Shown: one piece after another, positions 1 through 64,000 of the stretch | Numbering within the stretch: position 1 is the first letter of the stretch | Layout of the letters: each line of letters starts with the position of its first letter | NCBI GenBank assembly: GCA_017792345.1 | Contig: CP051228.1 | Coordinates: forward strand, 3,378,148-3,442,147 | Direction of reading: 5' to 3' | DNA: 64,000 bases | DNA from: Mesoflavibacter sp. | GTDB taxonomy: Bacteria > Pseudomonadota > Alphaproteobacteria > UBA8366 > Aestuariispiraceae | Made by a program: the position numbers and the translations under genes | The notes under the pieces: generated by a model | Told to the model about the DNA's origin: nothing | Databases searched by the model: none | Seen by the model: the letters and a program-made list of their open reading frames with translations, nothing else

Positions 1-1074
1 AAGCAGCAGGCCGATCTGGCCCTGATCGTCGAAGAACGCCGCCGTCAGGTCATTCACAATATCCTGCAGGACACGCGCGAGGCCTATTGGCGCGCCGCGG
101 CGGCAGAACGGGCGCTGCGGTCCTTCGGTCCGTTGATGGAGCGGGTTCAGATGGCGCTGGACGATGTCGAGGCCCAGGTCGCCGCGCAGGTCAATTTGAT
201 GCAAGCGCTGGTCTACAAGCGCACTTTGCTGGAGACCCTGCGCCAGTTGGAAGGGCTGCGCCACGACATGCAGGCGGCGCGCGCGGAACTGGCCGTCCTG
301 ATGAATGTGCATCCGGATTCGGAATTCACGATTTCCGACGCCGAGGGGCCGCTGCCCAGCCACGTCCTGGCCTTCTCCTTCGATCCCGAGGAGTTGGAAC
401 TGGCGGCGCTGACCAATCGGTCGGAGCTGCGGTCGGAAGCGTATCAGCTGCGCATCAATCGCGAAGAAGCGCGGGTCGCGATGCTGCAGATGATCCCGGG
501 CCTGAATTTCAGCGCCGGTATCAACTATACGTCCGACAGTTATAAGGCCAATCAGCGTTGGTACGATGCCAGCATGGCCTTGGCCTGGAACGTGATGAGC
601 CTGTTCCAAGGGCCGGCCAATATCGAACTGGCGGAAACCAAGCAGGAGATGTCCAAGGTCCGGCGGCTGGCGCTCAGCATGGCCGTGATCGCCCAGGTCA
701 ACGTTGCCCAGTTGCGCTTTGTTTCGGCCAAGCGCGATTACGAACTGGCCAATGACATCGCCACCGTACAGGGCAGCATCCAGACCCAGGTCGCCAATTC
801 GCAGCAGGCCGCGACCGGCAGCGGGCAGGAAGTCATTCAGGCCGATGTCTTGACCGCCTTGACCGACCTGCGCCGCAACTTGGCCTATGCCGAATTGCAG
901 GCGGCCTATGGCCGGCTGATCGCGGCGTCAGGGGCGGATCCGCAGCTTGATGGCGTGTCGGAACAGGACGGTCTGATGGTGCTGGCCGGGGCAGTCGGAC
1001 GGGCGTTGCAGGAATGGGAAAACGGCGAGTTCAAGGCACCCGCCCGTTGGTCCGGAGAAGACGAGGCGTCCTGA
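1..1074 (+). CDS. TolC-family outer membrane efflux protein (5' truncated)
   Basis: The reading frame is open from base 1, so the N-terminus and signal peptide lie outside the window; 357 residues are visible. The protein is rich in long amphipathic helices with Ala/Gln/Leu/Arg heptads and has two related halves, as in outer membrane efflux proteins that form the trans-envelope duct of tripartite exporters. The TGA stop overlaps the ATG of the next gene (adaptor), so they are translationally coupled. The downstream GAF/HlyD and M50/HlyD genes suggest that this duct serves a dedicated export system rather than a drug pump. No inner-membrane RND or ABC pump is visible; one could lie upstream. 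Confidence 0.8.
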   Translation, partial: KQQADLALIVEERRRQVIHNILQDTREAYWRAAAAERALRSFGPLMERVQMALDDVEAQVAAQVNLMQALVYKRTLLETLRQLEGLRHDMQAARAELAVLMNVHPDSEFTISDAEGPLPSHVLAFSFDPEELELAALTNRSELRSEAYQLRINREEARVAMLQMIPGLNFSAGINYTSDSYKANQRWYDASMALAWNVMSLFQGPANIELAETKQEMSKVRRLALSMAVIAQVNVAQLRFVSAKRDYELANDIATVQGSIQTQVANSQQAATGSGQEVIQADVLTALTDLRRNLAYAELQAAYGRLIAASGADPQLDGVSEQDGLMVLAGAVGRALQEWENGEFKAPARWSGEDEAS

Positions 1075-1835
1075 TGGCGCGCCTCGCCGCCTGTCTCGTC
1101 GCGCTGTCGGTCCTGTCCGCCGGCATGGATGCGGCGGCGCAATCTAACGATTCCAATACAGACGTGGTGGACGGTCCCCTGGTCCGGGCGCTGGTCGTGT
1201 CACGGGACCGGGCTGTTCTATCGGCCGAAATCGCGGCGCGGATCGCAGAGATGCCGTCGCGTCCAGGTGATCGTTTCGCCAAGGGCGACCGGCTGGTGCG
1301 TTTCGATTGCAGCCGCTTCGTCGCCCAGCGCGACGTCGGGGCCGCCGATGTCGATGCGGCGCAGAAAAGCCTGCAATCGGTCGAGAAACTGCGCAGCCTG
1401 AACGCGGCCGGCCAATTGGAGGTCGAAATTGCGGCCGCGCAAGTGGCTAAGACGGAGGCGCAGCAGCGCCTGTTCCAATCGGATGTCAATCGCTGCACGA
1501 TCAGCGCGCCTTTTGACGGGCGGGTGGTGGCCTGGCATGCCAATCCGCATGAAGTCGCCAATCCGGGCGACGACCTCGTGGAAATCGTGGCGGCGGGCAA
1601 TCTTGAAATCGAAATGATCGTGCCGTCGTCCTGGCTGTCGTGGCTGGCGCCGGAACTGTCGTTCGCAGTCGCCGTCGACGAGACCGGCAATCGCTATGAG
1701 GCCAAGGTGACCAAGCTGGGTGCGGAGGTGGACCCTGTCAGCCAGACCGTGGCGATCCGCGCAGGATTCGACAGTGCTCCCCGGGATCTGCTGCCGGGGA
1801 TGAGCGGAACCGCGATCTTTCCGCAAGGCCAGTGA
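1074..1835 (+). CDS. HlyD/RND-type periplasmic adaptor (membrane fusion protein)
   Basis: 253 residues. An N-terminal signal peptide (MARLAACLVALSVLSAG, then AAAQ) precedes the split lipoyl/barrel-sandwich halves of a membrane fusion protein: the first around residues 40-85, a short alpha hairpin at about 90-140, then the returning half with the CTISAPFDGRV motif and a beta-barrel domain. Such proteins bridge an inner-membrane component to a TolC duct. The ATG at 1074 overlaps the upstream stop (ATGA); an in-frame upstream extension to 1014 would run through the tolC-like gene and lacks the signal peptide context, so I reject it. Short for the family (usually 300-400 residues). Confidence 0.85.
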   Translation: MARLAACLVALSVLSAGMDAAAQSNDSNTDVVDGPLVRALVVSRDRAVLSAEIAARIAEMPSRPGDRFAKGDRLVRFDCSRFVAQRDVGAADVDAAQKSLQSVEKLRSLNAAGQLEVEIAAAQVAKTEAQQRLFQSDVNRCTISAPFDGRVVAWHANPHEVANPGDDLVEIVAAGNLEIEMIVPSSWLSWLAPELSFAVAVDETGNRYEAKVTKLGAEVDPVSQTVAIRAGFDSAPRDLLPGMSGTAIFPQGQ

Positions 1836-1906
1836 TCGCGCCAGGACGCGGGCTTCCGTCCGAGCGGAGGGTTACAAGCATCGACCAAAAGGGTAAATAG
1901 GGCGGC

Positions 1907-3280
1907 ATGAGCGTCTCATCCGGCACTGAAGGCAAACAGGCGGCGGGCAGCAATGCAGCGCGGACAACCGCCCTCTTGCTGCAACTGGAGAAGGAGGCGC
2001 GGGCCGCCCCGAAACACGACACCTTGGCCTTCGTTGCGGTGAACCGTACGCGTACGCTCGTTGCCTATGATCAGGCGATCCTGCTGGCCGGCGAGGGCCG
2101 CAAGATGCGGGTTCAGGCAGTTTCGAATGTCGCTGTCATCGACCGGAACGCCCCTTTCGTCGATTGGGTCGAGCGAGCGATGCGCCGGCTGCGGGAGGTT
2201 GAGGCTGCGGAGGACAATCCCCGGCCGCTGTCGGCGGAGGATTTCGACCCCATAGACCGGGCCGGATTGACCGAATTTCTCACCGGTCAGGTCTTGTGGG
2301 TGCCTTGGACCCGCGAGGGGCGTCGGATCGGCGGCATGCTGGTGTGCCGGCCGTCGTCTGCCTGGTCCGACCCGGAACGCCTGTTGCTGCACAGCCTTGC
2401 CGATTGCCATGCCCATGCCTGGGACGTGCTGGGCAGGATGCGCGGCAACGCGGGAAAGGGGCGCCCTATCCGGCGCGTCATCGGTTGGGTGCTGGGCGCG
2501 GCCGCTCTGGCGGCCTTGGCCATTCCGGTCCCGCAATCGGTCATCGCACCGGCCCGAATCGCGCCGCGCGATCCGGGGGTCATCGCGGCGCCGATGGACG
2601 GGGTCATCGAACGGGTGACCGTCGATCCCAATCAGGCGGTTCTGCCCGGCGATGTACTACTGCGCTATGTATCGGCGGAGTTGGATGCCAGCCTGGCGAT
2701 CGCCGACCGCGCCGTGGATGCGGCGGAGGCCGATCTGCGTCGCGCCCGGCAGCAGGCCTTCGCGGACCCGCGCAGCAAGGCCGATGTCGCCCTGAAGGAG
2801 GCGGAACTGGCGCTGAAAGAGGTCGAACGCGACTATGGCCGCTATCTGGTATCGCAGGTCGAAGTGCGGGCCGACTCGGCGGGAGTCGCGATCTTCGCCG
2901 ATCCGTCTGCCTGGCGCGGGCGGCCTGTTCAGACCGGCATGCATATCATGCAGATCGCTGATCCGCAGTCCGTACGGGTGGAGATCGACGTGCCGGTCGG
3001 CGACGCGGTCGCCATGGCGGACGGGGCGGAAGTTGCCGTCTTCCTCGACATTGATCCGCTGAACCCGCTTTCCGCGCGACTGGAGCACGCCGCCTATGGG
3101 GCGGAGGAGACCCGCGACGGGGTGCTGGCTTATCGCGCGTCGGCCGGATTGGAGCCGGATGAGACGGTGCCCCGTATCGGCCTGCATGGCACGGCACGGA
3201 TATTCGGCGACCCGGTGCCCCTGGGCCTGTACTTGTTCCGAAAGCCCTTGTCGGCCGTGCGGCAGTTCCTTGGAATCTAG
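1907..3280 (+). CDS. GAF-like domain / HlyD adaptor fusion protein
   Basis: 457 residues. Residues 20-180 form a cytoplasmic alpha/beta domain that resembles GAF-like sensor domains (a long helix, then strands including FVAVNRTRTLVAYDQAIL and QVLWVPWTREGRRIGGMLV). One membrane segment follows at about 188-205 (VIGWVLGAAALAALAIPVP), then a HlyD-type barrel-sandwich and hairpin region (PMDGVIERVTVDPNQAVLPG) and a beta barrel. Topology: sensor inside, adaptor outside. It ends 3 bases before the M50 gene, so the two are co-transcribed. A small-molecule-gated adaptor is inference; the ligand is unknown. Confidence 0.75.
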   Translation: MSVSSGTEGKQAAGSNAARTTALLLQLEKEARAAPKHDTLAFVAVNRTRTLVAYDQAILLAGEGRKMRVQAVSNVAVIDRNAPFVDWVERAMRRLREVEAAEDNPRPLSAEDFDPIDRAGLTEFLTGQVLWVPWTREGRRIGGMLVCRPSSAWSDPERLLLHSLADCHAHAWDVLGRMRGNAGKGRPIRRVIGWVLGAAALAALAIPVPQSVIAPARIAPRDPGVIAAPMDGVIERVTVDPNQAVLPGDVLLRYVSAELDASLAIADRAVDAAEADLRRARQQAFADPRSKADVALKEAELALKEVERDYGRYLVSQVEVRADSAGVAIFADPSAWRGRPVQTGMHIMQIADPQSVRVEIDVPVGDAVAMADGAEVAVFLDIDPLNPLSARLEHAAYGAEETRDGVLAYRASAGLEPDETVPRIGLHGTARIFGDPVPLGLYLFRKPLSAVRQFLGI

Positions 3281-3283
3281 GCG

Positions 3284-5428
3284 ATGACGGCGATCGACGC
3301 GAATGCTGGGGCGACAGGGGGCAGGGATGTTCCGTTGCCGGCATTGCGGCGCGATCTGAAATTGTTACCGGCCGCTCCGGACCGGACGGGGCAGCCGTCC
3401 TGGACGATCTTCGATCCGGTTCAGAACCGGTACTTTCAGATCGGGCCGGAAACGTTCGAATGTCTGATCCGCTGGTCCGTCGGCAGTGTCGGGCGGCTGG
3501 TCGCCGCGGTTCGATCACAATCCGTCTATCAGCCGGATCCCAGCGCGATAACGGGCCTGATTTCCTTTCTGCAAAGCAATGCGCTGCTGGAACGGGCGGA
3601 TTCGGAGGCAACGGAGTCATTTGGCCGAATCAAGGACGCCGGTAAGCAAGCCTGGTACAAGCAGGCGGTTCACAATTACCTGTTCATCCGCATTCCGCTG
3701 GTCCGACCAACGGCCTTCCTGCGGGCGACGCAGCCCATTGCGGACATCCTGGCCAGTGCCCCGGTCCGGTACATGATCCTGTGCCTGGGCGTGATCGGAC
3801 TGTTTTTGATCAGCCGTCAATGGGACGCCTTCACGGCGACCTTCATCGGATACTTGAACTGGCAGGGGGCGGTTGCGGTCGCAATCACCCTGACCCTGAC
3901 CAAGATCCTGCATGAATTGGGACATGCCTATACGACCACCCGGTATGGCGGTCGGGTTCCGACCATGGGGGTCGCCTTTCTGGTGCTCTATCCGGTTCTC
4001 TATACCGATACGTCGGACGCCTGGCGGATGACATCGCGCCGGGCGCGTCTGGCAATCGGAACCGCGGGGATCCGGGTCGAACTGGCGATTGCCCTGTTGG
4101 CGACGTTTCTGTGGTCCTTCCTGCCGGACGGACCGGTCCGCGGGGCGGTCTTCCTGTTGGCCAGCGCGACCTGGATATCGACGCTGCTGATCAATCTGAG
4201 TCCCTTCCTGCGGTTCGACGGCTATTACATCCTGTCCGACTGGCTGGACATGCCGAACCTTCAGCCGCGCGCCTTCGCCCTGACGCGGTGGTGGATGCGC
4301 GAAACCCTTTTCGGCTTCGGCCTTCCGGCACCGGAACATTTCGATCCGGCGACGCGCCGATTGTTGATCGTCTACAGCATAGGCACCTGGATCTACCGGT
4401 TCTTCCTGTTCCTCGGCATCGCGCTTCTGGTCTATCACCTGTTCTTCAAGGCGCTCGGCATCCTGCTGTTCGTGATCGAAATTCTGTATTTCATCCTGCT
4501 GCCGGTCCTGAAGGAAATCCGGGCCTGGGGCGAATTGCGCCGCCATGCCCGCCTGACCGTCAATTTGGTAGTGACGCTGACGGTACTTGGCTTGTCGGTC
4601 TGGCTGTTCCTGACGCCTTGGCAGACCCAGGTAACGGCGCCGGCGCTGATCGACGCCAAGGCGGAATCGGTCGTGATGAGCGCTTTGCCGGCGCGCGTGA
4701 CGGCCGTGGCCGCCAAACCGGGTCAGGAGGTCGCGGCCGGTCAGCTCCTTCTGCATTTGGAAGCGCCTGCGCTGTTGTCCGCGCTGGCGGGCAACGCAAT
4801 GCGACAACGGACGGTCGAACTGAAACTGGCACGCGCCCGGCTCAGCGACCTGGACCGGGGCGATGTCGCGCGCCTGGAGGAAGACCTGCGCGGTCTGCAG
4901 TCGAGCCGTATGCGGATCGAAGCGCGTATGGCGCGACTGACCGTTGTTGCACCTCTGGATGGCGTGCTGCGGGACATGCCCCCCGACCTGGCGCCGGGTC
5001 AGTGGATTGCGGCGGGAACGCCCGTGGGCCGTGTCGTTGCGCCGACGCGCCGCATGCTGGCCTATGCCGACCAGGCCGATCTGCCCCGTATTCGAGAAGG
5101 GGCGCAAGTCCGTTTCGTCCCGGAGGATCCGACCCGCGACACCGTCGAAGGGACGGTCCGCAAGATTGACGGGCTGGGCGCGGACCAACTCTCCAGTCCC
5201 CATTTTGCCGCCTCTCACGGCGGCGGCGTCGCGGCGCGTCAAGGCGCGGAGGATAAGCGATGGGTTCCCCTGAATGCCGTCTATCGCATCGAAATGGCGT
5301 TGGAAGAGGCGGTGACGCTGGATCGGCCCCTGCGGGGAACGGTTCACATCGACGCGCCGCCGGAAAGCCTGGCAGCGCGTCTCTGGCGTGCGGTCGGGGC
5401 CGTCCTGGTCCGCGAGTCCGGTTTCTAG
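3284..5428 (+). CDS. Site-2-protease-like M50 metalloprotease fused to HlyD adaptor
   Basis: 714 residues. Residues 20-105 look like a PqqD-like winged-helix domain of the kind used for peptide recognition (DPVQNRYFQIG, then a helical tail). Residues 160-440 carry several membrane helices with the M50 zinc motif HELGH at 210-214 and the distal ligand motif FDGYYILSD at 311-319. From about 445 there is a further TM helix and a periplasmic HlyD barrel-sandwich/hairpin. Family knowledge: M50 enzymes cut substrates within the membrane; PqqD-like domains bind precursor peptides. Together with the upstream duct and adaptors this suggests cleavage-coupled export of a peptide or protein. No candidate substrate gene is visible here. 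Confidence 0.85.
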   Translation: MTAIDANAGATGGRDVPLPALRRDLKLLPAAPDRTGQPSWTIFDPVQNRYFQIGPETFECLIRWSVGSVGRLVAAVRSQSVYQPDPSAITGLISFLQSNALLERADSEATESFGRIKDAGKQAWYKQAVHNYLFIRIPLVRPTAFLRATQPIADILASAPVRYMILCLGVIGLFLISRQWDAFTATFIGYLNWQGAVAVAITLTLTKILHELGHAYTTTRYGGRVPTMGVAFLVLYPVLYTDTSDAWRMTSRRARLAIGTAGIRVELAIALLATFLWSFLPDGPVRGAVFLLASATWISTLLINLSPFLRFDGYYILSDWLDMPNLQPRAFALTRWWMRETLFGFGLPAPEHFDPATRRLLIVYSIGTWIYRFFLFLGIALLVYHLFFKALGILLFVIEILYFILLPVLKEIRAWGELRRHARLTVNLVVTLTVLGLSVWLFLTPWQTQVTAPALIDAKAESVVMSALPARVTAVAAKPGQEVAAGQLLLHLEAPALLSALAGNAMRQRTVELKLARARLSDLDRGDVARLEEDLRGLQSSRMRIEARMARLTVVAPLDGVLRDMPPDLAPGQWIAAGTPVGRVVAPTRRMLAYADQADLPRIREGAQVRFVPEDPTRDTVEGTVRKIDGLGADQLSSPHFAASHGGGVAARQGAEDKRWVPLNAVYRIEMALEEAVTLDRPLRGTVHIDAPPESLAARLWRAVGAVLVRESGF

Positions 5429-5523
5429 AATTGACCGTTCGGTGAATTTTATCGGATGGAATCCCGACGCGATCCCGTGTTCATTACCGCCCGACGGCAA
5501 CCCAGTCCCGCCACGGAGGTTTC

Positions 5524-6633
5524 ATGAGCGCACCGCTGCTTTCCATTTCACGCCGCACCCGATCGACCCCGTTTACCCGACGCGTTGAAGCCGCCGGTGT
5601 CCGGGCCTACACGGTCTATAACCATATGTTGCTGCCGACAGTCTTCCGGTCGCTGGAGGAGGATTATTGGCATCTGCGCGAAGCTGTGCAGATCTGGGAT
5701 GTCGCCTGCGAACGCCAAGTCGAAATCCGCGGCCCGGATTCTGCGCGCCTGGTCCAACTTCTGACCCCGCGCGACCTGTCGAACATGCCGGTGGGGCAGT
5801 GTTTCTATACCCCCATGGTGGATGAGACGGGCGGCATGCTGAACGACCCGGTCACCTTGAAGCTGGCCGAAGACCGCTTCTGGGTGTCTATCGCCGACAG
5901 TGATCTGCTTCTGTGGGTCAAGGGCCTGGCGGCGGGGCTGCGCCTGGACGTCGCGGTCGAAGAGCCCGATGTGTCGCCACTGGCAGTCCAGGGTCCGAAG
6001 GCGGAGGACACCGTCGCCGCCGTATTCGGTGATCAGGTCCGGTCGATCCGGTTCTTCCGCTTCGAACCTATGCTGCTGGACGGCCAGGAATACATTGTTG
6101 CGCGGTCGGGCTATTCCAAACAGGGCGGGTTTGAGATCTATCTGCAGGACAGCGCCCAAGGCGAGGCCCTGTGGGATGCGGTTGTGGAGGCCGGCGAACC
6201 CCATGGCATCCGCGCGGGCGGCCCGAACCTGATCGAGCGGGTCGAGGGCGGGTTGCTGTCCTACGGCAACGACATGACGCGCCAGAACACCCCCCATGAA
6301 TGCGGCCTGGGCAAGTTCTGCCAGACCGCGGATGCGATCGGCTGTATCGGCCGGGATGCCCTGATCCGGGTGATTATGGAAGGGCCACAACGTCAGATCC
6401 GTGGGCTGAGGATCGACGCCCAGGGGCTGCCCTTCACCATTCAGCCTTGGCCGGTGACGGCGCAGGGCGTTGGGGCGGGACAGGTGACGTCGTCCGCCTG
6501 GTCGCCGCGTCTTGAGGCCACGGTCGCCATCGCTATGATCGAACGTGATTTCTGGGATGCCGGTACGGCGGTCACGGTGGAGACGCCGCTGGGGCCGCGC
6601 CCGGCGGAAGTAGTCAACCTGCCGTTCGAATGA
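5524..6633 (+). CDS. dmdA: DMSP demethylase (GcvT fold)
   Basis: 369 residues, the usual DmdA length. The N-terminus (RRTRSTPF, VEAAGVRAYTVYNHMLLPTV, VWDVACERQVEI-like) matches what I remember of Pelagibacter and Ruegeria DmdA, and the GcvT folate-binding region includes MLNDPV and VSPLAVQGPKAED. The enzyme moves a methyl group from dimethylsulfoniopropionate to tetrahydrofolate, giving methylmercaptopropionate. The start is set by GGAGG seven bases before the ATG. acuI follows 39 bases downstream on the same strand, a pairing known from marine roseobacters, which supports DMSP use over a generic aminomethyltransferase. Paralogous GcvT-like demethylases remain the main alternative. Confidence 0.85.
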   Translation: MSAPLLSISRRTRSTPFTRRVEAAGVRAYTVYNHMLLPTVFRSLEEDYWHLREAVQIWDVACERQVEIRGPDSARLVQLLTPRDLSNMPVGQCFYTPMVDETGGMLNDPVTLKLAEDRFWVSIADSDLLLWVKGLAAGLRLDVAVEEPDVSPLAVQGPKAEDTVAAVFGDQVRSIRFFRFEPMLLDGQEYIVARSGYSKQGGFEIYLQDSAQGEALWDAVVEAGEPHGIRAGGPNLIERVEGGLLSYGNDMTRQNTPHECGLGKFCQTADAIGCIGRDALIRVIMEGPQRQIRGLRIDAQGLPFTIQPWPVTAQGVGAGQVTSSAWSPRLEATVAIAMIERDFWDAGTAVTVETPLGPRPAEVVNLPFE

Positions 6634-6672
6634 GGCGGGCGATGCGAACAGCTTTCTTAAGGGAGTGACGCC

Positions 6673-7665
6673 ATGTTCAAAGCCATCCTGGTGGAAAAAT
6701 CCGATGACGGCGCCGTATCGGCCTCAATCAAGGAACTGGATGATGCGCAACTCCCCGCAGAGGGTGACGTCACGGTGGCGGTCGAATACAGCACCGTGAA
6801 CTACAAGGATGGCCTGTGCGTTACCGGCGGCGGCGGCTTGGTGAGAAACTTCCCGCACGTACCCGGGATCGATTTCGCCGGTACCGTGGAGGCGTCGGAC
6901 GATCCACGCTTTAAGCCGGGCGACAAGGTGGTCTTGACCGGTTGGCGTGTCGGGGAAGTCTGGTGGGGCGGTTATGCCCAGAAGGCGCGGGTCAAGGCCG
7001 ACTGGCTGGTTCCTCTGCCGGTGGGGTTGACCACCAAGCAGGCTATGGCGGTCGGCACCGCAGGGTTCACCGCCATGCTGTCGGTGATGGCGCTGGAGGC
7101 CCATGGATTGAAACCGGGCGGCCTGCCGGTTCTGGTGACCGGGGCAGCGGGCGGTGTCGGGTCGGTCGCCACCGCGGTCCTGGCGCATCTGGGATATGAG
7201 GTTGCGGCGGTCACGGGCCGGCCTGAAACGGCGGACTATCTGAAAGAGTTGGGCGCGTCGCAGATCGTGGCTAGGGACGACATCGCCGAACCGTCGGCGA
7301 AGCCGCTGGAGCGCGAAACCTGGGCGGGCTGCGTCGACGCGGTCGGTGGCGGCATGCTGGCCCGGGTCCTGACCCAGATCGTCTATGGCGGCTCGGTTGC
7401 TGCCGTGGGGCTGGCTGGCGGCGCCAAGTTGCCGGCAACCGTGATCCCGTTCCTGCTGCGGGGTGTCAATCTGCTGGGGATCGACAGCGTCATGCGCCCC
7501 TATGAAGATCGCCTGGCGGCCTGGCGGCGGATCGGAACCGATCTGCCGATGGCGAAGCTGGAGGCGATGGTGGAGGATCATGCTCTATCCGACGTCATGG
7601 ATCTCGGCCCGGCGATTTTGAAGGGACAGGTCCGGGGCCGCGCCGTGATCGACGTCAACGCCTGA
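6673..7665 (+). CDS. acuI: Acryloyl-CoA reductase (NADPH), MDR family
   Basis: 330 residues, a full-length zinc-free medium-chain reductase of the YhdH/AcuI type. Visible marks are VNYKDGLCVTG, HVPGIDFAGTVE, GWRVGEVWWGGYAQ and the nucleotide-binding VTGAAGGVGSVATAVL. AcuI reduces toxic acryloyl-CoA to propionyl-CoA, the third step after DMSP cleavage or in propionate metabolism. It lies directly behind dmdA, so both arms of DMSP carbon use appear to be co-expressed. RBS: AAGGGAGTGACGCC before ATG. The propionyl-CoA output connects functionally to mmsA, mesaconyl-CoA hydratase and the CoA-ester lyase elsewhere in the window (inference). Confidence 0.92.
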   Translation: MFKAILVEKSDDGAVSASIKELDDAQLPAEGDVTVAVEYSTVNYKDGLCVTGGGGLVRNFPHVPGIDFAGTVEASDDPRFKPGDKVVLTGWRVGEVWWGGYAQKARVKADWLVPLPVGLTTKQAMAVGTAGFTAMLSVMALEAHGLKPGGLPVLVTGAAGGVGSVATAVLAHLGYEVAAVTGRPETADYLKELGASQIVARDDIAEPSAKPLERETWAGCVDAVGGGMLARVLTQIVYGGSVAAVGLAGGAKLPATVIPFLLRGVNLLGIDSVMRPYEDRLAAWRRIGTDLPMAKLEAMVEDHALSDVMDLGPAILKGQVRGRAVIDVNA

Positions 7666-7739
7666 GGGATCGGCCGTCCGCTTCCGTACGGCCGGAGGCA
7701 CCGATTGCATCCTGAAACGATGCGGTCCACAATTGGCCC

Positions 7740-7988
7740 ATGACGGATATCGGTTCCTCTTCGAATTCTCGGATTCAACCCCGCCCGGCCGGTGGGGCGC
7801 CCCATGGCCTGTCGGCAGGTCGGGGCAACCGTGCCGGCGGCCGGGGAAGCAGCGGGGCGGGGCCCGATGGTGCGGCGGAACTGGACGGCGCATTGCAAAG
7901 GTTGCGGACGCTTCTGGCATTCGATGGGGACGGGGGACCCCGCCAGGACGTCCGAATGCGCGGCTTTTATCTGAATATCCTGGTTTAA
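7740..7988 (+). CDS. Possible small hypothetical protein
   Basis: 82 residues in the 457-base gap after acuI. The first 45 residues are Gly/Ser/Pro-rich and low in information; the last 35 (ELDGALQRLRTLLAFDGDGG, ending RGFYLNILV) look protein-like. I do not recognise it and see no clear ribosome binding site. A second frame is also open over the same stretch but reads as non-protein. The rest of the gap holds a hairpin without a T-tract at 7671-7694 (CGGCCGT / ACGGCCG) and an AT-rich patch at about 8048-8090 upstream of the response regulator, with a -10-like CATAAT at 8078-8083. Confidence 0.3.
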   Translation: MTDIGSSSNSRIQPRPAGGAPHGLSAGRGNRAGGRGSSGAGPDGAAELDGALQRLRTLLAFDGDGGPRQDVRMRGFYLNILV

Positions 7989-8122
7989 CGCTGGATTTGT
8001 GCGGTTTCCCGCCGTCGAGTCGGTTTGCGGGAACATTCCCACTTGCGTTTAAACGAATTATTCAGAAACCTGCGCGACATAATAAAACCCATCGGGTGAA
8101 CCGGGTGGAGTGGGGACGTTAG

Positions 8123-9190
8123 ATGGCGCGGTTGGATTTTTCGCGGCTTTCAGTGCTTGTGGTCGAAGACAGCGCTTTCATGCGCTCCATTTTCATCAAT
8201 GTACTGCGCGCACTGGGAGTGGAACGTCTGATCGTCGCCGAAGACGGCGAACAGGCGATTAAGATCATGGCCCCTGCACAAGGGGCAAAATCCCAAATGA
8301 TCGGGATGTCCGGCATCGACGTCGTAATCTGCGACTATTTCATGCCAACCGTCGACGGTGCCATGTTCATGCGCTGGCTGCGCCGGTCGGAACGGTCACC
8401 AGACCGGTTCCTGCCGACGATCATGGTTTCCGCGGCAGCCGACTTGGACGTGCTGTTCACCGCCCGCGATGCCGGCGTCGACGAGTTCCTGGCCAAACCT
8501 TTTTCGGCCGAGAAGCTGGCGCAAAGGCTGGTCGCGGTGGTCGATCATCCGCGCCCCTATATCTATACGCCGCGCTATTTCGGACCCGACCGACGCCGGC
8601 GCAGCAAGCCGGTGACCAGCGAGCGGCGGGTTCTGGGCAAAGACGATGTCGAAACCGTCTATTCCGGCAAGGAAATGTCGGCGCTGAAGAACAGCAGCAA
8701 GATGGTTTGGGAATTCCGGATTCCGCGTCAGCTGAAACGCAAGCTGGCCGGCGCCACCGGCGGCGACCCTGACGAGCCGGCCTTCGATCCGGCATTGATC
8801 GAAGCCGCCGAGCAGAAAATCGCCAATATGGAAGGCGACTACGCGGACTGGGTCGCGAATTCGATCGAGGAACTGACCCAGGCCCACCACAGGGCGTTGG
8901 AAGAGCCGGAACGCGGCGTCCATCACCTGAAGACGATCAACGAAATCGCCCATGAACTGCGCGGGCAGGGCGGCATTTTCGGCTATCCGCTGATGACCCA
9001 GTTCGGCAAGTCGCTCTATGATGTGACGGGCGAGGATTCACAGATCTCGGCACCGCTTCTCGATCTGATCGATGCCCATATCGATTTGATCAAGGTCGTC
9101 ACCAAACAAAAGGTCAAAGGCGACGGCGGTTCGGTCGGTCAGCAATTGTTGAAAAGTCTATCCGAGGCGAAGAAGAAATTTTCGGTTTAA
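8123..9190 (+). CDS. Response regulator with receiver domain and C-terminal Hpt-like helical region
   Basis: 355 residues. Residues 8-135 are a CheY-like receiver: acidic pair E15/D16, phosphoacceptor D71 in VVICDYFMPTVDG, and the conserved Lys in EFLAKPF. A basic linker with a GPDRRRR motif follows, then a helical C-terminal region (about 225-345) containing NEIAHELRGQGGIFG, which resembles a histidine phosphotransfer segment. There is no DNA-binding or enzymatic output domain. It may act as a phosphorelay intermediate or a chemotaxis/cell-cycle adaptor. It stands alone, without a cognate kinase next to it. Function beyond phosphorelay is not assignable. Confidence 0.85.
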   Translation: MARLDFSRLSVLVVEDSAFMRSIFINVLRALGVERLIVAEDGEQAIKIMAPAQGAKSQMIGMSGIDVVICDYFMPTVDGAMFMRWLRRSERSPDRFLPTIMVSAAADLDVLFTARDAGVDEFLAKPFSAEKLAQRLVAVVDHPRPYIYTPRYFGPDRRRRSKPVTSERRVLGKDDVETVYSGKEMSALKNSSKMVWEFRIPRQLKRKLAGATGGDPDEPAFDPALIEAAEQKIANMEGDYADWVANSIEELTQAHHRALEEPERGVHHLKTINEIAHELRGQGGIFGYPLMTQFGKSLYDVTGEDSQISAPLLDLIDAHIDLIKVVTKQKVKGDGGSVGQQLLKSLSEAKKKFSV

Positions 9191-9257
9191 TGCCGCCGGA
9201 CATTCGTTCCGTAAATTTCATAGGCGTTTTGCCGCAACTTTCGAATTCCCCCGTTGA

Positions 9258-10373
<1,116 letters not shown>

Positions 10374-10395
10374 TCCGTCCGGGCCACGGAACGAG

Positions 10396-10430
10396 AAAAC
10401 CCCCTTCCGGCCGGAAGGGGGTTTTTCTTT
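10396..10430. terminator. Bidirectional intrinsic terminator between ilvC and the MCP gene
   Basis: A perfect inverted repeat has arms AAAACCCCCTTCCGG (10396-10410) and CCGGAAGGGGGTTTT (10411-10425), flanked by an A-tract on the left and a T-tract on the right. It ends transcription of ilvC (+) and of the facing chemoreceptor gene (-). Confidence 0.85.
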
Positions 10431-10454
10431 GGTCCGAAAGGCTGCCGTCTGGGA

Positions 10455-12197
10455 TCAGTTGGATTCGATCTTACGCAGGAAGGCTTCGATCTCGGCATTC
10501 AGGGCCTCGGTCTGGGTGTTGAGACCTTCTGCGGCATCCAGCAATTCACGGCTGACAGCGTCGGTCGACGCGGCGCCCTCGCGGACGGAGGAGATATGCT
10601 CCGACACGGTGGCCGCACTTTCCGACGCACCCTGGACGGAACGGGAAATCTCGGTCGTCGTCGCTTCCTGTTCCTCGACGGCGGCGGCGATGGCGGCGGA
10701 AATCCCGTTGACGCGCTCAATGACGGTGGAAATGCTGCCGATGGCTTCCACGGCTTGCTCCGTGCGCGATTGAACGTCCTCGATCTGACGGGCGATTTGT
10801 TCCGTCGCGCTGCCGGTCTGGTTGGCCAGGGATTTCACTTCCTCGGCGACGACCGCGAAACCCTTACCGGCTTCGCCCGCGCGCGCGGCCTCGATCGTGG
10901 CATTCAGCGCCAGAAGGTTGGTCTGTTCGGCGATATCGGTAATCAGTTTGACGACTTCGCCGATCTTCTGGGAAGCGTCCTTCAGGCCGCTGACGGTCTC
11001 CGCCGCCCGGCGGACATCGGTCACGGCGCTATCGGTCGTTACGCTGGCATCCAGGACCTGTCGATTGACTTCCTTGATGGCGGCGGACATTTCCTCGATC
11101 GCTGCGGCGACGGAACTGGCGCTGGCATTGGCCCGATCCGCCGCCTCGACAGCGACGCTGGATTCCGAAGTGGACCGTGACGAGTTTTCGGCGAGTTTCT
11201 GGGCCGATCCGTCCAATCCGGCAGCAGAGCGACCCAAGGCCTGCAGGGACTGACTGACCTTGTCCCGGAAAGTGGCGACGGCGGTTTCGACGTCCCGGGC
11301 GCGCGCCGACTGCCGGGCGCTTTCCGTTTCCGCCGCGCGGGTCAGATCCGATGTGCGGATCATCGACTCGCGGAACCGGTCCAGCGCGGTCGCCATGCGC
11401 TCAAATTCGTCATTTCGGCCGAAGCGCGGGCTTTCCTGATCCGTGTCGCCATCGGCCAGGACCTGCATCGCCCCGGTCATGCTGCGGATCGGCCGCAGCA
11501 CCCTTTGGCGCACGATCCACAGAATGAAGCAAAACACACCCAATGTACCGACCACCGCGACAATGATGGTGCCGCGCACCGCCAGGCGGCCCAGTTCGGC
11601 GGCTTCGGCCCGCAATTCATCCATTGCGGCGCGGTTCGCGGCCAGCAGCTCGGCCTGAATTTCGGTCATGCGCTCGATCAGCTTCTGGTTCTTGCCGTCG
11701 GATACGCGGGTCGCCCGTTTGGTCTCTTCCTCTTTGACGGATTCGACGACTTTCTCATGACCGGAAACCCAGGAATCGAAGGCGTCGTTCACTTCCTGGA
11801 ACAGTTCGGCCTCTTCGGGGGAAAGCATGGCCGCGAAGCGGTCCTTCAACTCTCGGGCAAGCGCGAGTTCCTGTTCCCCGGCTTCCAGGTTCTTCTCCCG
11901 GTGGACCGGCGAGATCGCCAGGATCATGCTCTTCTCAGTCCGGTTCACGCGGGTCAGCGCATGCTCGAACTCCATGCCGGTCACGATCTTCACATAGCGA
12001 TTCTCTACGATCTCGTTCATCGCCGCGCTGAGTTTCTGATTCGAGTAAACCGACGTGCCGCCGATGATCGCCGCCAGCAACAGGATCGCCGCCATGACCA
12101 GCCAGAACGGCTGAGCCACGGATCGGACCGGGGCGGATTGTTTTGTCGTAGCCCCGTCCAGGTCCGACGCGACGGCGTCTGCGGAAGTGTCCGCCAT
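10455..12197 (-). CDS. Methyl-accepting chemotaxis protein
   Basis: 580 residues. Order: short cytoplasmic tail, TM1 ([20 protein letters not shown], about 30-50), a four-helix-bundle-like periplasmic domain (to about 185), TM2 ([19 protein letters not shown]), a HAMP domain starting [11 protein letters not shown], then the coiled signalling domain with the conserved hairpin tip ([17 protein letters not shown] and [13 protein letters not shown]). It senses an unknown ligand and signals through CheW/CheA; no che genes are nearby. Start: AGGGGGA lies six bases before the ATG at 12197; an ATG six codons upstream has no such site. It is transcribed towards the ilvC terminator. Confidence 0.93.
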
Positions 12198-12353
12198 GAA
12201 TTGTCCCCCTGACATTCAAAAAGTCTTACAAGTCGTAAGTGTGATTTTAACTTTACCAGATTAAGAAATGGCTAATTCTTACATCTGTTACTGGATAGTG
12301 TAGCCATAGCGACATATCTGGAAGCGGATTGTTGCGAAATGGGGGTTGGTGAG

Positions 12354-12824
12354 ATGGCCGCATCATTCAAGCTGCGTCCTGCGGCGCCGCAGGAAAGTGC
12401 CGCGTTGTCCGCCTTGGCCCTGCGTTCCAAGGGACACTGGGGCTATGGCCCGGAATTCATGGCCAAATGCGTTGGGCCCCTGACAATTTCTCCGGAAACG
12501 ATAGGGTCAGGTCTGGTCATGGCGGCGCAATGCGCGCTCAGTGAAGACCTCTTTGGCGTGTGCCACGTGACGGTCGCCGGTAAGCATGCGTCTTTGGAGA
12601 AACTTTTCGTCGATCCCGGGGCGATGGGGCTGGGGGTCGGACGGGCACTGTTCGATTGGGCGGCCGAGACGGCGCGCGCGGCGGGATGCACCAGCATGGT
12701 GATCGAATCCGATCCCGATGCCGAGGCATTCTACAAGAGAATGGGCGCGGTCCGGGTCGGCGAGGCGCCCTCTGAAGTCATTCCAGGGCGGATGTTGCCG
12801 ATGCTGGTTCTTCGCATCGGCTGA
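12354..12824 (+). CDS. GNAT-family N-acetyltransferase
   Basis: 156 residues with the GNAT core: LRPAAPQESAALSALAL at the N-terminus, then LEKLFVDPGAMGLGVGRALF (motif A, acetyl-CoA binding, with the Q/RxxGxG/A-like turn), and the C-terminal FYKRMGAV strand-helix typical of the family. The acceptor substrate cannot be predicted. The ATG at 12354 is preceded by a G-rich stretch (GGGGGTTGGTGAG); an alternative ATG lies five codons upstream. It is divergent from the chemoreceptor gene. The AT-rich intergenic stretch 12198-12353 holds two short inverted repeats (CTTAC/GTAAG at 12225-12239 and TAAGAA/TTCTTA at 12262-12281). Confidence 0.85.
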   Translation: MAASFKLRPAAPQESAALSALALRSKGHWGYGPEFMAKCVGPLTISPETIGSGLVMAAQCALSEDLFGVCHVTVAGKHASLEKLFVDPGAMGLGVGRALFDWAAETARAAGCTSMVIESDPDAEAFYKRMGAVRVGEAPSEVIPGRMLPMLVLRIG

Positions 12825-12850
12825 ATCGACGCCGTTCGGCCTCTCGCCGC

Positions 12851-13774
12851 CTATTCCAGCCCCATCAGGCCACGGGCGAAATCCCGCGCTTCGAAGGGGC
12901 GCAGGTCGTCCGCCTGTTCCCCGACGCCGATGGCATGGACCGGCAGGCCGAAACGATCCGCCAGCGCGACCAGAACGCCGCCCTTGGCGGTACCGTCCAG
13001 TTTGGTCAGGACCAGCCCGGTCACCTTGACCATATCGCCGAAAACGCTGACCTGCTGCAGCGCGTTCTGACCGACCGTCGCGTCCAGGACCATGATCGTG
13101 TCATGCGGCGCGGTTTCGTCCTGTTTGCCGATGACGCGGACGACCTTCTGCAACTCCTGCATCAGGTTCGCCTTATTGTGCAGGCGGCCGGCCGTATCGA
13201 TCAGCAGAATATCGACCCCTGCCTCTTTGGCTTCCTTCAATGCATCAAAGGCAAGGGAGGCGGCATCGGTGCCGGTATCCCGCGATATGACCGGCACGCC
13301 GGTCCGATCGCCCCAGACTTTCAGCTGTTCCACCGCTGCCGCCCGGAACGTGTCGCCGGCTGCCAGCATGACCGACAGGCCCTGTTCCCGGTACCGTTTC
13401 GCCAGTTTGCCGATCGTCGTCGTCTTGCCGGAACCGTTCACACCGACAACCAGCACGACATGCGGTTTGAGATCCGGCTTCGGGTCCAGCGGTTTCGCGA
13501 CGGGTTCCAGCACAGAGGTGACATGGTCGGCGAAGGCCTCGCGGACCTCCTGATCGCTGATTTCCTTGTCGAAGCGGGTCTTGGCAAGATCCGCGGTCAT
13601 GCGCGCCGCCATGGACGGGCCCAGATCGGCAGCGATCAAGACCTCCTCCAACTCCTCCAGCGCGTCGTCGTCCAACCGGCGTTTGCCGGTGAAGATGCTG
13701 GCGACCCCGTCGGTCAGCCGCGACGAAGTCTTCGTCAGGCCTTGCTTGATCTTCTGAAACCAGTTGAGGGCCAT
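12851..13774 (-). CDS. ftsY: Signal recognition particle receptor FtsY
   Basis: 307 residues. It holds the SRP GTPase N domain (residues 1-95) and G domain with G1 VGVNGSGKTTTIGKLAKRY, the insertion-box region DTFRAAAVEQL, DTAGRLHNK (G3) and TKLDGTAKGG (G4). It docks Ffh-bound ribosomes at the membrane. The long acidic A domain of enterobacterial FtsY is absent, as in many alphaproteobacteria; the N-terminal amphipathic helix MALNWFQKIKQGL probably binds lipid. It is the third gene of a dapF-mtaB-ftsY run, 42 bases behind mtaB. ffh itself lies 3 kb away on the other strand. Confidence 0.96.
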   Translation of the reverse strand: MALNWFQKIKQGLTKTSSRLTDGVASIFTGKRRLDDDALEELEEVLIAADLGPSMAARMTADLAKTRFDKEISDQEVREAFADHVTSVLEPVAKPLDPKPDLKPHVVLVVGVNGSGKTTTIGKLAKRYREQGLSVMLAAGDTFRAAAVEQLKVWGDRTGVPVISRDTGTDAASLAFDALKEAKEAGVDILLIDTAGRLHNKANLMQELQKVVRVIGKQDETAPHDTIMVLDATVGQNALQQVSVFGDMVKVTGLVLTKLDGTAKGGVLVALADRFGLPVHAIGVGEQADDLRPFEARDFARGLMGLE

Positions 13775-13816
13775 GAACCTACCGATATGCGTTGAAGGGA
13801 AGGGGGCGTTGCCGGG

Positions 13817-15073
13817 CTATGCGGCCAGAGCGGTGCCGGTGACCGATCCGTCTCGACCGGTGCGCAGGCGGGCGCGGATCAGGCTGCCGTCTTGGACCTG
13901 GCCGGGGAAGCGCACCGGCGCGAAGCCTTCGCTATGGCCGCTATTGTCCTGTTCGATCAGCACAACGGCCTCGCCGCCGTCCAGCCGCGCCAGATAGGCG
14001 GCCTCGGCGCGGGCGCCCGCGTCGCGCAGGGCCTTCGCGCGGGCCTTGCGGTCGGCCTTCGGAACCTGGTTCGGAATGCGCGCGGCCGGCGTGCCGGGAC
14101 GTTCGGAATAGGGGAAGACATGCAGCCAGGTAAGGCCGCATTCCTCGACGATGCGAAGCGTGTTGTCGAACATCGCGTCCGTTTCGGTCGGGAAGCCGGC
14201 GATCAGATCGGCACCGAAAACGATATCGGGGCGCAGCGCGCGCAGCGTGTCGGTCAGACGGATCGCGTCGTCGCGCGAATGGCGGCGCTTCATACGCTTC
14301 AGGATCATGTCGTCGCCTGCCTGCAGGGAGAGATGCAGATGCGGCATCAGGCGCTCTTCCTCGGCGACCGCTCGGATCAGGTCGGGGTCCATCTCGATAC
14401 AGTCGATGGAGGAGATGCGAAGGCGCGGCAGTTCCGGCACAAGCTTCAGGATGCGCCGGACCAGCAGGCCAAGGCTCGGCTGGCCGGGCAAGTCCGCGCC
14501 ATAGGACGTGATGTCGACACCGCTCAGCACGACTTCCTTAACGCCGCCTTCGACCAAGGTACGGATCTGTTCGACGACTTCGCCCGCCGGGACGGAGCGG
14601 CTGTTGCCCCGGCCATAGGGAATGATGCAGAAGGTGCAACGATGGTCGCAGCCATTCTGAACCTGGACGAAGGCGCGGGCCCGCCCGCCGAAGCCGGAAA
14701 TCAGGTGATTGGCGGTTTCGCGCACCGACATGATGTCGTCGACGCGTACCCGTTCCTCGGACCGCCCGCCATAGGTTTCCGCCTGCAGCTTCTCGCGGTT
14801 GCCAACCACGCGCGATACTTCGGGCATGGCGGCATAGGTATCGGGGCTGATCTGGGCGGCACAGCCGGTGACCAGGATTTCAGCTTCGGGCCGCTCGCGG
14901 CGCAGTTTGCGGATCGTCTGGCGCGCCTGTCGCTCGGCCTCCGCCGTGACGGCGCAGGTGTTGACGACGATCAGATTCTCGCGGCCTGCGCCTTCCGCCA
15001 ATTCCCGGATGGCTTCGGATTCGAAGGCGTTCAGGCGGCAGCCGAAGGTGACGATTTCCGGCTTGGCGGTCAT
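13817..15073 (-). CDS. mtaB: tRNA t6A37 methylthiotransferase MtaB (radical SAM)
   Basis: 418 residues. The UPF0004 domain carries three Fe-S cysteines (TFGCRLN, NTCAVT, GCAAQ); the radical-SAM domain has CDHRCTFC (Cx3Cx2C) followed by IPYGRG; a C-terminal TRAM-like region follows. It methylthiolates N6-threonylcarbamoyladenosine at position 37 of tRNA to ms2t6A. The start at 15073 overlaps the dapF stop by four bases (ATGA), meaning translational coupling; a longer frame to 15142 adds 23 unrelated residues inside dapF and is rejected. The t6A precursor depends on the Sua5-type enzyme encoded at 26.1-27.0 kb. Confidence 0.95.
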   Translation of the reverse strand: MTAKPEIVTFGCRLNAFESEAIRELAEGAGRENLIVVNTCAVTAEAERQARQTIRKLRRERPEAEILVTGCAAQISPDTYAAMPEVSRVVGNREKLQAETYGGRSEERVRVDDIMSVRETANHLISGFGGRARAFVQVQNGCDHRCTFCIIPYGRGNSRSVPAGEVVEQIRTLVEGGVKEVVLSGVDITSYGADLPGQPSLGLLVRRILKLVPELPRLRISSIDCIEMDPDLIRAVAEEERLMPHLHLSLQAGDDMILKRMKRRHSRDDAIRLTDTLRALRPDIVFGADLIAGFPTETDAMFDNTLRIVEECGLTWLHVFPYSERPGTPAARIPNQVPKADRKARAKALRDAGARAEAAYLARLDGGEAVVLIEQDNSGHSEGFAPVRFPGQVQDGSLIRARLRTGRDGSVTGTALAA

Positions 15074-15918
15074 AGTGCCGCCTCGCCGGTGAAGGCCGTC
15101 GAAACCGGGCCCGTCATGATGACATGGCCGTCGTCGCGCCATTGGATTTCCAGCATCCCGCCATCGACATGGACGGGTACGGCTGCGTCACGCGCATTGA
15201 CCAGTCCCCGGCGATGGGCCGCGACCACGGTGGCGCAGGTTCCAGAGCCACAGGCCAAGGTGATTCCCGCCCCGCGCTCCCAAACCCGCAGGCGCAGGGA
15301 CCCGTCGGGCCGAACCGACATGATTTCGACATTGGTGCGTTCGGGGAAAAGCGGATGATGCTCGACGGCCGGACCCAGCGCGTCCAGATTGGGAGCTTCG
15401 GCGTCGTCGACGATGAAGATGCAGTGAGGATTGCCCATTCCGACCGCCGCCGGATCACTCAGCGGCCCTTCCTGGATCGGCAGATGCAAGGTGTCCATTG
15501 CCTCGGCCAGCGGAACATCCTGCCAGTCCAGCAGCGCTTCACCCATATCCACCGACACCAGTTCGTCGACGCGGCGGCAGGACAGCAATCCGCGTCGGGT
15601 CTCGATGATGCACGACCCCGTGCCCGTCTCTTCCATCAGCAGATGGGCGACGCAGCGCGTACCGTTACCACAGGCGCCGGCTTCACTGCCGTCCGGGTTG
15701 AAGATCCGCATGAAGATGTCGGCGCTGCCGTCATGAGCTGGTTCCAAGACCAGCAATTGGTCGAAACCGATGCCGCGCCGGCGGTCGCCGATCAAGCGGA
15801 TGCGTGCTTCGGGCAGCAGAATGGGCTCGGCGCGCGCATCCAGCACGACGAAATCATTCCCCAATCCATGCATCTTGCGAAACGCCAGCACGCCCGCGGC
15901 TCCATCGATCTTCGCCAA
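15070..15918 (-). CDS. dapF: Diaminopimelate epimerase
   Basis: 282 residues, normal length. Both catalytic cysteines are present: GACGNGTRC (first half) and ACGSGTCATV (second half), and the N-terminal substrate motif KMHGLGNDFVV is intact. It interconverts LL- and meso-diaminopimelate for lysine and peptidoglycan synthesis. It is first in the dapF-mtaB-ftsY operon on the minus strand; about 100 bases separate it from the upstream XRE regulator gene. Confidence 0.97.
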   Translation of the reverse strand: MAKIDGAAGVLAFRKMHGLGNDFVVLDARAEPILLPEARIRLIGDRRRGIGFDQLLVLEPAHDGSADIFMRIFNPDGSEAGACGNGTRCVAHLLMEETGTGSCIIETRRGLLSCRRVDELVSVDMGEALLDWQDVPLAEAMDTLHLPIQEGPLSDPAAVGMGNPHCIFIVDDAEAPNLDALGPAVEHHPLFPERTNVEIMSVRPDGSLRLRVWERGAGITLACGSGTCATVVAAHRRGLVNARDAAVPVHVDGGMLEIQWRDDGHVIMTGPVSTAFTGEAAL

Positions 15919-16021
15919 TTCAAGCCCCTATATGGGGCGGACCGACGCGTCTTATAGGGGCGCGGAGCGATTCGCGCAATTTCACCGTTGCCGCAGTCTT
16001 TGACCCGGCGTTGCCGGAGGC

Positions 16022-16438
16022 TCAAGGGTCCCGCCGGTTGACACGGGCCTGGCGAAAAATTTCGCTGTCGCCGATCTCCTTGATCAGGCGCAGGAAGGAG
16101 AGGCGCTCACGCGGATCGGTGATCTGTTGGAACAAATGGCCCAGTTCTTCGGCTTCGCTGTCCCGCGGTTCCGCTCCGTCCGTATCGATCATAGGCAAAC
16201 CGGCATAGAAATCCTCGATCCGCGCGTTCAACGTGTCCGCTGCCAAAAAGAGGACGCCTGCCGAGATTCGGTTTTCACCGCTTTCGTATTTCCGTATCTG
16301 TTTGAAGCTGAGGCCGACGGCCTCGCCCAGTTCGACCTGGGTCATTCTGCGCTGCCGGCGCAGTCTTTTGAGGTTTCCGCCGATATGCCGGTCGATATCG
16401 GTCGGTTGCCGGGCATTCCCCCTACTCTTTGTAGCCAT
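16022..16438 (-). CDS. XRE-family (helix-turn-helix) transcriptional regulator
   Basis: 138 residues. A classical HTH_3 domain covers residues 15-75 (LKRLRRQRRMTQVELGEAVG, then SFKQIRKYESGENRIS); the remainder is a short helical C-terminal region that includes ITDPRERLSFLRLIKEI. This architecture is common in alphaproteobacteria, often as a regulator of envelope or stress genes, but the target here is unknown. AGGAAAG lies six bases before the ATG at 16438; an in-frame extension to 16666 would have no coding character. It faces away from ffh across a 329-base intergenic region and precedes the dapF operon. Confidence 0.9.
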   Translation of the reverse strand: MATKSRGNARQPTDIDRHIGGNLKRLRRQRRMTQVELGEAVGLSFKQIRKYESGENRISAGVLFLAADTLNARIEDFYAGLPMIDTDGAEPRDSEAEELGHLFQQITDPRERLSFLRLIKEIGDSEIFRQARVNRRDP

Positions 16439-16767
16439 TATGCTTTCCTGATTAAATCTAACCGAGTATTGCCCGCGCAAAGTTGGCAATGCAATGCAAA
16501 ATAGTGAATCTGTTTTTGCCGCGTCCCGGTGCTGCCCTTCCCTGCGCGCGATGCGGAAGAAGGTGGGTGGGAAGGCGGCTTTGCCGGGCGTCGCGGGCTT
16601 GACGCGCCGGGAAATTGGGCATAGAACCCGCGCCATATCAGGCAGTGCAGCAGCACTCGGTCCCAAGGGGCCCCGCCGGTCCGCGAGTTTCGCGCACCGG
16701 CGCGTTTTGCGTTGTGACCTGTCCGATCCGCGCGCGCACGCGTTTTTGAATTGGGTTCGAGGTACGG
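16439..16767. other. Divergent intergenic region between the XRE regulator and ffh
   Basis: The 329 bases hold no credible gene. The part nearest the XRE start is AT-rich and contains overlapping direct repeats (GCAATGCAATGCAAAA near 16486-16501), possibly an autoregulatory site. A sigma70-like promoter for ffh lies at 16599-16627 (listed separately). I looked for the conserved SRP RNA core (GGAAGGAAGCAGCC type) because ffh follows, and did not find it. Confidence 0.6.
16599..16627 (+). promoter_or_regulatory. Predicted sigma70 promoter of the ffh operon
   Basis: TTGACG at 16599-16604, a 17-base spacer, then TAGAAC at 16622-16627. The -35 matches consensus at 5 of 6 positions and the spacing is ideal. 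It reads towards ffh, leaving a leader of about 130 bases. No alternative of equal quality is visible nearby. Confidence 0.5.
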
Positions 16768-18246
16768 ATGTTCGAGTCGCTGTCAGACCGGTTGGGGGGT
16801 GTTTTCGACGCCCTGAAACGGCGTGGTTCGCTGAAGGCGAGCGACGTCGATGCCGCCATGCGCGATATCCGTATCGCGCTGCTGGAAGCCGATGTCGCGC
16901 TGCCGGTGGTCAAGGAGTTCATCAACGGCGTCAGGGAAAAGGCCGTTGGCGAACAGGTTCTGAAGTCGGTCACGCCCGGTCAGCAGGTCGTCAAGATCGT
17001 CCATGACGCGCTGGTCGATCTTCTGCATACCGATGATCAGGATCTGAACCTGATCGGCGAGCCGCCCTTTGCCATCCTGATGGTCGGCCTGCAGGGTTCG
17101 GGTAAGACGACGACGACCGCGAAGCTGGCGAAGCGCCTGTCCGAAAAAGAGAAGAAGAAGGTCTTGATGGCCTCGCTGGACGTCTATCGTCCGGCGGCGC
17201 AGGAACAGTTGAAGATCCTGGGTGAGCAGACCGGTGTTGCCACCCTGCCGATCGTCGCCGGTCAGCAGCCGGTGGATATCGCCAAGCGCGCCCTAAACGC
17301 CGCGCGGCTGGGCGGCTATGACATCGTCTTCCTGGACACGGCCGGTCGCCTGCATGTCGATGAACAGTTGATGGCCGAAGTTGCCGCCGTCCGCGACACC
17401 GCCGTCCCGCGCGAGACGCTGTTGGTGGCCGACAGCATGACCGGCCAGGACGCGGTGACGGTGGCCAAGAGCTTCCAGGACCGTGTCGGCCTGTCCGGTA
17501 TCGTCCTGACCCGCGTCGACGGCGATGCGCGCGGCGGTGCGGCCCTGTCGATGCGTCATGTCACCGGCAAGCCGATCAAGTTCCTCGGCACCGGCGAAAA
17601 GATGGACGAGGTCGAGGCCTTCCGTGCCGACCGCGTCGCCGGGCGCATCCTGGGCATGGGCGATGTCGTCTCGCTGGTCGAAAAGGCCGCCGAGACGATC
17701 GAGCAGGCGGAAGCCGAAAAAATCGCCCGCAAGATGCAGAAGGGCGAGTACGACCTGGAAGACATGGCCTCGCAGCTCAAGCAGATGCGCAAGATGGGCG
17801 GTCTGGAAGGGTTGATGGGCATGCTGCCGGGCGTCGCCAAGATCAAGAAACAGATGGCCGGCGCCAATATCGACCCGAAGGCGCTGCTGCGGCAGGAGGC
17901 GATCATTTCCTCCATGACGCCGCAGGAACGGCGCCAGCCGAAGATGCTGCATGCCTCGCGCAAGCGCCGCATCGCTTCGGGGTCCGGCACCAGCGTGCAG
18001 GATGTGAACAAGCTGCTGAAGCAGCACCAGACGATGGCCAAGATGATGAAGCAGGTCTCCAAGCTGGGGAAGCAGGGCAAGCTTCCCGGCGGCATGGGCG
18101 ACATGGGTGCGCTTCTTGGCGGCGGGCCGGGCGGAATGCCCGGCGGCGGACAACTCCCGGGGCTGGGTGGCCCTGGCGGTGGATTGGGGGGCGGTGGCCT
18201 GCCTCCCGGGATGGGCGGCTTCCCGCCCGGTTTCCCGAAGAAATAA
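16768..18246 (+). CDS. ffh: Signal recognition particle protein Ffh
   Basis: 492 residues. N domain (1-90), G domain with GLQGSGKTTTTAKLAKRL, DTAGRLHVDEQ and TRVDGDARGG, then the Met-rich M domain (about 300-430) with the RNA-binding helices including IISSMTPQER and RKRRIASGSGTSVQDVNKLL. It binds 4.5S RNA and signal sequences. The last 45 residues are an unusual Gly/Pro-rich tail (many GGG and PGG repeats), longer than in E. coli Ffh but seen in alphaproteobacteria. It heads the ffh-rpsP-rimM-trmD-rplS operon. Confidence 0.97.
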   Translation: MFESLSDRLGGVFDALKRRGSLKASDVDAAMRDIRIALLEADVALPVVKEFINGVREKAVGEQVLKSVTPGQQVVKIVHDALVDLLHTDDQDLNLIGEPPFAILMVGLQGSGKTTTTAKLAKRLSEKEKKKVLMASLDVYRPAAQEQLKILGEQTGVATLPIVAGQQPVDIAKRALNAARLGGYDIVFLDTAGRLHVDEQLMAEVAAVRDTAVPRETLLVADSMTGQDAVTVAKSFQDRVGLSGIVLTRVDGDARGGAALSMRHVTGKPIKFLGTGEKMDEVEAFRADRVAGRILGMGDVVSLVEKAAETIEQAEAEKIARKMQKGEYDLEDMASQLKQMRKMGGLEGLMGMLPGVAKIKKQMAGANIDPKALLRQEAIISSMTPQERRQPKMLHASRKRRIASGSGTSVQDVNKLLKQHQTMAKMMKQVSKLGKQGKLPGGMGDMGALLGGGPGGMPGGGQLPGLGGPGGGLGGGGLPPGMGGFPPGFPKK

Positions 18247-18312
18247 CCGGTCGGAGCCGACTTCGACCTTTCGACAACCGAGTACGATGTTTCAGTAAAC
18301 TGGAGAACGCAT

Positions 18313-18762
18313 ATGAGCCTTAAGATCCGTATGTCCCGTGGCGGCGCGAAGAAGCGCCCCTTCTATCGCATCGTGGTCGCGGATTCCCGTGCCCCGCGTG
18401 ACGGCCGCTTTATCGAGAAAATCGGCTTCCACAACCCGATGGTCGACCGTGATCACGAAGAGCGCCTGAAGCTGGACCTGGACCGTGCCCGTCATTGGCT
18501 GTCGGTCGGCGCCAAGCCGTCGCCGCGTGTCCACCGCTTCCTGGCGGAAGCCGGCGTCCTGGAAAAGGCCGTGATTACGGAGCAGACCAAGAAGAACCTG
18601 CCGAAGGCGAAGGAGCAGGAGCGTATCCGCGAGCGCGAAGAGAAAGCCCGCGAAGCTGCTGAAGCCGCCGCCGCTGCCGAGGCGGAAGCCGCCGAAGCTG
18701 CCGCCGCCCCGGCCGAGGAAGCCCCGGCTGAAGAAGCTGCTTCCGAAGAAGCTGCCTCGTAA
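18313..18762 (+). CDS. rpsP: 30S ribosomal protein S16 with long acidic/Ala-rich tail
   Basis: 149 residues. The first 80 are canonical S16 ([20 protein letters not shown], then [18 protein letters not shown]). The remainder, absent from E. coli S16 (82 residues), is a charged helix ([16 protein letters not shown]) and an Ala/Glu low-complexity tail. Such extensions occur in alphaproteobacteria; their role is unknown. GGAGAA precedes the ATG. It is second in the ffh operon. Confidence 0.97.
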
Positions 18763-18789
18763 GGTCCACGCGACCGGACGGATCGGATC

Positions 18790-19335
18790 ATGCCGGATGG
18801 GATCGGAATAATGGGGAAGCGTAAACTCGTCATCGGCGTCGTGACCGGCGCGCATGGCGTGCGCGGCCTCGTGCGAGTGAAGAGCTTCACCGCCGATCCC
18901 GCCGACCTGACCGCCTATGGTCCGCTGACGGACGCTTCCGGGTCCAAGACCTTCGAGCTGACGGTCAAGGGCGATGTGAAGGGTCAGATTCTGGCCGCCA
19001 TCGCAGGCTGTGCCGACCGCAATGCCGCCGAGGCTTTGCGCGGGACGGAACTCTATCTCGCCCGCGATCTCCTGCCGGAGACCGAGGAGGAGGGGGAGTT
19101 CTACCACGCCGATCTGATCGGGCTCGACGCCGTCGGGCCGGAGGGCGCGGTGATGGGGAAGGTGCGGGCGATCTACGATTTCGGCAGTGGCGACATGCTG
19201 GAAATTGTCGATGGCGAGGGCCGCGCGGAACTCTATGCCTTCACCTCGGACGTGGTGCCGGATGTCGATCTGGAAGCCGGCCGGCTGACGATCGTGCCGC
19301 CGGCATCGGTCGAAGACGAAGAAGGGGCCGCGTAG
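18790..19335 (+). CDS. rimM: 16S rRNA processing protein RimM
   Basis: 181 residues. An N-terminal beta-barrel domain ([20 protein letters not shown] is the family signature) and a C-terminal PRC-barrel domain ([11 protein letters not shown], then [15 protein letters not shown]). It assists 30S maturation and binds S19. It lies between rpsP and trmD, the conserved order. The start is uncertain: ATG at 18790 or seven codons later at 18811; neither has a strong Shine-Dalgarno site. Confidence 0.95.
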
Positions 19336-19339
19336 CGCC

Positions 19340-20050
19340 ATGACCGCCCCCTGGACCGTCACGACCCTGACCCTGTTCCCGGAAATGTTTCCCGGGTTCC
19401 TCGGCCAATCCCTTGCCGGCAAGGCGCTGGAAAAGGGTGTCTGGCAGTTGGATGCCGTGGATATCCGGGACTTCGCCACCGACCGTCATCAGACGGTGGA
19501 CGATGCGCCGATGGGCGGCGGGGCCGGCATGGTGATGCGGCCGGACGTGCTGGATGCGGCGATCTCCGCCGTGGCCGACCGTCCGGGGCCGATGGTCTAT
19601 CTCTCGCCGCGGGGCCGGGTCTTCGACCAGGCGACAGCGCGGGAATGGGCTGACGGGCCGGGACTGCGGATCCTTTGCGGCCGGTATGAGGGCGTCGATC
19701 AGCGGGTGCTGGACAAGTGGGAAATCGAAGAGGTCAGCCTCGGCGATTTCGTTCTGTCCGGCGGCGAGCCGGCGGCCCTGGCGATGCTTGACGCGGTCTT
19801 GCGTCTGTTGCCGGGCTATCTCGGGTCGCGCGAGTCCTTGGACGAGGAAAGTTTCGAAAGCGGGTTGCTGGAATATCCGCAGTATACGCGGCCGGCGGAA
19901 TGGGATGGACGGGCGGTGCCCGAAGTCCTGCTGTCCGGCCATCACGAGAATATCCGGGCCTGGAGACGGGCCCAGGCCGAAGCCGTCACACAGCGGCGCC
20001 GGCCGGATCTTTGGGCCCGCCACACCGGGTCGAAACACGTTGCGTGCTGA
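19340..20050 (+). CDS. trmD: tRNA (guanine37-N1)-methyltransferase
   Basis: 236 residues. The SPOUT knot signatures are present: [10 protein letters not shown] at the N-terminus, [26 protein letters not shown] and [14 protein letters not shown]. It methylates G37 of tRNAs that read CUN, CCN and CGG codons, preventing +1 frameshifting. It starts four bases after rimM. The C-terminal domain ends RRPDLWARH as usual. Confidence 0.97.
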
Positions 20051-20083
20051 ACGCACGGAATTTTGCAGGAAAGGAACCCAGTC

Positions 20084-20494
20084 ATGAACATTATCGAACA
20101 GCTGAACGCCGAACAGGTCGAAAAGCAGCTGGCCGCCGGCGAGGCGATCCCGGATTTCTCCCCGGGTGACACCGTCCGCGTCCGCGTGAAGGTCGTCGAA
20201 GGCACGCGTGAGCGTGTACAGGCCTTCGAAGGCGTCTGCATCGGCCGCAAGAATGCCGGCGTGAACTCCAACTTCACGGTCCGCAAGATCTCCTACGGCG
20301 AGGGTGTGGAACGCGTGTTCCCGCTGTACAGCCCGCGGATCGAAGGCATCGACGTCGTGCGCCGCGGTAAGGTCCGCCGCGCGAAGCTGTACTACCTGCG
20401 TGGCCGCGCCGGTAAGTCGGCCCGTATCGTCGAGCGTACCGCCGGCCGTGGCATGGAAAACGGCCGTTACGTCGGCGACAAGAAGGACGCCTAA
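20084..20494 (+). CDS. rplS: 50S ribosomal protein L19
   Basis: 136 residues. It is recognised by [41 protein letters not shown] and [17 protein letters not shown]19 sits at the 30S-50S interface. AGGAAAGGA precedes the ATG at 20084; an ATG seven codons upstream is rejected because it would add residues absent from the family. It is the last gene of the operon and is followed by a strong terminator. Confidence 0.97.
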
Positions 20495-20525
20495 ACCCGT
20501 CCCACACGACGCTTCGTGACAGGGC

Positions 20526-20565
20526 GCGCATCGGGAAGCCGCAAGGCCTCCCGATGCGCCTTTCT
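20526..20565 (+). terminator. Intrinsic terminator after rplS
   Basis: Stem arms GCGCATCGGGA (20526-20536) and TCCCGATGCGC (20549-20559) enclose a loop that itself can fold as GCC-GCAA-GGC. A short T-rich tail (TTTCT) follows. It separates the ffh-rplS operon from leuC. Confidence 0.8.
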
Positions 20566-20867
20566 GTGTCCGGGGTGCGTTGCCGATGCCGCAAGGTCGG
20601 AGGCGGTTTCCGTCTTTCTTATGCGGCAACACTGTTTGACCTGCCCGGACGCAACCGGACGCGGACCGGATCGGTAAAACTGCTGAAGCCACTGAAATTC
20701 AAGGTTTTCCGCATGGGGTGGCTTCGCATCGCCTCCATGTATCCGGCCCGGCTGCCGCGGACAATCCGCCGCGCGGGGCCCTAACGCGCGGAATACTCTT
20801 TATAAATCCCGGCTTTTGATGTATCCGCCTGCCAGAATTTTGTGGTGGAGATGTGAGGTCAGCCGGA
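20566..20867. other. Intergenic region upstream of leuC
   Basis: About 300 bases without a credible gene: open frames here are Arg-rich and lack ribosome sites. An AT-rich patch near 20795-20810 contains TATAAA (20801-20806), which may be the -10 of the leu promoter, but I see no good -35 at proper spacing. No leucine-rich leader peptide (attenuator) was found. Confidence 0.4.
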
Positions 20868-22274
20868 ATGAGCCAGCCGAAGACGCTTTTCGATAAGATT
20901 TGGGACAGCCATGTCGTGGACCGTCAGGATGACGGCAACTGCCTAATCTATATCGACCGTCACCTGGTGCATGAAGTGACCAGCCCGCAGGCCTTCGAGG
21001 GACTGCGCAATGCCGGTCGTGCGGTGCGCCGTCCGGAGCTGACCCTGGCCGTGCCGGATCACAACGTCCCGACCGAAAACCGCGCCGGCGGTATCGACGA
21101 CGAGGAAAGCCGCATCCAGGTCGAAACCCTGGCGAAGAACGCCAAGGATTTCGGTCTCCCCTATTTCGACATGTTCGATATCCGTCAGGGCATCGTGCAT
21201 ATCATCGGTCCGGAACAGGGCTTCACCCTGCCGGGCATGACCATCGTCTGCGGTGACAGCCATACCGCCACCCACGGCGCCTTCGGTTCGTTGGCATTCG
21301 GGATCGGCACGTCCGAGGTCGAGCACGTTCTGGCGACCCAGACGCTGCAGCAGCGTCCGGCGAAGAACATGCGCGTCATGGTCAAGGGGGCGCTCCCGGC
21401 CGGCGTGACCGCGAAGGACCTGATCCTCGCGATCATCGGCAAGATCGGCACGGCAGGCGGCACCGGCCATGTCATCGAATTCGCCGGTCAGGCGATCCGC
21501 GACCTGTCGATGGAAGGCCGCATGACGGTCTGCAACATGACCATCGAGGGCGGCGCCCGCGCCGGCCTGATCGCGCCGGACCAGAAGACTTTCGACTATC
21601 TGAAGGGCCGCACCATGGCGCCGAAGGGCGATGCCTGGGAGAAGGCCGTCGCCTATTGGAGCACGCTGCCCTCTGACGATGGCGCGTTCTACGACAAGGA
21701 AGTCGAGCTGGATGTCGCCGATATCCCGCCGCAGGTCACCTGGGGCACCAGCCCGGAAGATGTCGCGCCGATCACCGGTACCGTGCCGTCGCCTGACAGT
21801 TTCGCGGGCGGCAAGCGCGAGGCCGCGCAGCGTTCGCTGGATTACATGGGACTGAAGGCGGGCATGCCGCTGACCGACGTGAAAATCGACAAGGTTTTCA
21901 TCGGCTCCTGCACCAATGGCCGGATCGAAGATCTGCGCGAAGTCGCGGCGGTCGCCAAGGGCCACAAGGTCGCCGACGGCATCCACGCCATGGTCGTCCC
22001 GGGCTCCGGTCTGGTGAAGGAACAGGCGGAGAAGGAAGGTCTGCACAAGATCCTGTTGGAAGCCGGATTCGACTGGCGCGAGCCGGGCTGTTCGATGTGC
22101 CTGGCGATGAATGCCGACAAGTTGAAGCCGCAGGAACGCTGCGCCTCGACCTCCAACCGCAATTTCGAAGGCCGTCAGGGCCGCGGCGGCCGGACCCATC
22201 TGGTCAGCCCCGGCATGGCCGCTGCCGCCGCGCTGAAAGGCACCTTGGCCGATGTCCGGGAGTATCTGAAATGA
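20868..22274 (+). CDS. leuC: 3-isopropylmalate dehydratase large subunit
   Basis: 468 residues, normal length. The aconitase-type 4Fe-4S ligands are visible in GSCTNGR (first Cys) and CSMC (last two), and [12 protein letters not shown] is present. With LeuD it isomerises 2-isopropylmalate to 3-isopropylmalate. The ATG at 20868 gives the family N-terminus ([17 protein letters not shown]); a GTG at 20853 is a less likely start. The stop overlaps the next small gene (ATGA). Confidence 0.97.
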
Positions 22275-22441
22275 TTGCCGCGACCAACCTTCCCGAAGAC
22301 CATCTGAACCGCCTGTTCGGCCGCGATCTGCGCAGCGCCGGCTGGCAGGTCGACGTCCCGGCGCCCGCCAATGACGACGAGCTGATCAACATCGTCGACC
22401 CGTCCTTCATCCTGTCGCTTCTGAAGCGGCGCGGGCGGTAA
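22271..22441 (+). CDS. Small conserved-looking protein between leuC and leuD
   Basis: 56 residues starting [20 protein letters not shown] and ending SLLKRRGR. The ATG overlaps the leuC TGA by four bases, and leuD starts 17 bases after its stop behind GAGGAGGA, so the three are one translationally linked operon. The base composition by codon position is gene-like and the sequence has no low-complexity stretch. No domain is recognised, and it has no signal peptide or membrane segment. It could be an assembly or stability factor for the LeuCD dehydratase; that is only position-based inference. Confidence 0.7.
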
Positions 22442-22458
22442 GAGGAGGAGACCGAACG

Positions 22459-23079
22459 ATGAAACCCTTTAAAGAACTGACCGGCATCGCCGCGCCGATG
22501 GATCTGATCAATATCGATACGGATATGATCATTCCGAAGCAGTTCCTGAAGACGATTCAGCGCTCCGGCCTGGGCAAGAACCTGTTCGACGAGATGCGCT
22601 ATAACGACGACGGCAGCGAGAAGGCCGACTTCGTTCTGAACCGCGAGCCGTACCGTCATGCGTCGATCCTGGTCGCCGGCGACAATTTCGGCTGCGGGTC
22701 CAGTCGCGAGCATGCGCCCTGGGCGCTGGAGGATTTCGGTATCCGCTGTGTCATCGCGCCCAGCTTCGCTGACATCTTCCACAACAACTGTTTCAAGAAC
22801 GGCATCCTGCCGATCCGCTTGCCGGAAGAAACCGTCAATGCGCTGATGGAAAAGGCTGACCGTGGTCAGAACGCCATGTTTACCGTCGATCTGGAGCGTC
22901 AGGTCGTGGTCGATCCGGACGGGGTGGAAATCTCGTTCGAGGTCGATCCGTTCCGCAAGCATTGCCTGCTGAACGGTCTGGACGATATCGGCCTCACCCT
23001 TCAGAAGGGCGGCGCGATCGACGGATACGAGGCCGCCCGCGCCGAGACCGCTCCCTGGGTCACGCCGGACGCTGCCTGA
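22459..23079 (+). CDS. leuD: 3-isopropylmalate dehydratase small subunit
   Basis: 206 residues, standard. Marks: [34 protein letters not shown] (substrate loop) and [20 protein letters not shown]. It completes the isopropylmalate isomerase with LeuC. GAGGAGGAG lies upstream of the ATG. It is followed by a strong terminator. Confidence 0.97.
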
Positions 23080-23113
23080 TAAATTCCAATAATTGTATCA
23101 GTACAATAGTACC

Positions 23114-23151
23114 ACACCCCCGATTTCTGCCGATCGGGGGTGTTTGTTTTT
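23114..23151 (+). terminator. Intrinsic terminator after leuD
   Basis: Stem ACACCCCCGAT (23114-23124) and ATCGGGGGTGT (23133-23143) with an 8-base loop, then TTGTTTTTG. Just before it lies a small inverted repeat, ATTGTA-TCAG-TACAAT (23092-23107), of unknown role. Confidence 0.88.
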
Positions 23152-23224
23152 GAAATAATCTCTTTCCGATCCCGGCATGTTCTATTAATTTGCCCCTGAT
23201 CTGTTCTTTTTTCAGGAGGATACA

Positions 23225-23584
23225 ATGACCCAAGAAGGCGAACCGGCGGACCGGACAATCAATTACGTCGAGTTCCTGACCCGGGATATCGACGCGATGA
23301 AGGCGTTCTACGGATCGGCCTTCGGCTGGACCTTCACCGATTACGGCCCCTCCTATTGCGAGTTTTCCGATGGCCACATGAAGGGCGGTTTCGCGGAAGG
23401 CGAGTCCAGCCCGTCAGGCGGCGCCCTGGTCGTCCTCTACGCCCGAGATCTGGAAGCCTGTCAGGATGCGGTGGAAAAGGCGTGCGGTTCGGTCGTGAAA
23501 GCGATTTTTGACTTCCCCGGCGGCCGGCGATTCCATTTCACGGACCCCGAAGGATACGAATTGGCCGTCTGGACCGCCGCATAA
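23225..23584 (+). CDS. VOC-family (glyoxalase-like) protein
   Basis: 119 residues, one beta-alpha-beta-beta-beta unit pair of the vicinal oxygen chelate fold: NYVEFLTRDIDAMKAFYGSA at the start and RRFHFTDPEGYELAVW at the end are typical. Members include glyoxalases, antibiotic-binding proteins and dioxygenases; the substrate is not predictable. AGGAGGATACA precedes the ATG. Flanked by terminators and a repeat, it is a single-gene unit. Confidence 0.88.
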   Translation: MTQEGEPADRTINYVEFLTRDIDAMKAFYGSAFGWTFTDYGPSYCEFSDGHMKGGFAEGESSPSGGALVVLYARDLEACQDAVEKACGSVVKAIFDFPGGRRFHFTDPEGYELAVWTAA

Positions 23585-23596
23585 GGCGCCCCCGTT

Positions 23597-23705
23597 TCCC
23601 TCTCCCTCTGGGAGAGGGTGGTCCGAAGGGTCGGGTGAGGGGCGGTCGCTGCCGGTGGCACGGTTTCCCCCTCACCCCAGCCCTCTCCCTCGAGGGAGAG
23701 GGAGA
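23597..23705. repeat. CCCTCTCCC-type palindromic intergenic repeat
   Basis: The two ends are imperfect inverted copies: CCCTCTCCCTCTGGGAGAGGG near 23598 (itself a palindrome) and CCCTCTCCCTCGAGGGAGAGGG near 23682. Between them GGTCGGGTGAGGGGCGG faces CCCCCTCACCCCAGCC. This is the kind of folded repeat found many times between genes of high-GC proteobacteria. It may end transcription of both flanking genes. Confidence 0.7.
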
Positions 23706-23766
23706 TGATTGGCGTGGGGGAGGCCGTGTTCCTGTTAATGCAGGCGCGCCCTGAATTGGCCGAGAC

Positions 23767-24243
23767 CTATCGTTCGTCGCGCGCATCGCCGGCGAGAGCG
23801 CGGTAGCCCTCGTCGGAGAGTTGCGCGGCGACGTCCAGCATCAGGGCTTCGAAGGTCAGGAAGGACGCCTGCCGGGTTTCGCGGGCGCGGTCCATTGCGG
23901 CCTGAAGGGTTGCGGGATCGCGCTCCCCGGCGCGCATGAGGTCGCGCAGGGCATTACGCGCTTCCCGGCTTTCCTGCCAAGAGTCTTTCAAGGCCGCGCC
24001 GTGGCGCTGTTTCAGGGCCCGCATGATGTCGGCGTCGGCCGCACTTAGATGGTGCAGGAACCGATCCTCCGGGCCCCGGTCGCGCATGAAATGGATCATT
24101 TCCTTGAACGGCTTATGCGGCGGTCCGTCATGCCAGTGATGACGCAGGGCGCCGACTCCGAAGAAGCCGATCAGGAACAGGTTCAGCGCCAAGGAGCCGA
24201 TCAGCAGCCATCGGACCAAGGAGGATTTGCGGTCTGTACTCAT
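23767..24243 (-). CDS. Membrane-anchored periplasmic heavy-metal sensor-like (Spy/CpxP/ZraP-type) protein
   Basis: 158 residues. One N-terminal membrane anchor (WLLIGSLALNLFLIGFFGVGAL, about 11-33), a His-rich turn (RHHWHDGPPHKPF) and a long periplasmic helical hairpin with basic/acidic heptads (ALKQRHGAALKDSWQESREA). This matches the periplasmic heavy-metal-sensor/Spy-like family (chaperone or metal-sensing). It overlaps the upstream anti-sigma gene by four bases and is the last gene of a four-gene stress cluster. Length and fold fit; ligand unknown. Confidence 0.75.
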   Translation of the reverse strand: MSTDRKSSLVRWLLIGSLALNLFLIGFFGVGALRHHWHDGPPHKPFKEMIHFMRDRGPEDRFLHHLSAADADIMRALKQRHGAALKDSWQESREARNALRDLMRAGERDPATLQAAMDRARETRQASFLTFEALMLDVAAQLSDEGYRALAGDARDER

Positions 24244-24695
24244 AGATTGTCCTCCATTCCGACGAAACTGTCGAAATCGTCACCGGATTCCGTTTCCGTT
24301 TGAACGGTACCGCCGGCCAGCCCGGCAATATCGGCAGAGGCCTCCGGATTGGCGATGCCGACCCAGATTCCCAGAACCAGCGCTGCCGCCAAGGCGCCGG
24401 TCGGCTGCCAGATCGGGCCCGGCCAATCGAACAGACGCCGCAGCCAGGCGATGGGGGCGGAGGGCGCGGCAGCCTCGGCATAAAGGCGGCGTCTTGCGTC
24501 CGGGCTGATGGCGGGGACAGTCGCCATGGAGAGCATCGTGTCGAGGTCCTTCGCCGCGGCCAGGGAGGCACGCAGGCGCGGATCGTCGCTCGCGGCCAGC
24601 AAGGTCTGTGCTGCTGCTCTCTCGTCTTCGGGCCAGCGCACAGGGTCGGCGCCATAGGCCTCGATCAGTTCCAGGATGCGGTCTTCGGTCATCAT
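24240..24695 (-). CDS. Probable membrane-bound anti-sigma factor
   Basis: 151 residues. A soluble N-terminal helical region (RILELIEAYGADPVRWPEDE, a pattern common in alphaproteobacterial anti-sigma-like proteins), one TM segment (PTGALAAALVLGIWVGIAN, about 103-121) and a short periplasmic tail. It follows the ECF sigma gene by about 40 bases, the usual position of its inhibitor. It lacks an obvious zinc-binding HxxxCxxC motif. AAGGA is placed five bases before the ATG at 24695; an ATG two codons earlier is too close to that site. Confidence 0.65.
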   Translation of the reverse strand: MMTEDRILELIEAYGADPVRWPEDERAAAQTLLAASDDPRLRASLAAAKDLDTMLSMATVPAISPDARRRLYAEAAAPSAPIAWLRRLFDWPGPIWQPTGALAAALVLGIWVGIANPEASADIAGLAGGTVQTETESGDDFDSFVGMEDNL

Positions 24696-24738
24696 TTCCA
24701 TCCTTACCGGGGCAACGCCCCAGCCTGTCGTCCCATCG

Positions 24739-25401
24739 TCATATCAAATCCGCCTTGGCGGTTTCCAGCCGCGCGCGCAGGGATCGCCGGCCACGGGCCA
24801 GCAGGGATTCCAGCGCATCGACGGAAACCCCCATGGCTTCCGCCGCCTCCGTTTGAGGCAATCCTTCGAAATGCACCATAGCGATCGCCGCACGTTGCCG
24901 GTCCGGCAGGTCGTTCAGGGCGTTACGGACCCGCTCGCCGACATCTTGTGTCTGGCGGCGTTCCTCTGCTCCGGGGGTCGGATCCGGCTGTATTTCCAAT
25001 ACGGTCTCGTCCGTCGTCCAACGCTTGCGCCGGCGCAGGCGGTCGATGCACAGATTGCGCGACGTCCGCATCAGCCAGCCGCCGGCGTCCCGGTCCGGCG
25101 CGGCGGCGCCTGTATGGCGACCCAGAACCTTCCACAGGCGGGCGAAGCTTTCCTGCATTGCGTCCTCGGCCTCGTCGGATTCGCCCAGAACGCGATAGCA
25201 ATTGGCGAAGACCCTGCCGGCATAGCGGTCCAGCAAATGCCGGAAAGCAGCGCCGTCGCCCCGCGCCGCCGCTGTTAACAAGTCCCCGTCACCGGCCTCG
25301 GAAGAGGCCGTTTCGGTCCGCTCGACCGTCATTCCATATCCCAACATCCGCGCGGGTCGGCCGGACGGCAGGTGTGCCGCTGACGTGAGGAATGTCGTCA
25401 T
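24739..25401 (-). CDS. ECF-type RNA polymerase sigma factor
   Basis: 220 residues. The sigma2 region is at about 40-115 (AFRHLLDRYAGRVFANCYRV, DEAEDAMQESFARLWKVL, SRNLCIDRLRRRKRW) and sigma4 at about 150-205 (LNDLPDRQRAAIAMVHFEGL, AEAMGVSVDALESLLARGRR). GGAGG lies six bases before the ATG at 25401, which is why I choose it; an in-frame extension to 25503 overlaps the upstream EF-hand gene. It probably directs expression of its own cluster in response to a signal passed by the anti-sigma factor. Confidence 0.92.
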   Translation of the reverse strand: MTTFLTSAAHLPSGRPARMLGYGMTVERTETASSEAGDGDLLTAAARGDGAAFRHLLDRYAGRVFANCYRVLGESDEAEDAMQESFARLWKVLGRHTGAAAPDRDAGGWLMRTSRNLCIDRLRRRKRWTTDETVLEIQPDPTPGAEERRQTQDVGERVRNALNDLPDRQRAAIAMVHFEGLPQTEAAEAMGVSVDALESLLARGRRSLRARLETAKADLI

Positions 25402-25435
25402 GGCGCGCCTCCGTCCGATCCGCCGGTCCGCCCGA

Positions 25436-25981
25436 TCAGCGATGATGCCGATCGCGCATTTCCTGCAACTCGTCCGCGCCGATGATACCGTCTTCATTGG
25501 CATCCAGGCGAGACATCATGTGCTCGGTCATCTTGCCCATTTCATCCGCGTCAAGACGGCCGTTCCCGTTCTCGTCCATCCGGTGGAAGCGCTTGCCGCC
25601 CCAGCCGCGATGTTTGCCGGATTCCATGAATTCGGCCTGCGAGATCATGCCGTCGCCATCGGTGTCGATGGCCGCGAAGCGCAGGACGCGGAATCCTTCG
25701 GACAGTTCGCGGGGAGTCAATTCGCCGTCGCCGTCCGCGTCCATCGCCTGGAATCGTGCGTCGCGGAAGGCAGCGACTTCTTCGCCTGTCAGACTGCCGT
25801 CGGCATTCGCGTCGATCTGTTCGATCATGCGCTCGAAATGCGCGCCGCCGAAACCATGCGGTCCGTGATGACCCCAGCCGCCGGGGCCGCTTTTGGCGAG
25901 GCCGACACCCGCGCCGGCCACCAGGGCCGCCATGCCGATGCCGCCGGCGATCAGGATCGATTTGGTTTTGGTAACCGTCAT
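25436..25981 (-). CDS. Exported EF-hand (calmodulin-like) calcium-binding protein
   Basis: 181 residues. N-terminal signal peptide or anchor (SILIAGGIGMAALVAGAGVG), a Gly/His-rich linker (GGWGHHGPHGFGG), then four to five EF-hand loops with Asp/Asn at the right positions: DANADGSLTGEE, DADGDGELTPRE, DTDGDGMISQAE, DENGNGRLDADE and DANEDGIIGADE. It should bind Ca2+ in the periplasm. AAGGAG lies nine bases before the ATG. It is first in a run with the ECF sigma gene (34 bases downstream), suggesting a calcium- or metal-linked envelope stress signal (inference). Confidence 0.85.
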   Translation of the reverse strand: MTVTKTKSILIAGGIGMAALVAGAGVGLAKSGPGGWGHHGPHGFGGAHFERMIEQIDANADGSLTGEEVAAFRDARFQAMDADGDGELTPRELSEGFRVLRFAAIDTDGDGMISQAEFMESGKHRGWGGKRFHRMDENGNGRLDADEMGKMTEHMMSRLDANEDGIIGADELQEMRDRHHR

Positions 25982-26078
25982 GTGAACTTGCTCCTTCAAG
26001 GTCGGGGGAGGGGGAACCATCCCGTTCGTGACCCCAAGGACGCGGTGCCGTCGGCCTTCCGTCGCAGATTTTTTACGG

Positions 26079-27038
26079 TCAGCGCGCGGCGGCCCGGCGC
26101 AGCCTGTCATTGATGGCGAGGCCCAGGCCCGTTTCGGGGACGGGCGCCACGGCGATCCCGGTGAATCGCGACGGATCGTCCAATTCGTGCAACAGCCGGA
26201 ACAGATTGGCCGCGGCCTCCAGCAGCGTGCCGTCCGGGCTGAGGCTGACCGTACCGGCGATCGCGCCAAAGCCCAGATGCGCCTCGCCCTCGTCGGCCGT
26301 CCGCGCGTCGAGCCGCACCGGGAGGCCGGGGGCGTAGTGGCTCAGCAACATGCCGGGGGACTTCGGCGCGGTCTCGTCATGCAGGCTGTGGATGACGGGC
26401 TTTCCGGTAAGTTCCTCCACCGCCTCCACGGCCAATCCGCCGGGGCGCAGAAGGATGGGCGCGTCGCCGGTCGCGTCCAGAACGGTGCTTTCGACGCCGA
26501 CGCGGCAGGGGCCGCCATCGAGGATCAGATCCACCCGTCCATCCAGCGATGCCGCGACATGGGCCGCCTCCGTCGGGCTCAGCCGTCCAGAAGCATTGGC
26601 GCTCGGCGCCGCGACGGGCCGGTCGGTGAGGCGCAGCAGATCGCGTGCGCCGCCATGGGCGGGCATCCGTACGGCAACCGTGTCCAAACCGGCGCTGACC
26701 AGCCGCGACAGTTTGCTGTCCGGACGGCGTTTCAGCACCAGTGTCACCGGACCCGGCCAGAACCGATCCGCCAATCGCTGGGCCAAGGGGGTGACCTCGA
26801 CATGGCGGCGCAGCGCGTCCGCATCGGCGAAGTGCACGATCAGCGGATTGAACTGCGGCCGACCCTTTGCCGCGAAGATCGACGCGGTGGCGGTGTCGTC
26901 CGTGGCGTCCGCCCCCAAGCCGTAGACCGTTTCCGTCGGGAAGGCGACCAGGCCGCCGCGCCGCAGCGTCTTCGCCGCGCGGTCCAACCCCTTTTCGTCC
27001 AAGGGGATGATTTCCGTTCGTTTCGGTTTCAGGTCCAT
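26079..27038 (-). CDS. L-threonylcarbamoyladenylate synthase, Sua5 type
   Basis: 319 residues. The YrdC domain (KRRGG-like RRGGLVAFPTETVYGLGADA, then AKGRPQFNPLIVH, SANASGRLSPTEA) is followed by a C-terminal Sua5 domain (about 200-319, after LRPGGLAVEAVEEL and SPGMLLSHYAPG). It makes threonylcarbamoyl-AMP for the universal t6A37 tRNA modification, the substrate later modified by MtaB. I start at MDLKPKRTEII (27038); the frame extends 12 codons further upstream without a better site. Confidence 0.93.
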   Translation of the reverse strand: MDLKPKRTEIIPLDEKGLDRAAKTLRRGGLVAFPTETVYGLGADATDDTATASIFAAKGRPQFNPLIVHFADADALRRHVEVTPLAQRLADRFWPGPVTLVLKRRPDSKLSRLVSAGLDTVAVRMPAHGGARDLLRLTDRPVAAPSANASGRLSPTEAAHVAASLDGRVDLILDGGPCRVGVESTVLDATGDAPILLRPGGLAVEAVEELTGKPVIHSLHDETAPKSPGMLLSHYAPGLPVRLDARTADEGEAHLGFGAIAGTVSLSPDGTLLEAAANLFRLLHELDDPSRFTGIAVAPVPETGLGLAINDRLRRAAAR

Positions 27039-27184
27039 GTTCCGGCTTATGCCGCCGGGCGACGCGGCTGACAAGTCCGCGCGACGGGGGAGGGCGCGTC
27101 ATTTCGCACCTGCGAAATGGAATTGCATGGCGCGGTTTTTTCGTGCGACGCTGGTTCATTCCTGCCTTTGGGAGACCCATTTCC

Positions 27185-27820
27185 ATGACCGCCAAGATTT
27201 ACACTATCGCCCAACAGAAGGGCGGCGCCGGAAAATCGACCCTGGCCGCGCATCTGGCCCTGGCCTGGTCGCTGAAGCGCAAGTCGGTCGCCCTGGTGGA
27301 CATCGATCCTCAGCAAAGCCTGGCCGCCTGGTATGAAGCGCGCGAGAAACATTTCGGCGAAGACCGCACCGGCTTGACCTTTGAGGCGGTCACGGGCTGG
27401 CGGGCCGCCCGGGTGGTGGAGAAACTGGCGGAGAACCACGATTTCGTGCTGATCGACAGCCCGCCCCATGCCGATACCGATGCCCGTGTGGCCGTCCGCG
27501 CGGCGGATATCGTCATCGTGCCGGCCCAACCCAGCCCACTGGACGTCTGGGCGACGGTGCCGACACTGGAATTGGCGGCGAAGGAGAAGTCGACCGCGTT
27601 GATGGTCCTGAACCGGGTGCCGCCGCGGGCGAACCTGACCGCCCAGATGATCACCAAACTGGGCGACTATCCGGTGCGAGTGGCCAAATCGACCATCGGC
27701 AACCGCGTCGTCTTCGCCGAAGCCATGGTCAGCGGTCGCACCGCATTGGAAACCAAAGGGTCCTCCGTCGCCGCAAAGGAAATCCGGGCCCTCGCCAATG
27801 AACTGGCCAAATCCGTCTAG
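27185..27820 (+). CDS. ParA/MinD-like ATPase
   Basis: 211 residues. A deviant Walker A motif KGGAGKST sits at the N-terminus (IAQQKGGAGKSTLAAHLALA), Walker B-like VALVDIDPQQSLAAWY and VLIDSPPHADTDA follow. It resembles the short ParA family that includes plasmid/chromosome partition and protein-positioning ATPases (for example ParC/PpfA). There is no parB or parS next to it, so segregation of a chromosome origin is unlikely; an orphan cargo-positioning ATPase is more plausible. It overlaps the convergent DUF1835 gene by four bases at the 3' ends. Confidence 0.88.
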   Translation: MTAKIYTIAQQKGGAGKSTLAAHLALAWSLKRKSVALVDIDPQQSLAAWYEAREKHFGEDRTGLTFEAVTGWRAARVVEKLAENHDFVLIDSPPHADTDARVAVRAADIVIVPAQPSPLDVWATVPTLELAAKEKSTALMVLNRVPPRANLTAQMITKLGDYPVRVAKSTIGNRVVFAEAMVSGRTALETKGSSVAAKEIRALANELAKSV

Positions 27821-28734
27821 ATCCCGGTTAACCGCTTACCGCCCCACCAGCGATCCAGGCGGTTCCTGTCTGTCCAACGCGCTTCCCGATTCAACAGCGC
27901 TCTGCCGAATGCGGTAAGCGTGACCGGACTACGCCAGTTTTCGGGTAGGGGCGCGAAGGCGGGCGCGTCGGCCTTTGCCAGGCGCATGACATCTTCCCAG
28001 TACATCAGGTCGCCCAGAAACGGCTGAGGGTCCAGTTTCCGAACCAAATCCCGGAAGCATTCCCCGGGCGTTGCCGCGCCGTCGTCCAGTGCTTGCAGTG
28101 TCAGTCGTTCGGTCAGGGACAGGCCGTTGGTTTCCGACGGCAGTTCGGCCAGATGCCGCATCAGCGCACCCGGCAGGAAGGGCAATGCATTGCCGGTATC
28201 CGGCCGCTCGGCGAAGGCTTTCAGTGCCGCCGGGTCGGCCGCCCGGTAGAGGGCATAGCCCTCGCGCGCGATATCGACCTGTTCCGGTGTCAACTTTGTC
28301 TCTGATCCAACTAGTTGCGCCAGTTCTCCCGGTTGGAGCTGACCAAAGCCAATGAATTGGTCGTGGTTCGGGTGATGGTCGATGGACAGCAAGTAGAGAC
28401 TCGATCTGTAGCCGATCAAGTCCAGGAGACCCATCAAGGTCGCCTGGTCGTAGAGATCGTGTTCGAACCACAGGATGACGCGGTCATAGCTGTCCAGCCG
28501 ATCCAAAGCTGCGTCCTGTGCTTCCAACTTTTCCAGGATCTGGGCCGGGTCATCCCCCCAATGACTGGCCATCCAGTCGGCCCGCAGGCGGCGCAGGGCG
28601 TTGCGGTCAAGGCCTTCGGGCACCGGGCCACGGCTTAACGGGTCGCTCCATTCGAAGAAATCGCCCGCTACACCGGCCGTCTTCAAACTTTCACGGATGT
28701 CGGATCCGCAGCGGATATGGGCTGTGCGCTGCAT
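27817..28734 (-). CDS. DUF1835-domain protein
   Basis: 305 residues. The N-terminus AHIRCGSDIRESLKTAGV, then FFEWSDPLSRGPVPEGL and VILWFEHDLYDQATLMGLL are the marks of DUF1835, a family of unknown function with a winged-helix-like C-terminus (LTLTAFGRALL). Possible DNA- or nucleotide-related role is not shown by the sequence. It is convergent with the ParA-like gene and diverges from the SDR gene. Confidence 0.8.
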   Translation of the reverse strand: MQRTAHIRCGSDIRESLKTAGVAGDFFEWSDPLSRGPVPEGLDRNALRRLRADWMASHWGDDPAQILEKLEAQDAALDRLDSYDRVILWFEHDLYDQATLMGLLDLIGYRSSLYLLSIDHHPNHDQFIGFGQLQPGELAQLVGSETKLTPEQVDIAREGYALYRAADPAALKAFAERPDTGNALPFLPGALMRHLAELPSETNGLSLTERLTLQALDDGAATPGECFRDLVRKLDPQPFLGDLMYWEDVMRLAKADAPAFAPLPENWRSPVTLTAFGRALLNREARWTDRNRLDRWWGGKRLTGI

Positions 28735-28828
28735 CGCGTCGCTTTCCTGTCAGTGCCGCAAGAAGCGGGTGGGGCCAATGGGACCAAAAATGCAGTCTCC
28801 GCCGCATCAATCAACAGGAGGATCATCC

Positions 28829-29596
28829 ATGTTTAGCTTGAAAGAGAAAGTCGCGATCGTGACCGGCGCCAGTTCCGGGATCGGACGCGCGGCGGCACGC
28901 CTGTTCGCGGAACACGGGGCTGCGGTCGTGGTCGGCGCCCGTCGCGAGACCGAATTGGCGGCCCTTGTCCGGGAGATCCGGGACGACGGGGGACGCGCCG
29001 AATTCGTGGCCGGGGATGTCTGCGACGAAGGTTTCTCCGAAGCCCTGGTAAAGAAGGCGACGGACACTTACGGCCGATTGGATATCGGGTTCAACAATGC
29101 CGGCATTCTGGGAAATCTGGGTCCCGCCGCGGACATGTCGGCGGCGGATTGGCGTCAAACATTGGACGTCAATCTGACCGGGGCCTTTCTATGCGCCAAA
29201 CACCAGCTTCCGGTGATGGAGGAAGCCGGGGCAGGGTCGCTGCTCTTCACCTCTTCGGTCGCCGGACACACGGTGGGCATGCCGGGCATGGCGGCCTATG
29301 GCGCGGCGAAGCTCGGCCTGTTGGGGCTGACACGGGTGCTGGCGGCGGAATACGGGCCGAAAGGCATTCGGGTCAACGCCTTGATCCCCGGAGCGACCGA
29401 TACCGAGATGGCGGTTCAGAGCACCGGCGGCTCGGCGGAAGTCCTCGACTTCGTGCGCGGCCTGCACGCCTTGAAGCGCAGCGCCTCGCCTGAGGAGATC
29501 GCCAATGCGGCGCTGTTCCTGGTTTCCGATTCGGCCAGTTTCCTGACCGGGGGCGGATATCTGACCGATGGCGGGATTTCCATCAACCGGACATAG
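28829..29596 (+). CDS. Short-chain dehydrogenase/reductase (SDR)
   Basis: 255 residues. Classical SDR: cofactor motif TGASSGIGRAA, NNAGILG, the Ser-Tyr-Lys set in LFTSSVAGH and AAYGAAKLGLL, and the C-terminal LTGGGYLTDGG. An Arg follows the glycine motif region (VVGARRE), which suggests NADP preference. AGGAGGATCATCC precedes the ATG. Substrate unknown; it stands alone. Confidence 0.92.
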   Translation: MFSLKEKVAIVTGASSGIGRAAARLFAEHGAAVVVGARRETELAALVREIRDDGGRAEFVAGDVCDEGFSEALVKKATDTYGRLDIGFNNAGILGNLGPAADMSAADWRQTLDVNLTGAFLCAKHQLPVMEEAGAGSLLFTSSVAGHTVGMPGMAAYGAAKLGLLGLTRVLAAEYGPKGIRVNALIPGATDTEMAVQSTGGSAEVLDFVRGLHALKRSASPEEIANAALFLVSDSASFLTGGGYLTDGGISINRT

Positions 29597-29713
29597 CCGG
29601 GGCGCAACCGTTTCCCCCTGCGGTCGGCGGGTCGGTCACAAATAGTTGATCGACCCGCCCGTCACCGGTCATACTGCGCAAAATTTAAGCGCTTCTTGAC
29701 CGGGGGGGAACGG

Positions 29714-30400
29714 GTGAGGAAGACGGTGCCTATCGGGCCGGCTCAGGTCGATGTCTGGCCCAACAATGTCATATTGCAACATATCGATCCGCTGGTCTGT
29801 GTTGCGATCTTTCCGGACAACGACCGGATTCTGTCCCTGTTGGAACAGCCCTTGTTGGACGCCGAGGCGGCCTTCCGGGCTCAGGACTCCGAGCAGGGAC
29901 GGTGGATCGGCGGCGGCGGCGCCAAAATCCGCGACTTCGGGTCCTGGCAATGCCCGACCATCACCCTGCTGAACGAGAGGGTGAAGGAAGCCTTCCGCCG
30001 GATTACCGGTGCGACGACGGCCCATATCGACGATGTCTGGGCCAACGTCTCCCGCAAGGGCGAATATATCGGTCCGCACGGTCATCGCCGGACGGAGGTC
30101 AGCGCGGTCTATCATCTATTGCCGCCGGAACCGGGCGACCGGGAACAGTTCAATGGTGCGCTGGGGATTTCCGATCCGCGCGTACAGCGTTGCTGTCCCA
30201 CGAAACAGGGGCTGGTGACGTCGCAGGTCTACCCGCCGCTGGATCCCGGGACCCTGGTCCTGTTTCCCAGTTTCGTGACCCATTACGTCACGCCGCATAT
30301 GGGCGACGGGCACCGCATCAGCATCGCCTGGAACATCGACCGGAACATGATCCCCGGCCGCCCCGACGACGAATCCCTGCTGCCGGGCCAAGGCGGCTGA
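29714..30400 (+). CDS. Putative 2-oxoglutarate-Fe(II) oxygenase (TIGR02466-like)
   Basis: 228 residues. The C-terminal double-stranded beta-helix is recognisable from HGHRRTEVSAVYHLLPPEPG, FNGALGISDPR, GTLVLFPSFVTHYVTPH and RISIAWNID, matching the TIGR02466 group that is common in cyanophages and marine bacteria. The substrate is unknown. I choose GTG at 29714 because GGGGGGAA lies just upstream; TTG at 29696 is the alternative. A hairpin whose T-tract is on the other strand follows. Confidence 0.75.
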   Translation: MRKTVPIGPAQVDVWPNNVILQHIDPLVCVAIFPDNDRILSLLEQPLLDAEAAFRAQDSEQGRWIGGGGAKIRDFGSWQCPTITLLNERVKEAFRRITGATTAHIDDVWANVSRKGEYIGPHGHRRTEVSAVYHLLPPEPGDREQFNGALGISDPRVQRCCPTKQGLVTSQVYPPLDPGTLVLFPSFVTHYVTPHMGDGHRISIAWNIDRNMIPGRPDDESLLPGQGG

Positions 30401-30404
30401 AACG

Positions 30405-30437
30405 AAAAACCCCCGGCGCGGCGGCCGGGGGCTCTTC
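30405..30437 (-). terminator. Intrinsic terminator of mmsA
   Basis: Arms CCCCCGGC (30410-30417) and GCCGGGGG (30424-30431). On the minus strand the stem is followed by GTTTTTCG (plus-strand A-tract at 30405-30409), so it terminates mmsA; it may also slow the facing oxygenase transcript. Confidence 0.75.
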
Positions 30438-30460
30438 AAACACTATCCGTCAGACGACGA

Positions 30461-31960
30461 TCAGTTGTTCGTCGGGAAGGCAAGCTGCGCGCCTTCCTTG
30501 ATGCCCGACGGCCAACGGCTGGAGATCGTCTTCATCTTGGTGAAGAAGCGGATCGATTCCGGACCGTGCATCTGGGTGTCGCCAAACTTGGACCGCTTGG
30601 CGCCGCCGAAATTGTGGAAAGCCATCGGCACCGGGATCGGCACGTTGACGCCGATCATGCCGACATCGACGGAATTGGAGAAGGCACGGGCCGTGTCGCC
30701 GTCGCGGGTGAAGATTGCGACGCCGTTGCCGTATTCATGATCGTTGATCATCTGAACCGCATCTTCGTAACCGCAGGGCGCCATGACGGACAGGACCGGG
30801 CCGAAAATCTCGGTCTTGTAGATTTCCATGTTGGTGTGGACCTGATCGATCAGGGTGGCGCCGACGAAGAAGCCGTTCTCGTAGCCCTGCAGCGTTGCAC
30901 CACGACCGTCGACCAGCAGGCTGGCGCCTTCGTCCACGCCGCGCTGAATCAGGCTTTCGACGCGTTCCTTCGCCTGGCGGGTGATCAGCGGATTGATGTC
31001 GGCTTCCGGATCGTTATACGGGCCGATGCGCAGGGCCTGAACCTTCGGAACGAGGCGGTCGACCAGCGCCTTGGAGGTTTCCTCGCCGACCGGCACAGCC
31101 ACCGAGATCGCCATGCAGCGTTCGCCCGCCGAGCCGTAACCGGCGCCGATCAAGGCGTCCGCGGCCTGATCCATGTCGGCATCCGGCATGATGACCATGT
31201 GGTTCTTGGCACCGCAGAAGGCCTGGACCCGTTTGTTATGAGCGCAGCCGTGCTGATAAATGTATTCGCCGACCGGGGTCGAGCCGACGAAGCTGATCGC
31301 CGGAACATCCGGATGTTCCAGCAGCGCGTCGACCGCTTCCTTGTCGCCGTGGACGACGTTCCAGACGCCATCCGGCAGGCCGGCTTCCTTCCACAGTTCC
31401 GCCAGCATCATCGGGGCCGACGGATCGCGCTCGGACGGCTTGTTGATATAGGCGTTGCCGCAGGCGATCGCCATCGCACCCATCCACAGCGGGATCATGA
31501 CCGGGAAGTTGAACGGCGTGATACCGCCGATGACGCCCACCGGTTCGCGGATCGAATACAGATCGATGCCGCCGCCGATATTGTGGTTGAACTCACCCTT
31601 CATCAGGTGCGGCGCACCGGCGGCAAACTCGACGACATCGATGCCGCGCTGAATTTCGCCCGCCGCGTCGGCCAGCGTCTTGCCGTGTTCCTTGCACAGT
31701 TCCTGCGCCAGGCGGTCCTTGTTCGCGACCATCAGCTCACGCATGCGGAAAATGACGGCGGCGCGTTTCGGGGACGGCGTGTTCGACCAGACCTCATGCG
31801 CGGCGACGGCGTTACGGACGACGGCGTCGATTTCGGCGCGGCTGGCATAGGCGACTTTCGAGGCGACTTCGCCGGTCGCGGGATTGAAGACGTCGCCGAA
31901 GCGGCCGCTGGTACCGGCCACATGCTGACCGCCGACGAAATGCGAGATCGTTTCCACCAT
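30461..31960 (-). CDS. mmsA: Methylmalonate-semialdehyde dehydrogenase (acylating)
   Basis: 499 residues, standard. ALDH fold with ITPFNFPVMIPLWM, FVGSTPVGEYIY, and the catalytic Cys in AGYGSAGERCMA. The paired CoA-dependent family signature is the overall N-terminus FVGGQHVAGTSGRFGDVFNP. It converts methylmalonate semialdehyde (valine, inositol, beta-alanine routes) to propionyl-CoA. GGGAG lies eight bases before the ATG at 31960; the frame remains open to 32068 without coding character. It supplies the same propionyl-CoA pool as AcuI. Confidence 0.94.
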   Translation of the reverse strand: MVETISHFVGGQHVAGTSGRFGDVFNPATGEVASKVAYASRAEIDAVVRNAVAAHEVWSNTPSPKRAAVIFRMRELMVANKDRLAQELCKEHGKTLADAAGEIQRGIDVVEFAAGAPHLMKGEFNHNIGGGIDLYSIREPVGVIGGITPFNFPVMIPLWMGAMAIACGNAYINKPSERDPSAPMMLAELWKEAGLPDGVWNVVHGDKEAVDALLEHPDVPAISFVGSTPVGEYIYQHGCAHNKRVQAFCGAKNHMVIMPDADMDQAADALIGAGYGSAGERCMAISVAVPVGEETSKALVDRLVPKVQALRIGPYNDPEADINPLITRQAKERVESLIQRGVDEGASLLVDGRGATLQGYENGFFVGATLIDQVHTNMEIYKTEIFGPVLSVMAPCGYEDAVQMINDHEYGNGVAIFTRDGDTARAFSNSVDVGMIGVNVPIPVPMAFHNFGGAKRSKFGDTQMHGPESIRFFTKMKTISSRWPSGIKEGAQLAFPTNN

Positions 31961-32064
31961 AATCATTCTCCCACAGGCGGGGGCGCCAAGGCGCTGGGGG
32001 GCCGCCCACTTCTTGGTTATCGGATGAATTCCGGACGAAGTTCTAGGCGGTCTCGCGCGGCGGC

Positions 32065-33516
32065 TCAAGTCCGCGGTTGATCGATGTCGATCGCGGCGCG
32101 CCGTTCCGGTGGAAAGTTCAATGTGACCTTCGTGCCTTTGTCCAGGACGCTTTCGATAGTCATCGTGCCGCCGTGTTTCTCGATCAGCGCCTTGGTGATC
32201 GACAGGCCCAATCCGACCCCTTCGGCCGCGGCGGCGGCCTGGTCGGCGGTGACACGGTTGCTGCCGCGTTCGAACGCTATCTGGATACGCGGCAGGTCCG
32301 CTTCCGGGATGCCGATGCCGGTATCCCAGACAGTTAGGGTGAAACCACCATCCGATCCGTCGCCCCTGTCGATGCCAACCCGGCCGCCATTTGGGGTGAA
32401 TTTGACCGCATTGGTGACAAGATTGATCAGCATCTGTTTCAATGCCTTCCGGTCGGCATAAATCCGGATATCGCCCCTGGGGGGATCGAAAGCATCGCAG
32501 ACCGGCGTGATCTGTTGATGTTCGAAACTGACGGACATCATCTCCAGAACCTCGGTCACGACCGGGCCCAAGGGAAACACCTGTTCCTCCAGTTCGAAAG
32601 TTCCCTGTTCGATGCGTGACGTATCCAGAATCGAACTGACCAGCGCAAGCAGGTGCATACCGCTCATATTGATATCGGCGGCGTATTCCCGTGCCCGGTC
32701 GCTGACCTGACCGGCATAGTTTTGCCGGATCATGTCGGAAAACCCGATGATCGCGTTCAGCGGGGTGCGCAACTCGTGGCTCATGCTGGCCAGGAATTCC
32801 GATTTAGCGCGGTTCGCCCGCTCCGCCTGTTCGCGCGCCTGGGTCAGGTCGGCCGACAGCCGGGTCAGATCCGCATTGGCCTGCGCCAGCCGCCGCAGAT
32901 GCCGCAAATGGATGAAGATGACGGTCCCCGCCGCCAGGACGACGCCGATCAGCATGCCGATGATGATCCGTAGGGTATAGATCAGATTTTCTTCCGCCTC
33001 CTGGCGGCTTTCCGTGAAGATCTGGTTCAGCCGGGAGGCGATGCTGGCGAACTCCCGGTCATAGCCGTCAAGGGTCGTCAGGATTTCTGTCGCGATGGCC
33101 GGCGCGTCCGCCTGTCCCGCGGCCCGCAAGCGGTCGATTGCCGGCTCCGCCGCCAGAACCAGTTCCTCCAGGCGGGCATAGCGGTCTGACATGGTTCCGC
33201 CAATCAGGTCGCGATAGGGCGGCCGTCGCCGGATGTCGAAGGTTCGTTCAAAGAAGATGTCGAATTCCAGCAGGGCGGCATCCCGGTCGGCCCCGGATCC
33301 GCCCTGAGCGACGAGCAGCAAGTTGTAGCGTGTCAGATTGTAATGCGAGCGCAGCTGGGACGGGACGACGGCAGCGCGTTCGAAATACTGCTCGGTCAGT
33401 GCCTCGTTCTGACGGTAGAGAACGATCAGCGCCCCGACCAGGAACAACAGGCACACGATCGCGGAGATCGCAAAAACCTGTCGCGACAGAACGGCCGGGG
33501 CGGCGGTGCCTTTCAT
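32065..33516 (-). CDS. Membrane sensor histidine kinase
   Basis: 483 residues. TM1 ([21 protein letters not shown]), a periplasmic helical domain to about 180, TM2 ([19 protein letters not shown]), coiled coil, HisKA with phosphoacceptor His in [19 protein letters not shown], and HATPase with N box [18 protein letters not shown] and [10 protein letters not shown]. Its ATG overlaps the stop of the upstream periplasmic-protein gene (ATGA), so the two are coupled and the exported protein probably supplies or binds the signal. No response regulator is next to it. Confidence 0.92.
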
Positions 33517-34031
33517 TTTACGATGACCCGATCCACCTGCCAGACGGCCCGTGCCGAGTATTTCTCTGTCCCTAGGATGCCGTCGGAATCGAATGGATAC
33601 ATGATCCGCAGCGGACCTTTCCCGCGCACCGGCATCAATTCACCGTCCCGGGACCAGGCCAGGATAACGCCGAACCGGCTGAAATCCTCCGCCGGAATTT
33701 CGGCCTCATATCCATCCAGTGCCTGGACCACGATGATTTCGGGATTTGCGCCCAGTGCCGCCATCAGTGCGGATAGCGTGACACCTTCATAGGTAACGAC
33801 CCCTTCGTCCCAAGGCGTGTCGGTACGGATTTTCTCAGCACCGATCGCCTGCAGCATCGGCAGATCGAAATGGGCTTCGTCATCCATATTGGTGTGGGCG
33901 ATTTCGCCGAACACCGTCAGCACGACCGGGGATGTCGGGCTGGGCAGATCGGCGGCCGATGCCGGATGAACCAAAACCCCGGTCAGGACCAAGGACAACG
34001 AGATCAGAAGTTTGGAGACGACACGAAACAT
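33513..34031 (-). CDS. Exported molybdopterin-oxidoreductase-like (sulfite-oxidase fold) protein
   Basis: 172 residues. Signal peptide ([21 protein letters not shown]) then a compact domain with [36 protein letters not shown] and [10 protein letters not shown], resembling the oxidoreductase molybdopterin-binding fold but much shorter than real sulfite oxidases and without the active-site Cys. It more likely binds a ligand for the downstream kinase than performs redox chemistry. GAAGGA lies six bases before the ATG at 34031. Confidence 0.7.
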
Positions 34032-34066
34032 TGGCATTCCTTCACGCCAAATGCCCCTCTGTGTGC

Positions 34067-35113
34067 CTAACGTCGCGGCAGAATGACCGTGTAGTCAAGG
34101 TCCAAGACGACTTCCGGGCCTTCTGCGGGGTGATCATTACACGGATGGTTTTTTGCGGCGCGCGTACGCAACCGCAGCGCGCCGATATCGTCCCGCTTCT
34201 CCAGCGCGATCTTTTCGATCACTTCGGACCAGGCATAGATCGTATCGCCACCGAATACCGGCGCAGTATGCCGTCCGCCATTGATGGCCGACACAATGCA
34301 GGCATTGGCCAATCCATTGAAGCTCAAGGCCCGCGCGGTCGCGATCACATGGCCGCCATAGACCAGGCGCCGCCCGAATGGCGTCTTCTTCATCGCGTGA
34401 GCGTCGAAATGGACCCGTGCGGCATTGCGGAACAGGCGTGTCGCCGTCATGTGATCGGCTTCCTCGATCGTCACGCCGTCGATATGGTCGATCTTTTCGC
34501 CCAGCGCGTAATCGTCCCAGCGATGCGGAGACCCCGCGCTGGCATCGTCCCAATCCCGGTTCAGGCGATGACGGGGAACGGTAATCGGCCGAACCGCGTC
34601 CGGTAGGTCCGGCACCGTCGCCGGCTTGGATTTTCCACTCTTCGGATCGCGCTTGGGAACGAGCACCCAGCGGATGAAACGCAGGACCGGCACGTCGCGA
34701 TGGTCCAACCCTTCGGTCCGGACATAGACGATGCCATTCTCACCGTCCGAGGTCTCGCGCAGGCCGATCACCGTGGAGCGGGCGCGGATTGTCTCGCCGA
34801 CATAAAGCTGTGCCAGGAAATCGCAGCCGGCATAGCCCAAATTGGCGACGGCGTTGATCGATACATCGGCGACGGACAGACCGAAAACCGCGTTGAAAAC
34901 GAACAGATCGTCGACCGGCGCGGCGTGATAGCCGACATGCCGGGCGAACTGGTTGGAGGTCTGCAAGGTGAAGCGGTTGCCGGTCAGCGCGTGGTACAGC
35001 GCGACATCGCCTTCGGTGATCGTGCGTGGGGAGGCATGGTTGATCCGTTGCTCCAGCTCGAAATCTTCGAAGAACCGGCCGGTTGTGGATTTCGGTGCGG
35101 GCGTTTCGGTCAT
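34067..35113 (-). CDS. mch: Mesaconyl-CoA hydratase (MaoC-like)
   Basis: 348 residues, two hotdog domains. N-terminal domain starts GRFFEDFELEQRINHASPRTI, with the hydratase-like TEGDVALYHALTGN; the C-terminal half repeats the fold (DYALGEKIDHIDGVTIEEAD). Length and double MaoC structure fit mesaconyl-C1-CoA hydratase of the ethylmalonyl-CoA pathway, which makes beta-methylmalyl-CoA; other MaoC dehydratases are possible. AAAGGA precedes the ATG at 35113. A CoA-ester lyase of the next pathway step lies 2.1 kb upstream on the same strand, split from it by the caspase-like gene. Confidence 0.8.
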   Translation of the reverse strand: MTETPAPKSTTGRFFEDFELEQRINHASPRTITEGDVALYHALTGNRFTLQTSNQFARHVGYHAAPVDDLFVFNAVFGLSVADVSINAVANLGYAGCDFLAQLYVGETIRARSTVIGLRETSDGENGIVYVRTEGLDHRDVPVLRFIRWVLVPKRDPKSGKSKPATVPDLPDAVRPITVPRHRLNRDWDDASAGSPHRWDDYALGEKIDHIDGVTIEEADHMTATRLFRNAARVHFDAHAMKKTPFGRRLVYGGHVIATARALSFNGLANACIVSAINGGRHTAPVFGGDTIYAWSEVIEKIALEKRDDIGALRLRTRAAKNHPCNDHPAEGPEVVLDLDYTVILPRR

Positions 35114-35147
35114 TGTATGTCCTTTCCAACCCAATCCGTGAATGGTT

Positions 35148-37115
35148 CTAGGAACGGTATCGCACCAGTATTGCGGTTCCATCACCGTCCAGCTGCGGCG
35201 TCTGGGCAGGTCGCCCCAGCATGCCCGCCGCCTGACGTACTTTATCATGCACCCAGTCCGACAACTCGCCCAAAGTCAGGACGTCGTCGCCGTTGGTATT
35301 TGCCTCGCCCTCCAGACCGCGCATCAGGAAATAGCTGAATAGGCCGTGACGGCGTTGGTCCAGCGTGCCCGCGACCTGTCGTCCGTTCGCCGCCGACAGG
35401 ATGGCGATTTCAGGTGGTACGGTCGGGGCCTGCACGGAAAACACCGGGCGCGCCGCGACCAGCATTTCAGCCGACCGGCCGGGACCGGAAAAGCAGGTGT
35501 CCAGAAAGACCGTCGCCCGCCGCGGCTGCATCGCGGCCAATTCGTCGATCAGTGCGCCCCGCTGCACCGCCAGAAACTGCAACAGGTCCGCGTCGCCGTC
35601 ATAGGGCAGAAGATAGGCCCCCGCCGCGTCGCCATCGGTCAGGCCATGCCCGGCGAAGAAGACATAGACATCGCTCTTGCCCTTCTGCACCAGGGCCGGA
35701 AGCCACAGCGAAATCGCCTTGCGGATCGCGCCGAACCCGGCGTCCTCACCGACCAGGGTTTTGATGCGCGACGGCGGGACGCCCAGGACATATTGTGCGT
35801 AATCGGCGAAGGCCTTGGCGTCCCGGTCGGCAAAAGTCGCGTCGGGCAGGGTTCGGTACTTCTCCGTCCCGATGATCAGGGCCACGGCGTCGGGATTTGA
35901 TTGCGTCGCCGTGCGGATCGGATTCAGCGGGATCAACTTCACGGCCAGTGCGGCCAGATCGTCCGTCTCCTGCCTGTCCCGCCGAAGGGTTACGGATTTC
36001 GATAGAACGACACCGTCTTCGCTCTGGGCGATCACGGTAACCGTTCTTTCGCCGTCGATGACATAGACGCCGTGGTCGAACGACCCGTCGGCGGCAATCG
36101 AAACCGCTTCGCCGTCGATGGTCACAATGCCCCCGGCGCCGGTCAGCCTTCCGGCGATCTTCAGGAATGGGTCGGACCCGACAACAGTGTCCGGCACAGA
36201 AAGGGCGAAATCGGGCAGGGCGGCGGCGTCCTCGGCGACTGCCTCCGCCAACGTGTCGAGAGAGGTTCCGGTCTCCGGTAGTCCCTTGTCCTGGGCGAAG
36301 GCTCGCAACGCCCGCCGGGTTGCCGGTCCCAGAATACCGTCGACCGGACCCGGATCGTAACCCAGCCGCGCAAGGTCGCCTTGCAGGGACTTCACCTCCG
36401 CCGCCGAAAGGATGGGCGGAGTGGGCACTACGGCCGCATCAGCGACAGGCGGCGGCGACCAACCGGCCGCCCCTTCCGGCGGCCAGCCGGGATAAAGCGC
36501 CCCGTCCGGCGCGCGGGCCGCCATGCGGTTCAAGATCGCGACGTCTTCCGGCGGCAGACGCCCTGCCAGGTCGCGGCGGTTCTCGGCGGCCTTCTCCGTT
36601 CCGCCGATCCGGTCGGCCAGGGTATAATGGAAATAGGCGGCGCGGCGGTCATTGGTCATCCCGCGCCCTTTCTCCAGCAGGATGCCCAGATTGTTGTGCG
36701 CCGGGGCGAAGCCGTTCCGCGCCGCGCGCTGGTAGAGCGCTTGCGCCCGGTCGATGTCGCGAGGGACGCCCAGCCCGTCATCATACATGACAGCCAGATC
36801 ATAGATCGCTTCGGTCCGGCCCTGGGACGCCGCCCGTTCGTACCAGTAAACCGCTTCCTGATGGCTCTGATGGACTCCCAATCCGTGTTTGAACAGATAG
36901 CCCAGGCTGTTCTGCGCCTGTGCGTCGTCGGCGATGGCAAGACGCGTCCAGATGTCTGCCGCGCGGGAATAATCGCCGGACTGGAATGCCGCAAAGCCGC
37001 GGTCATAAACGGATTGGGCGAGGGTCGATACGGGGTTCGCCATCCAGACCGCGGCCGCGATCAGCAGCGCGGGAAGAATACCCTTCGGGAAAAATCCGGG
37101 GCCGGAATATGTCAT
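35148..37115 (-). CDS. Secreted caspase-like (C14) protein with Sel1 repeats and peptidoglycan-binding domain
   Basis: 655 residues. Signal peptide (1-34), Sel1-type repeats (about 37-170: WYERAASQGRTEAIYDLAVM, LYQRAARNGFAPAHNNLGIL), a peptidoglycan-binding domain at 243-290 (LGYDPGPVDGILGPATRRAL), a beta-rich linker, and a C14 caspase fold at 405-650 with catalytic His in FFAGHG (H490) and Cys in FLDTCFSG (C541). Such orthocaspases cleave after basic or acidic residues; a role in envelope or programmed death is unproven. GGGAG precedes the ATG at 37115. It is inserted between mch and the CoA-ester lyase. Confidence 0.87.
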   Translation of the reverse strand: MTYSGPGFFPKGILPALLIAAAVWMANPVSTLAQSVYDRGFAAFQSGDYSRAADIWTRLAIADDAQAQNSLGYLFKHGLGVHQSHQEAVYWYERAASQGRTEAIYDLAVMYDDGLGVPRDIDRAQALYQRAARNGFAPAHNNLGILLEKGRGMTNDRRAAYFHYTLADRIGGTEKAAENRRDLAGRLPPEDVAILNRMAARAPDGALYPGWPPEGAAGWSPPPVADAAVVPTPPILSAAEVKSLQGDLARLGYDPGPVDGILGPATRRALRAFAQDKGLPETGTSLDTLAEAVAEDAAALPDFALSVPDTVVGSDPFLKIAGRLTGAGGIVTIDGEAVSIAADGSFDHGVYVIDGERTVTVIAQSEDGVVLSKSVTLRRDRQETDDLAALAVKLIPLNPIRTATQSNPDAVALIIGTEKYRTLPDATFADRDAKAFADYAQYVLGVPPSRIKTLVGEDAGFGAIRKAISLWLPALVQKGKSDVYVFFAGHGLTDGDAAGAYLLPYDGDADLLQFLAVQRGALIDELAAMQPRRATVFLDTCFSGPGRSAEMLVAARPVFSVQAPTVPPEIAILSAANGRQVAGTLDQRRHGLFSYFLMRGLEGEANTNGDDVLTLGELSDWVHDKVRQAAGMLGRPAQTPQLDGDGTAILVRYRS

Positions 37116-37225
37116 ACATGCTCTCCCACCGGTTCCGGTACGGCGCCGGGGCAACCCGGTCCGTCAAGACTAGCCAGTTCCAAATGGGTATGGAAGCGTC
37201 GGGCGGGAATTCCTGCCCGCTTCGG

Positions 37226-38119
37226 TCACGCCGCCGCGCTTTGGTCCGCGGCCAGTTCGGCGATCCGTTCCGCCAGGGCCAGGATGCGCTTCGCATTCTC
37301 CACATGCAGATTCTCGACCAGCTTTCCGTCAAGGACGACGACGCCCTTGCCGTCCGTCTGTGCGGCTTCGAAAGCGACGATGATCTCCTTGCTGCGGGCG
37401 ACTTCCTGTTCGCTCGGCCCGAAAACCTCATTCGCCTTGTCGATGGTCTTCGGGTGGATCAGCGTCTTGCCGTCAAAGCCCAGTTCCAGCCCCTGAAGGC
37501 AGCTTTGCGCAAATCCGTCATCGTCGGCGAGGTCCAGATGGACCCCGTCCAGCGCGGCCAGTCCAAAGGCGCGCGCGACCAGGATCGTGTGGTTGAGGCT
37601 TGTCATGAAGGGCAGGCGCGCCGGGGTGTGCAGGCAATGCAGTTCCTTCGCCAGGTCCGAAGTTCCCATCACGAAGCCCGCGACACGCGGCGAGGCGGCG
37701 GCAATTTCCTCCGCGTGCAAGACGCCCATCGGGGTTTCGATCATGCACCAGATCGGCAGGTCCGTCGGTCCGCCGGCCGCGTCCAGCACGGCAATCGCCT
37801 TGCGCACGCTGTCGGCGCTTTCGACCTTGGGCAGCAGGATTCCGCCGGCGCCGGTCTTGGCCATGGCGATCAGATCGTCCCGGCCCCAGGGGGTTTCCAG
37901 ACCGTTCACCCGGACCAGGATTTCCCGCTTGCCATAACCACCTTCGGCCAAAGCATCCGCGATGTTTCCGCGCGCTTCGGTCTTGGCGTCGGGCGCCACG
38001 GCGTCCTCCAGATCCAGGATCAGTGCATCCGCCGCCAGCGACCGGCCTTTCTGCAGGGCGCGCGGGTTGGAGCCGGGCATGTAAAGGACGGAGCGGCGGG
38101 GGCGGGCGTCGGCAACCAT
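37226..38119 (-). CDS. CoA-ester lyase (HpcH/HpaI / CitE-like; malyl- or methylmalyl-CoA lyase or thioesterase)
   Basis: 297 residues. TIM barrel with RRSVLYMPGSNPRALQK, DALILDLEDAV, LVRVNGLETPWGRDDL and IETPMGVLHAEEI, then HPKTIDKANEVFGPS. It lacks the extra segments of Mcl1 (beta-methylmalyl-CoA lyase) as I remember them and is closer in size to CitE-like lyases and Mcl2 ((3S)-malyl-CoA thioesterase). Nearness of mesaconyl-CoA hydratase favours a role in the ethylmalonyl-CoA pathway; the exact substrate is open. Confidence 0.82.
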   Translation of the reverse strand: MVADARPRRSVLYMPGSNPRALQKGRSLAADALILDLEDAVAPDAKTEARGNIADALAEGGYGKREILVRVNGLETPWGRDDLIAMAKTGAGGILLPKVESADSVRKAIAVLDAAGGPTDLPIWCMIETPMGVLHAEEIAAASPRVAGFVMGTSDLAKELHCLHTPARLPFMTSLNHTILVARAFGLAALDGVHLDLADDDGFAQSCLQGLELGFDGKTLIHPKTIDKANEVFGPSEQEVARSKEIIVAFEAAQTDGKGVVVLDGKLVENLHVENAKRILALAERIAELAADQSAAA

Positions 38120-38192
38120 GGCGGAACCTCGTTAACAGATTTGAATGGGGTTAATTTCCATGGTGCGAAATATATTCCGCTATTCGGAAATC

Positions 38193-39110
38193 TCAATTCC
38201 CTTTTTGCCGGTTCCGCGCCAGATTTTCCCGCCATGTCAGGATCAGCGCGCCCAGCACGATCAGGCCCGCGCCCAGGGCGGTCACGGTTCCGGGCGTTTC
38301 ACCGAACAACAGCCAGCCGTAAACCGTCGCGAAGATCAGTGTGGTGTAGAAGAAGGGGGCGGCGACATTGGCCTCTGCCAGGGCGATGCCCTTGAGGAAC
38401 AGCGTCTGGGCGGAAATCATCATGACGCCCAGCAGGATCATCATGCCCCATTGCTCCGCCGTCGGTTCGCGCCAGTACAGGACGGCCGGAACCGTTGCGA
38501 CCAGCGCGCCCATGCCGTTGTTGATCGCCAGAATTTTCAGGGGCGGTTCGCGTCCGCTCAACATCTTGATGAAGATCAGCTCCGCGCCCATGAAGGCGGC
38601 GGCGGCCAATGCGATCAAGGCGGCGGGTTGGAACGTATCCATGCCGGGGCGGGTCAGGACCAGCGCGCCCATGAAGGCGATGGCGGCCGCGCCCCAGCGC
38701 CAGACCCCAACCAGTTCCTTCAGGAAGACAACCGCGAAGACCATTGCGAAGAGGGGGCTGAGAAAGCTGATCGCGGTCGCGTCGGTCAGCGGCATCAGGC
38801 CTGCCGCCGTGAACAGCCCGACCACCCCGCCATAGCCCATGGCGACGCGCCCCGCATGCAGGCCATAGGCGGATTGCCGGAAGGAATGGCCGCGCATCAG
38901 GGCCAGGGGTACCACGACCGATGCCCCGAAGAAGAACCGAGCCCAGCTGATCTGAAGTGGGTGCAGGGCCTCGTCACCCGCAATCTGCGGCCCCAGCGAC
39001 CGGGCGATCAAGGTCGTCCCGGCCAGCAACATGCAGCACATCACCACATAGACCGCACCCTTGATGTTGTCCGGCTTGGGCGGCACGAAGGCGGGGGGCG
39101 AAGACGGCAT
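38193..39110 (-). CDS. EamA-family (DMT) transporter
   Basis: 305 residues, about ten membrane helices in two repeated halves (GAVYVVMCCMLLAGTTLIAR and LKILAINNGMGALVATVPAV). The superfamily exports amino acids, purines or small metabolites; the substrate is unknown. I start at 39110 (MPSSPPAFVPPKPDN) because the frame upstream (to 39254) is not membrane-like; the ribosome site (AAAGG, 11 bases away) is weak. Confidence 0.85.
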   Translation of the reverse strand: MPSSPPAFVPPKPDNIKGAVYVVMCCMLLAGTTLIARSLGPQIAGDEALHPLQISWARFFFGASVVVPLALMRGHSFRQSAYGLHAGRVAMGYGGVVGLFTAAGLMPLTDATAISFLSPLFAMVFAVVFLKELVGVWRWGAAAIAFMGALVLTRPGMDTFQPAALIALAAAAFMGAELIFIKMLSGREPPLKILAINNGMGALVATVPAVLYWREPTAEQWGMMILLGVMMISAQTLFLKGIALAEANVAAPFFYTTLIFATVYGWLLFGETPGTVTALGAGLIVLGALILTWRENLARNRQKGN

Positions 39111-39283
39111 CGGCGCGGGGCCTTTCAGGTGGAAGAAGGTCGCATGACCGCCTTGTGAAGGGGCGGGCGGGATGGCTAGAGTGCGGCGGTCCCGTACTTG
39201 ATTATGCGCGCGGTTCGGGCCGATCAAGTGAAACACAGATGCTGCCGCGCCCATAGACCAGTCCAGTGAAGGCCCGTTCGTTC

Positions 39284-40141
39284 ATGGCCATTTTGTCGAT
39301 TCAATCCCATGTCGCCTTTGGTCATGTCGGCAATGCTGCGGCAACCTTTCCGCTACAGCGTAAGGGTTGGGAAGTCTGGGCTGTTCACACGGTCATGTTC
39401 GCCGCGCATGCCGGATATGGACCGCCGGCCGGGCCGATCTTTTCGCCAGAAACGATCCGCGAAGTGGTTGCCGGACTGGAACGCCAAGGGTTCCTGTCGC
39501 AATGCCGCGCGGTCTTGAGCGGTTATCTGGGCGACGCGGCGCTGGGGGAGGCCGTGCTGGACGCCGTGGCACGGGTCCGAAGGCATAACCCGGACGCGGT
39601 TTACTGCTGCGATCCCGTCATGGGCGACGCAGCGCCCGGCGTTTACGTTCGGGACAATATTCCGGATTTCATGCGCGATCGGGCAATCCCCGCAGCGGAC
39701 ATCGCGACGCCCAACGCCTTCGAACTCGAACTGCTGACCGGGATTCCGATTGTCCGTCTCGAGGATGCGGTGGCGTCCTGTCAGGCGCTGCGCCGGTCCG
39801 GGCCGGATACCGTGCTGCTGACCTCTCTGGAGCGCGAAGGCACACCGGACGGCATGATCGAGATGCTGACGGTCACGGGCGAGGGCGCATGGCTGGTGGC
39901 GACGCCGAAACTGGATCTGACCCCACCACCGAACGGGGCCGGCGATCTGACGGCGGCGCTTTTTCTGGCGAATCTATTGGACGGCCTAGCCCCACCGGAC
40001 GCCCTGGCTGCCACGTCGGCATCGGTTCAGGCAGTGTTCCAGGCGACGGCGCGGGCGGGCACGCGCGAATTGGCGATCCTCGACGCGCAGGAGGCATTCG
40101 TCACGCCCCCGGTGGCATTCGACGCGGTCTCGGTCGGGTAG
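39284..40141 (+). CDS. pdxY: Pyridoxal/pyridoxamine kinase PdxY
   Basis: 285 residues. Family marks: ILSIQSHVAFGHVGNAAATF at the start, YCCDPVMGD (substrate/phosphate), TPNAFELELLTG and PNGAGDLTAALFLA (anion hole and catalytic Asp). It phosphorylates pyridoxal to PLP in the salvage path. ATG at 39284 gives the family N-terminus; a GTG six codons upstream is less likely. The ribosome site is poor. Confidence 0.92.
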   Translation: MAILSIQSHVAFGHVGNAAATFPLQRKGWEVWAVHTVMFAAHAGYGPPAGPIFSPETIREVVAGLERQGFLSQCRAVLSGYLGDAALGEAVLDAVARVRRHNPDAVYCCDPVMGDAAPGVYVRDNIPDFMRDRAIPAADIATPNAFELELLTGIPIVRLEDAVASCQALRRSGPDTVLLTSLEREGTPDGMIEMLTVTGEGAWLVATPKLDLTPPPNGAGDLTAALFLANLLDGLAPPDALAATSASVQAVFQATARAGTRELAILDAQEAFVTPPVAFDAVSVG

Positions 40142-40233
40142 GATCGGCGGTTCCCAACCCGGGATCGAAAAATTTCATTTCGTCTTCCGCCTTCCCGCTG
40201 TGAGACTGCCCCGCGTTGAAGGAGGACAGGGCC

Positions 40234-41778
40234 ATGGCCAGAATTCAGGACACCGCCGGACGACGGGGACGCAGACGGGGGGGCGGCCAGGCGGCGCCGT
40301 TGCGCAAGCCCGATTACACCCACCTTCGCCACCCGTTCCAGCCGCAGGCCGCCTTCAGCGACGATGCCGTCCAGGCGATGCACGACACCGCCCTGCGGGT
40401 ACTGGAAGAGCTGGGTCTGAAGGTCCTTCTGCCGGAAGGGCGCGCCATTTTCCGCGAAGCCGGCGCGATCGTCGACGACGATACCGAGATGGTCCGGATC
40501 GGTCGGGACATTATCGAACAGGCCCTGAAAACCGCGCCGCGATCCTTCGTTTTGCGCGCGGCAAACCCCGATCGCGCCCAGACCTTCGAACTGGGTGCCA
40601 TGCTGTTTATGGCGGGGGCGGGCTGTCCGCATGCGACGGACCGGCTGCGCGGACGGCGACCCGGTTCGTTGCGGGATTTCGAAGAGACGCTGACGCTGCA
40701 ACAGAGCTTCGACGTCATTCACGTACTGGGGCCGTCGGCGGAACCGCAGGACGTACCGGTGGCTTTGCGCCATTACGCCATGACCCGCGCGCAGCTTGCC
40801 CTGACGGACAAGCCGATGTTCGTTTATGCCCGGGGGACGCCCCAGGTCCTGGAATGTTTCGAGATGATCCAACGCGCGCGCGGCCTGGATCAGGCCGGTT
40901 TCGAAGACGGTGTCTGGGCGACGACGATCATCAACAGCAATTCGCCCCGCCAGCTGGACCGCCCGATGACCCAGGGCATTATCGATTTCGCGCGACACAA
41001 CCAGCTTTCGGTCATAACGCCCTTCTGCCTGGCCGGGGCGATGGCGCCGATCACGGTGTCCGGCGCGCTGACGCTGCAGCATGCCGAGGCCCTGGCCGGG
41101 ATCGCCCTGGCGCAGCATGTCCGGCCCGGTGCGCCGGTCGCTTATGGCGGGTTCTCGTCCAATGTCGATATGAAATCCGGGTCGCCCGCCTTTGGCACGC
41201 CGGAACATATCAAGGCGGCGCTGGGCACCGGCCAACTGGCCCGTCATATCGGGCTGCCCTGGCGCGGGGCGGCGGGGTCGGCCGCCAATATCTCAGACGC
41301 ACAGGCCGCCAATGAAACGGTAATGAGCGCCTGGGGGGCGGTCCTGGCCAATGCGACGGTGACGGTTCATGCGGCGGGCTGGCTGGAGGGCGGGCTCAGC
41401 TTCGGATATGAGAAATTCATCAACGACGTGGAATCGCTCCAGACCTTCGCTGAGCTTTGCATTCCGCCGGGCGGGGATGCCGCCGAGATTGGTTTCGACG
41501 CCATCGCCGACGTCAAGCCGGGCGGTCATTTCTTCGCCACCGCGCATACGATGGAACGGTATCAGACAGCCTTCTACGCGCCCCTGGTCGCGGATCTGTC
41601 GAATTTCGGCAGTTGGAGCGAGGCAGGGGGCCTGACATCGACCGAGCGTGCGACCGATATCTGGCAGAGCGTTCTGGCCGGGTTCGAACCGCCGCCCGGA
41701 GGAGCCGAGGCGGCCGATCGGATCGATCAGTTCATCGCCGACCGAACCGCACGCGGCGGGGCGCCGCCGGAATCCTGA
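40234..41778 (+). CDS. MttB-family (trimethylamine methyltransferase-like), non-pyrrolysine
   Basis: 514 residues. TIM-barrel methyltransferase: HDTALRVLEELGLKVLLPEG, FVLRAANPDRAQTFELG and VTVSGALTLQHAEALAGIAL match the MttB superfamily. The frame is continuous, with no in-frame TAG, so this is a member without pyrrolysine, of the type that includes glycine-betaine methyltransferases. It probably demethylates a quaternary amine, giving methyl groups to a corrinoid protein, but no corrinoid or MtbA gene is visible. GAAGGAGG precedes the ATG at 40234. An N-terminal Arg/Gly-rich stretch (RRGRRRGGGQ) is unusual. Confidence 0.85.
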   Translation: MARIQDTAGRRGRRRGGGQAAPLRKPDYTHLRHPFQPQAAFSDDAVQAMHDTALRVLEELGLKVLLPEGRAIFREAGAIVDDDTEMVRIGRDIIEQALKTAPRSFVLRAANPDRAQTFELGAMLFMAGAGCPHATDRLRGRRPGSLRDFEETLTLQQSFDVIHVLGPSAEPQDVPVALRHYAMTRAQLALTDKPMFVYARGTPQVLECFEMIQRARGLDQAGFEDGVWATTIINSNSPRQLDRPMTQGIIDFARHNQLSVITPFCLAGAMAPITVSGALTLQHAEALAGIALAQHVRPGAPVAYGGFSSNVDMKSGSPAFGTPEHIKAALGTGQLARHIGLPWRGAAGSAANISDAQAANETVMSAWGAVLANATVTVHAAGWLEGGLSFGYEKFINDVESLQTFAELCIPPGGDAAEIGFDAIADVKPGGHFFATAHTMERYQTAFYAPLVADLSNFGSWSEAGGLTSTERATDIWQSVLAGFEPPPGGAEAADRIDQFIADRTARGGAPPES

Positions 41779-41893
41779 TACCGCGCATGTCTATATTTTC
41801 CGCACAGGGCTGGATCGACCTTGGTCCGGGTGCTTAGATCGGCCGCGGACCCATTCGGGCCCATGATCCGATCTGATGCAGGAGAGAGCCACC

Positions 41894-43132
41894 GTGACCC
41901 AGCCCCATGACATCGTCCTTCGCAACGCAAATATCCTGGATACCGAGGCCGGGGCGTTGCTGGGCGAGCATTCCGTTCTGTTGCGGGACGGCCGGGTTGC
42001 GGAGATCGAAACCGGCGCGTTTCGATGTGACGGGGCCGAGGAAATTGATCTGAAGGGCCGGACGTTGATGCCGGGCCTATGCGATGCCCATGTCCATGTG
42101 ACCGCCTTCACCGCTGATTTCGCGAAGCTGAAGGCGACCTCGCCCTTCTATGTCGCAGCGCGGGCGGCCGAGACATTGCGCGGTATGGCCAGCCGGGGCT
42201 TTACCACGGTGCGGGATGCCGGCGGCGCGGATTGGGGCCTGGCCAAGGCGGTCGAAGAAGGGCGCATCGACGGGCCCCGCCTGCTGTTCTGCGGCCACGC
42301 CCTGTCCCAGACCGGCGGGCATGGCGATCTGCGCGGGCCAGGCGAGGACGGGTTGGATCAATGTTTCTGCTGTGCCGGGTTGGGCCATGTCTGCGACGGC
42401 GTCCCGGAGGTGCTGCGCGCGGCGCGGGAAGAGATCCGGCGCGGTGCGACGCATCTTAAGATCATGGCGTCGGGCGGTGTCTCGTCCCCGACCGACCGGA
42501 TCACCTCGACCCAGTTTTCCGAATCCGAGTTGCGCGCCATTGTCGGCGAGGCCGAGGCGGCGTTGATCCCCGTCATGGCCCATGCCTATACCGCCCGGGC
42601 GATCAACCGCGCGGTCCGTGCCGGGGTCACGTCCATCGAACACGGCAATCTGCTGGATGATGAATCCGTTCGACTGTTGAACGCCCATGGCGCGACCCTG
42701 GTGCCGACCTTGATCATTTACCGTTCATTGGTGGAGGAGGGCGAAGCCGCGGGCTTGGCCGCCGATCTGGTGAAGAAGACCTGGGACGTCCTCGACGCCG
42801 GATTGGTGGCGCTGGAGAAGGCTTATCGCGGCGGTGTGCATATCGCTTATGGCTCTGACCTGCTGGGTCAGATGCACCGGCGGCAGTCGGAGGAGTTCAC
42901 GATCCGAAGCGAGGTCGTTCAGCCCGCCGATCTGGTGCGACAGGCGACCCTGAATGCCGCGCAGCTTTTCGGCATGGCCGACCGCATCGGTCGGGTGAGG
43001 CAGGGTTTCTATGCCGATCTGATCGTCGTCGATGGCGATCCGTTGAGCGACATATCCTGCCTGGCACAGCCGGAACGGCATATCCGCGCGGTCCTGAAAG
43101 GCGGAAGGTTCCTCAATCGTAGGGACCTTTAG
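41894..43132 (+). CDS. Metal-dependent amidohydrolase (imidazolonepropionase/prolidase-like)
   Basis: 412 residues. Metal ligands are in DAHVHV (after LMPGLC), HLKIMASGG (Lys), MAHAYTARAI, IEHGNLLDD and YGSDLLG. This resembles Xaa-Pro dipeptidase-type members of the amidohydrolase superfamily. Following the MttB homologue by about 115 bases, it could hydrolyse a methylated amine conjugate, but that is inference. GTG at 41894 has AGGAGAG seven bases upstream; ATG at 41876 is the alternative. The TAG stop abuts a palindromic repeat. Confidence 0.88.
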   Translation: MTQPHDIVLRNANILDTEAGALLGEHSVLLRDGRVAEIETGAFRCDGAEEIDLKGRTLMPGLCDAHVHVTAFTADFAKLKATSPFYVAARAAETLRGMASRGFTTVRDAGGADWGLAKAVEEGRIDGPRLLFCGHALSQTGGHGDLRGPGEDGLDQCFCCAGLGHVCDGVPEVLRAAREEIRRGATHLKIMASGGVSSPTDRITSTQFSESELRAIVGEAEAALIPVMAHAYTARAINRAVRAGVTSIEHGNLLDDESVRLLNAHGATLVPTLIIYRSLVEEGEAAGLAADLVKKTWDVLDAGLVALEKAYRGGVHIAYGSDLLGQMHRRQSEEFTIRSEVVQPADLVRQATLNAAQLFGMADRIGRVRQGFYADLIVVDGDPLSDISCLAQPERHIRAVLKGGRFLNRRDL

Positions 43133-43230
43133 AGCGGTATTCGTTCAGCTGGAACCGCCTGCGCCGACGCTCCTAACCGACAACCCGCCATACCGATCTC
43201 AGGTGATTTCAGCTGAACGAAGACCGCTCT
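43131..43230. repeat. 100-bp imperfect inverted repeat (REP/RIME-like element)
   Basis: Left arm AGAGCGGTATTCGTTCAGCT, then GGAA (43131-43154), and right arm TTCAGCTGAACGAAGACCGC, then TCT (43208-43230), are near-perfect reverse complements with one mismatch and one extra base. The 53-base centre is not repeated. It begins at the last bases of the amidohydrolase stop codon (TAG AGC). It looks like an intergenic mobile repeat or terminator module of the kind known from alphaproteobacteria; no second copy is visible in the window. Confidence 0.75.
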
Positions 43231-43287
43231 AGGTTACGGGAATTCTAAAATTTACGCGTATGCGTCGAATTGGTCTAAAAGGGCTGG

Positions 43288-43791
43288 ATGATATTCGACG
43301 GCATTCCCGGAACGGATCTGTGGGTAGAGGCGGCTGAGGATCGTGCTTATCTGCGCGACCATGGATTTCCCGCCGCGCATCTGTCGGACGCCCTGGCCTA
43401 TTGGCGACACGAAATGCAAGACGGTTCGCTGCCTCCCGTGGCGTCGATCGACCCGTTGAAAATTCCAAGAACCGCATTGCCTTGGTCCGATCTGATCGGC
43501 GTTGTCTACGACCCGCTGCGGTTTCAAATCAGGCTGTGGGGCACATCCGTCGTTCGGGCGGTCGGCCACGACCTCAAAGGGACATGGCTGGATGAGGCGG
43601 GTATGAAGGACGGCATTCGTCGGCTGACGGCGGTTGTTGAGCGTCGCATTCCTTACTTCGCCCGCATCCCGTTGACCTGGCATGTCGAGGAATACCGGCA
43701 CCGATCCCATTATTGCAGTCTGGGACTGCCGTTTCGCGATGAAACCGGCGCCGTCAGTCGCATTCTTTGCTTTCTCGATTTCGAGACCTGA
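43288..43791 (+). CDS. PAS-domain protein (PAS_5-like)
   Basis: 167 residues. The pattern PPVASIDPLKIPRTALPWSD, LRFQIRLWGTSVVRAVGHDL and RHRSHYCSLGLPFRDE, with the last strand RILCFLDF, matches the alphaproteobacterial PAS_5 family. No effector domain is attached, so it probably acts as a stand-alone sensor or adaptor. No adjacent kinase or cyclase partner is visible. Confidence 0.75.
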   Translation: MIFDGIPGTDLWVEAAEDRAYLRDHGFPAAHLSDALAYWRHEMQDGSLPPVASIDPLKIPRTALPWSDLIGVVYDPLRFQIRLWGTSVVRAVGHDLKGTWLDEAGMKDGIRRLTAVVERRIPYFARIPLTWHVEEYRHRSHYCSLGLPFRDETGAVSRILCFLDFET

Positions 43792-43928
43792 ACATCCGTG
43801 GCCTTTCAGCTGTCGGCCAAAAATTGTCACGACACAACCGATAGGTTTGTTAGTTTACTATCTACCTGCTGGCGATAAGCCGGAAAGGCGGCCGGCGCCA
43901 AAACATAGTAAGGAATTGGAGGTGGAGT

Positions 43929-45362
43929 ATGTCTTTATTCGAAGGGCTCTTCGGGGCCATCGGCGATTTCACCTGGGGTTGGTCGCTTATTCCCATTCTG
44001 GTCGTCTTCGGCATTTTCATTACCTGTCTGACCGGCTTCGTTCAGTTTCGGTTTTTCAGCCGCATGTTCCGCGTGTTGTCGTCCAAGAACCAAAGTGGCG
44101 ATCCCAACGCGATCTCGGCGCGGCAGGCTCTCCTGGTGTCGGTTGGCGGGCGCGTCGGCGGCGGTAATATCGCCGGTGTGGCGGTTGCGATCACATTGGG
44201 CGGGCCGGGCGCCGTATTCTGGATGTGGGCGATTGCCCTGGTCGGCATGGCGACCAGCCTCGTCGAATGTTCGTTGGCGCAGCTCTACAAGCGCCGGGAG
44301 CCGGACGGCATGTTTCGCGGCGGTCCCGCCCGGTCCATCATTCATGGGTTGGGGTCGAATTACCGCTGGCTGGCGGTACTCTATGCGGTCTGTTTGATTG
44401 CCGCCTTCGCGATCGGGTTCAATGCGTTCCAGGGCAATACGGTCGCCGGCGCGGCGGAGGAAAGCCTGGGCATCGACCGCTGGTGGACCGGCGGGCTGCT
44501 GACCATCATTGCCGGGTTCGTCGTGTTCGGCGGCATCCGCCGCATCGCCAAGGTCGCAGATATCGTCATCCCGATCATGGCCCTGGCCTATATCGCCATG
44601 GCGCTGGTCGTCATCGTGATCAATATCGGGGACCTTCCGGGCGTCATCTGGTCTATCGTGGCCAATGCGCTGGGCTTCGAAGAGGCAGTCGGTGGCGGGA
44701 TCGGCGCCGCCATCGCGCAAGGTCTGCGGCGTGGCCTGTTCTCCAACGAGGCCGGGTTGGGTTCCGCACCCAATGTCGCGGCGACAGCGGATGTGCGCCA
44801 CCCGATCAGCCAGGGAATCACGCAATCCTTTTCGGTCTTCATCGACACGATCCTGATCTGCTCCTGCACGGCTTTCGTCATCCTGTTGGGCGACGTCTAT
44901 GCGCCGGGCGAGGAGGCGATCGACGGAATCGTGCTGACCCAGCAATCGCTGGTCTATCACCTGGGTGAGTGGACGCAGTATTTCCTGACCTTCATCATCC
45001 TGCTCTTCGCGTTCAGTTCGATCATCTACAACTACTATCTGGGGGAAAATGCGCTGACCACGATCACCGGTCATCCAATGGCGCTGAACGTGCTGCGGGT
45101 GGTGATCATGGGCATCGTCTTCCTGGGCGCGGTGGCGCCCGGTGCGACGGCGGTCTTCTTCTTCTCGGATCCGATGATGGGCGTCCTGGCCCTGGTCAAT
45201 CTGATCGCGATCATGATGCTATTGCCGACCTGCCTGCGCCTTCTGCAGGATTTCCGGCGACAGTTGCAGAACGGCGTGCAGCGGCCGGTTCTCAATCCGG
45301 ACGATTTCCCCGATCTGGACATCGACCGCACCGCCTGGACCGGCGAGGCGCCGAAAAACTAG
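43929..45362 (+). CDS. Sodium:alanine/glycine symporter (AGCS family)
   Basis: 477 residues, 10-11 membrane helices. Family marks: ARQALLVSVGGRVGGGNIAG, GPGAVFWMWAIALVGMATS, KRREPDGMFRGGPARSIIHG, LFSNEAGLGSAPNVAATADV and ENALTTITG. It imports alanine or glycine with Na+. Divergent from nothing; it ends facing the AAA ATPase gene across a hairpin. GGAGGTGGAGT precedes the ATG. Confidence 0.93.
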   Translation: MSLFEGLFGAIGDFTWGWSLIPILVVFGIFITCLTGFVQFRFFSRMFRVLSSKNQSGDPNAISARQALLVSVGGRVGGGNIAGVAVAITLGGPGAVFWMWAIALVGMATSLVECSLAQLYKRREPDGMFRGGPARSIIHGLGSNYRWLAVLYAVCLIAAFAIGFNAFQGNTVAGAAEESLGIDRWWTGGLLTIIAGFVVFGGIRRIAKVADIVIPIMALAYIAMALVVIVINIGDLPGVIWSIVANALGFEEAVGGGIGAAIAQGLRRGLFSNEAGLGSAPNVAATADVRHPISQGITQSFSVFIDTILICSCTAFVILLGDVYAPGEEAIDGIVLTQQSLVYHLGEWTQYFLTFIILLFAFSSIIYNYYLGENALTTITGHPMALNVLRVVIMGIVFLGAVAPGATAVFFFSDPMMGVLALVNLIAIMMLLPTCLRLLQDFRRQLQNGVQRPVLNPDDFPDLDIDRTAWTGEAPKN

Positions 45363-45386
45363 CTTTGCCGTTCGCTTCGATTGACA

Positions 45387-45415
45387 GGAAGGGGCGTCAT
45401 TCGGCGCCCCTTTCC
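45387..45415. terminator. Hairpin between convergent symporter and AAA ATPase genes
   Basis: Arms AAGGGGCG (45389-45396) and CGCCCCTT (45405-45412), extendable with one bulge to GGAAGGGGCG and CGCCCCTTTCC. The T/A-tracts on both sides are short, so termination strength is uncertain. It lies between the two stop codons. Confidence 0.6.
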
Positions 45416-45428
45416 AATTGGGGCAGGA

Positions 45429-46193
45429 TCAGGAATCGAACCGATCGAAGATTTCGCGCAGATAGGCGTCGGGATTTTCCAGGAACCGCCGGGTGATCCG
45501 GTAATGGCCGGTTTCCCGATAATCCGCCAACCGGATCGTATCGCCCTGCAGATAGTACAGGTCTGCATTCGGATAGGCCATCAGGATCGGCGAATGGGTC
45601 GCCATGATGACTTGGGCTTCCCCGGATTCTTCCAATGCCCGCAGAATGGCGAGCAGCTCTATCTGACGCTGGGGGGACAGGGCGGCTTCCGGTTCGTCCA
45701 GGATGTAAATGCCCTTGCCGCCGAACCGGTTCTCGAAAAGCGATAGGAACGCCTCCCCATGGGACTGCCGGTGCAATGAAGAACCGCCATAGGATGCGTA
45801 GGCGGCGGAGCCCGCATGGCTCGACATCTCGTCCAGATAGCCGGCGAAGTTGAAGAAGCTCTCGGCCCGCATGAAGAAGCCTTGTGCCACCTTCGGCCGC
45901 CACGCGAAGGTCAGAGCCTTCGCGAGGGGGGCGACATCCGCCGTTTGGTCATAGACGTGATCCCGGTTGCCACCGCTGACATTGAAGCCGCAATGGTAGG
46001 CGATCGTCTCCAATAGGGTCGATTTGCCGGACCCATTCTCGCCGACGATCACGGTTACAGGCGTGGAGAAAGTCAGGTCGAGGCCGTCCAGGATGGGCAA
46101 GCTCAGTGGATATTCCGCCCTGTCCTTCGGCGGTTCACGAAAGTACACCCGCTTTAGAAAAGGGGCCTGGAGCCCAAACTCGCCTGCCGCCAT
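45429..46193 (-). CDS. AAA/ABC-type predicted ATPase (COG3910-like)
   Basis: 254 residues. Walker A VIVGENGSGKSTLLETIAYH, ABC-signature-like SLHRQSHGEAFLSLF, Walker B GIYILDEPEAALSPQRQ and switch His in MATHSPILM. This is the SMC/ABC-like single-domain ATPase group of COG3910, found alone or in defence and overcoming-lysogenization (OLD)-like settings. It follows the giant SIR2 gene on the same strand after a 147-base AT-rich gap. A functional link is possible but not shown: the gap is long enough for its own promoter. Confidence 0.85.
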   Translation of the reverse strand: MAAGEFGLQAPFLKRVYFREPPKDRAEYPLSLPILDGLDLTFSTPVTVIVGENGSGKSTLLETIAYHCGFNVSGGNRDHVYDQTADVAPLAKALTFAWRPKVAQGFFMRAESFFNFAGYLDEMSSHAGSAAYASYGGSSLHRQSHGEAFLSLFENRFGGKGIYILDEPEAALSPQRQIELLAILRALEESGEAQVIMATHSPILMAYPNADLYYLQGDTIRLADYRETGHYRITRRFLENPDAYLREIFDRFDS

Positions 46194-46340
46194 GCCGGGG
46201 AAGTCCCCTAAAGTCTTCGATCATCATATCGCGCCAGTCGCCGATTAAGAGGCTCCGAGCAAGTGAACAAAAAGAGTATAAAAAATAATTCTATCGTTCA
46301 AGAGCAGAGCACGACGGCGGCTTTCCAGGATGTCTTGACG

Positions 46341-49300
46341 TCAACCGGCCGTATTGGCGAGGCTGTTCTCAATCCGGTGTACTTCGATCTGATTGCCATA
46401 ATATTTTGCCGCATTGAGGTTCGACCGGAACATGGACAGGGCCTGATCCTCCAACCCGCGCAGACGCAATATTCGGGCATAGGTCGTGATCGCGGCGAGC
46501 TTTCTGAGTGTCATGCCATGACGCGAACTCAACTCGATCGAGCGGATGGCAAGATCGCCGGAGCGCGTTGATTCACCTTGCCTGCTCAGGATATCGGCGC
46601 GCATCCGGTAGGCGGATGCAGTCAGGGCAGGCATGTTCATCGTCTTTGCATATCGAACCAGATCGGTGATCTGGGATCCGGATTGCGTGACGAACCGATG
46701 GTTCGCGACAGTTCCCTCGGTGTTCGACAATTCAAGCTTCAGTCTCGACAGGACGGCCCAGTTCCGCAGGTCGATATGGCCGCCGGCTTCGGCGAAGGCA
46801 ATGGATTCTCGCACAAGGAGTTTCGCCGCATCATAATCCCGCGAGCGGCGTTTGATGTCAGCCTTCAACCTCGTGATGATTGACATCGCCCGTAGGTCTG
46901 AATGGTTTTCGCTGGCCAGTTCGTAGGCTTTGTCGAGCAGCGTTTCCGCATGTGGCGGATTTCCTTGAATGTGTTCGATCAGCGCCAGATAGGTGCAGGC
47001 GCAATAATGCGTGGGGCTTTCCTTGTCGTCGTTTTCGAATGTGTGCCGCTGGATCGACGAAAGCCGGTCTTTCGCCGCTTTCAGTTCGCCGCGCGTGATC
47101 TGCGTGATGGCAAGGTTCAGGGACATGGAATTGTGTCTGGCGCCGCCCGGACCGTCGCCTTCTATTTTCCGGTTCACCTCCAGCGCATAACGGAACATGT
47201 CCGCCGCCTCGATGGCGCTGCCCTGGACCAAGCTTGCGATACCGCATTCGTTACACAGCCAGGCGATGTCGTCGATATAGAGAGCCTGAAGGTTCGCCCG
47301 ATCCTTGCTACGGTCCTGATTGCGTTCGTTCGGCGCCTGTTTGGCGGACAGTTCCCATGCCTTGCGGATGATCCAGCGTATTTGCTGCCGATAGGATTCA
47401 AAAAACCCCTCCGGAGGACCATCCTCGGCCGGAAGCCGGGTGTAATCCTCGAACCGGGAAACCAGTGAAATCGAAAAGCTGGATCGCGCGATAGCCAACG
47501 CGGCGCGCAGGGCCTGGACTTGCGTCGGATGGTCGCTTGTTCCCAGATGCCAGTTCTCTCCCGGGCGGTGCTCCGGCCCGATATCCGGGGCCTGGCTGAG
47601 GCCGGCCACCAGGCGCCGCAGGAACCTGTAGGCTTCGTAGGTCGGCCTGGGCAGGTCGCTTTCCATTGACGAGTACAAGGTCGGGAAGAAGCTGTGGGAT
47701 TCCGCGGGCCGCTTCATCCCGGCCCCCAACTTCTTCATGAAGTAACCATGCAGGGTCCGGTGCAACGCGTACCGGAACTGCATGGCGGGATCGAAACTCA
47801 CCGCCCGCCTTTCCAGATTGTCGACCGTGCAAGGCTCCATTTTCTTAATTTCAGCCGCGATGTCGGATCGGACATACCGCGCCAAGAGGCCGGGCTGCGA
47901 CGCGATCCTGAATATCAACTTGCGTTCGACCAGGGCGTTGAGGGCCGCGACCAGATGTTCCACGCGGGATCCGGTCTTGATGGGCGTTTCGTCGAAATAG
48001 GCCCGGATATCCGGCATGCGGACCAGAACATCCGCGCTGCAGGGCCCCCCCACGGCACCGACATGGCGCAGAATTCTGCGGTGAAGATCAATGTCCCAAG
48101 CCGCATCCGCGCGTTTGCTGAGCGACTGGTACGTGTCCAGCACCGTCTCCAACACAACGTCCTCGCGGCTGTTGTCTCCGGAAACACGGATCTGGTTGCG
48201 CATGCGGCGAATGAAATCCTCGGCCGCGTCGGCGGCGGCGGTCAAGCCGATCACCGGATCTCTTCCGCCGTTGATCCGGGCCAGAGTGGCCTGCGCCACG
48301 ACGTCTGCGGCGGCCATGATGATTGTCAGGAGATAACGGCTGCCGCCGAGGGCGTTGCGGATTTCAACCCATTCCTCGCCGTCGGCCAATCCGGCGTCGC
48401 GGTTGTCAGTCGTGAGGTAACGCAGTTGCAGCAGTTTCCGGAGATGTTGCTGTTTGAGCCAGTCTCGTGAGGAATGGATTTGCTTGTGCGCTGCCTTATA
48501 GGCAAGCACTTCAAGCTGCAAAAACTGACTGTCGTCTTCCAGAATATGATCGACAAACCGCCCTAGGCTCGTGTCTTGACGTCTCCTCAGGTTTTGGGGA
48601 AGGGGAGCGAATGTCCGACCGGACCGGCGGGAATTCGAAAAGAAACCGCTCAAGTCTGACAGTGTTTTGGGATCACAGATACCCGCATGAGACTCGGACC
48701 AAGCCATCAACGCTTTCGAGAACAGCAGAACCGCCAGCGCGGGAAACTCGTCCGTCAGGACCACATCCGGCCGGAATGGCTTTACCATGTGCAGGAAATG
48801 CGCCTTTGTCGTGTCTGGGATGTCGCCGATATCCGCGAGCGTCTCTTTTGGTAGGTTCAATAAGCGGACGCGGTTGGCTACGTTGTTGAGGCCGCTGTCC
48901 GGGATGTCGCACCTGTCGATCAGGGTATAGATCGGGTTGTCGATGAACCGTGTCGGCAGCCGTTCTTCGGCGCTTATGGTGACCAGGTCAAAAGGTGTGT
49001 CCGAGACTTCAGCGGAGTATAGAAGGGTCAGAATGTCCCGGATCTCCCGGGTTTTGGCGGCGCCATCGGGCGCCTGAAGCAGGTCGGTGCCGCTCAGACA
49101 GATTAGTATCCGTCGGCGATACGGTTTTTGATCGGAAGCAGCTTTCGTGGCAAGTTGACACCATTCTTGCAGCAAAGTCCGGAGTGCGGCGACGCGCGGC
49201 AGATGCCGCAGTTTCTCCACGTGATACTTCCGGCATTTTTGCTGGAAACTCTTACGATTCAGAAATTTGTCCGCCCAATTTTCCGCAGTCTCTGTGTCGA

Positions 49301-52300
49301 TTGGATCGCGTAGAAGGGCGAATGCCATCCGAGGGTCTGGACCGGGCTTTTCTTTGCTGACGGACACCATTTCCCGAAGGGCGATCAACTCATCGCCAAT
49401 GGCGTTCGCAAGCTGGTCCCAGGCGGACGCGACTTCCTTTGAGTAACTGAAATTGATGAAAATCGCCGTGCCGTAATGTGGCACTTCGTGGCCGCTCCAG
49501 GATTTCTCGATGAAATCCCCAATTCCATCTTTGTTATCGAAAGCCGAAAAAAAGGAACCGCGGCCACCGCCTTTAGGAACGGTAACGATATAGCTTCGAC
49601 GTCCGGGTGTCAGACGCCGTGGTCGCCGCGAGATGGCAGCCGCCTCCGCGGCGTCGAGAAATACCGAAAAGGCGGGATCGTGTTGCTTGTCTCCCCGTAC
49701 TGCGCTGCAGCCCTCGGTTTCGCCACCGGTTGTCACGACACGGTGGCGCGAATAGATCACCGGCAATTCAGTTTGCCCATCCTGATTGGGGTTGCGCAGT
49801 TCCAGCAGAGCTGTGCGGCGCGGTGGCGCCAGCCGCCAGTTTTCAAGCCAGATCTTGGCTTCCTGCCGGATCAGGTCGAGGGTTGCGCACATCGCGCCGG
49901 TAAGGATCGATCCGTAGCAACCGTTCAGCCCGATCTCGATCGCCCGCAATTCGCGCAGGGCGCTTCGTACTTTGCCAACGCCGGCGTTCTTTCTTTTGAA
50001 CGCGCCGCTGTGTGACGTCGAGAAGTTCAATGACAGCGCAAAAAGGCGGGAAATCAGTGCCCGCTCCACGCCGAGGGCTTCCGGCTGCCCGGCTATGTCC
50101 GGTTCCGAGTAAAGGGAGTGACGTGCATAGACAAAGCGCGGGGCGGCAAGTTCCCTGATTCTTGTATCGGCGTTGATCTCGGGATCGTTTGACAGGCTCC
50201 CGAACAGCACGGACAGAGCATCGACTTCCCGAGCGGGGTTCTTAGGGTCAACCGCAATCTTGCCCAGTTTTTCACGCAGTTTTTCGAGCAGCTTGGCTTC
50301 GTCCGGTGCCTTCGCAAGTTCTGGGCTTTTGCCGGTCTGGTCCGGCCCGAACTCTTTCGACCGGGCGATCAGATACTTGCGAGCATCGTCGAATGCTGAC
50401 TTCAACTCCTTGATGAACAGATTCATCAGATGGAGCCATTCCACCGAAACCGGAGTTACTTCGCCGTTATCCTCTAGCGTTAGTGTCGCTCGGCCGTAGA
50501 ATGTCGTCTGCACGCCGTATCGCAGATAGAGAGACGTAGCCAGCTGTGCTTGGGAATCTTCCGGATCTGTTGCCGGCAACAGGACAATTGCCGTCCGTTC
50601 GGACAGGGCGTCGCGGTCGCTCATGAACTGGCGAAGGGGGCGCAGCAGATCACCTTCGCTCATACCCAGTCCGACAAACAGCAGTGGCTTGGATGAGAAG
50701 GCGAGGCGGATGGCCTCGTTGGTCGTGTCGCGATGCCGGTCGTTCTGCAGATAGAGCTGCATATAGGACCGTTCCGTCAGGACGATGTCGGATTCCGCCG
50801 TGGCGTTTCCATGTAGATGGTAAACCCCGCCACGCTGCGGCGGCGACCCGACCATGAACTCGGTCAGCTTGGCGGAGTGTTTTCGGTCGAAGGTCAGGTC
50901 GACGAAGGGTCGACCGATTGTGTCGAACCGGTGATTCTCGAATTCGTCCGCCATTTTCCTGGCCGGACGGAATCCCTGATCCAGAAACAGGCGTTCAATT
51001 TCCAGGTCATAATTGGTGGTCAGGAAACGTTCGATCCCTAAGGAACCATGCAGTTTTTCAATAGGATCCAGGTCCGCGTCGATCAGGCTGCGGCGCCCTT
51101 CGTAAGCGGCCGGATCGATGGGAGCCCAGATCGGTGATCCGGACGGGGACGCCCGCCAACCGTCTTTGATCCATTTGAGCGGGTCCGGATGCAGCGCAAA
51201 CAGCATCTCGAACACGAACCGGTGCGTCGGGGAAACGAAGCGACGTTCAATTTGCGGTTTGCCCGCTGGCTTAAGATTTCTGTCAAGTTCGCCTTCGACG
51301 AGATCGAGAATGCTTTCCCACCTGGTTCCTGGGAAATTCCGCGTAGCTCTGATTCCTTTAATCAAAGCTTTGAACGAGTTGGTATGGAAGAATCCCAGGA
51401 TATCAAATGCTTCTGGTTTGGTGCGAACCTCGTTGGCATCCGCCGCTGTAGAAATCAGAGGTTCCTTGGCGGTTCTGAACAGTTCGAAGAACTCATTTTC
51501 CCGCGTCTCGCGATTATCTCTGGCCTTAACTTGCTGCCAGTGTTCCCGACCGTATTCCGGGAGATAAAGAACACTGTTACGAACAATCAACTCAGCATGC
51601 GCCCGCTCGTCTAGGGTCATCCGCTTTGTCACTTCCGTGAAGGGGAAGTCAATTGGATCGAATGCCAGTGTCTCCGCCAGCGTATCGCGGGCGGCGAGAA
51701 ATTCCTCGCGGCGGGCGGTCCTTGGTACTACGTTTTCCGTCAGGCTGGAGAGGTCTGGAAGTAAAATGCTGGACGGCGTCCGCGCGTTTATCTTGTCATC
51801 TGTCGGGAACAGCGCGACCGCTTCTCTCAGCGCTTCGTACAGTTGCTCCATTGCCTGAAACCGGACCGGGGCACCTTCCCCGATGGATTTGTTTTCCTTC
51901 GAGACGGCCTTGAGGGTTTTTTGCAGTCTTTCGATGTGGCGCAAATGGTGGCGGATCAGGTGGCCGCCGACTTCTAGTCGTTTGAATCGCGCCTTGGCCT
52001 CGTTGTTCCAACTGTCGGTGCCCTCGTCCTTAAGGGCACCTTGAAGCTCCACGACATAGTTCAGTGCAGCATTGGCGCAGGCCATGAAATCCTTGGACAG
52101 CCGGTTGACTCGTCGTTTCTGGATCGTGTCCAACTCGCCCCAGCCCACCCGGCCATAAGCCATCGGCACGCCGCTGCCGACGAAAGCGACCAGCGACTTC
52201 TGGTTGATCGCCTGAAACAGCAACTGGTGACCGCGGGCTTCGATCAGCCCCGGGTCAAGTGTCGCGTCGATCGTGCCGACGGAGTAAGGCCAGTGCTTCA

Positions 52301-52421
52301 GTTCCTCATGCGTGTCGTAAACGCCGCCCCCCGCGCCTTCCGATTCCGCCAAGCCGCCTGAAGTTTCGGAAATCTTTTCTGAATTCTCGCCCGAACTGTC
52401 CCCGGAATTGTGGTCGGTCAC
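46341..52421 (-). CDS. Giant SIR2-STAND-TPR protein, putative antiphage NADase
   Basis: 2026 residues, GTG start. SIR2 fold in two parts: FVGSGVP at 80-86, then, after a 370-residue insertion, FLTTNYDLE (467-475), YHLHGNA (534-540, putative catalytic His537) and LLFVGLG (580-586). A STAND-like NTPase core follows: Walker A-like PKGGGRGSFF (949-958, Arg in place of the usual Lys) and Walker B-like RRILICLSGTDLL (1103-1115). Residues 1650-2026 are TPR-like helical repeats. This order (NADase-switch-sensor) is that of Avs/DSR-type abortive infection proteins. Stretches around 51.2-51.8 kb are clearly AT-richer than the neighbours, suggesting acquisition. Activity on NAD+ and the trigger are unknown. 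Confidence 0.85.
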   Translation of the reverse strand: MTDHNSGDSSGENSEKISETSGGLAESEGAGGGVYDTHEELKHWPYSVGTIDATLDPGLIEARGHQLLFQAINQKSLVAFVGSGVPMAYGRVGWGELDTIQKRRVNRLSKDFMACANAALNYVVELQGALKDEGTDSWNNEAKARFKRLEVGGHLIRHHLRHIERLQKTLKAVSKENKSIGEGAPVRFQAMEQLYEALREAVALFPTDDKINARTPSSILLPDLSSLTENVVPRTARREEFLAARDTLAETLAFDPIDFPFTEVTKRMTLDERAHAELIVRNSVLYLPEYGREHWQQVKARDNRETRENEFFELFRTAKEPLISTAADANEVRTKPEAFDILGFFHTNSFKALIKGIRATRNFPGTRWESILDLVEGELDRNLKPAGKPQIERRFVSPTHRFVFEMLFALHPDPLKWIKDGWRASPSGSPIWAPIDPAAYEGRRSLIDADLDPIEKLHGSLGIERFLTTNYDLEIERLFLDQGFRPARKMADEFENHRFDTIGRPFVDLTFDRKHSAKLTEFMVGSPPQRGGVYHLHGNATAESDIVLTERSYMQLYLQNDRHRDTTNEAIRLAFSSKPLLFVGLGMSEGDLLRPLRQFMSDRDALSERTAIVLLPATDPEDSQAQLATSLYLRYGVQTTFYGRATLTLEDNGEVTPVSVEWLHLMNLFIKELKSAFDDARKYLIARSKEFGPDQTGKSPELAKAPDEAKLLEKLREKLGKIAVDPKNPAREVDALSVLFGSLSNDPEINADTRIRELAAPRFVYARHSLYSEPDIAGQPEALGVERALISRLFALSLNFSTSHSGAFKRKNAGVGKVRSALRELRAIEIGLNGCYGSILTGAMCATLDLIRQEAKIWLENWRLAPPRRTALLELRNPNQDGQTELPVIYSRHRVVTTGGETEGCSAVRGDKQHDPAFSVFLDAAEAAAISRRPRRLTPGRRSYIVTVPKGGGRGSFFSAFDNKDGIGDFIEKSWSGHEVPHYGTAIFINFSYSKEVASAWDQLANAIGDELIALREMVSVSKEKPGPDPRMAFALLRDPIDTETAENWADKFLNRKSFQQKCRKYHVEKLRHLPRVAALRTLLQEWCQLATKAASDQKPYRRRILICLSGTDLLQAPDGAAKTREIRDILTLLYSAEVSDTPFDLVTISAEERLPTRFIDNPIYTLIDRCDIPDSGLNNVANRVRLLNLPKETLADIGDIPDTTKAHFLHMVKPFRPDVVLTDEFPALAVLLFSKALMAWSESHAGICDPKTLSDLSGFFSNSRRSGRTFAPLPQNLRRRQDTSLGRFVDHILEDDSQFLQLEVLAYKAAHKQIHSSRDWLKQQHLRKLLQLRYLTTDNRDAGLADGEEWVEIRNALGGSRYLLTIIMAAADVVAQATLARINGGRDPVIGLTAAADAAEDFIRRMRNQIRVSGDNSREDVVLETVLDTYQSLSKRADAAWDIDLHRRILRHVGAVGGPCSADVLVRMPDIRAYFDETPIKTGSRVEHLVAALNALVERKLIFRIASQPGLLARYVRSDIAAEIKKMEPCTVDNLERRAVSFDPAMQFRYALHRTLHGYFMKKLGAGMKRPAESHSFFPTLYSSMESDLPRPTYEAYRFLRRLVAGLSQAPDIGPEHRPGENWHLGTSDHPTQVQALRAALAIARSSFSISLVSRFEDYTRLPAEDGPPEGFFESYRQQIRWIIRKAWELSAKQAPNERNQDRSKDRANLQALYIDDIAWLCNECGIASLVQGSAIEAADMFRYALEVNRKIEGDGPGGARHNSMSLNLAITQITRGELKAAKDRLSSIQRHTFENDDKESPTHYCACTYLALIEHIQGNPPHAETLLDKAYELASENHSDLRAMSIITRLKADIKRRSRDYDAAKLLVRESIAFAEAGGHIDLRNWAVLSRLKLELSNTEGTVANHRFVTQSGSQITDLVRYAKTMNMPALTASAYRMRADILSRQGESTRSGDLAIRSIELSSRHGMTLRKLAAITTYARILRLRGLEDQALSMFRSNLNAAKYYGNQIEVHRIENSLANTAG

Positions 52422-52517
52422 GTGCCCTGCCCCTACTCATGTCTCCCGGGAAAATTGTAGGGGTCGAAGAAGGGATAAACAATATCGGATTGGTTGATGG
52501 AGCCCGTGGATGGAAGG

Positions 52518-52556
52518 TTATGGAAAATTCCATAATGGATAGATCAAAACCTATCC
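52518..52556. promoter_or_regulatory. Two adjacent palindromes between the SIR2 gene and the diguanylate cyclase
   Basis: TTATGGAA-AA-TTCCATAA (52518-52535) is a perfect 18-base palindrome apart from its two-base centre. One base later GGATAG (52537-52542) and CTATCC (52551-52556) form a second inverted repeat. They lie in the AT-rich 247-base region between divergent genes, a good place for an operator controlling either or both. I could not fix promoter boxes. Confidence 0.5.
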
Positions 52557-52668
52557 GGGGCGTGGTAGGCGCGGCAGGCGCGGCCGGCACGAAGTTTTGG
52601 TTGTTCCCACCCCGGTTCTGTGATCTCAACACCCCGCCCGGGAATGGTGTCGGTGGAATGAGAAAAAC

Positions 52669-54126
52669 ATGGTCGATTGGAGCCGTCCGAAATCAGTGCG
52701 CGCGCCGCTGATTGCGATCATAGCCGTCATTCTCGTCGCGGGGTTCTCCGTAACGAATCTTGTCAGCTATTACGTTTCCAAGACGGAAATCCGTGCGTCG
52801 CTGGCGAACAGCGAACTGCCGCTGACCAGCGACAATATCTATTCGGAAATTCAGCGTGATCTGCTGCCGCCGGTCTTTGTGTCCTCGGTCATGGCCACCG
52901 ACACATTCGTCCAGGACTGGCTGAGGAAGGGCGAACTCACCCCGGCCGAGATGACGCGGTATCTCGATGAAATTCGGCGGAAGTACGATTTCTTTACCAG
53001 CTTCCTCGTGTCGGAGAGATCCCGGAAATACTATCATTTCAGTGGGATATCACAGGTGGTCTCGGAAGATGACAGCCGGGATGAATGGTATTTCCGCGTC
53101 CGGTCGCTCGATCAAAGTTACGAGCTGAATGTCGATTTCAATGAAGAGCAGGGCGATGCTCTGACGATCTTCATAAATTACAGGGTCGTCGACGAGACGG
53201 GCGAACTCCTCGCCGTAACCGGTGTCGGATTGGACGTTCAATCGGTGTCGAAGATCGTCGACCGTTACAAGGATCATTTTGGACGCCACGTGTACTTCTT
53301 GGACGAACGCGGAAACATTCTGGTTCGATCCGAGGGGGCAACCCTGACCGAGGCGAACATTGCCTCGGCCGCCGGTATCTCGGTCATCGCCGAGGATGTC
53401 ATGGCGACGGAACATGGCGGCTTTGAGTATGAACGGGACGGGGAAGTCCTTCTGTTGAGCACGCGCAACATTCCCGAACTGAAACTGCGCGTACTGGTCG
53501 AGCAGAGCGAGAGCGATGCGTTGGAGGGGATTTTTCAATCCACTCTCACGAACCTGATCGTCGGTCTCGCGGTCATTATGGTGACGTTGCTGGTCGTCGT
53601 CGTCGCCGTGAACCGGTTCCATTCCCGTTTGGAGTGGATGGCCACAAGGGACAGCCTGACAGGACTGGTCAATCGCGGTGTGTTCGACGCGTCCCTCGAA
53701 AGAGAAACCAAGCTGCTGAAGCGCGATCCGACGCCGTTCAGTCTGATCCTGTTCGATATCGATCACTTTAAGCGGATCAACGACGGCCTGGGGCACCTCA
53801 ACGGCGATCGCATTCTCCAGGCGGTGGCGAAGGTCACAAGTCACGCGGTTCGGGATTCGGACCTTTTGTGCCGTTGGGGCGGCGAAGAATTCGTCATCCT
53901 CGTAAGTGATTGTGACGTCGATTCTGCCATGGCCAGGGCGGAAACGATCCGGACGTCGATAGAGGAAAGCGCGGAGATTCACCGCATCGGAGAGGCGGCG
54001 GTCACGGTCAGCCTCGGTGTGACCGAGGCCCGCGTCGGCGATACGCCGGACGACATATTGGCACGTGCGGATAAAGCTCTCTACGAAGCGAAAGAGCAGG
54101 GGCGAAACCAGGCTTGCCGCGCCTGA
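52669..54126 (+). CDS. Membrane diguanylate cyclase with extracytoplasmic Cache-like sensor
   Basis: 485 residues. TM1 (LIAIIAVILVAGFSVTNLVSY), a periplasmic Cache-like domain to about 285 (YHFSGISQVVSEDDSRDEWY, LLAVTGVGLDVQSVSKI), TM2 (LIVGLAVIMVTLLVVVVAV) and a GGDEF domain with active RWGGEEFVIL. An inhibitory RxxD site (RDSD) lies five residues before GGEEF, so feedback by c-di-GMP is expected. The N-terminal signature DSLTGLVNRGVFD is complete. It probably makes c-di-GMP in response to a small ligand. It diverges from the SIR2 giant; no functional link is shown. Confidence 0.92.
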   Translation: MVDWSRPKSVRAPLIAIIAVILVAGFSVTNLVSYYVSKTEIRASLANSELPLTSDNIYSEIQRDLLPPVFVSSVMATDTFVQDWLRKGELTPAEMTRYLDEIRRKYDFFTSFLVSERSRKYYHFSGISQVVSEDDSRDEWYFRVRSLDQSYELNVDFNEEQGDALTIFINYRVVDETGELLAVTGVGLDVQSVSKIVDRYKDHFGRHVYFLDERGNILVRSEGATLTEANIASAAGISVIAEDVMATEHGGFEYERDGEVLLLSTRNIPELKLRVLVEQSESDALEGIFQSTLTNLIVGLAVIMVTLLVVVVAVNRFHSRLEWMATRDSLTGLVNRGVFDASLERETKLLKRDPTPFSLILFDIDHFKRINDGLGHLNGDRILQAVAKVTSHAVRDSDLLCRWGGEEFVILVSDCDVDSAMARAETIRTSIEESAEIHRIGEAAVTVSLGVTEARVGDTPDDILARADKALYEAKEQGRNQACRA

Positions 54127-54191
54127 TTGAACCAACTGCCAAACTGTCCCTCATGGATCGTGTCGCCGCAGAGAGCGGTGAGGCGCTTCTT

Positions 54192-54262
54192 GCCCGACAA
54201 TCTCGGATTCGAACCAACGCCCCCTGCCTCTAGAAGGCACACGGTGCCGTGTTGGGTCGCCC
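54192..54262 (-). ncRNA. tRNA-like fold or tRNA remnant
   Basis: On the minus strand a TTCGAATCC T-loop core (plus GGATTCGAACC at 54204-54214) with a 4-of-5 T-stem, a hairpin GCCT-TCTAG-AGGC, a hairpin ACACGG-CA-CCGTGT and a closing CGAC/GTCG pair occur in cloverleaf order. The acceptor stem is only 4 bp, the D-arm is too short and no CCA is encoded, so it is not a normal tRNA. It may be a decayed tRNA or att-like scar at the edge of the srf-like operon, or chance. Confidence 0.3.
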
Positions 54263-54398
54263 GAAGTGAGGCGTAAGTCGGGCCGATATGGCATTGCGAT
54301 ATCGTCGTCGGCTGGGGGAGGGGGATATCATCCGGTCCCTCGGGCAACTGATTATGGCGATCGGCGCAGCAAGTGAAGTTTGTATAACACCGGGCTTT

Positions 54399-54426
54399 TC
54401 TCCTGACAGGAGATAGATTGTATGAT
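54399..54426 (+). promoter_or_regulatory. Probable regulated promoter of the srf-like operon
   Basis: TCTCCTG-A-CAGGAGA (54399-54413) is a perfect palindrome with a one-base centre. TATGAT at 54421-54426 matches the -10 consensus at five of six positions; the -35 region at correct spacing falls on the left arm of the palindrome (weak match). This overlap is what an operator would do. The start codon at 54470 leaves a leader of about 35-40 bases. Confidence 0.4.
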
Positions 54427-54469
54427 TTGTTAGACTGCTCGGTTCCGTCGTCATGTGGGGAGGGTGCGT

Positions 54470-55573
54470 ATGGAACGGCTCGTTGTGGCCATCGCGTCCC
54501 TGACGTTGCTTTTGATTGTTTTCTTCGGATTCGCCCTTCTTTTGCCGGCATGCGGCATAATTTCTGTATTGCCCTGGTGGAACGATTATTGCGCGGTGCA
54601 GGAAGCGGACGCGGCGGAGCGCGGTGCGGCGCTGGATCACGAGCGTGCCGCGCTGGAAGGAGAGATCCGCGCCCTTGAGCGTGAGATTGCCGCGCTGGAA
54701 TGTACGCCCGAACAACCGTCTCCAGCGCCGGAACCCGAGCCACCGCCGGAGCAGGAGGCCCAGGTCGAGCCGCCTCCAGAACCTGAACCGACGCCTCCGC
54801 CGGAGGAGGACCTCGCCGAGGCCTGCGAACCGGATCAGAAGGCGGTGCGTCCTTCTGAAATCATGTTCGTTCTGGATACGTCGCGCAGCATGCGGGATTC
54901 CATTGACGTGCCGGCATCTCTGCAGCGCGCCGAGGCGGAGAAGGTCAAGGAGATCGACGCGCTGGCCGCTCAACTGGAGCGGGGCAATGTCTTTGCGGCA
55001 GTGGGCCTGGCCGCGGCGCAATCTCAAATGGAGGATATTCAGCGTCAGATCGACCGGGTGCCGGGCGAACGTCGGATTACAATCGCGCGTGAAATCGCCA
55101 TCGACGCAATCGAGAAGGCACCGGAAGACATCACCATCGGCCTTGTCGATTTCAACGAATGCCGCGGTGAGTATCATGGGGCGTTCTCTGCGGCGCAAAG
55201 ACCCGCACTGACCGCGCGTATCAATAATCTAAGCACCGAGAACCCGACGGCGCTGGCGGCCGCCGTACAGGAGGCCGGCCGGCGCATGCAGGGCGGTCAG
55301 ACGCCGGACGATTACGTCAACATGGTCGTCCTGACGGATGGCGTGGACAGTTGCGGCGGCGATCCTTGCGCCGCGGCCCGGGCGGCGAAGGCGGGCCGGC
55401 CCGGATTGGTCATCAATGTCGTCGATCTGTCGGCCCTGACAGTCGCCAAATGCATGGCCGATATCACAGGCGGTTTCTACAATCGCAAATCCGATGGGAT
55501 GGATCTCGCCGATCTTGCGCGGTCGATGCGCGAGGCGGCGGGGTATGAGGGAGAAGGCGTGTGCAGAAACTGA
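54470..55573 (+). CDS. Membrane-anchored von Willebrand factor A protein (srf-like operon)
   Basis: 367 residues. N-terminal membrane helix (VVAIASLTLLLIVFFGFALL, 5-24), PACG turn (26-29), a short coiled coil (EGEIRALEREIAALEC, about 63-78), a Pro/Glu-rich linker (79-118) and a vWA domain at 130-360 with MIDAS motif DTSRSM (136-141), VDFNECRG and VLTDGVDSCGGDPC. vWA domains bind partners through a divalent metal; this one faces the periplasm by the predicted topology. The chassis (TM, Cys turn, coiled coil) is shared with the next two gene products. GGGGAGGG precedes the ATG at 54470. Confidence 0.85.
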   Translation: MERLVVAIASLTLLLIVFFGFALLLPACGIISVLPWWNDYCAVQEADAAERGAALDHERAALEGEIRALEREIAALECTPEQPSPAPEPEPPPEQEAQVEPPPEPEPTPPPEEDLAEACEPDQKAVRPSEIMFVLDTSRSMRDSIDVPASLQRAEAEKVKEIDALAAQLERGNVFAAVGLAAAQSQMEDIQRQIDRVPGERRITIAREIAIDAIEKAPEDITIGLVDFNECRGEYHGAFSAAQRPALTARINNLSTENPTALAAAVQEAGRRMQGGQTPDDYVNMVVLTDGVDSCGGDPCAAARAAKAGRPGLVINVVDLSALTVAKCMADITGGFYNRKSDGMDLADLARSMREAAGYEGEGVCRN

Positions 55574-55619
55574 CATCGGCGCAATACGTGAATAGGCCAC
55601 GCCTGGAAGGAGCGAACCG

Positions 55620-57515
55620 GTGAGCGAAGAGACCTTCTTCATCGTCAAGACGAGTGTCGAAGACATGGACCTCATCGATGTCGGTGGCACGCCCGTCGTT
55701 GATAACTTCGAGGCCCTGAAGGCGGCGATTATTCAAACGGCCGGCCGCGACGCGGCGGACCTATTCGCGGAACCGGTCTATCGCCGTGGCAACGACCGCG
55801 CACCGGCAGTGATTTCCTGGTACGCCAATGTTCCCGATGACGCCCGGCCGCTGTCAGAATGCGAAGGGCAGGACCGGGACCTGATCGAAGCCAAGCTTCG
55901 GGAGCGCCTGGCGCCGCTGCTGGATGGGATCGCCGATGCCGGGGTTGGCACTATGATCGGCGCGGCCCTGCATCTGAAGGACGCCAATTGCATCTATGCG
56001 GTCGGCGGAAGGCCGATCCTGGTCAATTGGGGCATGGTGCCATCCTCCGTTGGGCTGACGCCGAATGCGCGCGGCAGACATTACGGTGCCACTCTGGGCG
56101 CCTATTTGCCGCTTGCGTCCGCTCCGCCCATCAATGCGGAGGAGTTGGGGGCACTTTCGGACCGGTTGGGGGCTCGTGCGGCTGCGGCCGAGGAGATCCC
56201 GGAAGAGCCGAAAGTCTCCGATAGTGGCGCGTCGGCGCCGAAGGCAGGCGAACCCGTTGTATCGCATGCCGGCGGCGGCGGCGGATCGGGCGAACCGCCC
56301 GCCGTGAAGGTTCGAGATGGCAGTGGCGGGCGGTGGCGCTGGATCCCACTGATCCTGCTTCTGCTGATTATGGGCCTGGTGTTGGCCTATCTGTTGATCC
56401 CCGGCACATTGCTGTATCCGCCGGAAACCGTTTCGATCAGCGGCGACGAATCCGCCCGGATCGCGGAAGAGCAGAACGATTCCCTGCGTCGGCGCCGGGA
56501 CGAATTGCAGCGTGCGCTGGACGGTGCTGTCTGTCTGGACGACGGATCGCTCAGATTTCCGGCCACGATTGACGAAGCTGCCGAGAGGGCAAATGGCGGC
56601 GCCGGAGATGCAGGCGATACGGCGACCAGCGAAGATGTCGTGCCCCCGCCCCCCGGTCGTTTGGAAGTTCCTCCACCGGACGGCTCTACCGATTCAGCGA
56701 CCGATCTCTTGAGCTTTATCGAGGCACGGACGGCCCTTGTGATTACCGAGTTTCAAGGTGGGAAAGGGTCCGGGACCGGCTTTTTCGTGGGACCGGACCT
56801 ATTGGTGACGAACGACCATGTCGTTTACGGAGCGTCCGGCGACCAGGCAAAGATCGGGAAACCGGTCGCGCTCTATGTGAAGAGCGAGGCCCTTGGCCGG
56901 GTCATTCGCGCGGAACTGTTGGCGTCGAGCGGCCAATCCAGGGGGGTCGGGCGCGACTTCGCCCTGTTGCGGGTTCCGAATGCCAACGCGCAGCATTTCA
57001 CGGTCTGGAACAGCGAGGAATCGGTGAAGCTGAAACCCGTCATCGCGGCGGGCTTCCCCAGCGCCTATTTCAAGGTCGATCAGGAAGGCCGGGCCATCCA
57101 GGATACGCAATCCGCCGCCGTTCCCGACATGGTCATTACCCAGGGTACCGTGAACGCGCAGCAGAATATCGGCGCAGAAGGGGTTCTGTCGCTGATCCAC
57201 TCCGCCGATATCTCAAGCGGGAATTCCGGCGGTCCCCTGGTCGATCAATGCGGTCGCGTGATTGGCGTCAACACCTTCGGTATCCAGGACGAGGTCACGC
57301 GCCGCTTCCTGAACTTCTCGCTGCATACCAAGGAATTGGTTCGTTTCGCGGAAAGTAAGGGGCATAAGATTCCGGGAACCGATCAGGCCTGCCAGCCTCA
57401 GGTCGCGGAACGCACCCAGCCGCCGGGCCCGGAAACGCCGCCGGAGGACGACACGCCGGCTGAGCCGGCCGAAGAAGGTTCAGACCCTGCGGCGCAAGAC
57501 GGTAAGGTAGACTGA
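55620..57515 (+). CDS. Membrane-spanning trypsin-like serine protease with SrfA-like N-terminal domain (srf-like operon)
   Basis: 631 residues, GTG start with AAGGAG upstream. Residues 1-190 form a cytoplasmic domain with the motif CIYAVGGRPILVNWG (124-138); then a Gly/Ala linker, a TM helix (IPLILLLLIMGLVLAYLLI, 242-260), a short coiled coil (NDSLRRRRDELQRALD, 286-301), and a chymotrypsin-fold protease at 365-580 with triad His400 (VTNDHVV), Asp446 (GRDFALL) and Ser536 (SGNSGGPL). All three are present, so it should be active in the periplasm. The C-terminal tail is Pro/Glu-rich. The N-terminal domain recurs in the next gene product. Confidence 0.87.
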   Translation: MSEETFFIVKTSVEDMDLIDVGGTPVVDNFEALKAAIIQTAGRDAADLFAEPVYRRGNDRAPAVISWYANVPDDARPLSECEGQDRDLIEAKLRERLAPLLDGIADAGVGTMIGAALHLKDANCIYAVGGRPILVNWGMVPSSVGLTPNARGRHYGATLGAYLPLASAPPINAEELGALSDRLGARAAAAEEIPEEPKVSDSGASAPKAGEPVVSHAGGGGGSGEPPAVKVRDGSGGRWRWIPLILLLLIMGLVLAYLLIPGTLLYPPETVSISGDESARIAEEQNDSLRRRRDELQRALDGAVCLDDGSLRFPATIDEAAERANGGAGDAGDTATSEDVVPPPPGRLEVPPPDGSTDSATDLLSFIEARTALVITEFQGGKGSGTGFFVGPDLLVTNDHVVYGASGDQAKIGKPVALYVKSEALGRVIRAELLASSGQSRGVGRDFALLRVPNANAQHFTVWNSEESVKLKPVIAAGFPSAYFKVDQEGRAIQDTQSAAVPDMVITQGTVNAQQNIGAEGVLSLIHSADISSGNSGGPLVDQCGRVIGVNTFGIQDEVTRRFLNFSLHTKELVRFAESKGHKIPGTDQACQPQVAERTQPPGPETPPEDDTPAEPAEEGSDPAAQDGKVD

Positions 57516-57520
57516 CGGCC

Positions 57521-58753
57521 ATGGTCGCACGGACAATCGCGCGCACGCGGCTGGACAATGTTAAGCCGCTTGGGGAACCCAGCCAGCGGACCTATGAATT
57601 CGTCGTCGGCAATGTCCGGCGGGCGCTGGGCGACCGTCATGCCGCCCTGTTCGCCGAACCCTCCAATCAGGCTGGGCTCGCTGTCTGGCAGTCGGAGCTT
57701 CCGGGTGAAATCCTGCCGCTCTCGTCTTTGTCCCCTGAAACGGCGGAAGAACTGAAGACCAAACTGGGCAAGATCGTGGCCGACATATTGGCGGTCGCCG
57801 ACGACTTCGCAGTGAAGGCGGATCCGGCGGCCCAGTCGATCGCAATCGCCTTGCGCAACGCCGTCGAGGTCCCCAGCGAGGAATGCATCTTCAGCGTGGG
57901 CGGTGCGCCGGTTATCGTGCAATGGGGTTTCCATCTGGACGTTTATGCGCCGCCGCGGGCGCTGTTGAGCCGGCTGATCCCTCCCACCCGGCCGGTGGTC
58001 GAGCCGTCTGCTAGAGACGCCGGCCCGGCCGTCGTTGCCGCCGTTGTTGCGCCTCTGCCGGAGGATGAAAAGCGTTCGGGCCTATGGGACATCCTGTGGT
58101 GGCTGGGTTGGCTGCTGCTGGCGGTTCTGATCTTCATTGTCCTTTATCTCGCCATACCGGCCTGTGGCGTCTGGCCGTTTTCTTTCCTCGACCGGTGCGA
58201 GGCATCGGTGCTTGCCGCCGACGACCCGCATGAAGAATCCGACCGCATTCAGGCCGAAATCGATGCCCTGGAACGCGCGATACTGGATCTGGACCGGCAA
58301 TGCGTCGCCGGTGGGGCTGGGACAACTGCGGAAGCCCCCGTGCAGGACGGCGCCAAGACGGTGGAGGAAGCGATCACCGAAGGCGATTCCTCCCTGCTGG
58401 CGGGGTGTTGGCAACTGGATTCCAACTACACGCTTTATGTCGACGGCGACATAAACCGCCCCCGTAAAGTTCAGGACTGGCAAGTCTGTCTGGACGAGGC
58501 GGGCGAGAATGGCACGCAACGGCTTGTCTTCGACAACGGCACGGTCTGCGAAGGAACGCTGAAATCCACGGTGACGCAGGGCGAGGACATGACCTGGGTC
58601 GACGACGCGCCGATGCAGTGCGACGATTCCTCCTTCATCGTCCGGCGAAAGAATATCTGCCGGACCTCGGCTGAGACGTCGATCCAATGCGGGTCGGTGG
58701 ATTTGGAAAGAGAGGACTCTCAACCGGTTGATGTTAAGTTGCGCCGACAATGA
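57521..58753 (+). CDS. SrfA-like membrane protein (srf-like operon)
   Basis: 410 residues. N-terminal cytoplasmic domain (1-150) with CIFSVGGAPVIVQWG (122-136), the same motif as in the protease; TM helix (WLGWLLLAVLIFIVLYLAI, 194-212); PACG turn (213-216) as in the vWA protein; short coiled coil (IQAEIDALERAILDLDRQC, 243-261); and a Cys-containing beta-rich periplasmic domain (SSLLAGCWQLDSNYTLYVDG, then LVFDNGTVCEGTL). The last domain resembles my memory of Salmonella SrfA. It starts 6 bases after the protease gene. Confidence 0.7.
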   Translation: MVARTIARTRLDNVKPLGEPSQRTYEFVVGNVRRALGDRHAALFAEPSNQAGLAVWQSELPGEILPLSSLSPETAEELKTKLGKIVADILAVADDFAVKADPAAQSIAIALRNAVEVPSEECIFSVGGAPVIVQWGFHLDVYAPPRALLSRLIPPTRPVVEPSARDAGPAVVAAVVAPLPEDEKRSGLWDILWWLGWLLLAVLIFIVLYLAIPACGVWPFSFLDRCEASVLAADDPHEESDRIQAEIDALERAILDLDRQCVAGGAGTTAEAPVQDGAKTVEEAITEGDSSLLAGCWQLDSNYTLYVDGDINRPRKVQDWQVCLDEAGENGTQRLVFDNGTVCEGTLKSTVTQGEDMTWVDDAPMQCDDSSFIVRRKNICRTSAETSIQCGSVDLEREDSQPVDVKLRRQ

Positions 58754-58817
58754 TCGAAGGCGCTGTCGGCGGCGCGGTGGCGCCTGAATGTGATGTTTTA
58801 ATGGGATCTGTTTTGCA

Positions 58818-61800
58818 ATGAAGACCTCGACACGTAATCGGAAGCTGCACGACTGGAAAGACGAGACGACGGTGGTGCCGTTCAGCGGCATTCAGTTCCT
58901 CGACTTCGGGTTCAACGCCAATGATTGTCCCTACAAGACGATGAGCTTCATCGAGCGCACAACGGAACGCTCGGCGGAGGGGGATGCGAGAACCCTGCTG
59001 GTGCTGACCGGGGACGACGATCTCGACGCCTCGATCCTCAGCGATGCCCAGCCGGATGACGAGGAGTATCAGATCAACCAGGCCAAGGCGCTGGAACCCT
59101 TCGTCGAGAAATGGACGCCTGTCCCGATGCTGCGCGTCCGGCACGGCTCCGGTCACGATTCCCAGGACCGGCATGATCCGGGCCCGACCTGCTGGGCGCG
59201 GATTTTCATCAAGGAACTGGATGAACCCGATCCCAAGACCGGCCATACGCATTGGGTCATTCTCGCCCTGGACACGACCTGCGAGACGGTCGAGGACATG
59301 CGCTTCTACCAGGCCCCCAGCCTGGAGGACGGCGAGCGGAAGTTCGAGTTCGTGGCGGATTCCGACAAGGTCGGTTGGTTCGTCAGCTGGGTCGAAGCGG
59401 ATGACAGCGGCAACACGCACGATCTGCAGGCCTGGGTCGACGAATGGCTTCTGGATCAGTTTGAGGCCGTGCAGAAAAAGCCGAAGCGGCCACGCGCCGA
59501 TGACGAAATGCCGGAACGACTGTTCGAACACTGGTCGCGGTTCTTCGCCTTCCTGAAATTGCTCGACGGCGCGATCCGATTCCCGACCATCCGATTGGTC
59601 GACACCATGTCGCGCGATCCGATCTCGGACCGGTTCCGGTACACGCCCATCGATGTCGACCTGGTTCTCGATGTCGGGAACAGCAACACATGCGGAATCC
59701 TGATCGAATCCTCGCCCGATGGCGGGTCGGTCAATCTGACCGATTGCTATACCCTGTCGCTGCGCGATCTTTCCGATCCGGTGAACCGCTATACCGGCAC
59801 TTTCGAAAGCCGGATCGAGTTCTCGGATGCCCGTTTCGGGGACGGGCGGGCGGCGCGGTCACGGTCCTTCTTCTGGCCCAGCCTCGTGCGTGTCGGACCG
59901 GAAGCAATGCGGCTGACCCGGGACGACCTCGGCACCGAGACGGTTTCCGGTCTGTCCAGTCCCAAACGGTATCTTTGGGACGACCGGCCGATGATCCAGG
60001 ATTGGCGGTTCCACAATTTCACCCCGTCCCTGGCCGAACCGCTGCCGTTGGTCGCCCGGGCGGTACAGAACGAGTTGAACGAGGCCGGCGACAATATCGA
60101 TCAGCTTGAAGCCGACGTGAAGAACAAGCTGCGGGACAAGCGCGACGTATCGATGATCCCGGCCTCGCGTCCGCGGTTCTCGCGGTCCGCGACTTATGGC
60201 TTCATGCTGGCGGAAATGTTCCTGCAGGCCTTCGTTCTGATCAACGATCCCGCGCAACGGGAGACACGACGGCAAAGTGCGATCCCACGGCGGCTCAGAA
60301 CGATCATTCTGACCTTGCCATCCGCGACACCCATTCAGGAGCAGGCGATCATGCGGTCGCGGGCCGAGGGGGCGCTGAAGCAGCTGTTCAAGGTTCTGAA
60401 ATGGCATTCGGGCATGGCGCTGAATGCCACGGTTCCGGAAATCCGCGTCGATTGGGACGAGGCCAGCGCGACGCAGGCGGTCTATATATTCTCGGAAATC
60501 AATCAGAAGTTCGGCGGGCAGATCCGTCGCTATTTCGACCTCTACGGCAAGAAGCGCAAGCGCGTTGCGGCGACGCCGACCTCGCCGGTCAACCCGAACG
60601 ATCCACCGCAGCCGTCACTGCGGGTTGCCTGTATCGATATCGGGGGCGGCACGACGGACCTCATGGTGATGACCTATCACGCCGAGGGCAGTCAGGCGAT
60701 TGTGCCGCATCAGGACTTCCGCGAAGGATTCAGGGTCGCCGGCGACGATATGCTGCGCAGTATCATTTCGCGGGTGATCCTGTCGCAGATCGTCACAGAC
60801 CTGGAGAATGCCGGCGTTCAGAACCCCGGCAATATAATGCGGGAACTGTTCGGCGGCGATGTCGGCGACCGGGATATCCGGCTGTCTCAGCAGCGCCGTC
60901 AGTATGTATTGCGCGTGCTGGCACCGCTGGCGCTGGAATGCCTGTCCTTGATGAACGGGTTGCCTGTCGGCGGTTCGGAAAGTTTCCGGGTTGGCGATGT
61001 CCTGGACCGGCTGGATACCGGAACGCTGTTGATGGATGACGACAGCGATTACCTGATCAATGCGGTCCGTAGCCGGGGGGCGGCGGACTGGAAACTGCAC
61101 GATGTCGTTATCGCGGTGCACCGCGAGGAGGTCGACGCCGCGATCCGCGACGTCATGCGCAAGCCGCTGAGCGATATGTGCGAAATCATATCCTATCTGG
61201 GTGTCGACGCGGTCCTTCTGTCCGGCCGGCCGTCCCGTCTGCCGGTCATAAGGGACATGGTGCGCGAGCATATGGTCGTCCGTCCGTCCCAACTGATTTC
61301 TCTGCACGAATACGAGGTCGGCGATTGGTATCCGTACCGAAATGTCGTCACGAACCGGGTTCAGGATCCGAAATCGACCGCGGCGGTGGGGGCAATGCTG
61401 TCCCTGATCGCCCAGAACCGGATTCCCAATTTCATGATCTACACGAACCTGCTGCATATGAGTTCGACCGCCCGCTATATCGGCCAGTTGGACAATAACG
61501 GCGCGATCAGCGACCCGAATATCCTGTTCCAGGATGTTTCGGACGGGCCGGGCAGCGCGACCGAGGCGGAAATTCAATTGTTCTCGCCGACCTTCATCGG
61601 GTTCCGGCAATTGCCGCATGAACGATGGACGACAACGGTCATCTACAGGGTCGATTTCGCCAATGAACAGGCGGCGCGTCGGCCGAAGCCGTTCCGGGTC
61701 GTCCTAGAGCGCCGAGAGTTCGATACCGACCCGGAAAGCACGGACGAGGCGCTGCGCGCCGAAGCCTTGAAAGAAGGGTTGGTCGTGGCGGAGGTCGAGG

Positions 61801-61904
61801 ACGGCGCGGGCGATACCTGCAAGACCAGCGACGTGATGCTGAAATTCCAGACCTTGGGAATGGAACGCGACTATTGGCTGGATAGCGGCCTTTTGAAGTT
61901 TTGA
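58818..61904 (+). CDS. srfB: SrfB-like Hsp70/actin-fold ATPase
   Basis: 1028 residues, fitting the roughly 1000-residue SrfB family. Actin/Hsp70 nucleotide motifs are visible: phosphate-1 DLVLDVGNSNTCGILIE (281-297), phosphate-2 VACIDIGGGTTDLMVM (about 604-619) and adenosine motif DAVLLSGRPSRLPVI (about 795-810). The 280-residue N-terminal extension (FSGIQFLDFGFNANDCPYK at its start) is unlike DnaK and no substrate-binding domain is recognisable. SrfB is described as a Salmonella virulence factor of unclear biochemistry. The ATG has no clear ribosome site. Confidence 0.85.
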   Translation: MKTSTRNRKLHDWKDETTVVPFSGIQFLDFGFNANDCPYKTMSFIERTTERSAEGDARTLLVLTGDDDLDASILSDAQPDDEEYQINQAKALEPFVEKWTPVPMLRVRHGSGHDSQDRHDPGPTCWARIFIKELDEPDPKTGHTHWVILALDTTCETVEDMRFYQAPSLEDGERKFEFVADSDKVGWFVSWVEADDSGNTHDLQAWVDEWLLDQFEAVQKKPKRPRADDEMPERLFEHWSRFFAFLKLLDGAIRFPTIRLVDTMSRDPISDRFRYTPIDVDLVLDVGNSNTCGILIESSPDGGSVNLTDCYTLSLRDLSDPVNRYTGTFESRIEFSDARFGDGRAARSRSFFWPSLVRVGPEAMRLTRDDLGTETVSGLSSPKRYLWDDRPMIQDWRFHNFTPSLAEPLPLVARAVQNELNEAGDNIDQLEADVKNKLRDKRDVSMIPASRPRFSRSATYGFMLAEMFLQAFVLINDPAQRETRRQSAIPRRLRTIILTLPSATPIQEQAIMRSRAEGALKQLFKVLKWHSGMALNATVPEIRVDWDEASATQAVYIFSEINQKFGGQIRRYFDLYGKKRKRVAATPTSPVNPNDPPQPSLRVACIDIGGGTTDLMVMTYHAEGSQAIVPHQDFREGFRVAGDDMLRSIISRVILSQIVTDLENAGVQNPGNIMRELFGGDVGDRDIRLSQQRRQYVLRVLAPLALECLSLMNGLPVGGSESFRVGDVLDRLDTGTLLMDDDSDYLINAVRSRGAADWKLHDVVIAVHREEVDAAIRDVMRKPLSDMCEIISYLGVDAVLLSGRPSRLPVIRDMVREHMVVRPSQLISLHEYEVGDWYPYRNVVTNRVQDPKSTAAVGAMLSLIAQNRIPNFMIYTNLLHMSSTARYIGQLDNNGAISDPNILFQDVSDGPGSATEAEIQLFSPTFIGFRQLPHERWTTTVIYRVDFANEQAARRPKPFRVVLERREFDTDPESTDEALRAEALKEGLVVAEVEDGAGDTCKTSDVMLKFQTLGMERDYWLDSGLLKF

Positions 61905-61925
61905 TTGGGGTGAGAGGACAGGGCG

Positions 61926-64000
61926 ATGTCGAGCGACGAACTTAAAACCCGCTGCGAGTCGGTCGCGAAGGCGATCCGCGCGGCGCAGGACTGGGTCACG
62001 GACGCCGAGAATGCCGAATTGGTTGGTGCCGAACGCAACGCGATCGTGAAGGAACTGCGTCGCGATGAACGTCGGACGCGCCAATTGGCGGATGCGGCGG
62101 ATCGAACCATGAGCATCGGCGTTTACGGTCCCAGTCAGGCCGGAAAATCCTATCTGGTCTCGGTTCTGGCAAAACCGCGCGACGAACGTCTGATCGCGGC
62201 GGTCGGTGCGGGCATGGACTTCATCGAGGAGATCAACCCGGAAGGGGATAAGGAAGCCACCGGCCTGGTTACCCGGTTCACGATGCAGAAGGAAGACTGC
62301 CCGCCCGATTATCCGGTCAGCCTTCGGTTTCTGTCGGAAGCCGACCTGATCCGAATTCTGGCCAACACCTTCATGCGCGACGGTGACAACACCGAAGCGC
62401 CGCCGACGTCGGCTGAGATCGCCCAAAGACTGAGTGCCGCGCGGGCGGCCATGGGGAATGGAAGCGGTCTTTCCGAGGAAGAGGTCTGGGACATCCAGAA
62501 CTATTTCGAAGCGCATTTTTCCGGCATCGCCTATTCGGCCGGGTTGATGTCGTTCTGGGAAGAGGCGTCGACGATCCTGCCGGCCCTGTCGATCGCGGAG
62601 CGCGCGAAACTGCTGTCCCTGTTATGGGGAGAGCATGAGACCCTGACCGCGCTCTATGTCGAACTGGCACAGGGGCTGGAGAAGCTAGGCCACGCGGACA
62701 AGGTCTTCGCCGGAATCGAAAGTCTGACCCCGCGCACGACCAGCATCATCGATGTCGCCACGCTGTATGGATTGGACGGCAAGGGCGATACGGGGCCGAT
62801 CAATGTGATGTCGGCGTCGGGAAAGAAGGTCGCGCTGCCGCGGCAGGTGGTAACCGCATTGACGGCGGAATTGATCCTGCCGATGACAAAGGAACCGTGG
62901 CCGCTTTTCGCGGAAGCCGACCTGCTGGATTTCCCGGGAGTGCGCGAGCGCCGTGCCGCGAAAGGGCCGCTGGACAATTTCATCCGCCACAGCGAAGCCC
63001 CGAAGAAGGAACTCTTCCTGCGCGGTAAGGTCGGTTTCCTGTTCGAACGCTATGTCGAACGGCAGGATCTGACATCCATGCTGCTTTGCGTGCCGCCCAG
63101 CAATGTCGATGTGGCGGCGGATCTGTCGCAAGGCATTTCCGAATGGATCTCCAAGGCGCAGGGTGACACGCCGGAGGAACGGCAAAAGGTCGATACGCTG
63201 CTGTTCCTGGTGCTGACGAAGTTCGACATGCATCTGGCGGACAAGGCGGGTTCGGTGGACGCCGATCAACGCTTCATGAACCGGATCGAGGCGTCGCTGA
63301 TCGCGCCCTTCGGCAGCTTGAAGGACAGTTGGCCGCTGAATTGGAAACCGGGCCGTCAATTCAACAACAGCTTCTGGCTTCGGAACCCGAATTTTCCGGC
63401 GGAACATGTCATCAACTACAAGGATGGGGTGGAGGTCTCGCTGCGTGACGACAAAATGCAGCGCCTTGAAGAATTGCGCGCGGGCTGTGTTTCCGCCGGG
63501 CTGGTAAAGACCCATTTCGCGGATCCGGAAATGGCCTGGCAGGCCGCGATGTCGCTGAATGACGGCGGTGTCGGCTACCTGATCGACAATCTGACGCCGG
63601 TTGCTAAACCAGCGGTCAAGGAAGGTCAGATCGACGCCCGCCTGCAGGCGATTTGCGGTACGGTGCGAAACTACCTGAAACCCTTCTATTCGGATTCGGA
63701 TATCGAAAAGCGGGTCAAGGCGCGTCAGGCGGTTGCGATGTCCGTTCTGAAAGAACTACGGGTCGCCTTCGAGAACCGGACCTTTGGCAAGATCATCGAA
63801 TCCTTCGGCATCGATTCTTCGGAACTGATCTGGCGGATGGAGCGTGTGCCGGACAATGTTCAGATCGTCACCGGCGAGACGGACCCGTCTTCCGTCGCCT
63901 TTGATTGGCTGCCGGAAGGGATGGACCTGCCGGATGCGGAGGCCAGCGAAGCCGATGCCGGCGACGACAGTGTCGTCAGCATGACGCGGGAGGCGTTCCT
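61926..64000 (+). CDS. srfC: SrfC-like dynamin-like GTPase (3' truncated by the window)
   Basis: 691 codons are visible; the gene continues past the end. P-loop GPSQAGKS at 68-75 (IGVYGPSQAGKSYLVSVLAK), switch/G3 ADLLDFPGVRE and G4-like LVLTKFDMH. The N-terminal helical pairing (MSSDELKTRCESVAKAIRAA) and long helical middle are typical of SrfC and dynamin-like proteins. It starts 22 bases after srfB behind GAGAGGA, so SrfB and SrfC are co-made. SrfC in other bacteria is a putative effector; its membrane remodelling activity is inference. Confidence 0.87.
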   Translation, partial: MSSDELKTRCESVAKAIRAAQDWVTDAENAELVGAERNAIVKELRRDERRTRQLADAADRTMSIGVYGPSQAGKSYLVSVLAKPRDERLIAAVGAGMDFIEEINPEGDKEATGLVTRFTMQKEDCPPDYPVSLRFLSEADLIRILANTFMRDGDNTEAPPTSAEIAQRLSAARAAMGNGSGLSEEEVWDIQNYFEAHFSGIAYSAGLMSFWEEASTILPALSIAERAKLLSLLWGEHETLTALYVELAQGLEKLGHADKVFAGIESLTPRTTSIIDVATLYGLDGKGDTGPINVMSASGKKVALPRQVVTALTAELILPMTKEPWPLFAEADLLDFPGVRERRAAKGPLDNFIRHSEAPKKELFLRGKVGFLFERYVERQDLTSMLLCVPPSNVDVAADLSQGISEWISKAQGDTPEERQKVDTLLFLVLTKFDMHLADKAGSVDADQRFMNRIEASLIAPFGSLKDSWPLNWKPGRQFNNSFWLRNPNFPAEHVINYKDGVEVSLRDDKMQRLEELRAGCVSAGLVKTHFADPEMAWQAAMSLNDGGVGYLIDNLTPVAKPAVKEGQIDARLQAICGTVRNYLKPFYSDSDIEKRVKARQAVAMSVLKELRVAFENRTFGKIIESFGIDSSELIWRMERVPDNVQIVTGETDPSSVAFDWLPEGMDLPDAEASEADAGDDSVVSMTREAF

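What the first reader, a model, noticed from the sequence alone, without database searches (positions are those of the whole stretch)
46341..52421. 2026-residue SIR2-STAND-TPR protein as a candidate antiphage NADase
An N-terminal SIR2 fold (putative His537, motif YHLHG), a STAND-like NTPase core and C-terminal helical repeats are in the effector-switch-sensor order known from Avs5 and related SIR2 defence proteins. Its size and arrangement differ from the short SIR2 proteins I know. The AT-richer base composition supports acquisition.
Basis: partly seen in the sequence, partly recalled or inferred. Interest (0 to 1): 0.85.

Follow-up and report, generated by a model that had tools for sequence, protein, structure and literature searches.

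The report
Giant SIR2-STAND-TPR probable antiphage NADase
A very large bacterial protein looks like a one-piece phage alarm: a SIR2 enzyme that would destroy the cell fuel NAD+, a worn-down molecular switch, and a repeat-built sensor; its action is predicted, not yet tested.

Summary
The 2026-codon frame at 46341-52421 (-) is real and intact. It encodes a SIR2 domain whose Asn470 and His537 are kept in 37 of 37 aligned proteins, then a P-loop NTPase/winged-helix core and a MalT-like TPR superhelix. The order is that of Avs5, but the SIR2 fold is interrupted by a helical insert of about 300 residues and the switch is degenerate: GxGKG instead of Gx4GK[S/T], Asn/Ser at the Walker-B position in 30 of 37, and the P-loop Lys is Arg in the window copy (Lys 29, Arg 6, Gln 2 of 37). 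No Avs, NACHT or nSTAND model matched the window protein. The family is rare and patchy: 41 loci in a species-level collection, 34 of them alphaproteobacterial by title. The window copy lies in a 29-kb block absent from a same-genus genome, beside tRNA-Pro. Its TPR has diverged much more than its SIR2 domain. In 10 of 41 loci an AAA+ gene lies next to or near it; the window has none. Best reading: an NLR-like antiphage NADase, a new variant of a known kind. Defence and NAD+ loss are inferred, not shown.

The parts
46341..52421 (-). whole gene, SIR2 - degenerate STAND-like - TPR protein, 2026 aa, GTG start
   Evidence: relatives
52092..52292 (-). SIR2 domain, N-terminal part (aa 44-110) with glycine motif FVGSGVP (GAGxS position)
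   Evidence: alignments; family profile aligned to SeThsA in three separate stretches
51102..52091 (-). mostly helical insert inside the SIR2 fold (aa 111-440); among the least conserved regions of the family
   Evidence: model, motif spacing, mean identity 21% to 18 close relatives
50352..51101 (-). SIR2 domain, C-terminal part (aa 441-690)
   Evidence: Pfam SIR2_2 E 1.7e-16; fold match to DSR2/ThsA
51012..51014 (-). Asn470 of TTNYD, predicted catalytic Asn
   Evidence: 37 of 37 aligned sequences
50811..50813 (-). His537 of HLHG, predicted catalytic His
   Evidence: 37 of 37 aligned sequences
50655..50657 (-). Glu589 (GLGMSEGD), possible counterpart of Avs5 Glu202
   Evidence: 36 of 37; 52 residues after the HG His here, 49 after the NG Asn in Avs5 (numbering); correspondence inferred from spacing
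49632..50351 (-). variable linker and helical region between SIR2 and NTPase (aa 691-930)
48702..49631 (-). P-loop NTPase core (aa 931-1240), STAND-like and degenerate
   Evidence: model strand/helix order; P-loop aligned with MalT Walker A at P-value 0.06; AAA_22 in 3 and NPHP3_N in 1 of 34 members, place of those matches not shown
49557..49580 (-). degenerate P-loop VPKGGGRG (aa 948-955); the Lys position is Arg954
   Evidence: Lys 29, Arg 6, Gln 2 of 37
47712..48131 (-). winged-helix region (aa 1431-1570) ending in RYALHR
   Evidence: model, conservation
47760..47762 (-). His1554, MHD-like His of the winged helix
   Evidence: 35 of 37; the MHD analogy is recalled knowledge
46344..47321 (-). 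TPR superhelix (aa 1701-2026), presumed sensor; unusually diverged in this copy

Best explanation
A single-gene, NLR-like antiphage protein. In the resting state the C-terminal TPR superhelix and winged helix hold the protein off. Binding of a phage-made ligand, most likely a protein, to the TPR and perhaps to the variable insert or linker releases the NTPase/winged-helix module. That lets protomers assemble, pairs SIR2 domains into an active form, and destroys NAD+, which stops phage production. Shown here by computation: the domain content and order, the intact SIR2 catalytic residues, the degenerate P-loop, the patchy distribution, and the excess divergence of the TPR in this copy. Inferred: NAD+ hydrolysis, ligand sensing, assembly, the antiphage role, and a switch that binds nucleotide but hydrolyses it poorly or not at all.
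For: SIR2_2 E 1.7e-16. Asn470, Asp472 and His537 in 37/37 and Glu589 in 36/37. The SIR2 part of the model matches DSR2, ThsA, KomC and the AVAST5 filament. PADLOC SIR2-effector models match members of alignment A4: ThsA 33/33, LmuA 32/33, Dsr1 30/33 at E<=0.01. The core model has the order strand-P-loop-helix, further strands, a helical region and a winged helix; the best Foldseek hit is a STAND-TPR crystal structure, 6mfv, E 2.0e-6. MalT-type TPR. Patchy distribution: 0 of 13 other family genomes, 5 of 384 other class genomes, 41 loci in genome contigs. Two plasmid copies flanked by transposase genes; plasmid RepC gene beside L038. A 29-kb block is absent from G012. TPR identity deficit of this copy 0.168 against 0.053 for SIR2, difference 0.115 with 99% range 0.052-0.179; window end branch 1.59 in the TPR tree against 0.91 in the SIR2 tree. 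Precedent: STAND proteins with C-terminal repeats in a P4 hotspot where TIR is replaced by SIR2 (PMC9122126, passages).
Against: No experiment. No relative in the phage records searched or viral contigs, so no direct phage link. Of 15 neighbouring proteins of relatives scanned with Pfam or PADLOC (664 neighbouring frames had been extracted), only one looked defence-like: a Lhr-type helicase next to L036 that matches DpdJ, SngC and BrxHI models, and such helicases are also housekeeping (recalled). No NACHT, nSTAND or NB-ARC model matched the window protein. The Foldseek E-value of the SIR2 model did not pass 0.001 (best 1.9e-3). The 6mfv match is stretched (rmsd 27 A, target TM 0.32). In the family at large the TPR is better conserved (34% to close relatives) than the NTPase (27%) or the insert (21%), which is not what a generally fast-evolving sensor would show. 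Alanine at the P-loop Lys abolishes Avs5 immunity, so this copy may be impaired or use another trigger. The long branch could also reflect relaxed constraint, and the regions and sisters compared were chosen after a first look.
Confidence: 0.65

Rival explanations
1. The SIR2 enzyme is real, but the protein answers to something other than phage (plasmid or other mobile DNA, toxin or cell damage), as a stress-triggered NADase.
For: Some copies lie on plasmids and may defend a plasmid against rivals. No phage-borne copy was found.
Against: The nearest tested protein in build, Avs5, is antiphage (PMC12931631, passages), as are DSR and ThsA (recalled). Whole-cell NAD+ loss is a typical abortive response to phage (recalled).
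Confidence: 0.17
2. The window copy is a decaying or permanently silent relic: the P-loop Lys is lost, the branch is long, and the TPR no longer binds its ligand.
For: Arg at the Lys position. End branch 1.32 against 0.35-0.46 for the four nearest rows by path. TPR excess divergence.
Against: Intact 2026-codon frame. All SIR2 residues kept. Arg also in 5 other members, including the close relative L034. The SIR2 deficit is small.
Confidence: 0.12
3. A two-gene system: the protein normally works with the AAA+ ATPase encoded upstream in part of the family, and the window copy is an orphan or uses a substitute.
For: An AAA+ protein gene next to or near the family gene in 10 of 41 loci, in both orientations, in the close clade and also in the distant members L046 and L053. 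One version carries a RyR domain.
Against: Of the other 31 loci, 30 show none at E<=1e-5 and L062 only a distant partial match; several hold little upstream sequence. None in the window, none found in its genome (a search without positive control).
Confidence: 0.15

Closest known systems
Avs5 / AVAST type 5 (Sir2-nSTAND3-repeats)
   Different: About 2000 residues against a chain of 764 in the AVAST5 structure 9nc9. SIR2 split by a long insert; degenerate P-loop (GGGRG against GPAGSGKT); no nSTAND3 match for the window protein.
DSR1/DSR2 defence sirtuins
   Different: DSR2 has about 1005 residues; no STAND core and TPR superhelix of this kind (recalled).
ThsA (Thoeris SIR2-SLOG)
   Same: SIR2 domain, family profile E 5.8e-13 to SeThsA.
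   Different: ThsA is SIR2-SLOG and answers to cyclic ADP-ribose isomers (PMC11204291, start of abstract in a listing). Here a STAND-like core and TPR follow SIR2.
TIR/SIR2-STAND-TPR proteins of P4 hotspots
   Same: NAD+-targeting effector, STAND and C-terminal repeats in one polypeptide (PMC9122126, passages).
   Different: No sequence relationship tested here; that paper's proteins were not fetched.
iSTAND / iSTAND2 (inactive STAND of MoxR-vWA ternary systems)
   Same: Eroded NTP-binding motifs in a STAND-type module of a conflict system (PMC7159879, PMC8195603, passages).
   Different: Those have MoxR and vWA partners and TIR, DRHyd, peptidase or EAD domains at the N-terminus in the passages read; no such trio was seen beside the window gene among the proteins scanned. 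The AAA+ partner of one relative (L046) only weakly resembles bpMoxR (3.3e-4, below cut-off).

Membership tests
SIR2-like NADase (SIR2_2) | SIR2_2 domain above the curated cut-off | tested here: met
   61.1 bits against 24.5
SIR2-like NADase (SIR2_2) | glycine, TTNxD and HG active-site motifs | tested here: met
   Gly82, Asn470, Asp472, His537 and Gly538 in 37/37
SIR2-like NADase (SIR2_2) | NAD+ hydrolysis | not testable with these tools
   needs a biochemical assay
STAND NTPase | P-loop NTPase core followed by helical region and winged helix | tested here: inconclusive
   fits the predicted model and the conserved His1554, 35/37; but 6mfv, the best Foldseek hit, is a stretched match, and the core could not be folded and searched alone
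STAND NTPase | canonical Walker A Gx4GK[S/T] and Walker B acidic residue | tested here: not met
   VxxxxGRG in the window; Gly at the Ser/Thr position in 35/37; position 1110 Asn 23, Ser 7, Asp or Glu 0 of 37, although 31/37 have Asp/Glu at 1113
STAND NTPase | match to a curated STAND/NACHT/NB-ARC model | tested here: not met
   none for the window protein at E<=1. Of 34 members, AAA_22 in 3 and NPHP3_N in 1; that list shows at most 25 families
Avs5 | Sir2-STAND-repeat order | tested here: met
   with the STAND part as predicted fold only; definition
Avs5 | nSTAND3 domain with canonical Walker A | tested here: not met
   no nSTAND3 match for the window protein; Arg954 in place of Lys
Avs5 | sensing of JADA or another phage protein | not testable with these tools
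   needs co-expression with phage proteins
iSTAND ternary system | MoxR and vWA partners encoded next to the inactive STAND | tested here: inconclusive
   a vWA gene (54455-55573) lies two genes away in a divergent cluster; no MoxR among the nine window proteins scanned; the part of the block beyond the window was not scanned
DSR2 | SIR2 followed by the DSR2-type C-terminal sensor without NTPase | tested here: not met
   P-loop core and TPR instead; the DSR2 definition is recalled

The most novel reading that the evidence does not exclude
A giant NLR-like NADase whose STAND switch has lost catalysis. A nucleotide-independent or ADP-locked core is opened by ligand binding alone. Ligand recognition is shared between the TPR and the insert threaded through the SIR2 domain, so that sensing acts directly on the active site. 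In some lineages an adjacent AAA+ protein supplies the missing ATP-driven step.
Probability: 0.28. Interest if true: 0.65.

Novelty: new variant of a known kind. Interest (0 to 1): 0.47.

Why it matters
If right, it extends the NLR-like antiphage sensors to 2000-residue proteins, mainly of Alphaproteobacteria, whose switch the Pfam STAND models do not recognise in the window protein. It offers a natural case for testing whether a STAND-type sensor can work without its P-loop lysine. The concentrated divergence of the TPR in this copy points to where a ligand may bind.

Tried and rejected
Family membership in Avs5 was considered and rejected on the P-loop and the missing nSTAND3 match. A domain swap of the TPR from a distant family member was considered: the five nearest rows of the window TPR are the same five as in the SIR2 tree, so rejected. 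The 254-aa AAA ATPase gene directly downstream (45429-46193) as a partner: rejected, because it is 81% identical and in the same place in a same-genus genome that lacks the SIR2 gene. NACHT proteins as a comparison set: none at E<=1e-8 in 43 order genomes, so no profile-profile test against NACHT was made. Single-sequence hhalign of the core profile to E. coli MalT aligned only the P-loop, P-value 0.06, probability under 1%, with a MalP control at 0.76: suggestive, not proof; with the TPR included it aligned only TPR, P-value 0.002. The NCBIfam match to YejF (9.3e-4, 17.9 bits against cut-off 834, residues 752-877) lies outside the P-loop and was taken as chance. Polarity of the 29-kb block (gain or loss): in the 20 kb fetched from each of two further family genomes, G001 and G002, only the symporter stretch matches, so undecided. 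No exact shared word of 11 bases or more between the two junction stretches compared. Phage records and viral contigs gave no relatives. My first neighbour count (8 partner loci) missed L029 and L035; corrected to 10 by tblastn. The tree labels partner presence with the older list, so its count of 6 partner changes is out of date.

Rows dropped before counts: of the 41 loci, 33 entered the 37-row alignment, with the window and L018, L022, L026. L032, L048, L053, L060 and L065 (split frames), L054 and L064 (partial) and L047 (same length and score as L051) were left out. L021 and L023 are the contigs of L036 and L030; L019 matches L046; these and the partial L020, L024, L025 were left out. A4 also drops L055; A5 drops L022.

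Full report
Observation. The open frame at 46341-52421 on the minus strand is 2026 codons long from a GTG, without a stop. Pfam gives SIR2_2 at residues 465-628 (E 1.7e-16) and TPR_12 near 1807-1878 (E 8e-9); nothing of STAND, NACHT or AAA type appears at E<=1. PADLOC gives weak matches, ThsA 2.6e-6, LmuA 8.4e-6, Dsr1 9.2e-6 and PDC-S25 0.0032, their best stretches all in the SIR2 part. No PDB chain matches the single sequence at E<=1.

Relatives. The gene is rare. It is in 0 of 13 other genomes of the family searched, 5 of 384 other genomes drawn from the class, and 1 of 397 others drawn from the phylum at E<=1e-20. A profile-guided scan of genome contigs gave 41 loci: 34 are Alphaproteobacteria by record title; the others are Granulosicoccaceae, Granulosicoccus, Leucothrix, Derxia, a Candidatus Binataceae MAG (L047, same length and score as an alphaproteobacterial MAG of a like-named series, so perhaps a binning error), a Bryobacter MAG and an archaeal MAG. 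A single-sequence scan of the same collection had found none. Three of 72,556 plasmid records match. The Azospirillum lipoferum and Methylobacterium copies sit among transposase genes, and in Ahrensia (L038) the gene upstream is plasmid RepC. There is no match in phage records or viral contigs.

Switch. A model of residues 840-2026 (34 sequences, mean pLDDT 81.7, pTM 0.86) shows a strand, P-loop and helix at 942-962, strands at 982-990, 1103-1110 and 1144-1151, then helices and a winged-helix-like unit at about 1444-1506. Three of 34 members match AAA_22 (best 7.9e-5) and one NPHP3_N (0.0042); where in those members is not shown. hhalign sets the P-loop on the Walker A of MalT, but with P-value 0.06 only (control 0.76). 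His1554 of RYALHR, at the place of the MHD motif of NLRs (recalled), is in 35/37. Yet the NTP-binding motifs are eroded. Gly stands at the Ser/Thr position in 35/37 and the first Gly of Gx4GK is mostly Ala. The Lys itself is Lys in 29, Arg in 6 (window included) and Gln in 2 of 37. The position after the Walker-B strand is Asn in 23, Ser in 7 and acidic in 0 of 37, although 31/37 have Asp or Glu three residues on (that 1110 is the Walker-B Asp position is my reading). The fewest changes of the Lys state on the tree are 8; the window and L034 meet in an open fork, so their shared Arg is counted twice. Eroded STAND modules have precedents in iSTAND and iSTAND2 (PMC7159879 and PMC8195603, passages), and the latter paper proposes that inactive STAND domains act as nucleic-acid receptors. 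In Avs5, by contrast, the Walker A Gly and Lys are needed.

Surroundings. A same-genus genome, G012, matches the window in stretches from 21090 (where the fetched part begins) to 46193 and resumes 29.1 kb further on, at G000:C1:3453485, beside tRNA-Pro(cgg); G012 has about 0.4 kb there. The block holds the SIR2 gene, a diguanylate cyclase, and a cluster with vWA, trypsin-like and SrfB proteins and a long protein taken as SrfC-like from its position. Whether G000 gained it or G012 lost it is open. Gene GC is 57.8% against 63.4% for window 1-46193, but 57.0% in the neighbouring GGDEF gene.

Possible partner. In 10 of 41 loci (L027, L029, L033, L034, L035, L039, L041, L043, L046, L053) a gene of one family lies directly beside the SIR2-STAND-TPR gene, or in L046 about 1.3 kb away, with a transposase gene annotated between them in the near-identical plasmid L019. 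Its products, 698-947 residues in the eight extracted, carry a weak AAA+ match in the three scanned (PF00004, E 1.6e-4 to 7.9e-3; two above and one below the cut-off) and a RyR domain in L046 (E 5.6e-15). L062 has only a distant partial match 5.8 kb away and is not counted; several other loci hold little upstream sequence. No such gene lies in the window, and none was found in its genome (no positive control). One paper in the library held all the terms 'RyR domain', bacteria, defense and AAA; its title concerns protein methylation (listing only).

Mechanism and standing. The best reading is an NLR-like antiphage NADase: sensing by TPR, release of a winged-helix/NTPase clamp, assembly, and NAD+ destruction by SIR2. 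Effector identity is strong; sensing, assembly and defence are inferred. It works like Avs5 and like the SIR2-STAND-repeat proteins noted in P4 hotspots (PMC9122126, passages), but it is not an Avs5 by the features tested. The searches and 91 of the open-access library brought up no paper that, in the listings and passages I saw, describes a SIR2-STAND-TPR protein with these features; subscription papers are not held, so prior description cannot be excluded.

Noticed in passing
L027:7698-9881 and nine other loci (L029, L033, L034, L035, L039, L041, L043, L046, L053): A protein with an AAA+ domain (698-947 aa in the eight extracted; RyR domain in L046) is encoded next to or near the SIR2-STAND-TPR gene in 10 of 41 loci; its N-terminal half matched no Pfam family at E<=0.01 in the three members scanned.
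   Followed up: partly
46194-64000 and on to L085:11337: 29-kb block absent from the same-genus genome G012, ending at the 3' side of tRNA-Pro(cgg).
   Followed up: partly
54205-54230: 26 bases match tRNA-Pro(cgg) at 25 positions (E 1e-6 in the window): a tRNA fragment inside the block, possibly an old attachment site that splits it into a SIR2/GGDEF part and an srf part.
   Followed up: partly
54455-63998 (+): Cluster with vWA protein, trypsin-like protein, SrfB (PF07520, E 1.5e-279) and a long protein running off the window, taken as SrfC-like from its position and not searched. SrfABC is called a toxin in the title of PMC6950479 (listing); role here unknown.
   Followed up: no
52669-54126 (+): Diguanylate cyclase with a dCache sensor, divergent from the SIR2 gene; homologues at 42-49% identity in 6 of 13 other family genomes at E<=1e-60.
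   Followed up: partly
L050:6323-9817: 1165-aa frame directly upstream of the SIR2-STAND-TPR gene of Rhodoplanes tepidamans, no Pfam or PADLOC match at E<=1e-5.
   Followed up: no
16659-16710 (+): Rfam ffh sRNA match, 36.4 bits against a gathering score of 35.
   Followed up: no
L020 (Methylorubrum extorquens CM4 plasmid pCMU01): Two annotated SIR2 family proteins, of about 1320 and 464 codons, on either side of an IS5-like transposase; possible SIR2 defence genes.
   Followed up: no
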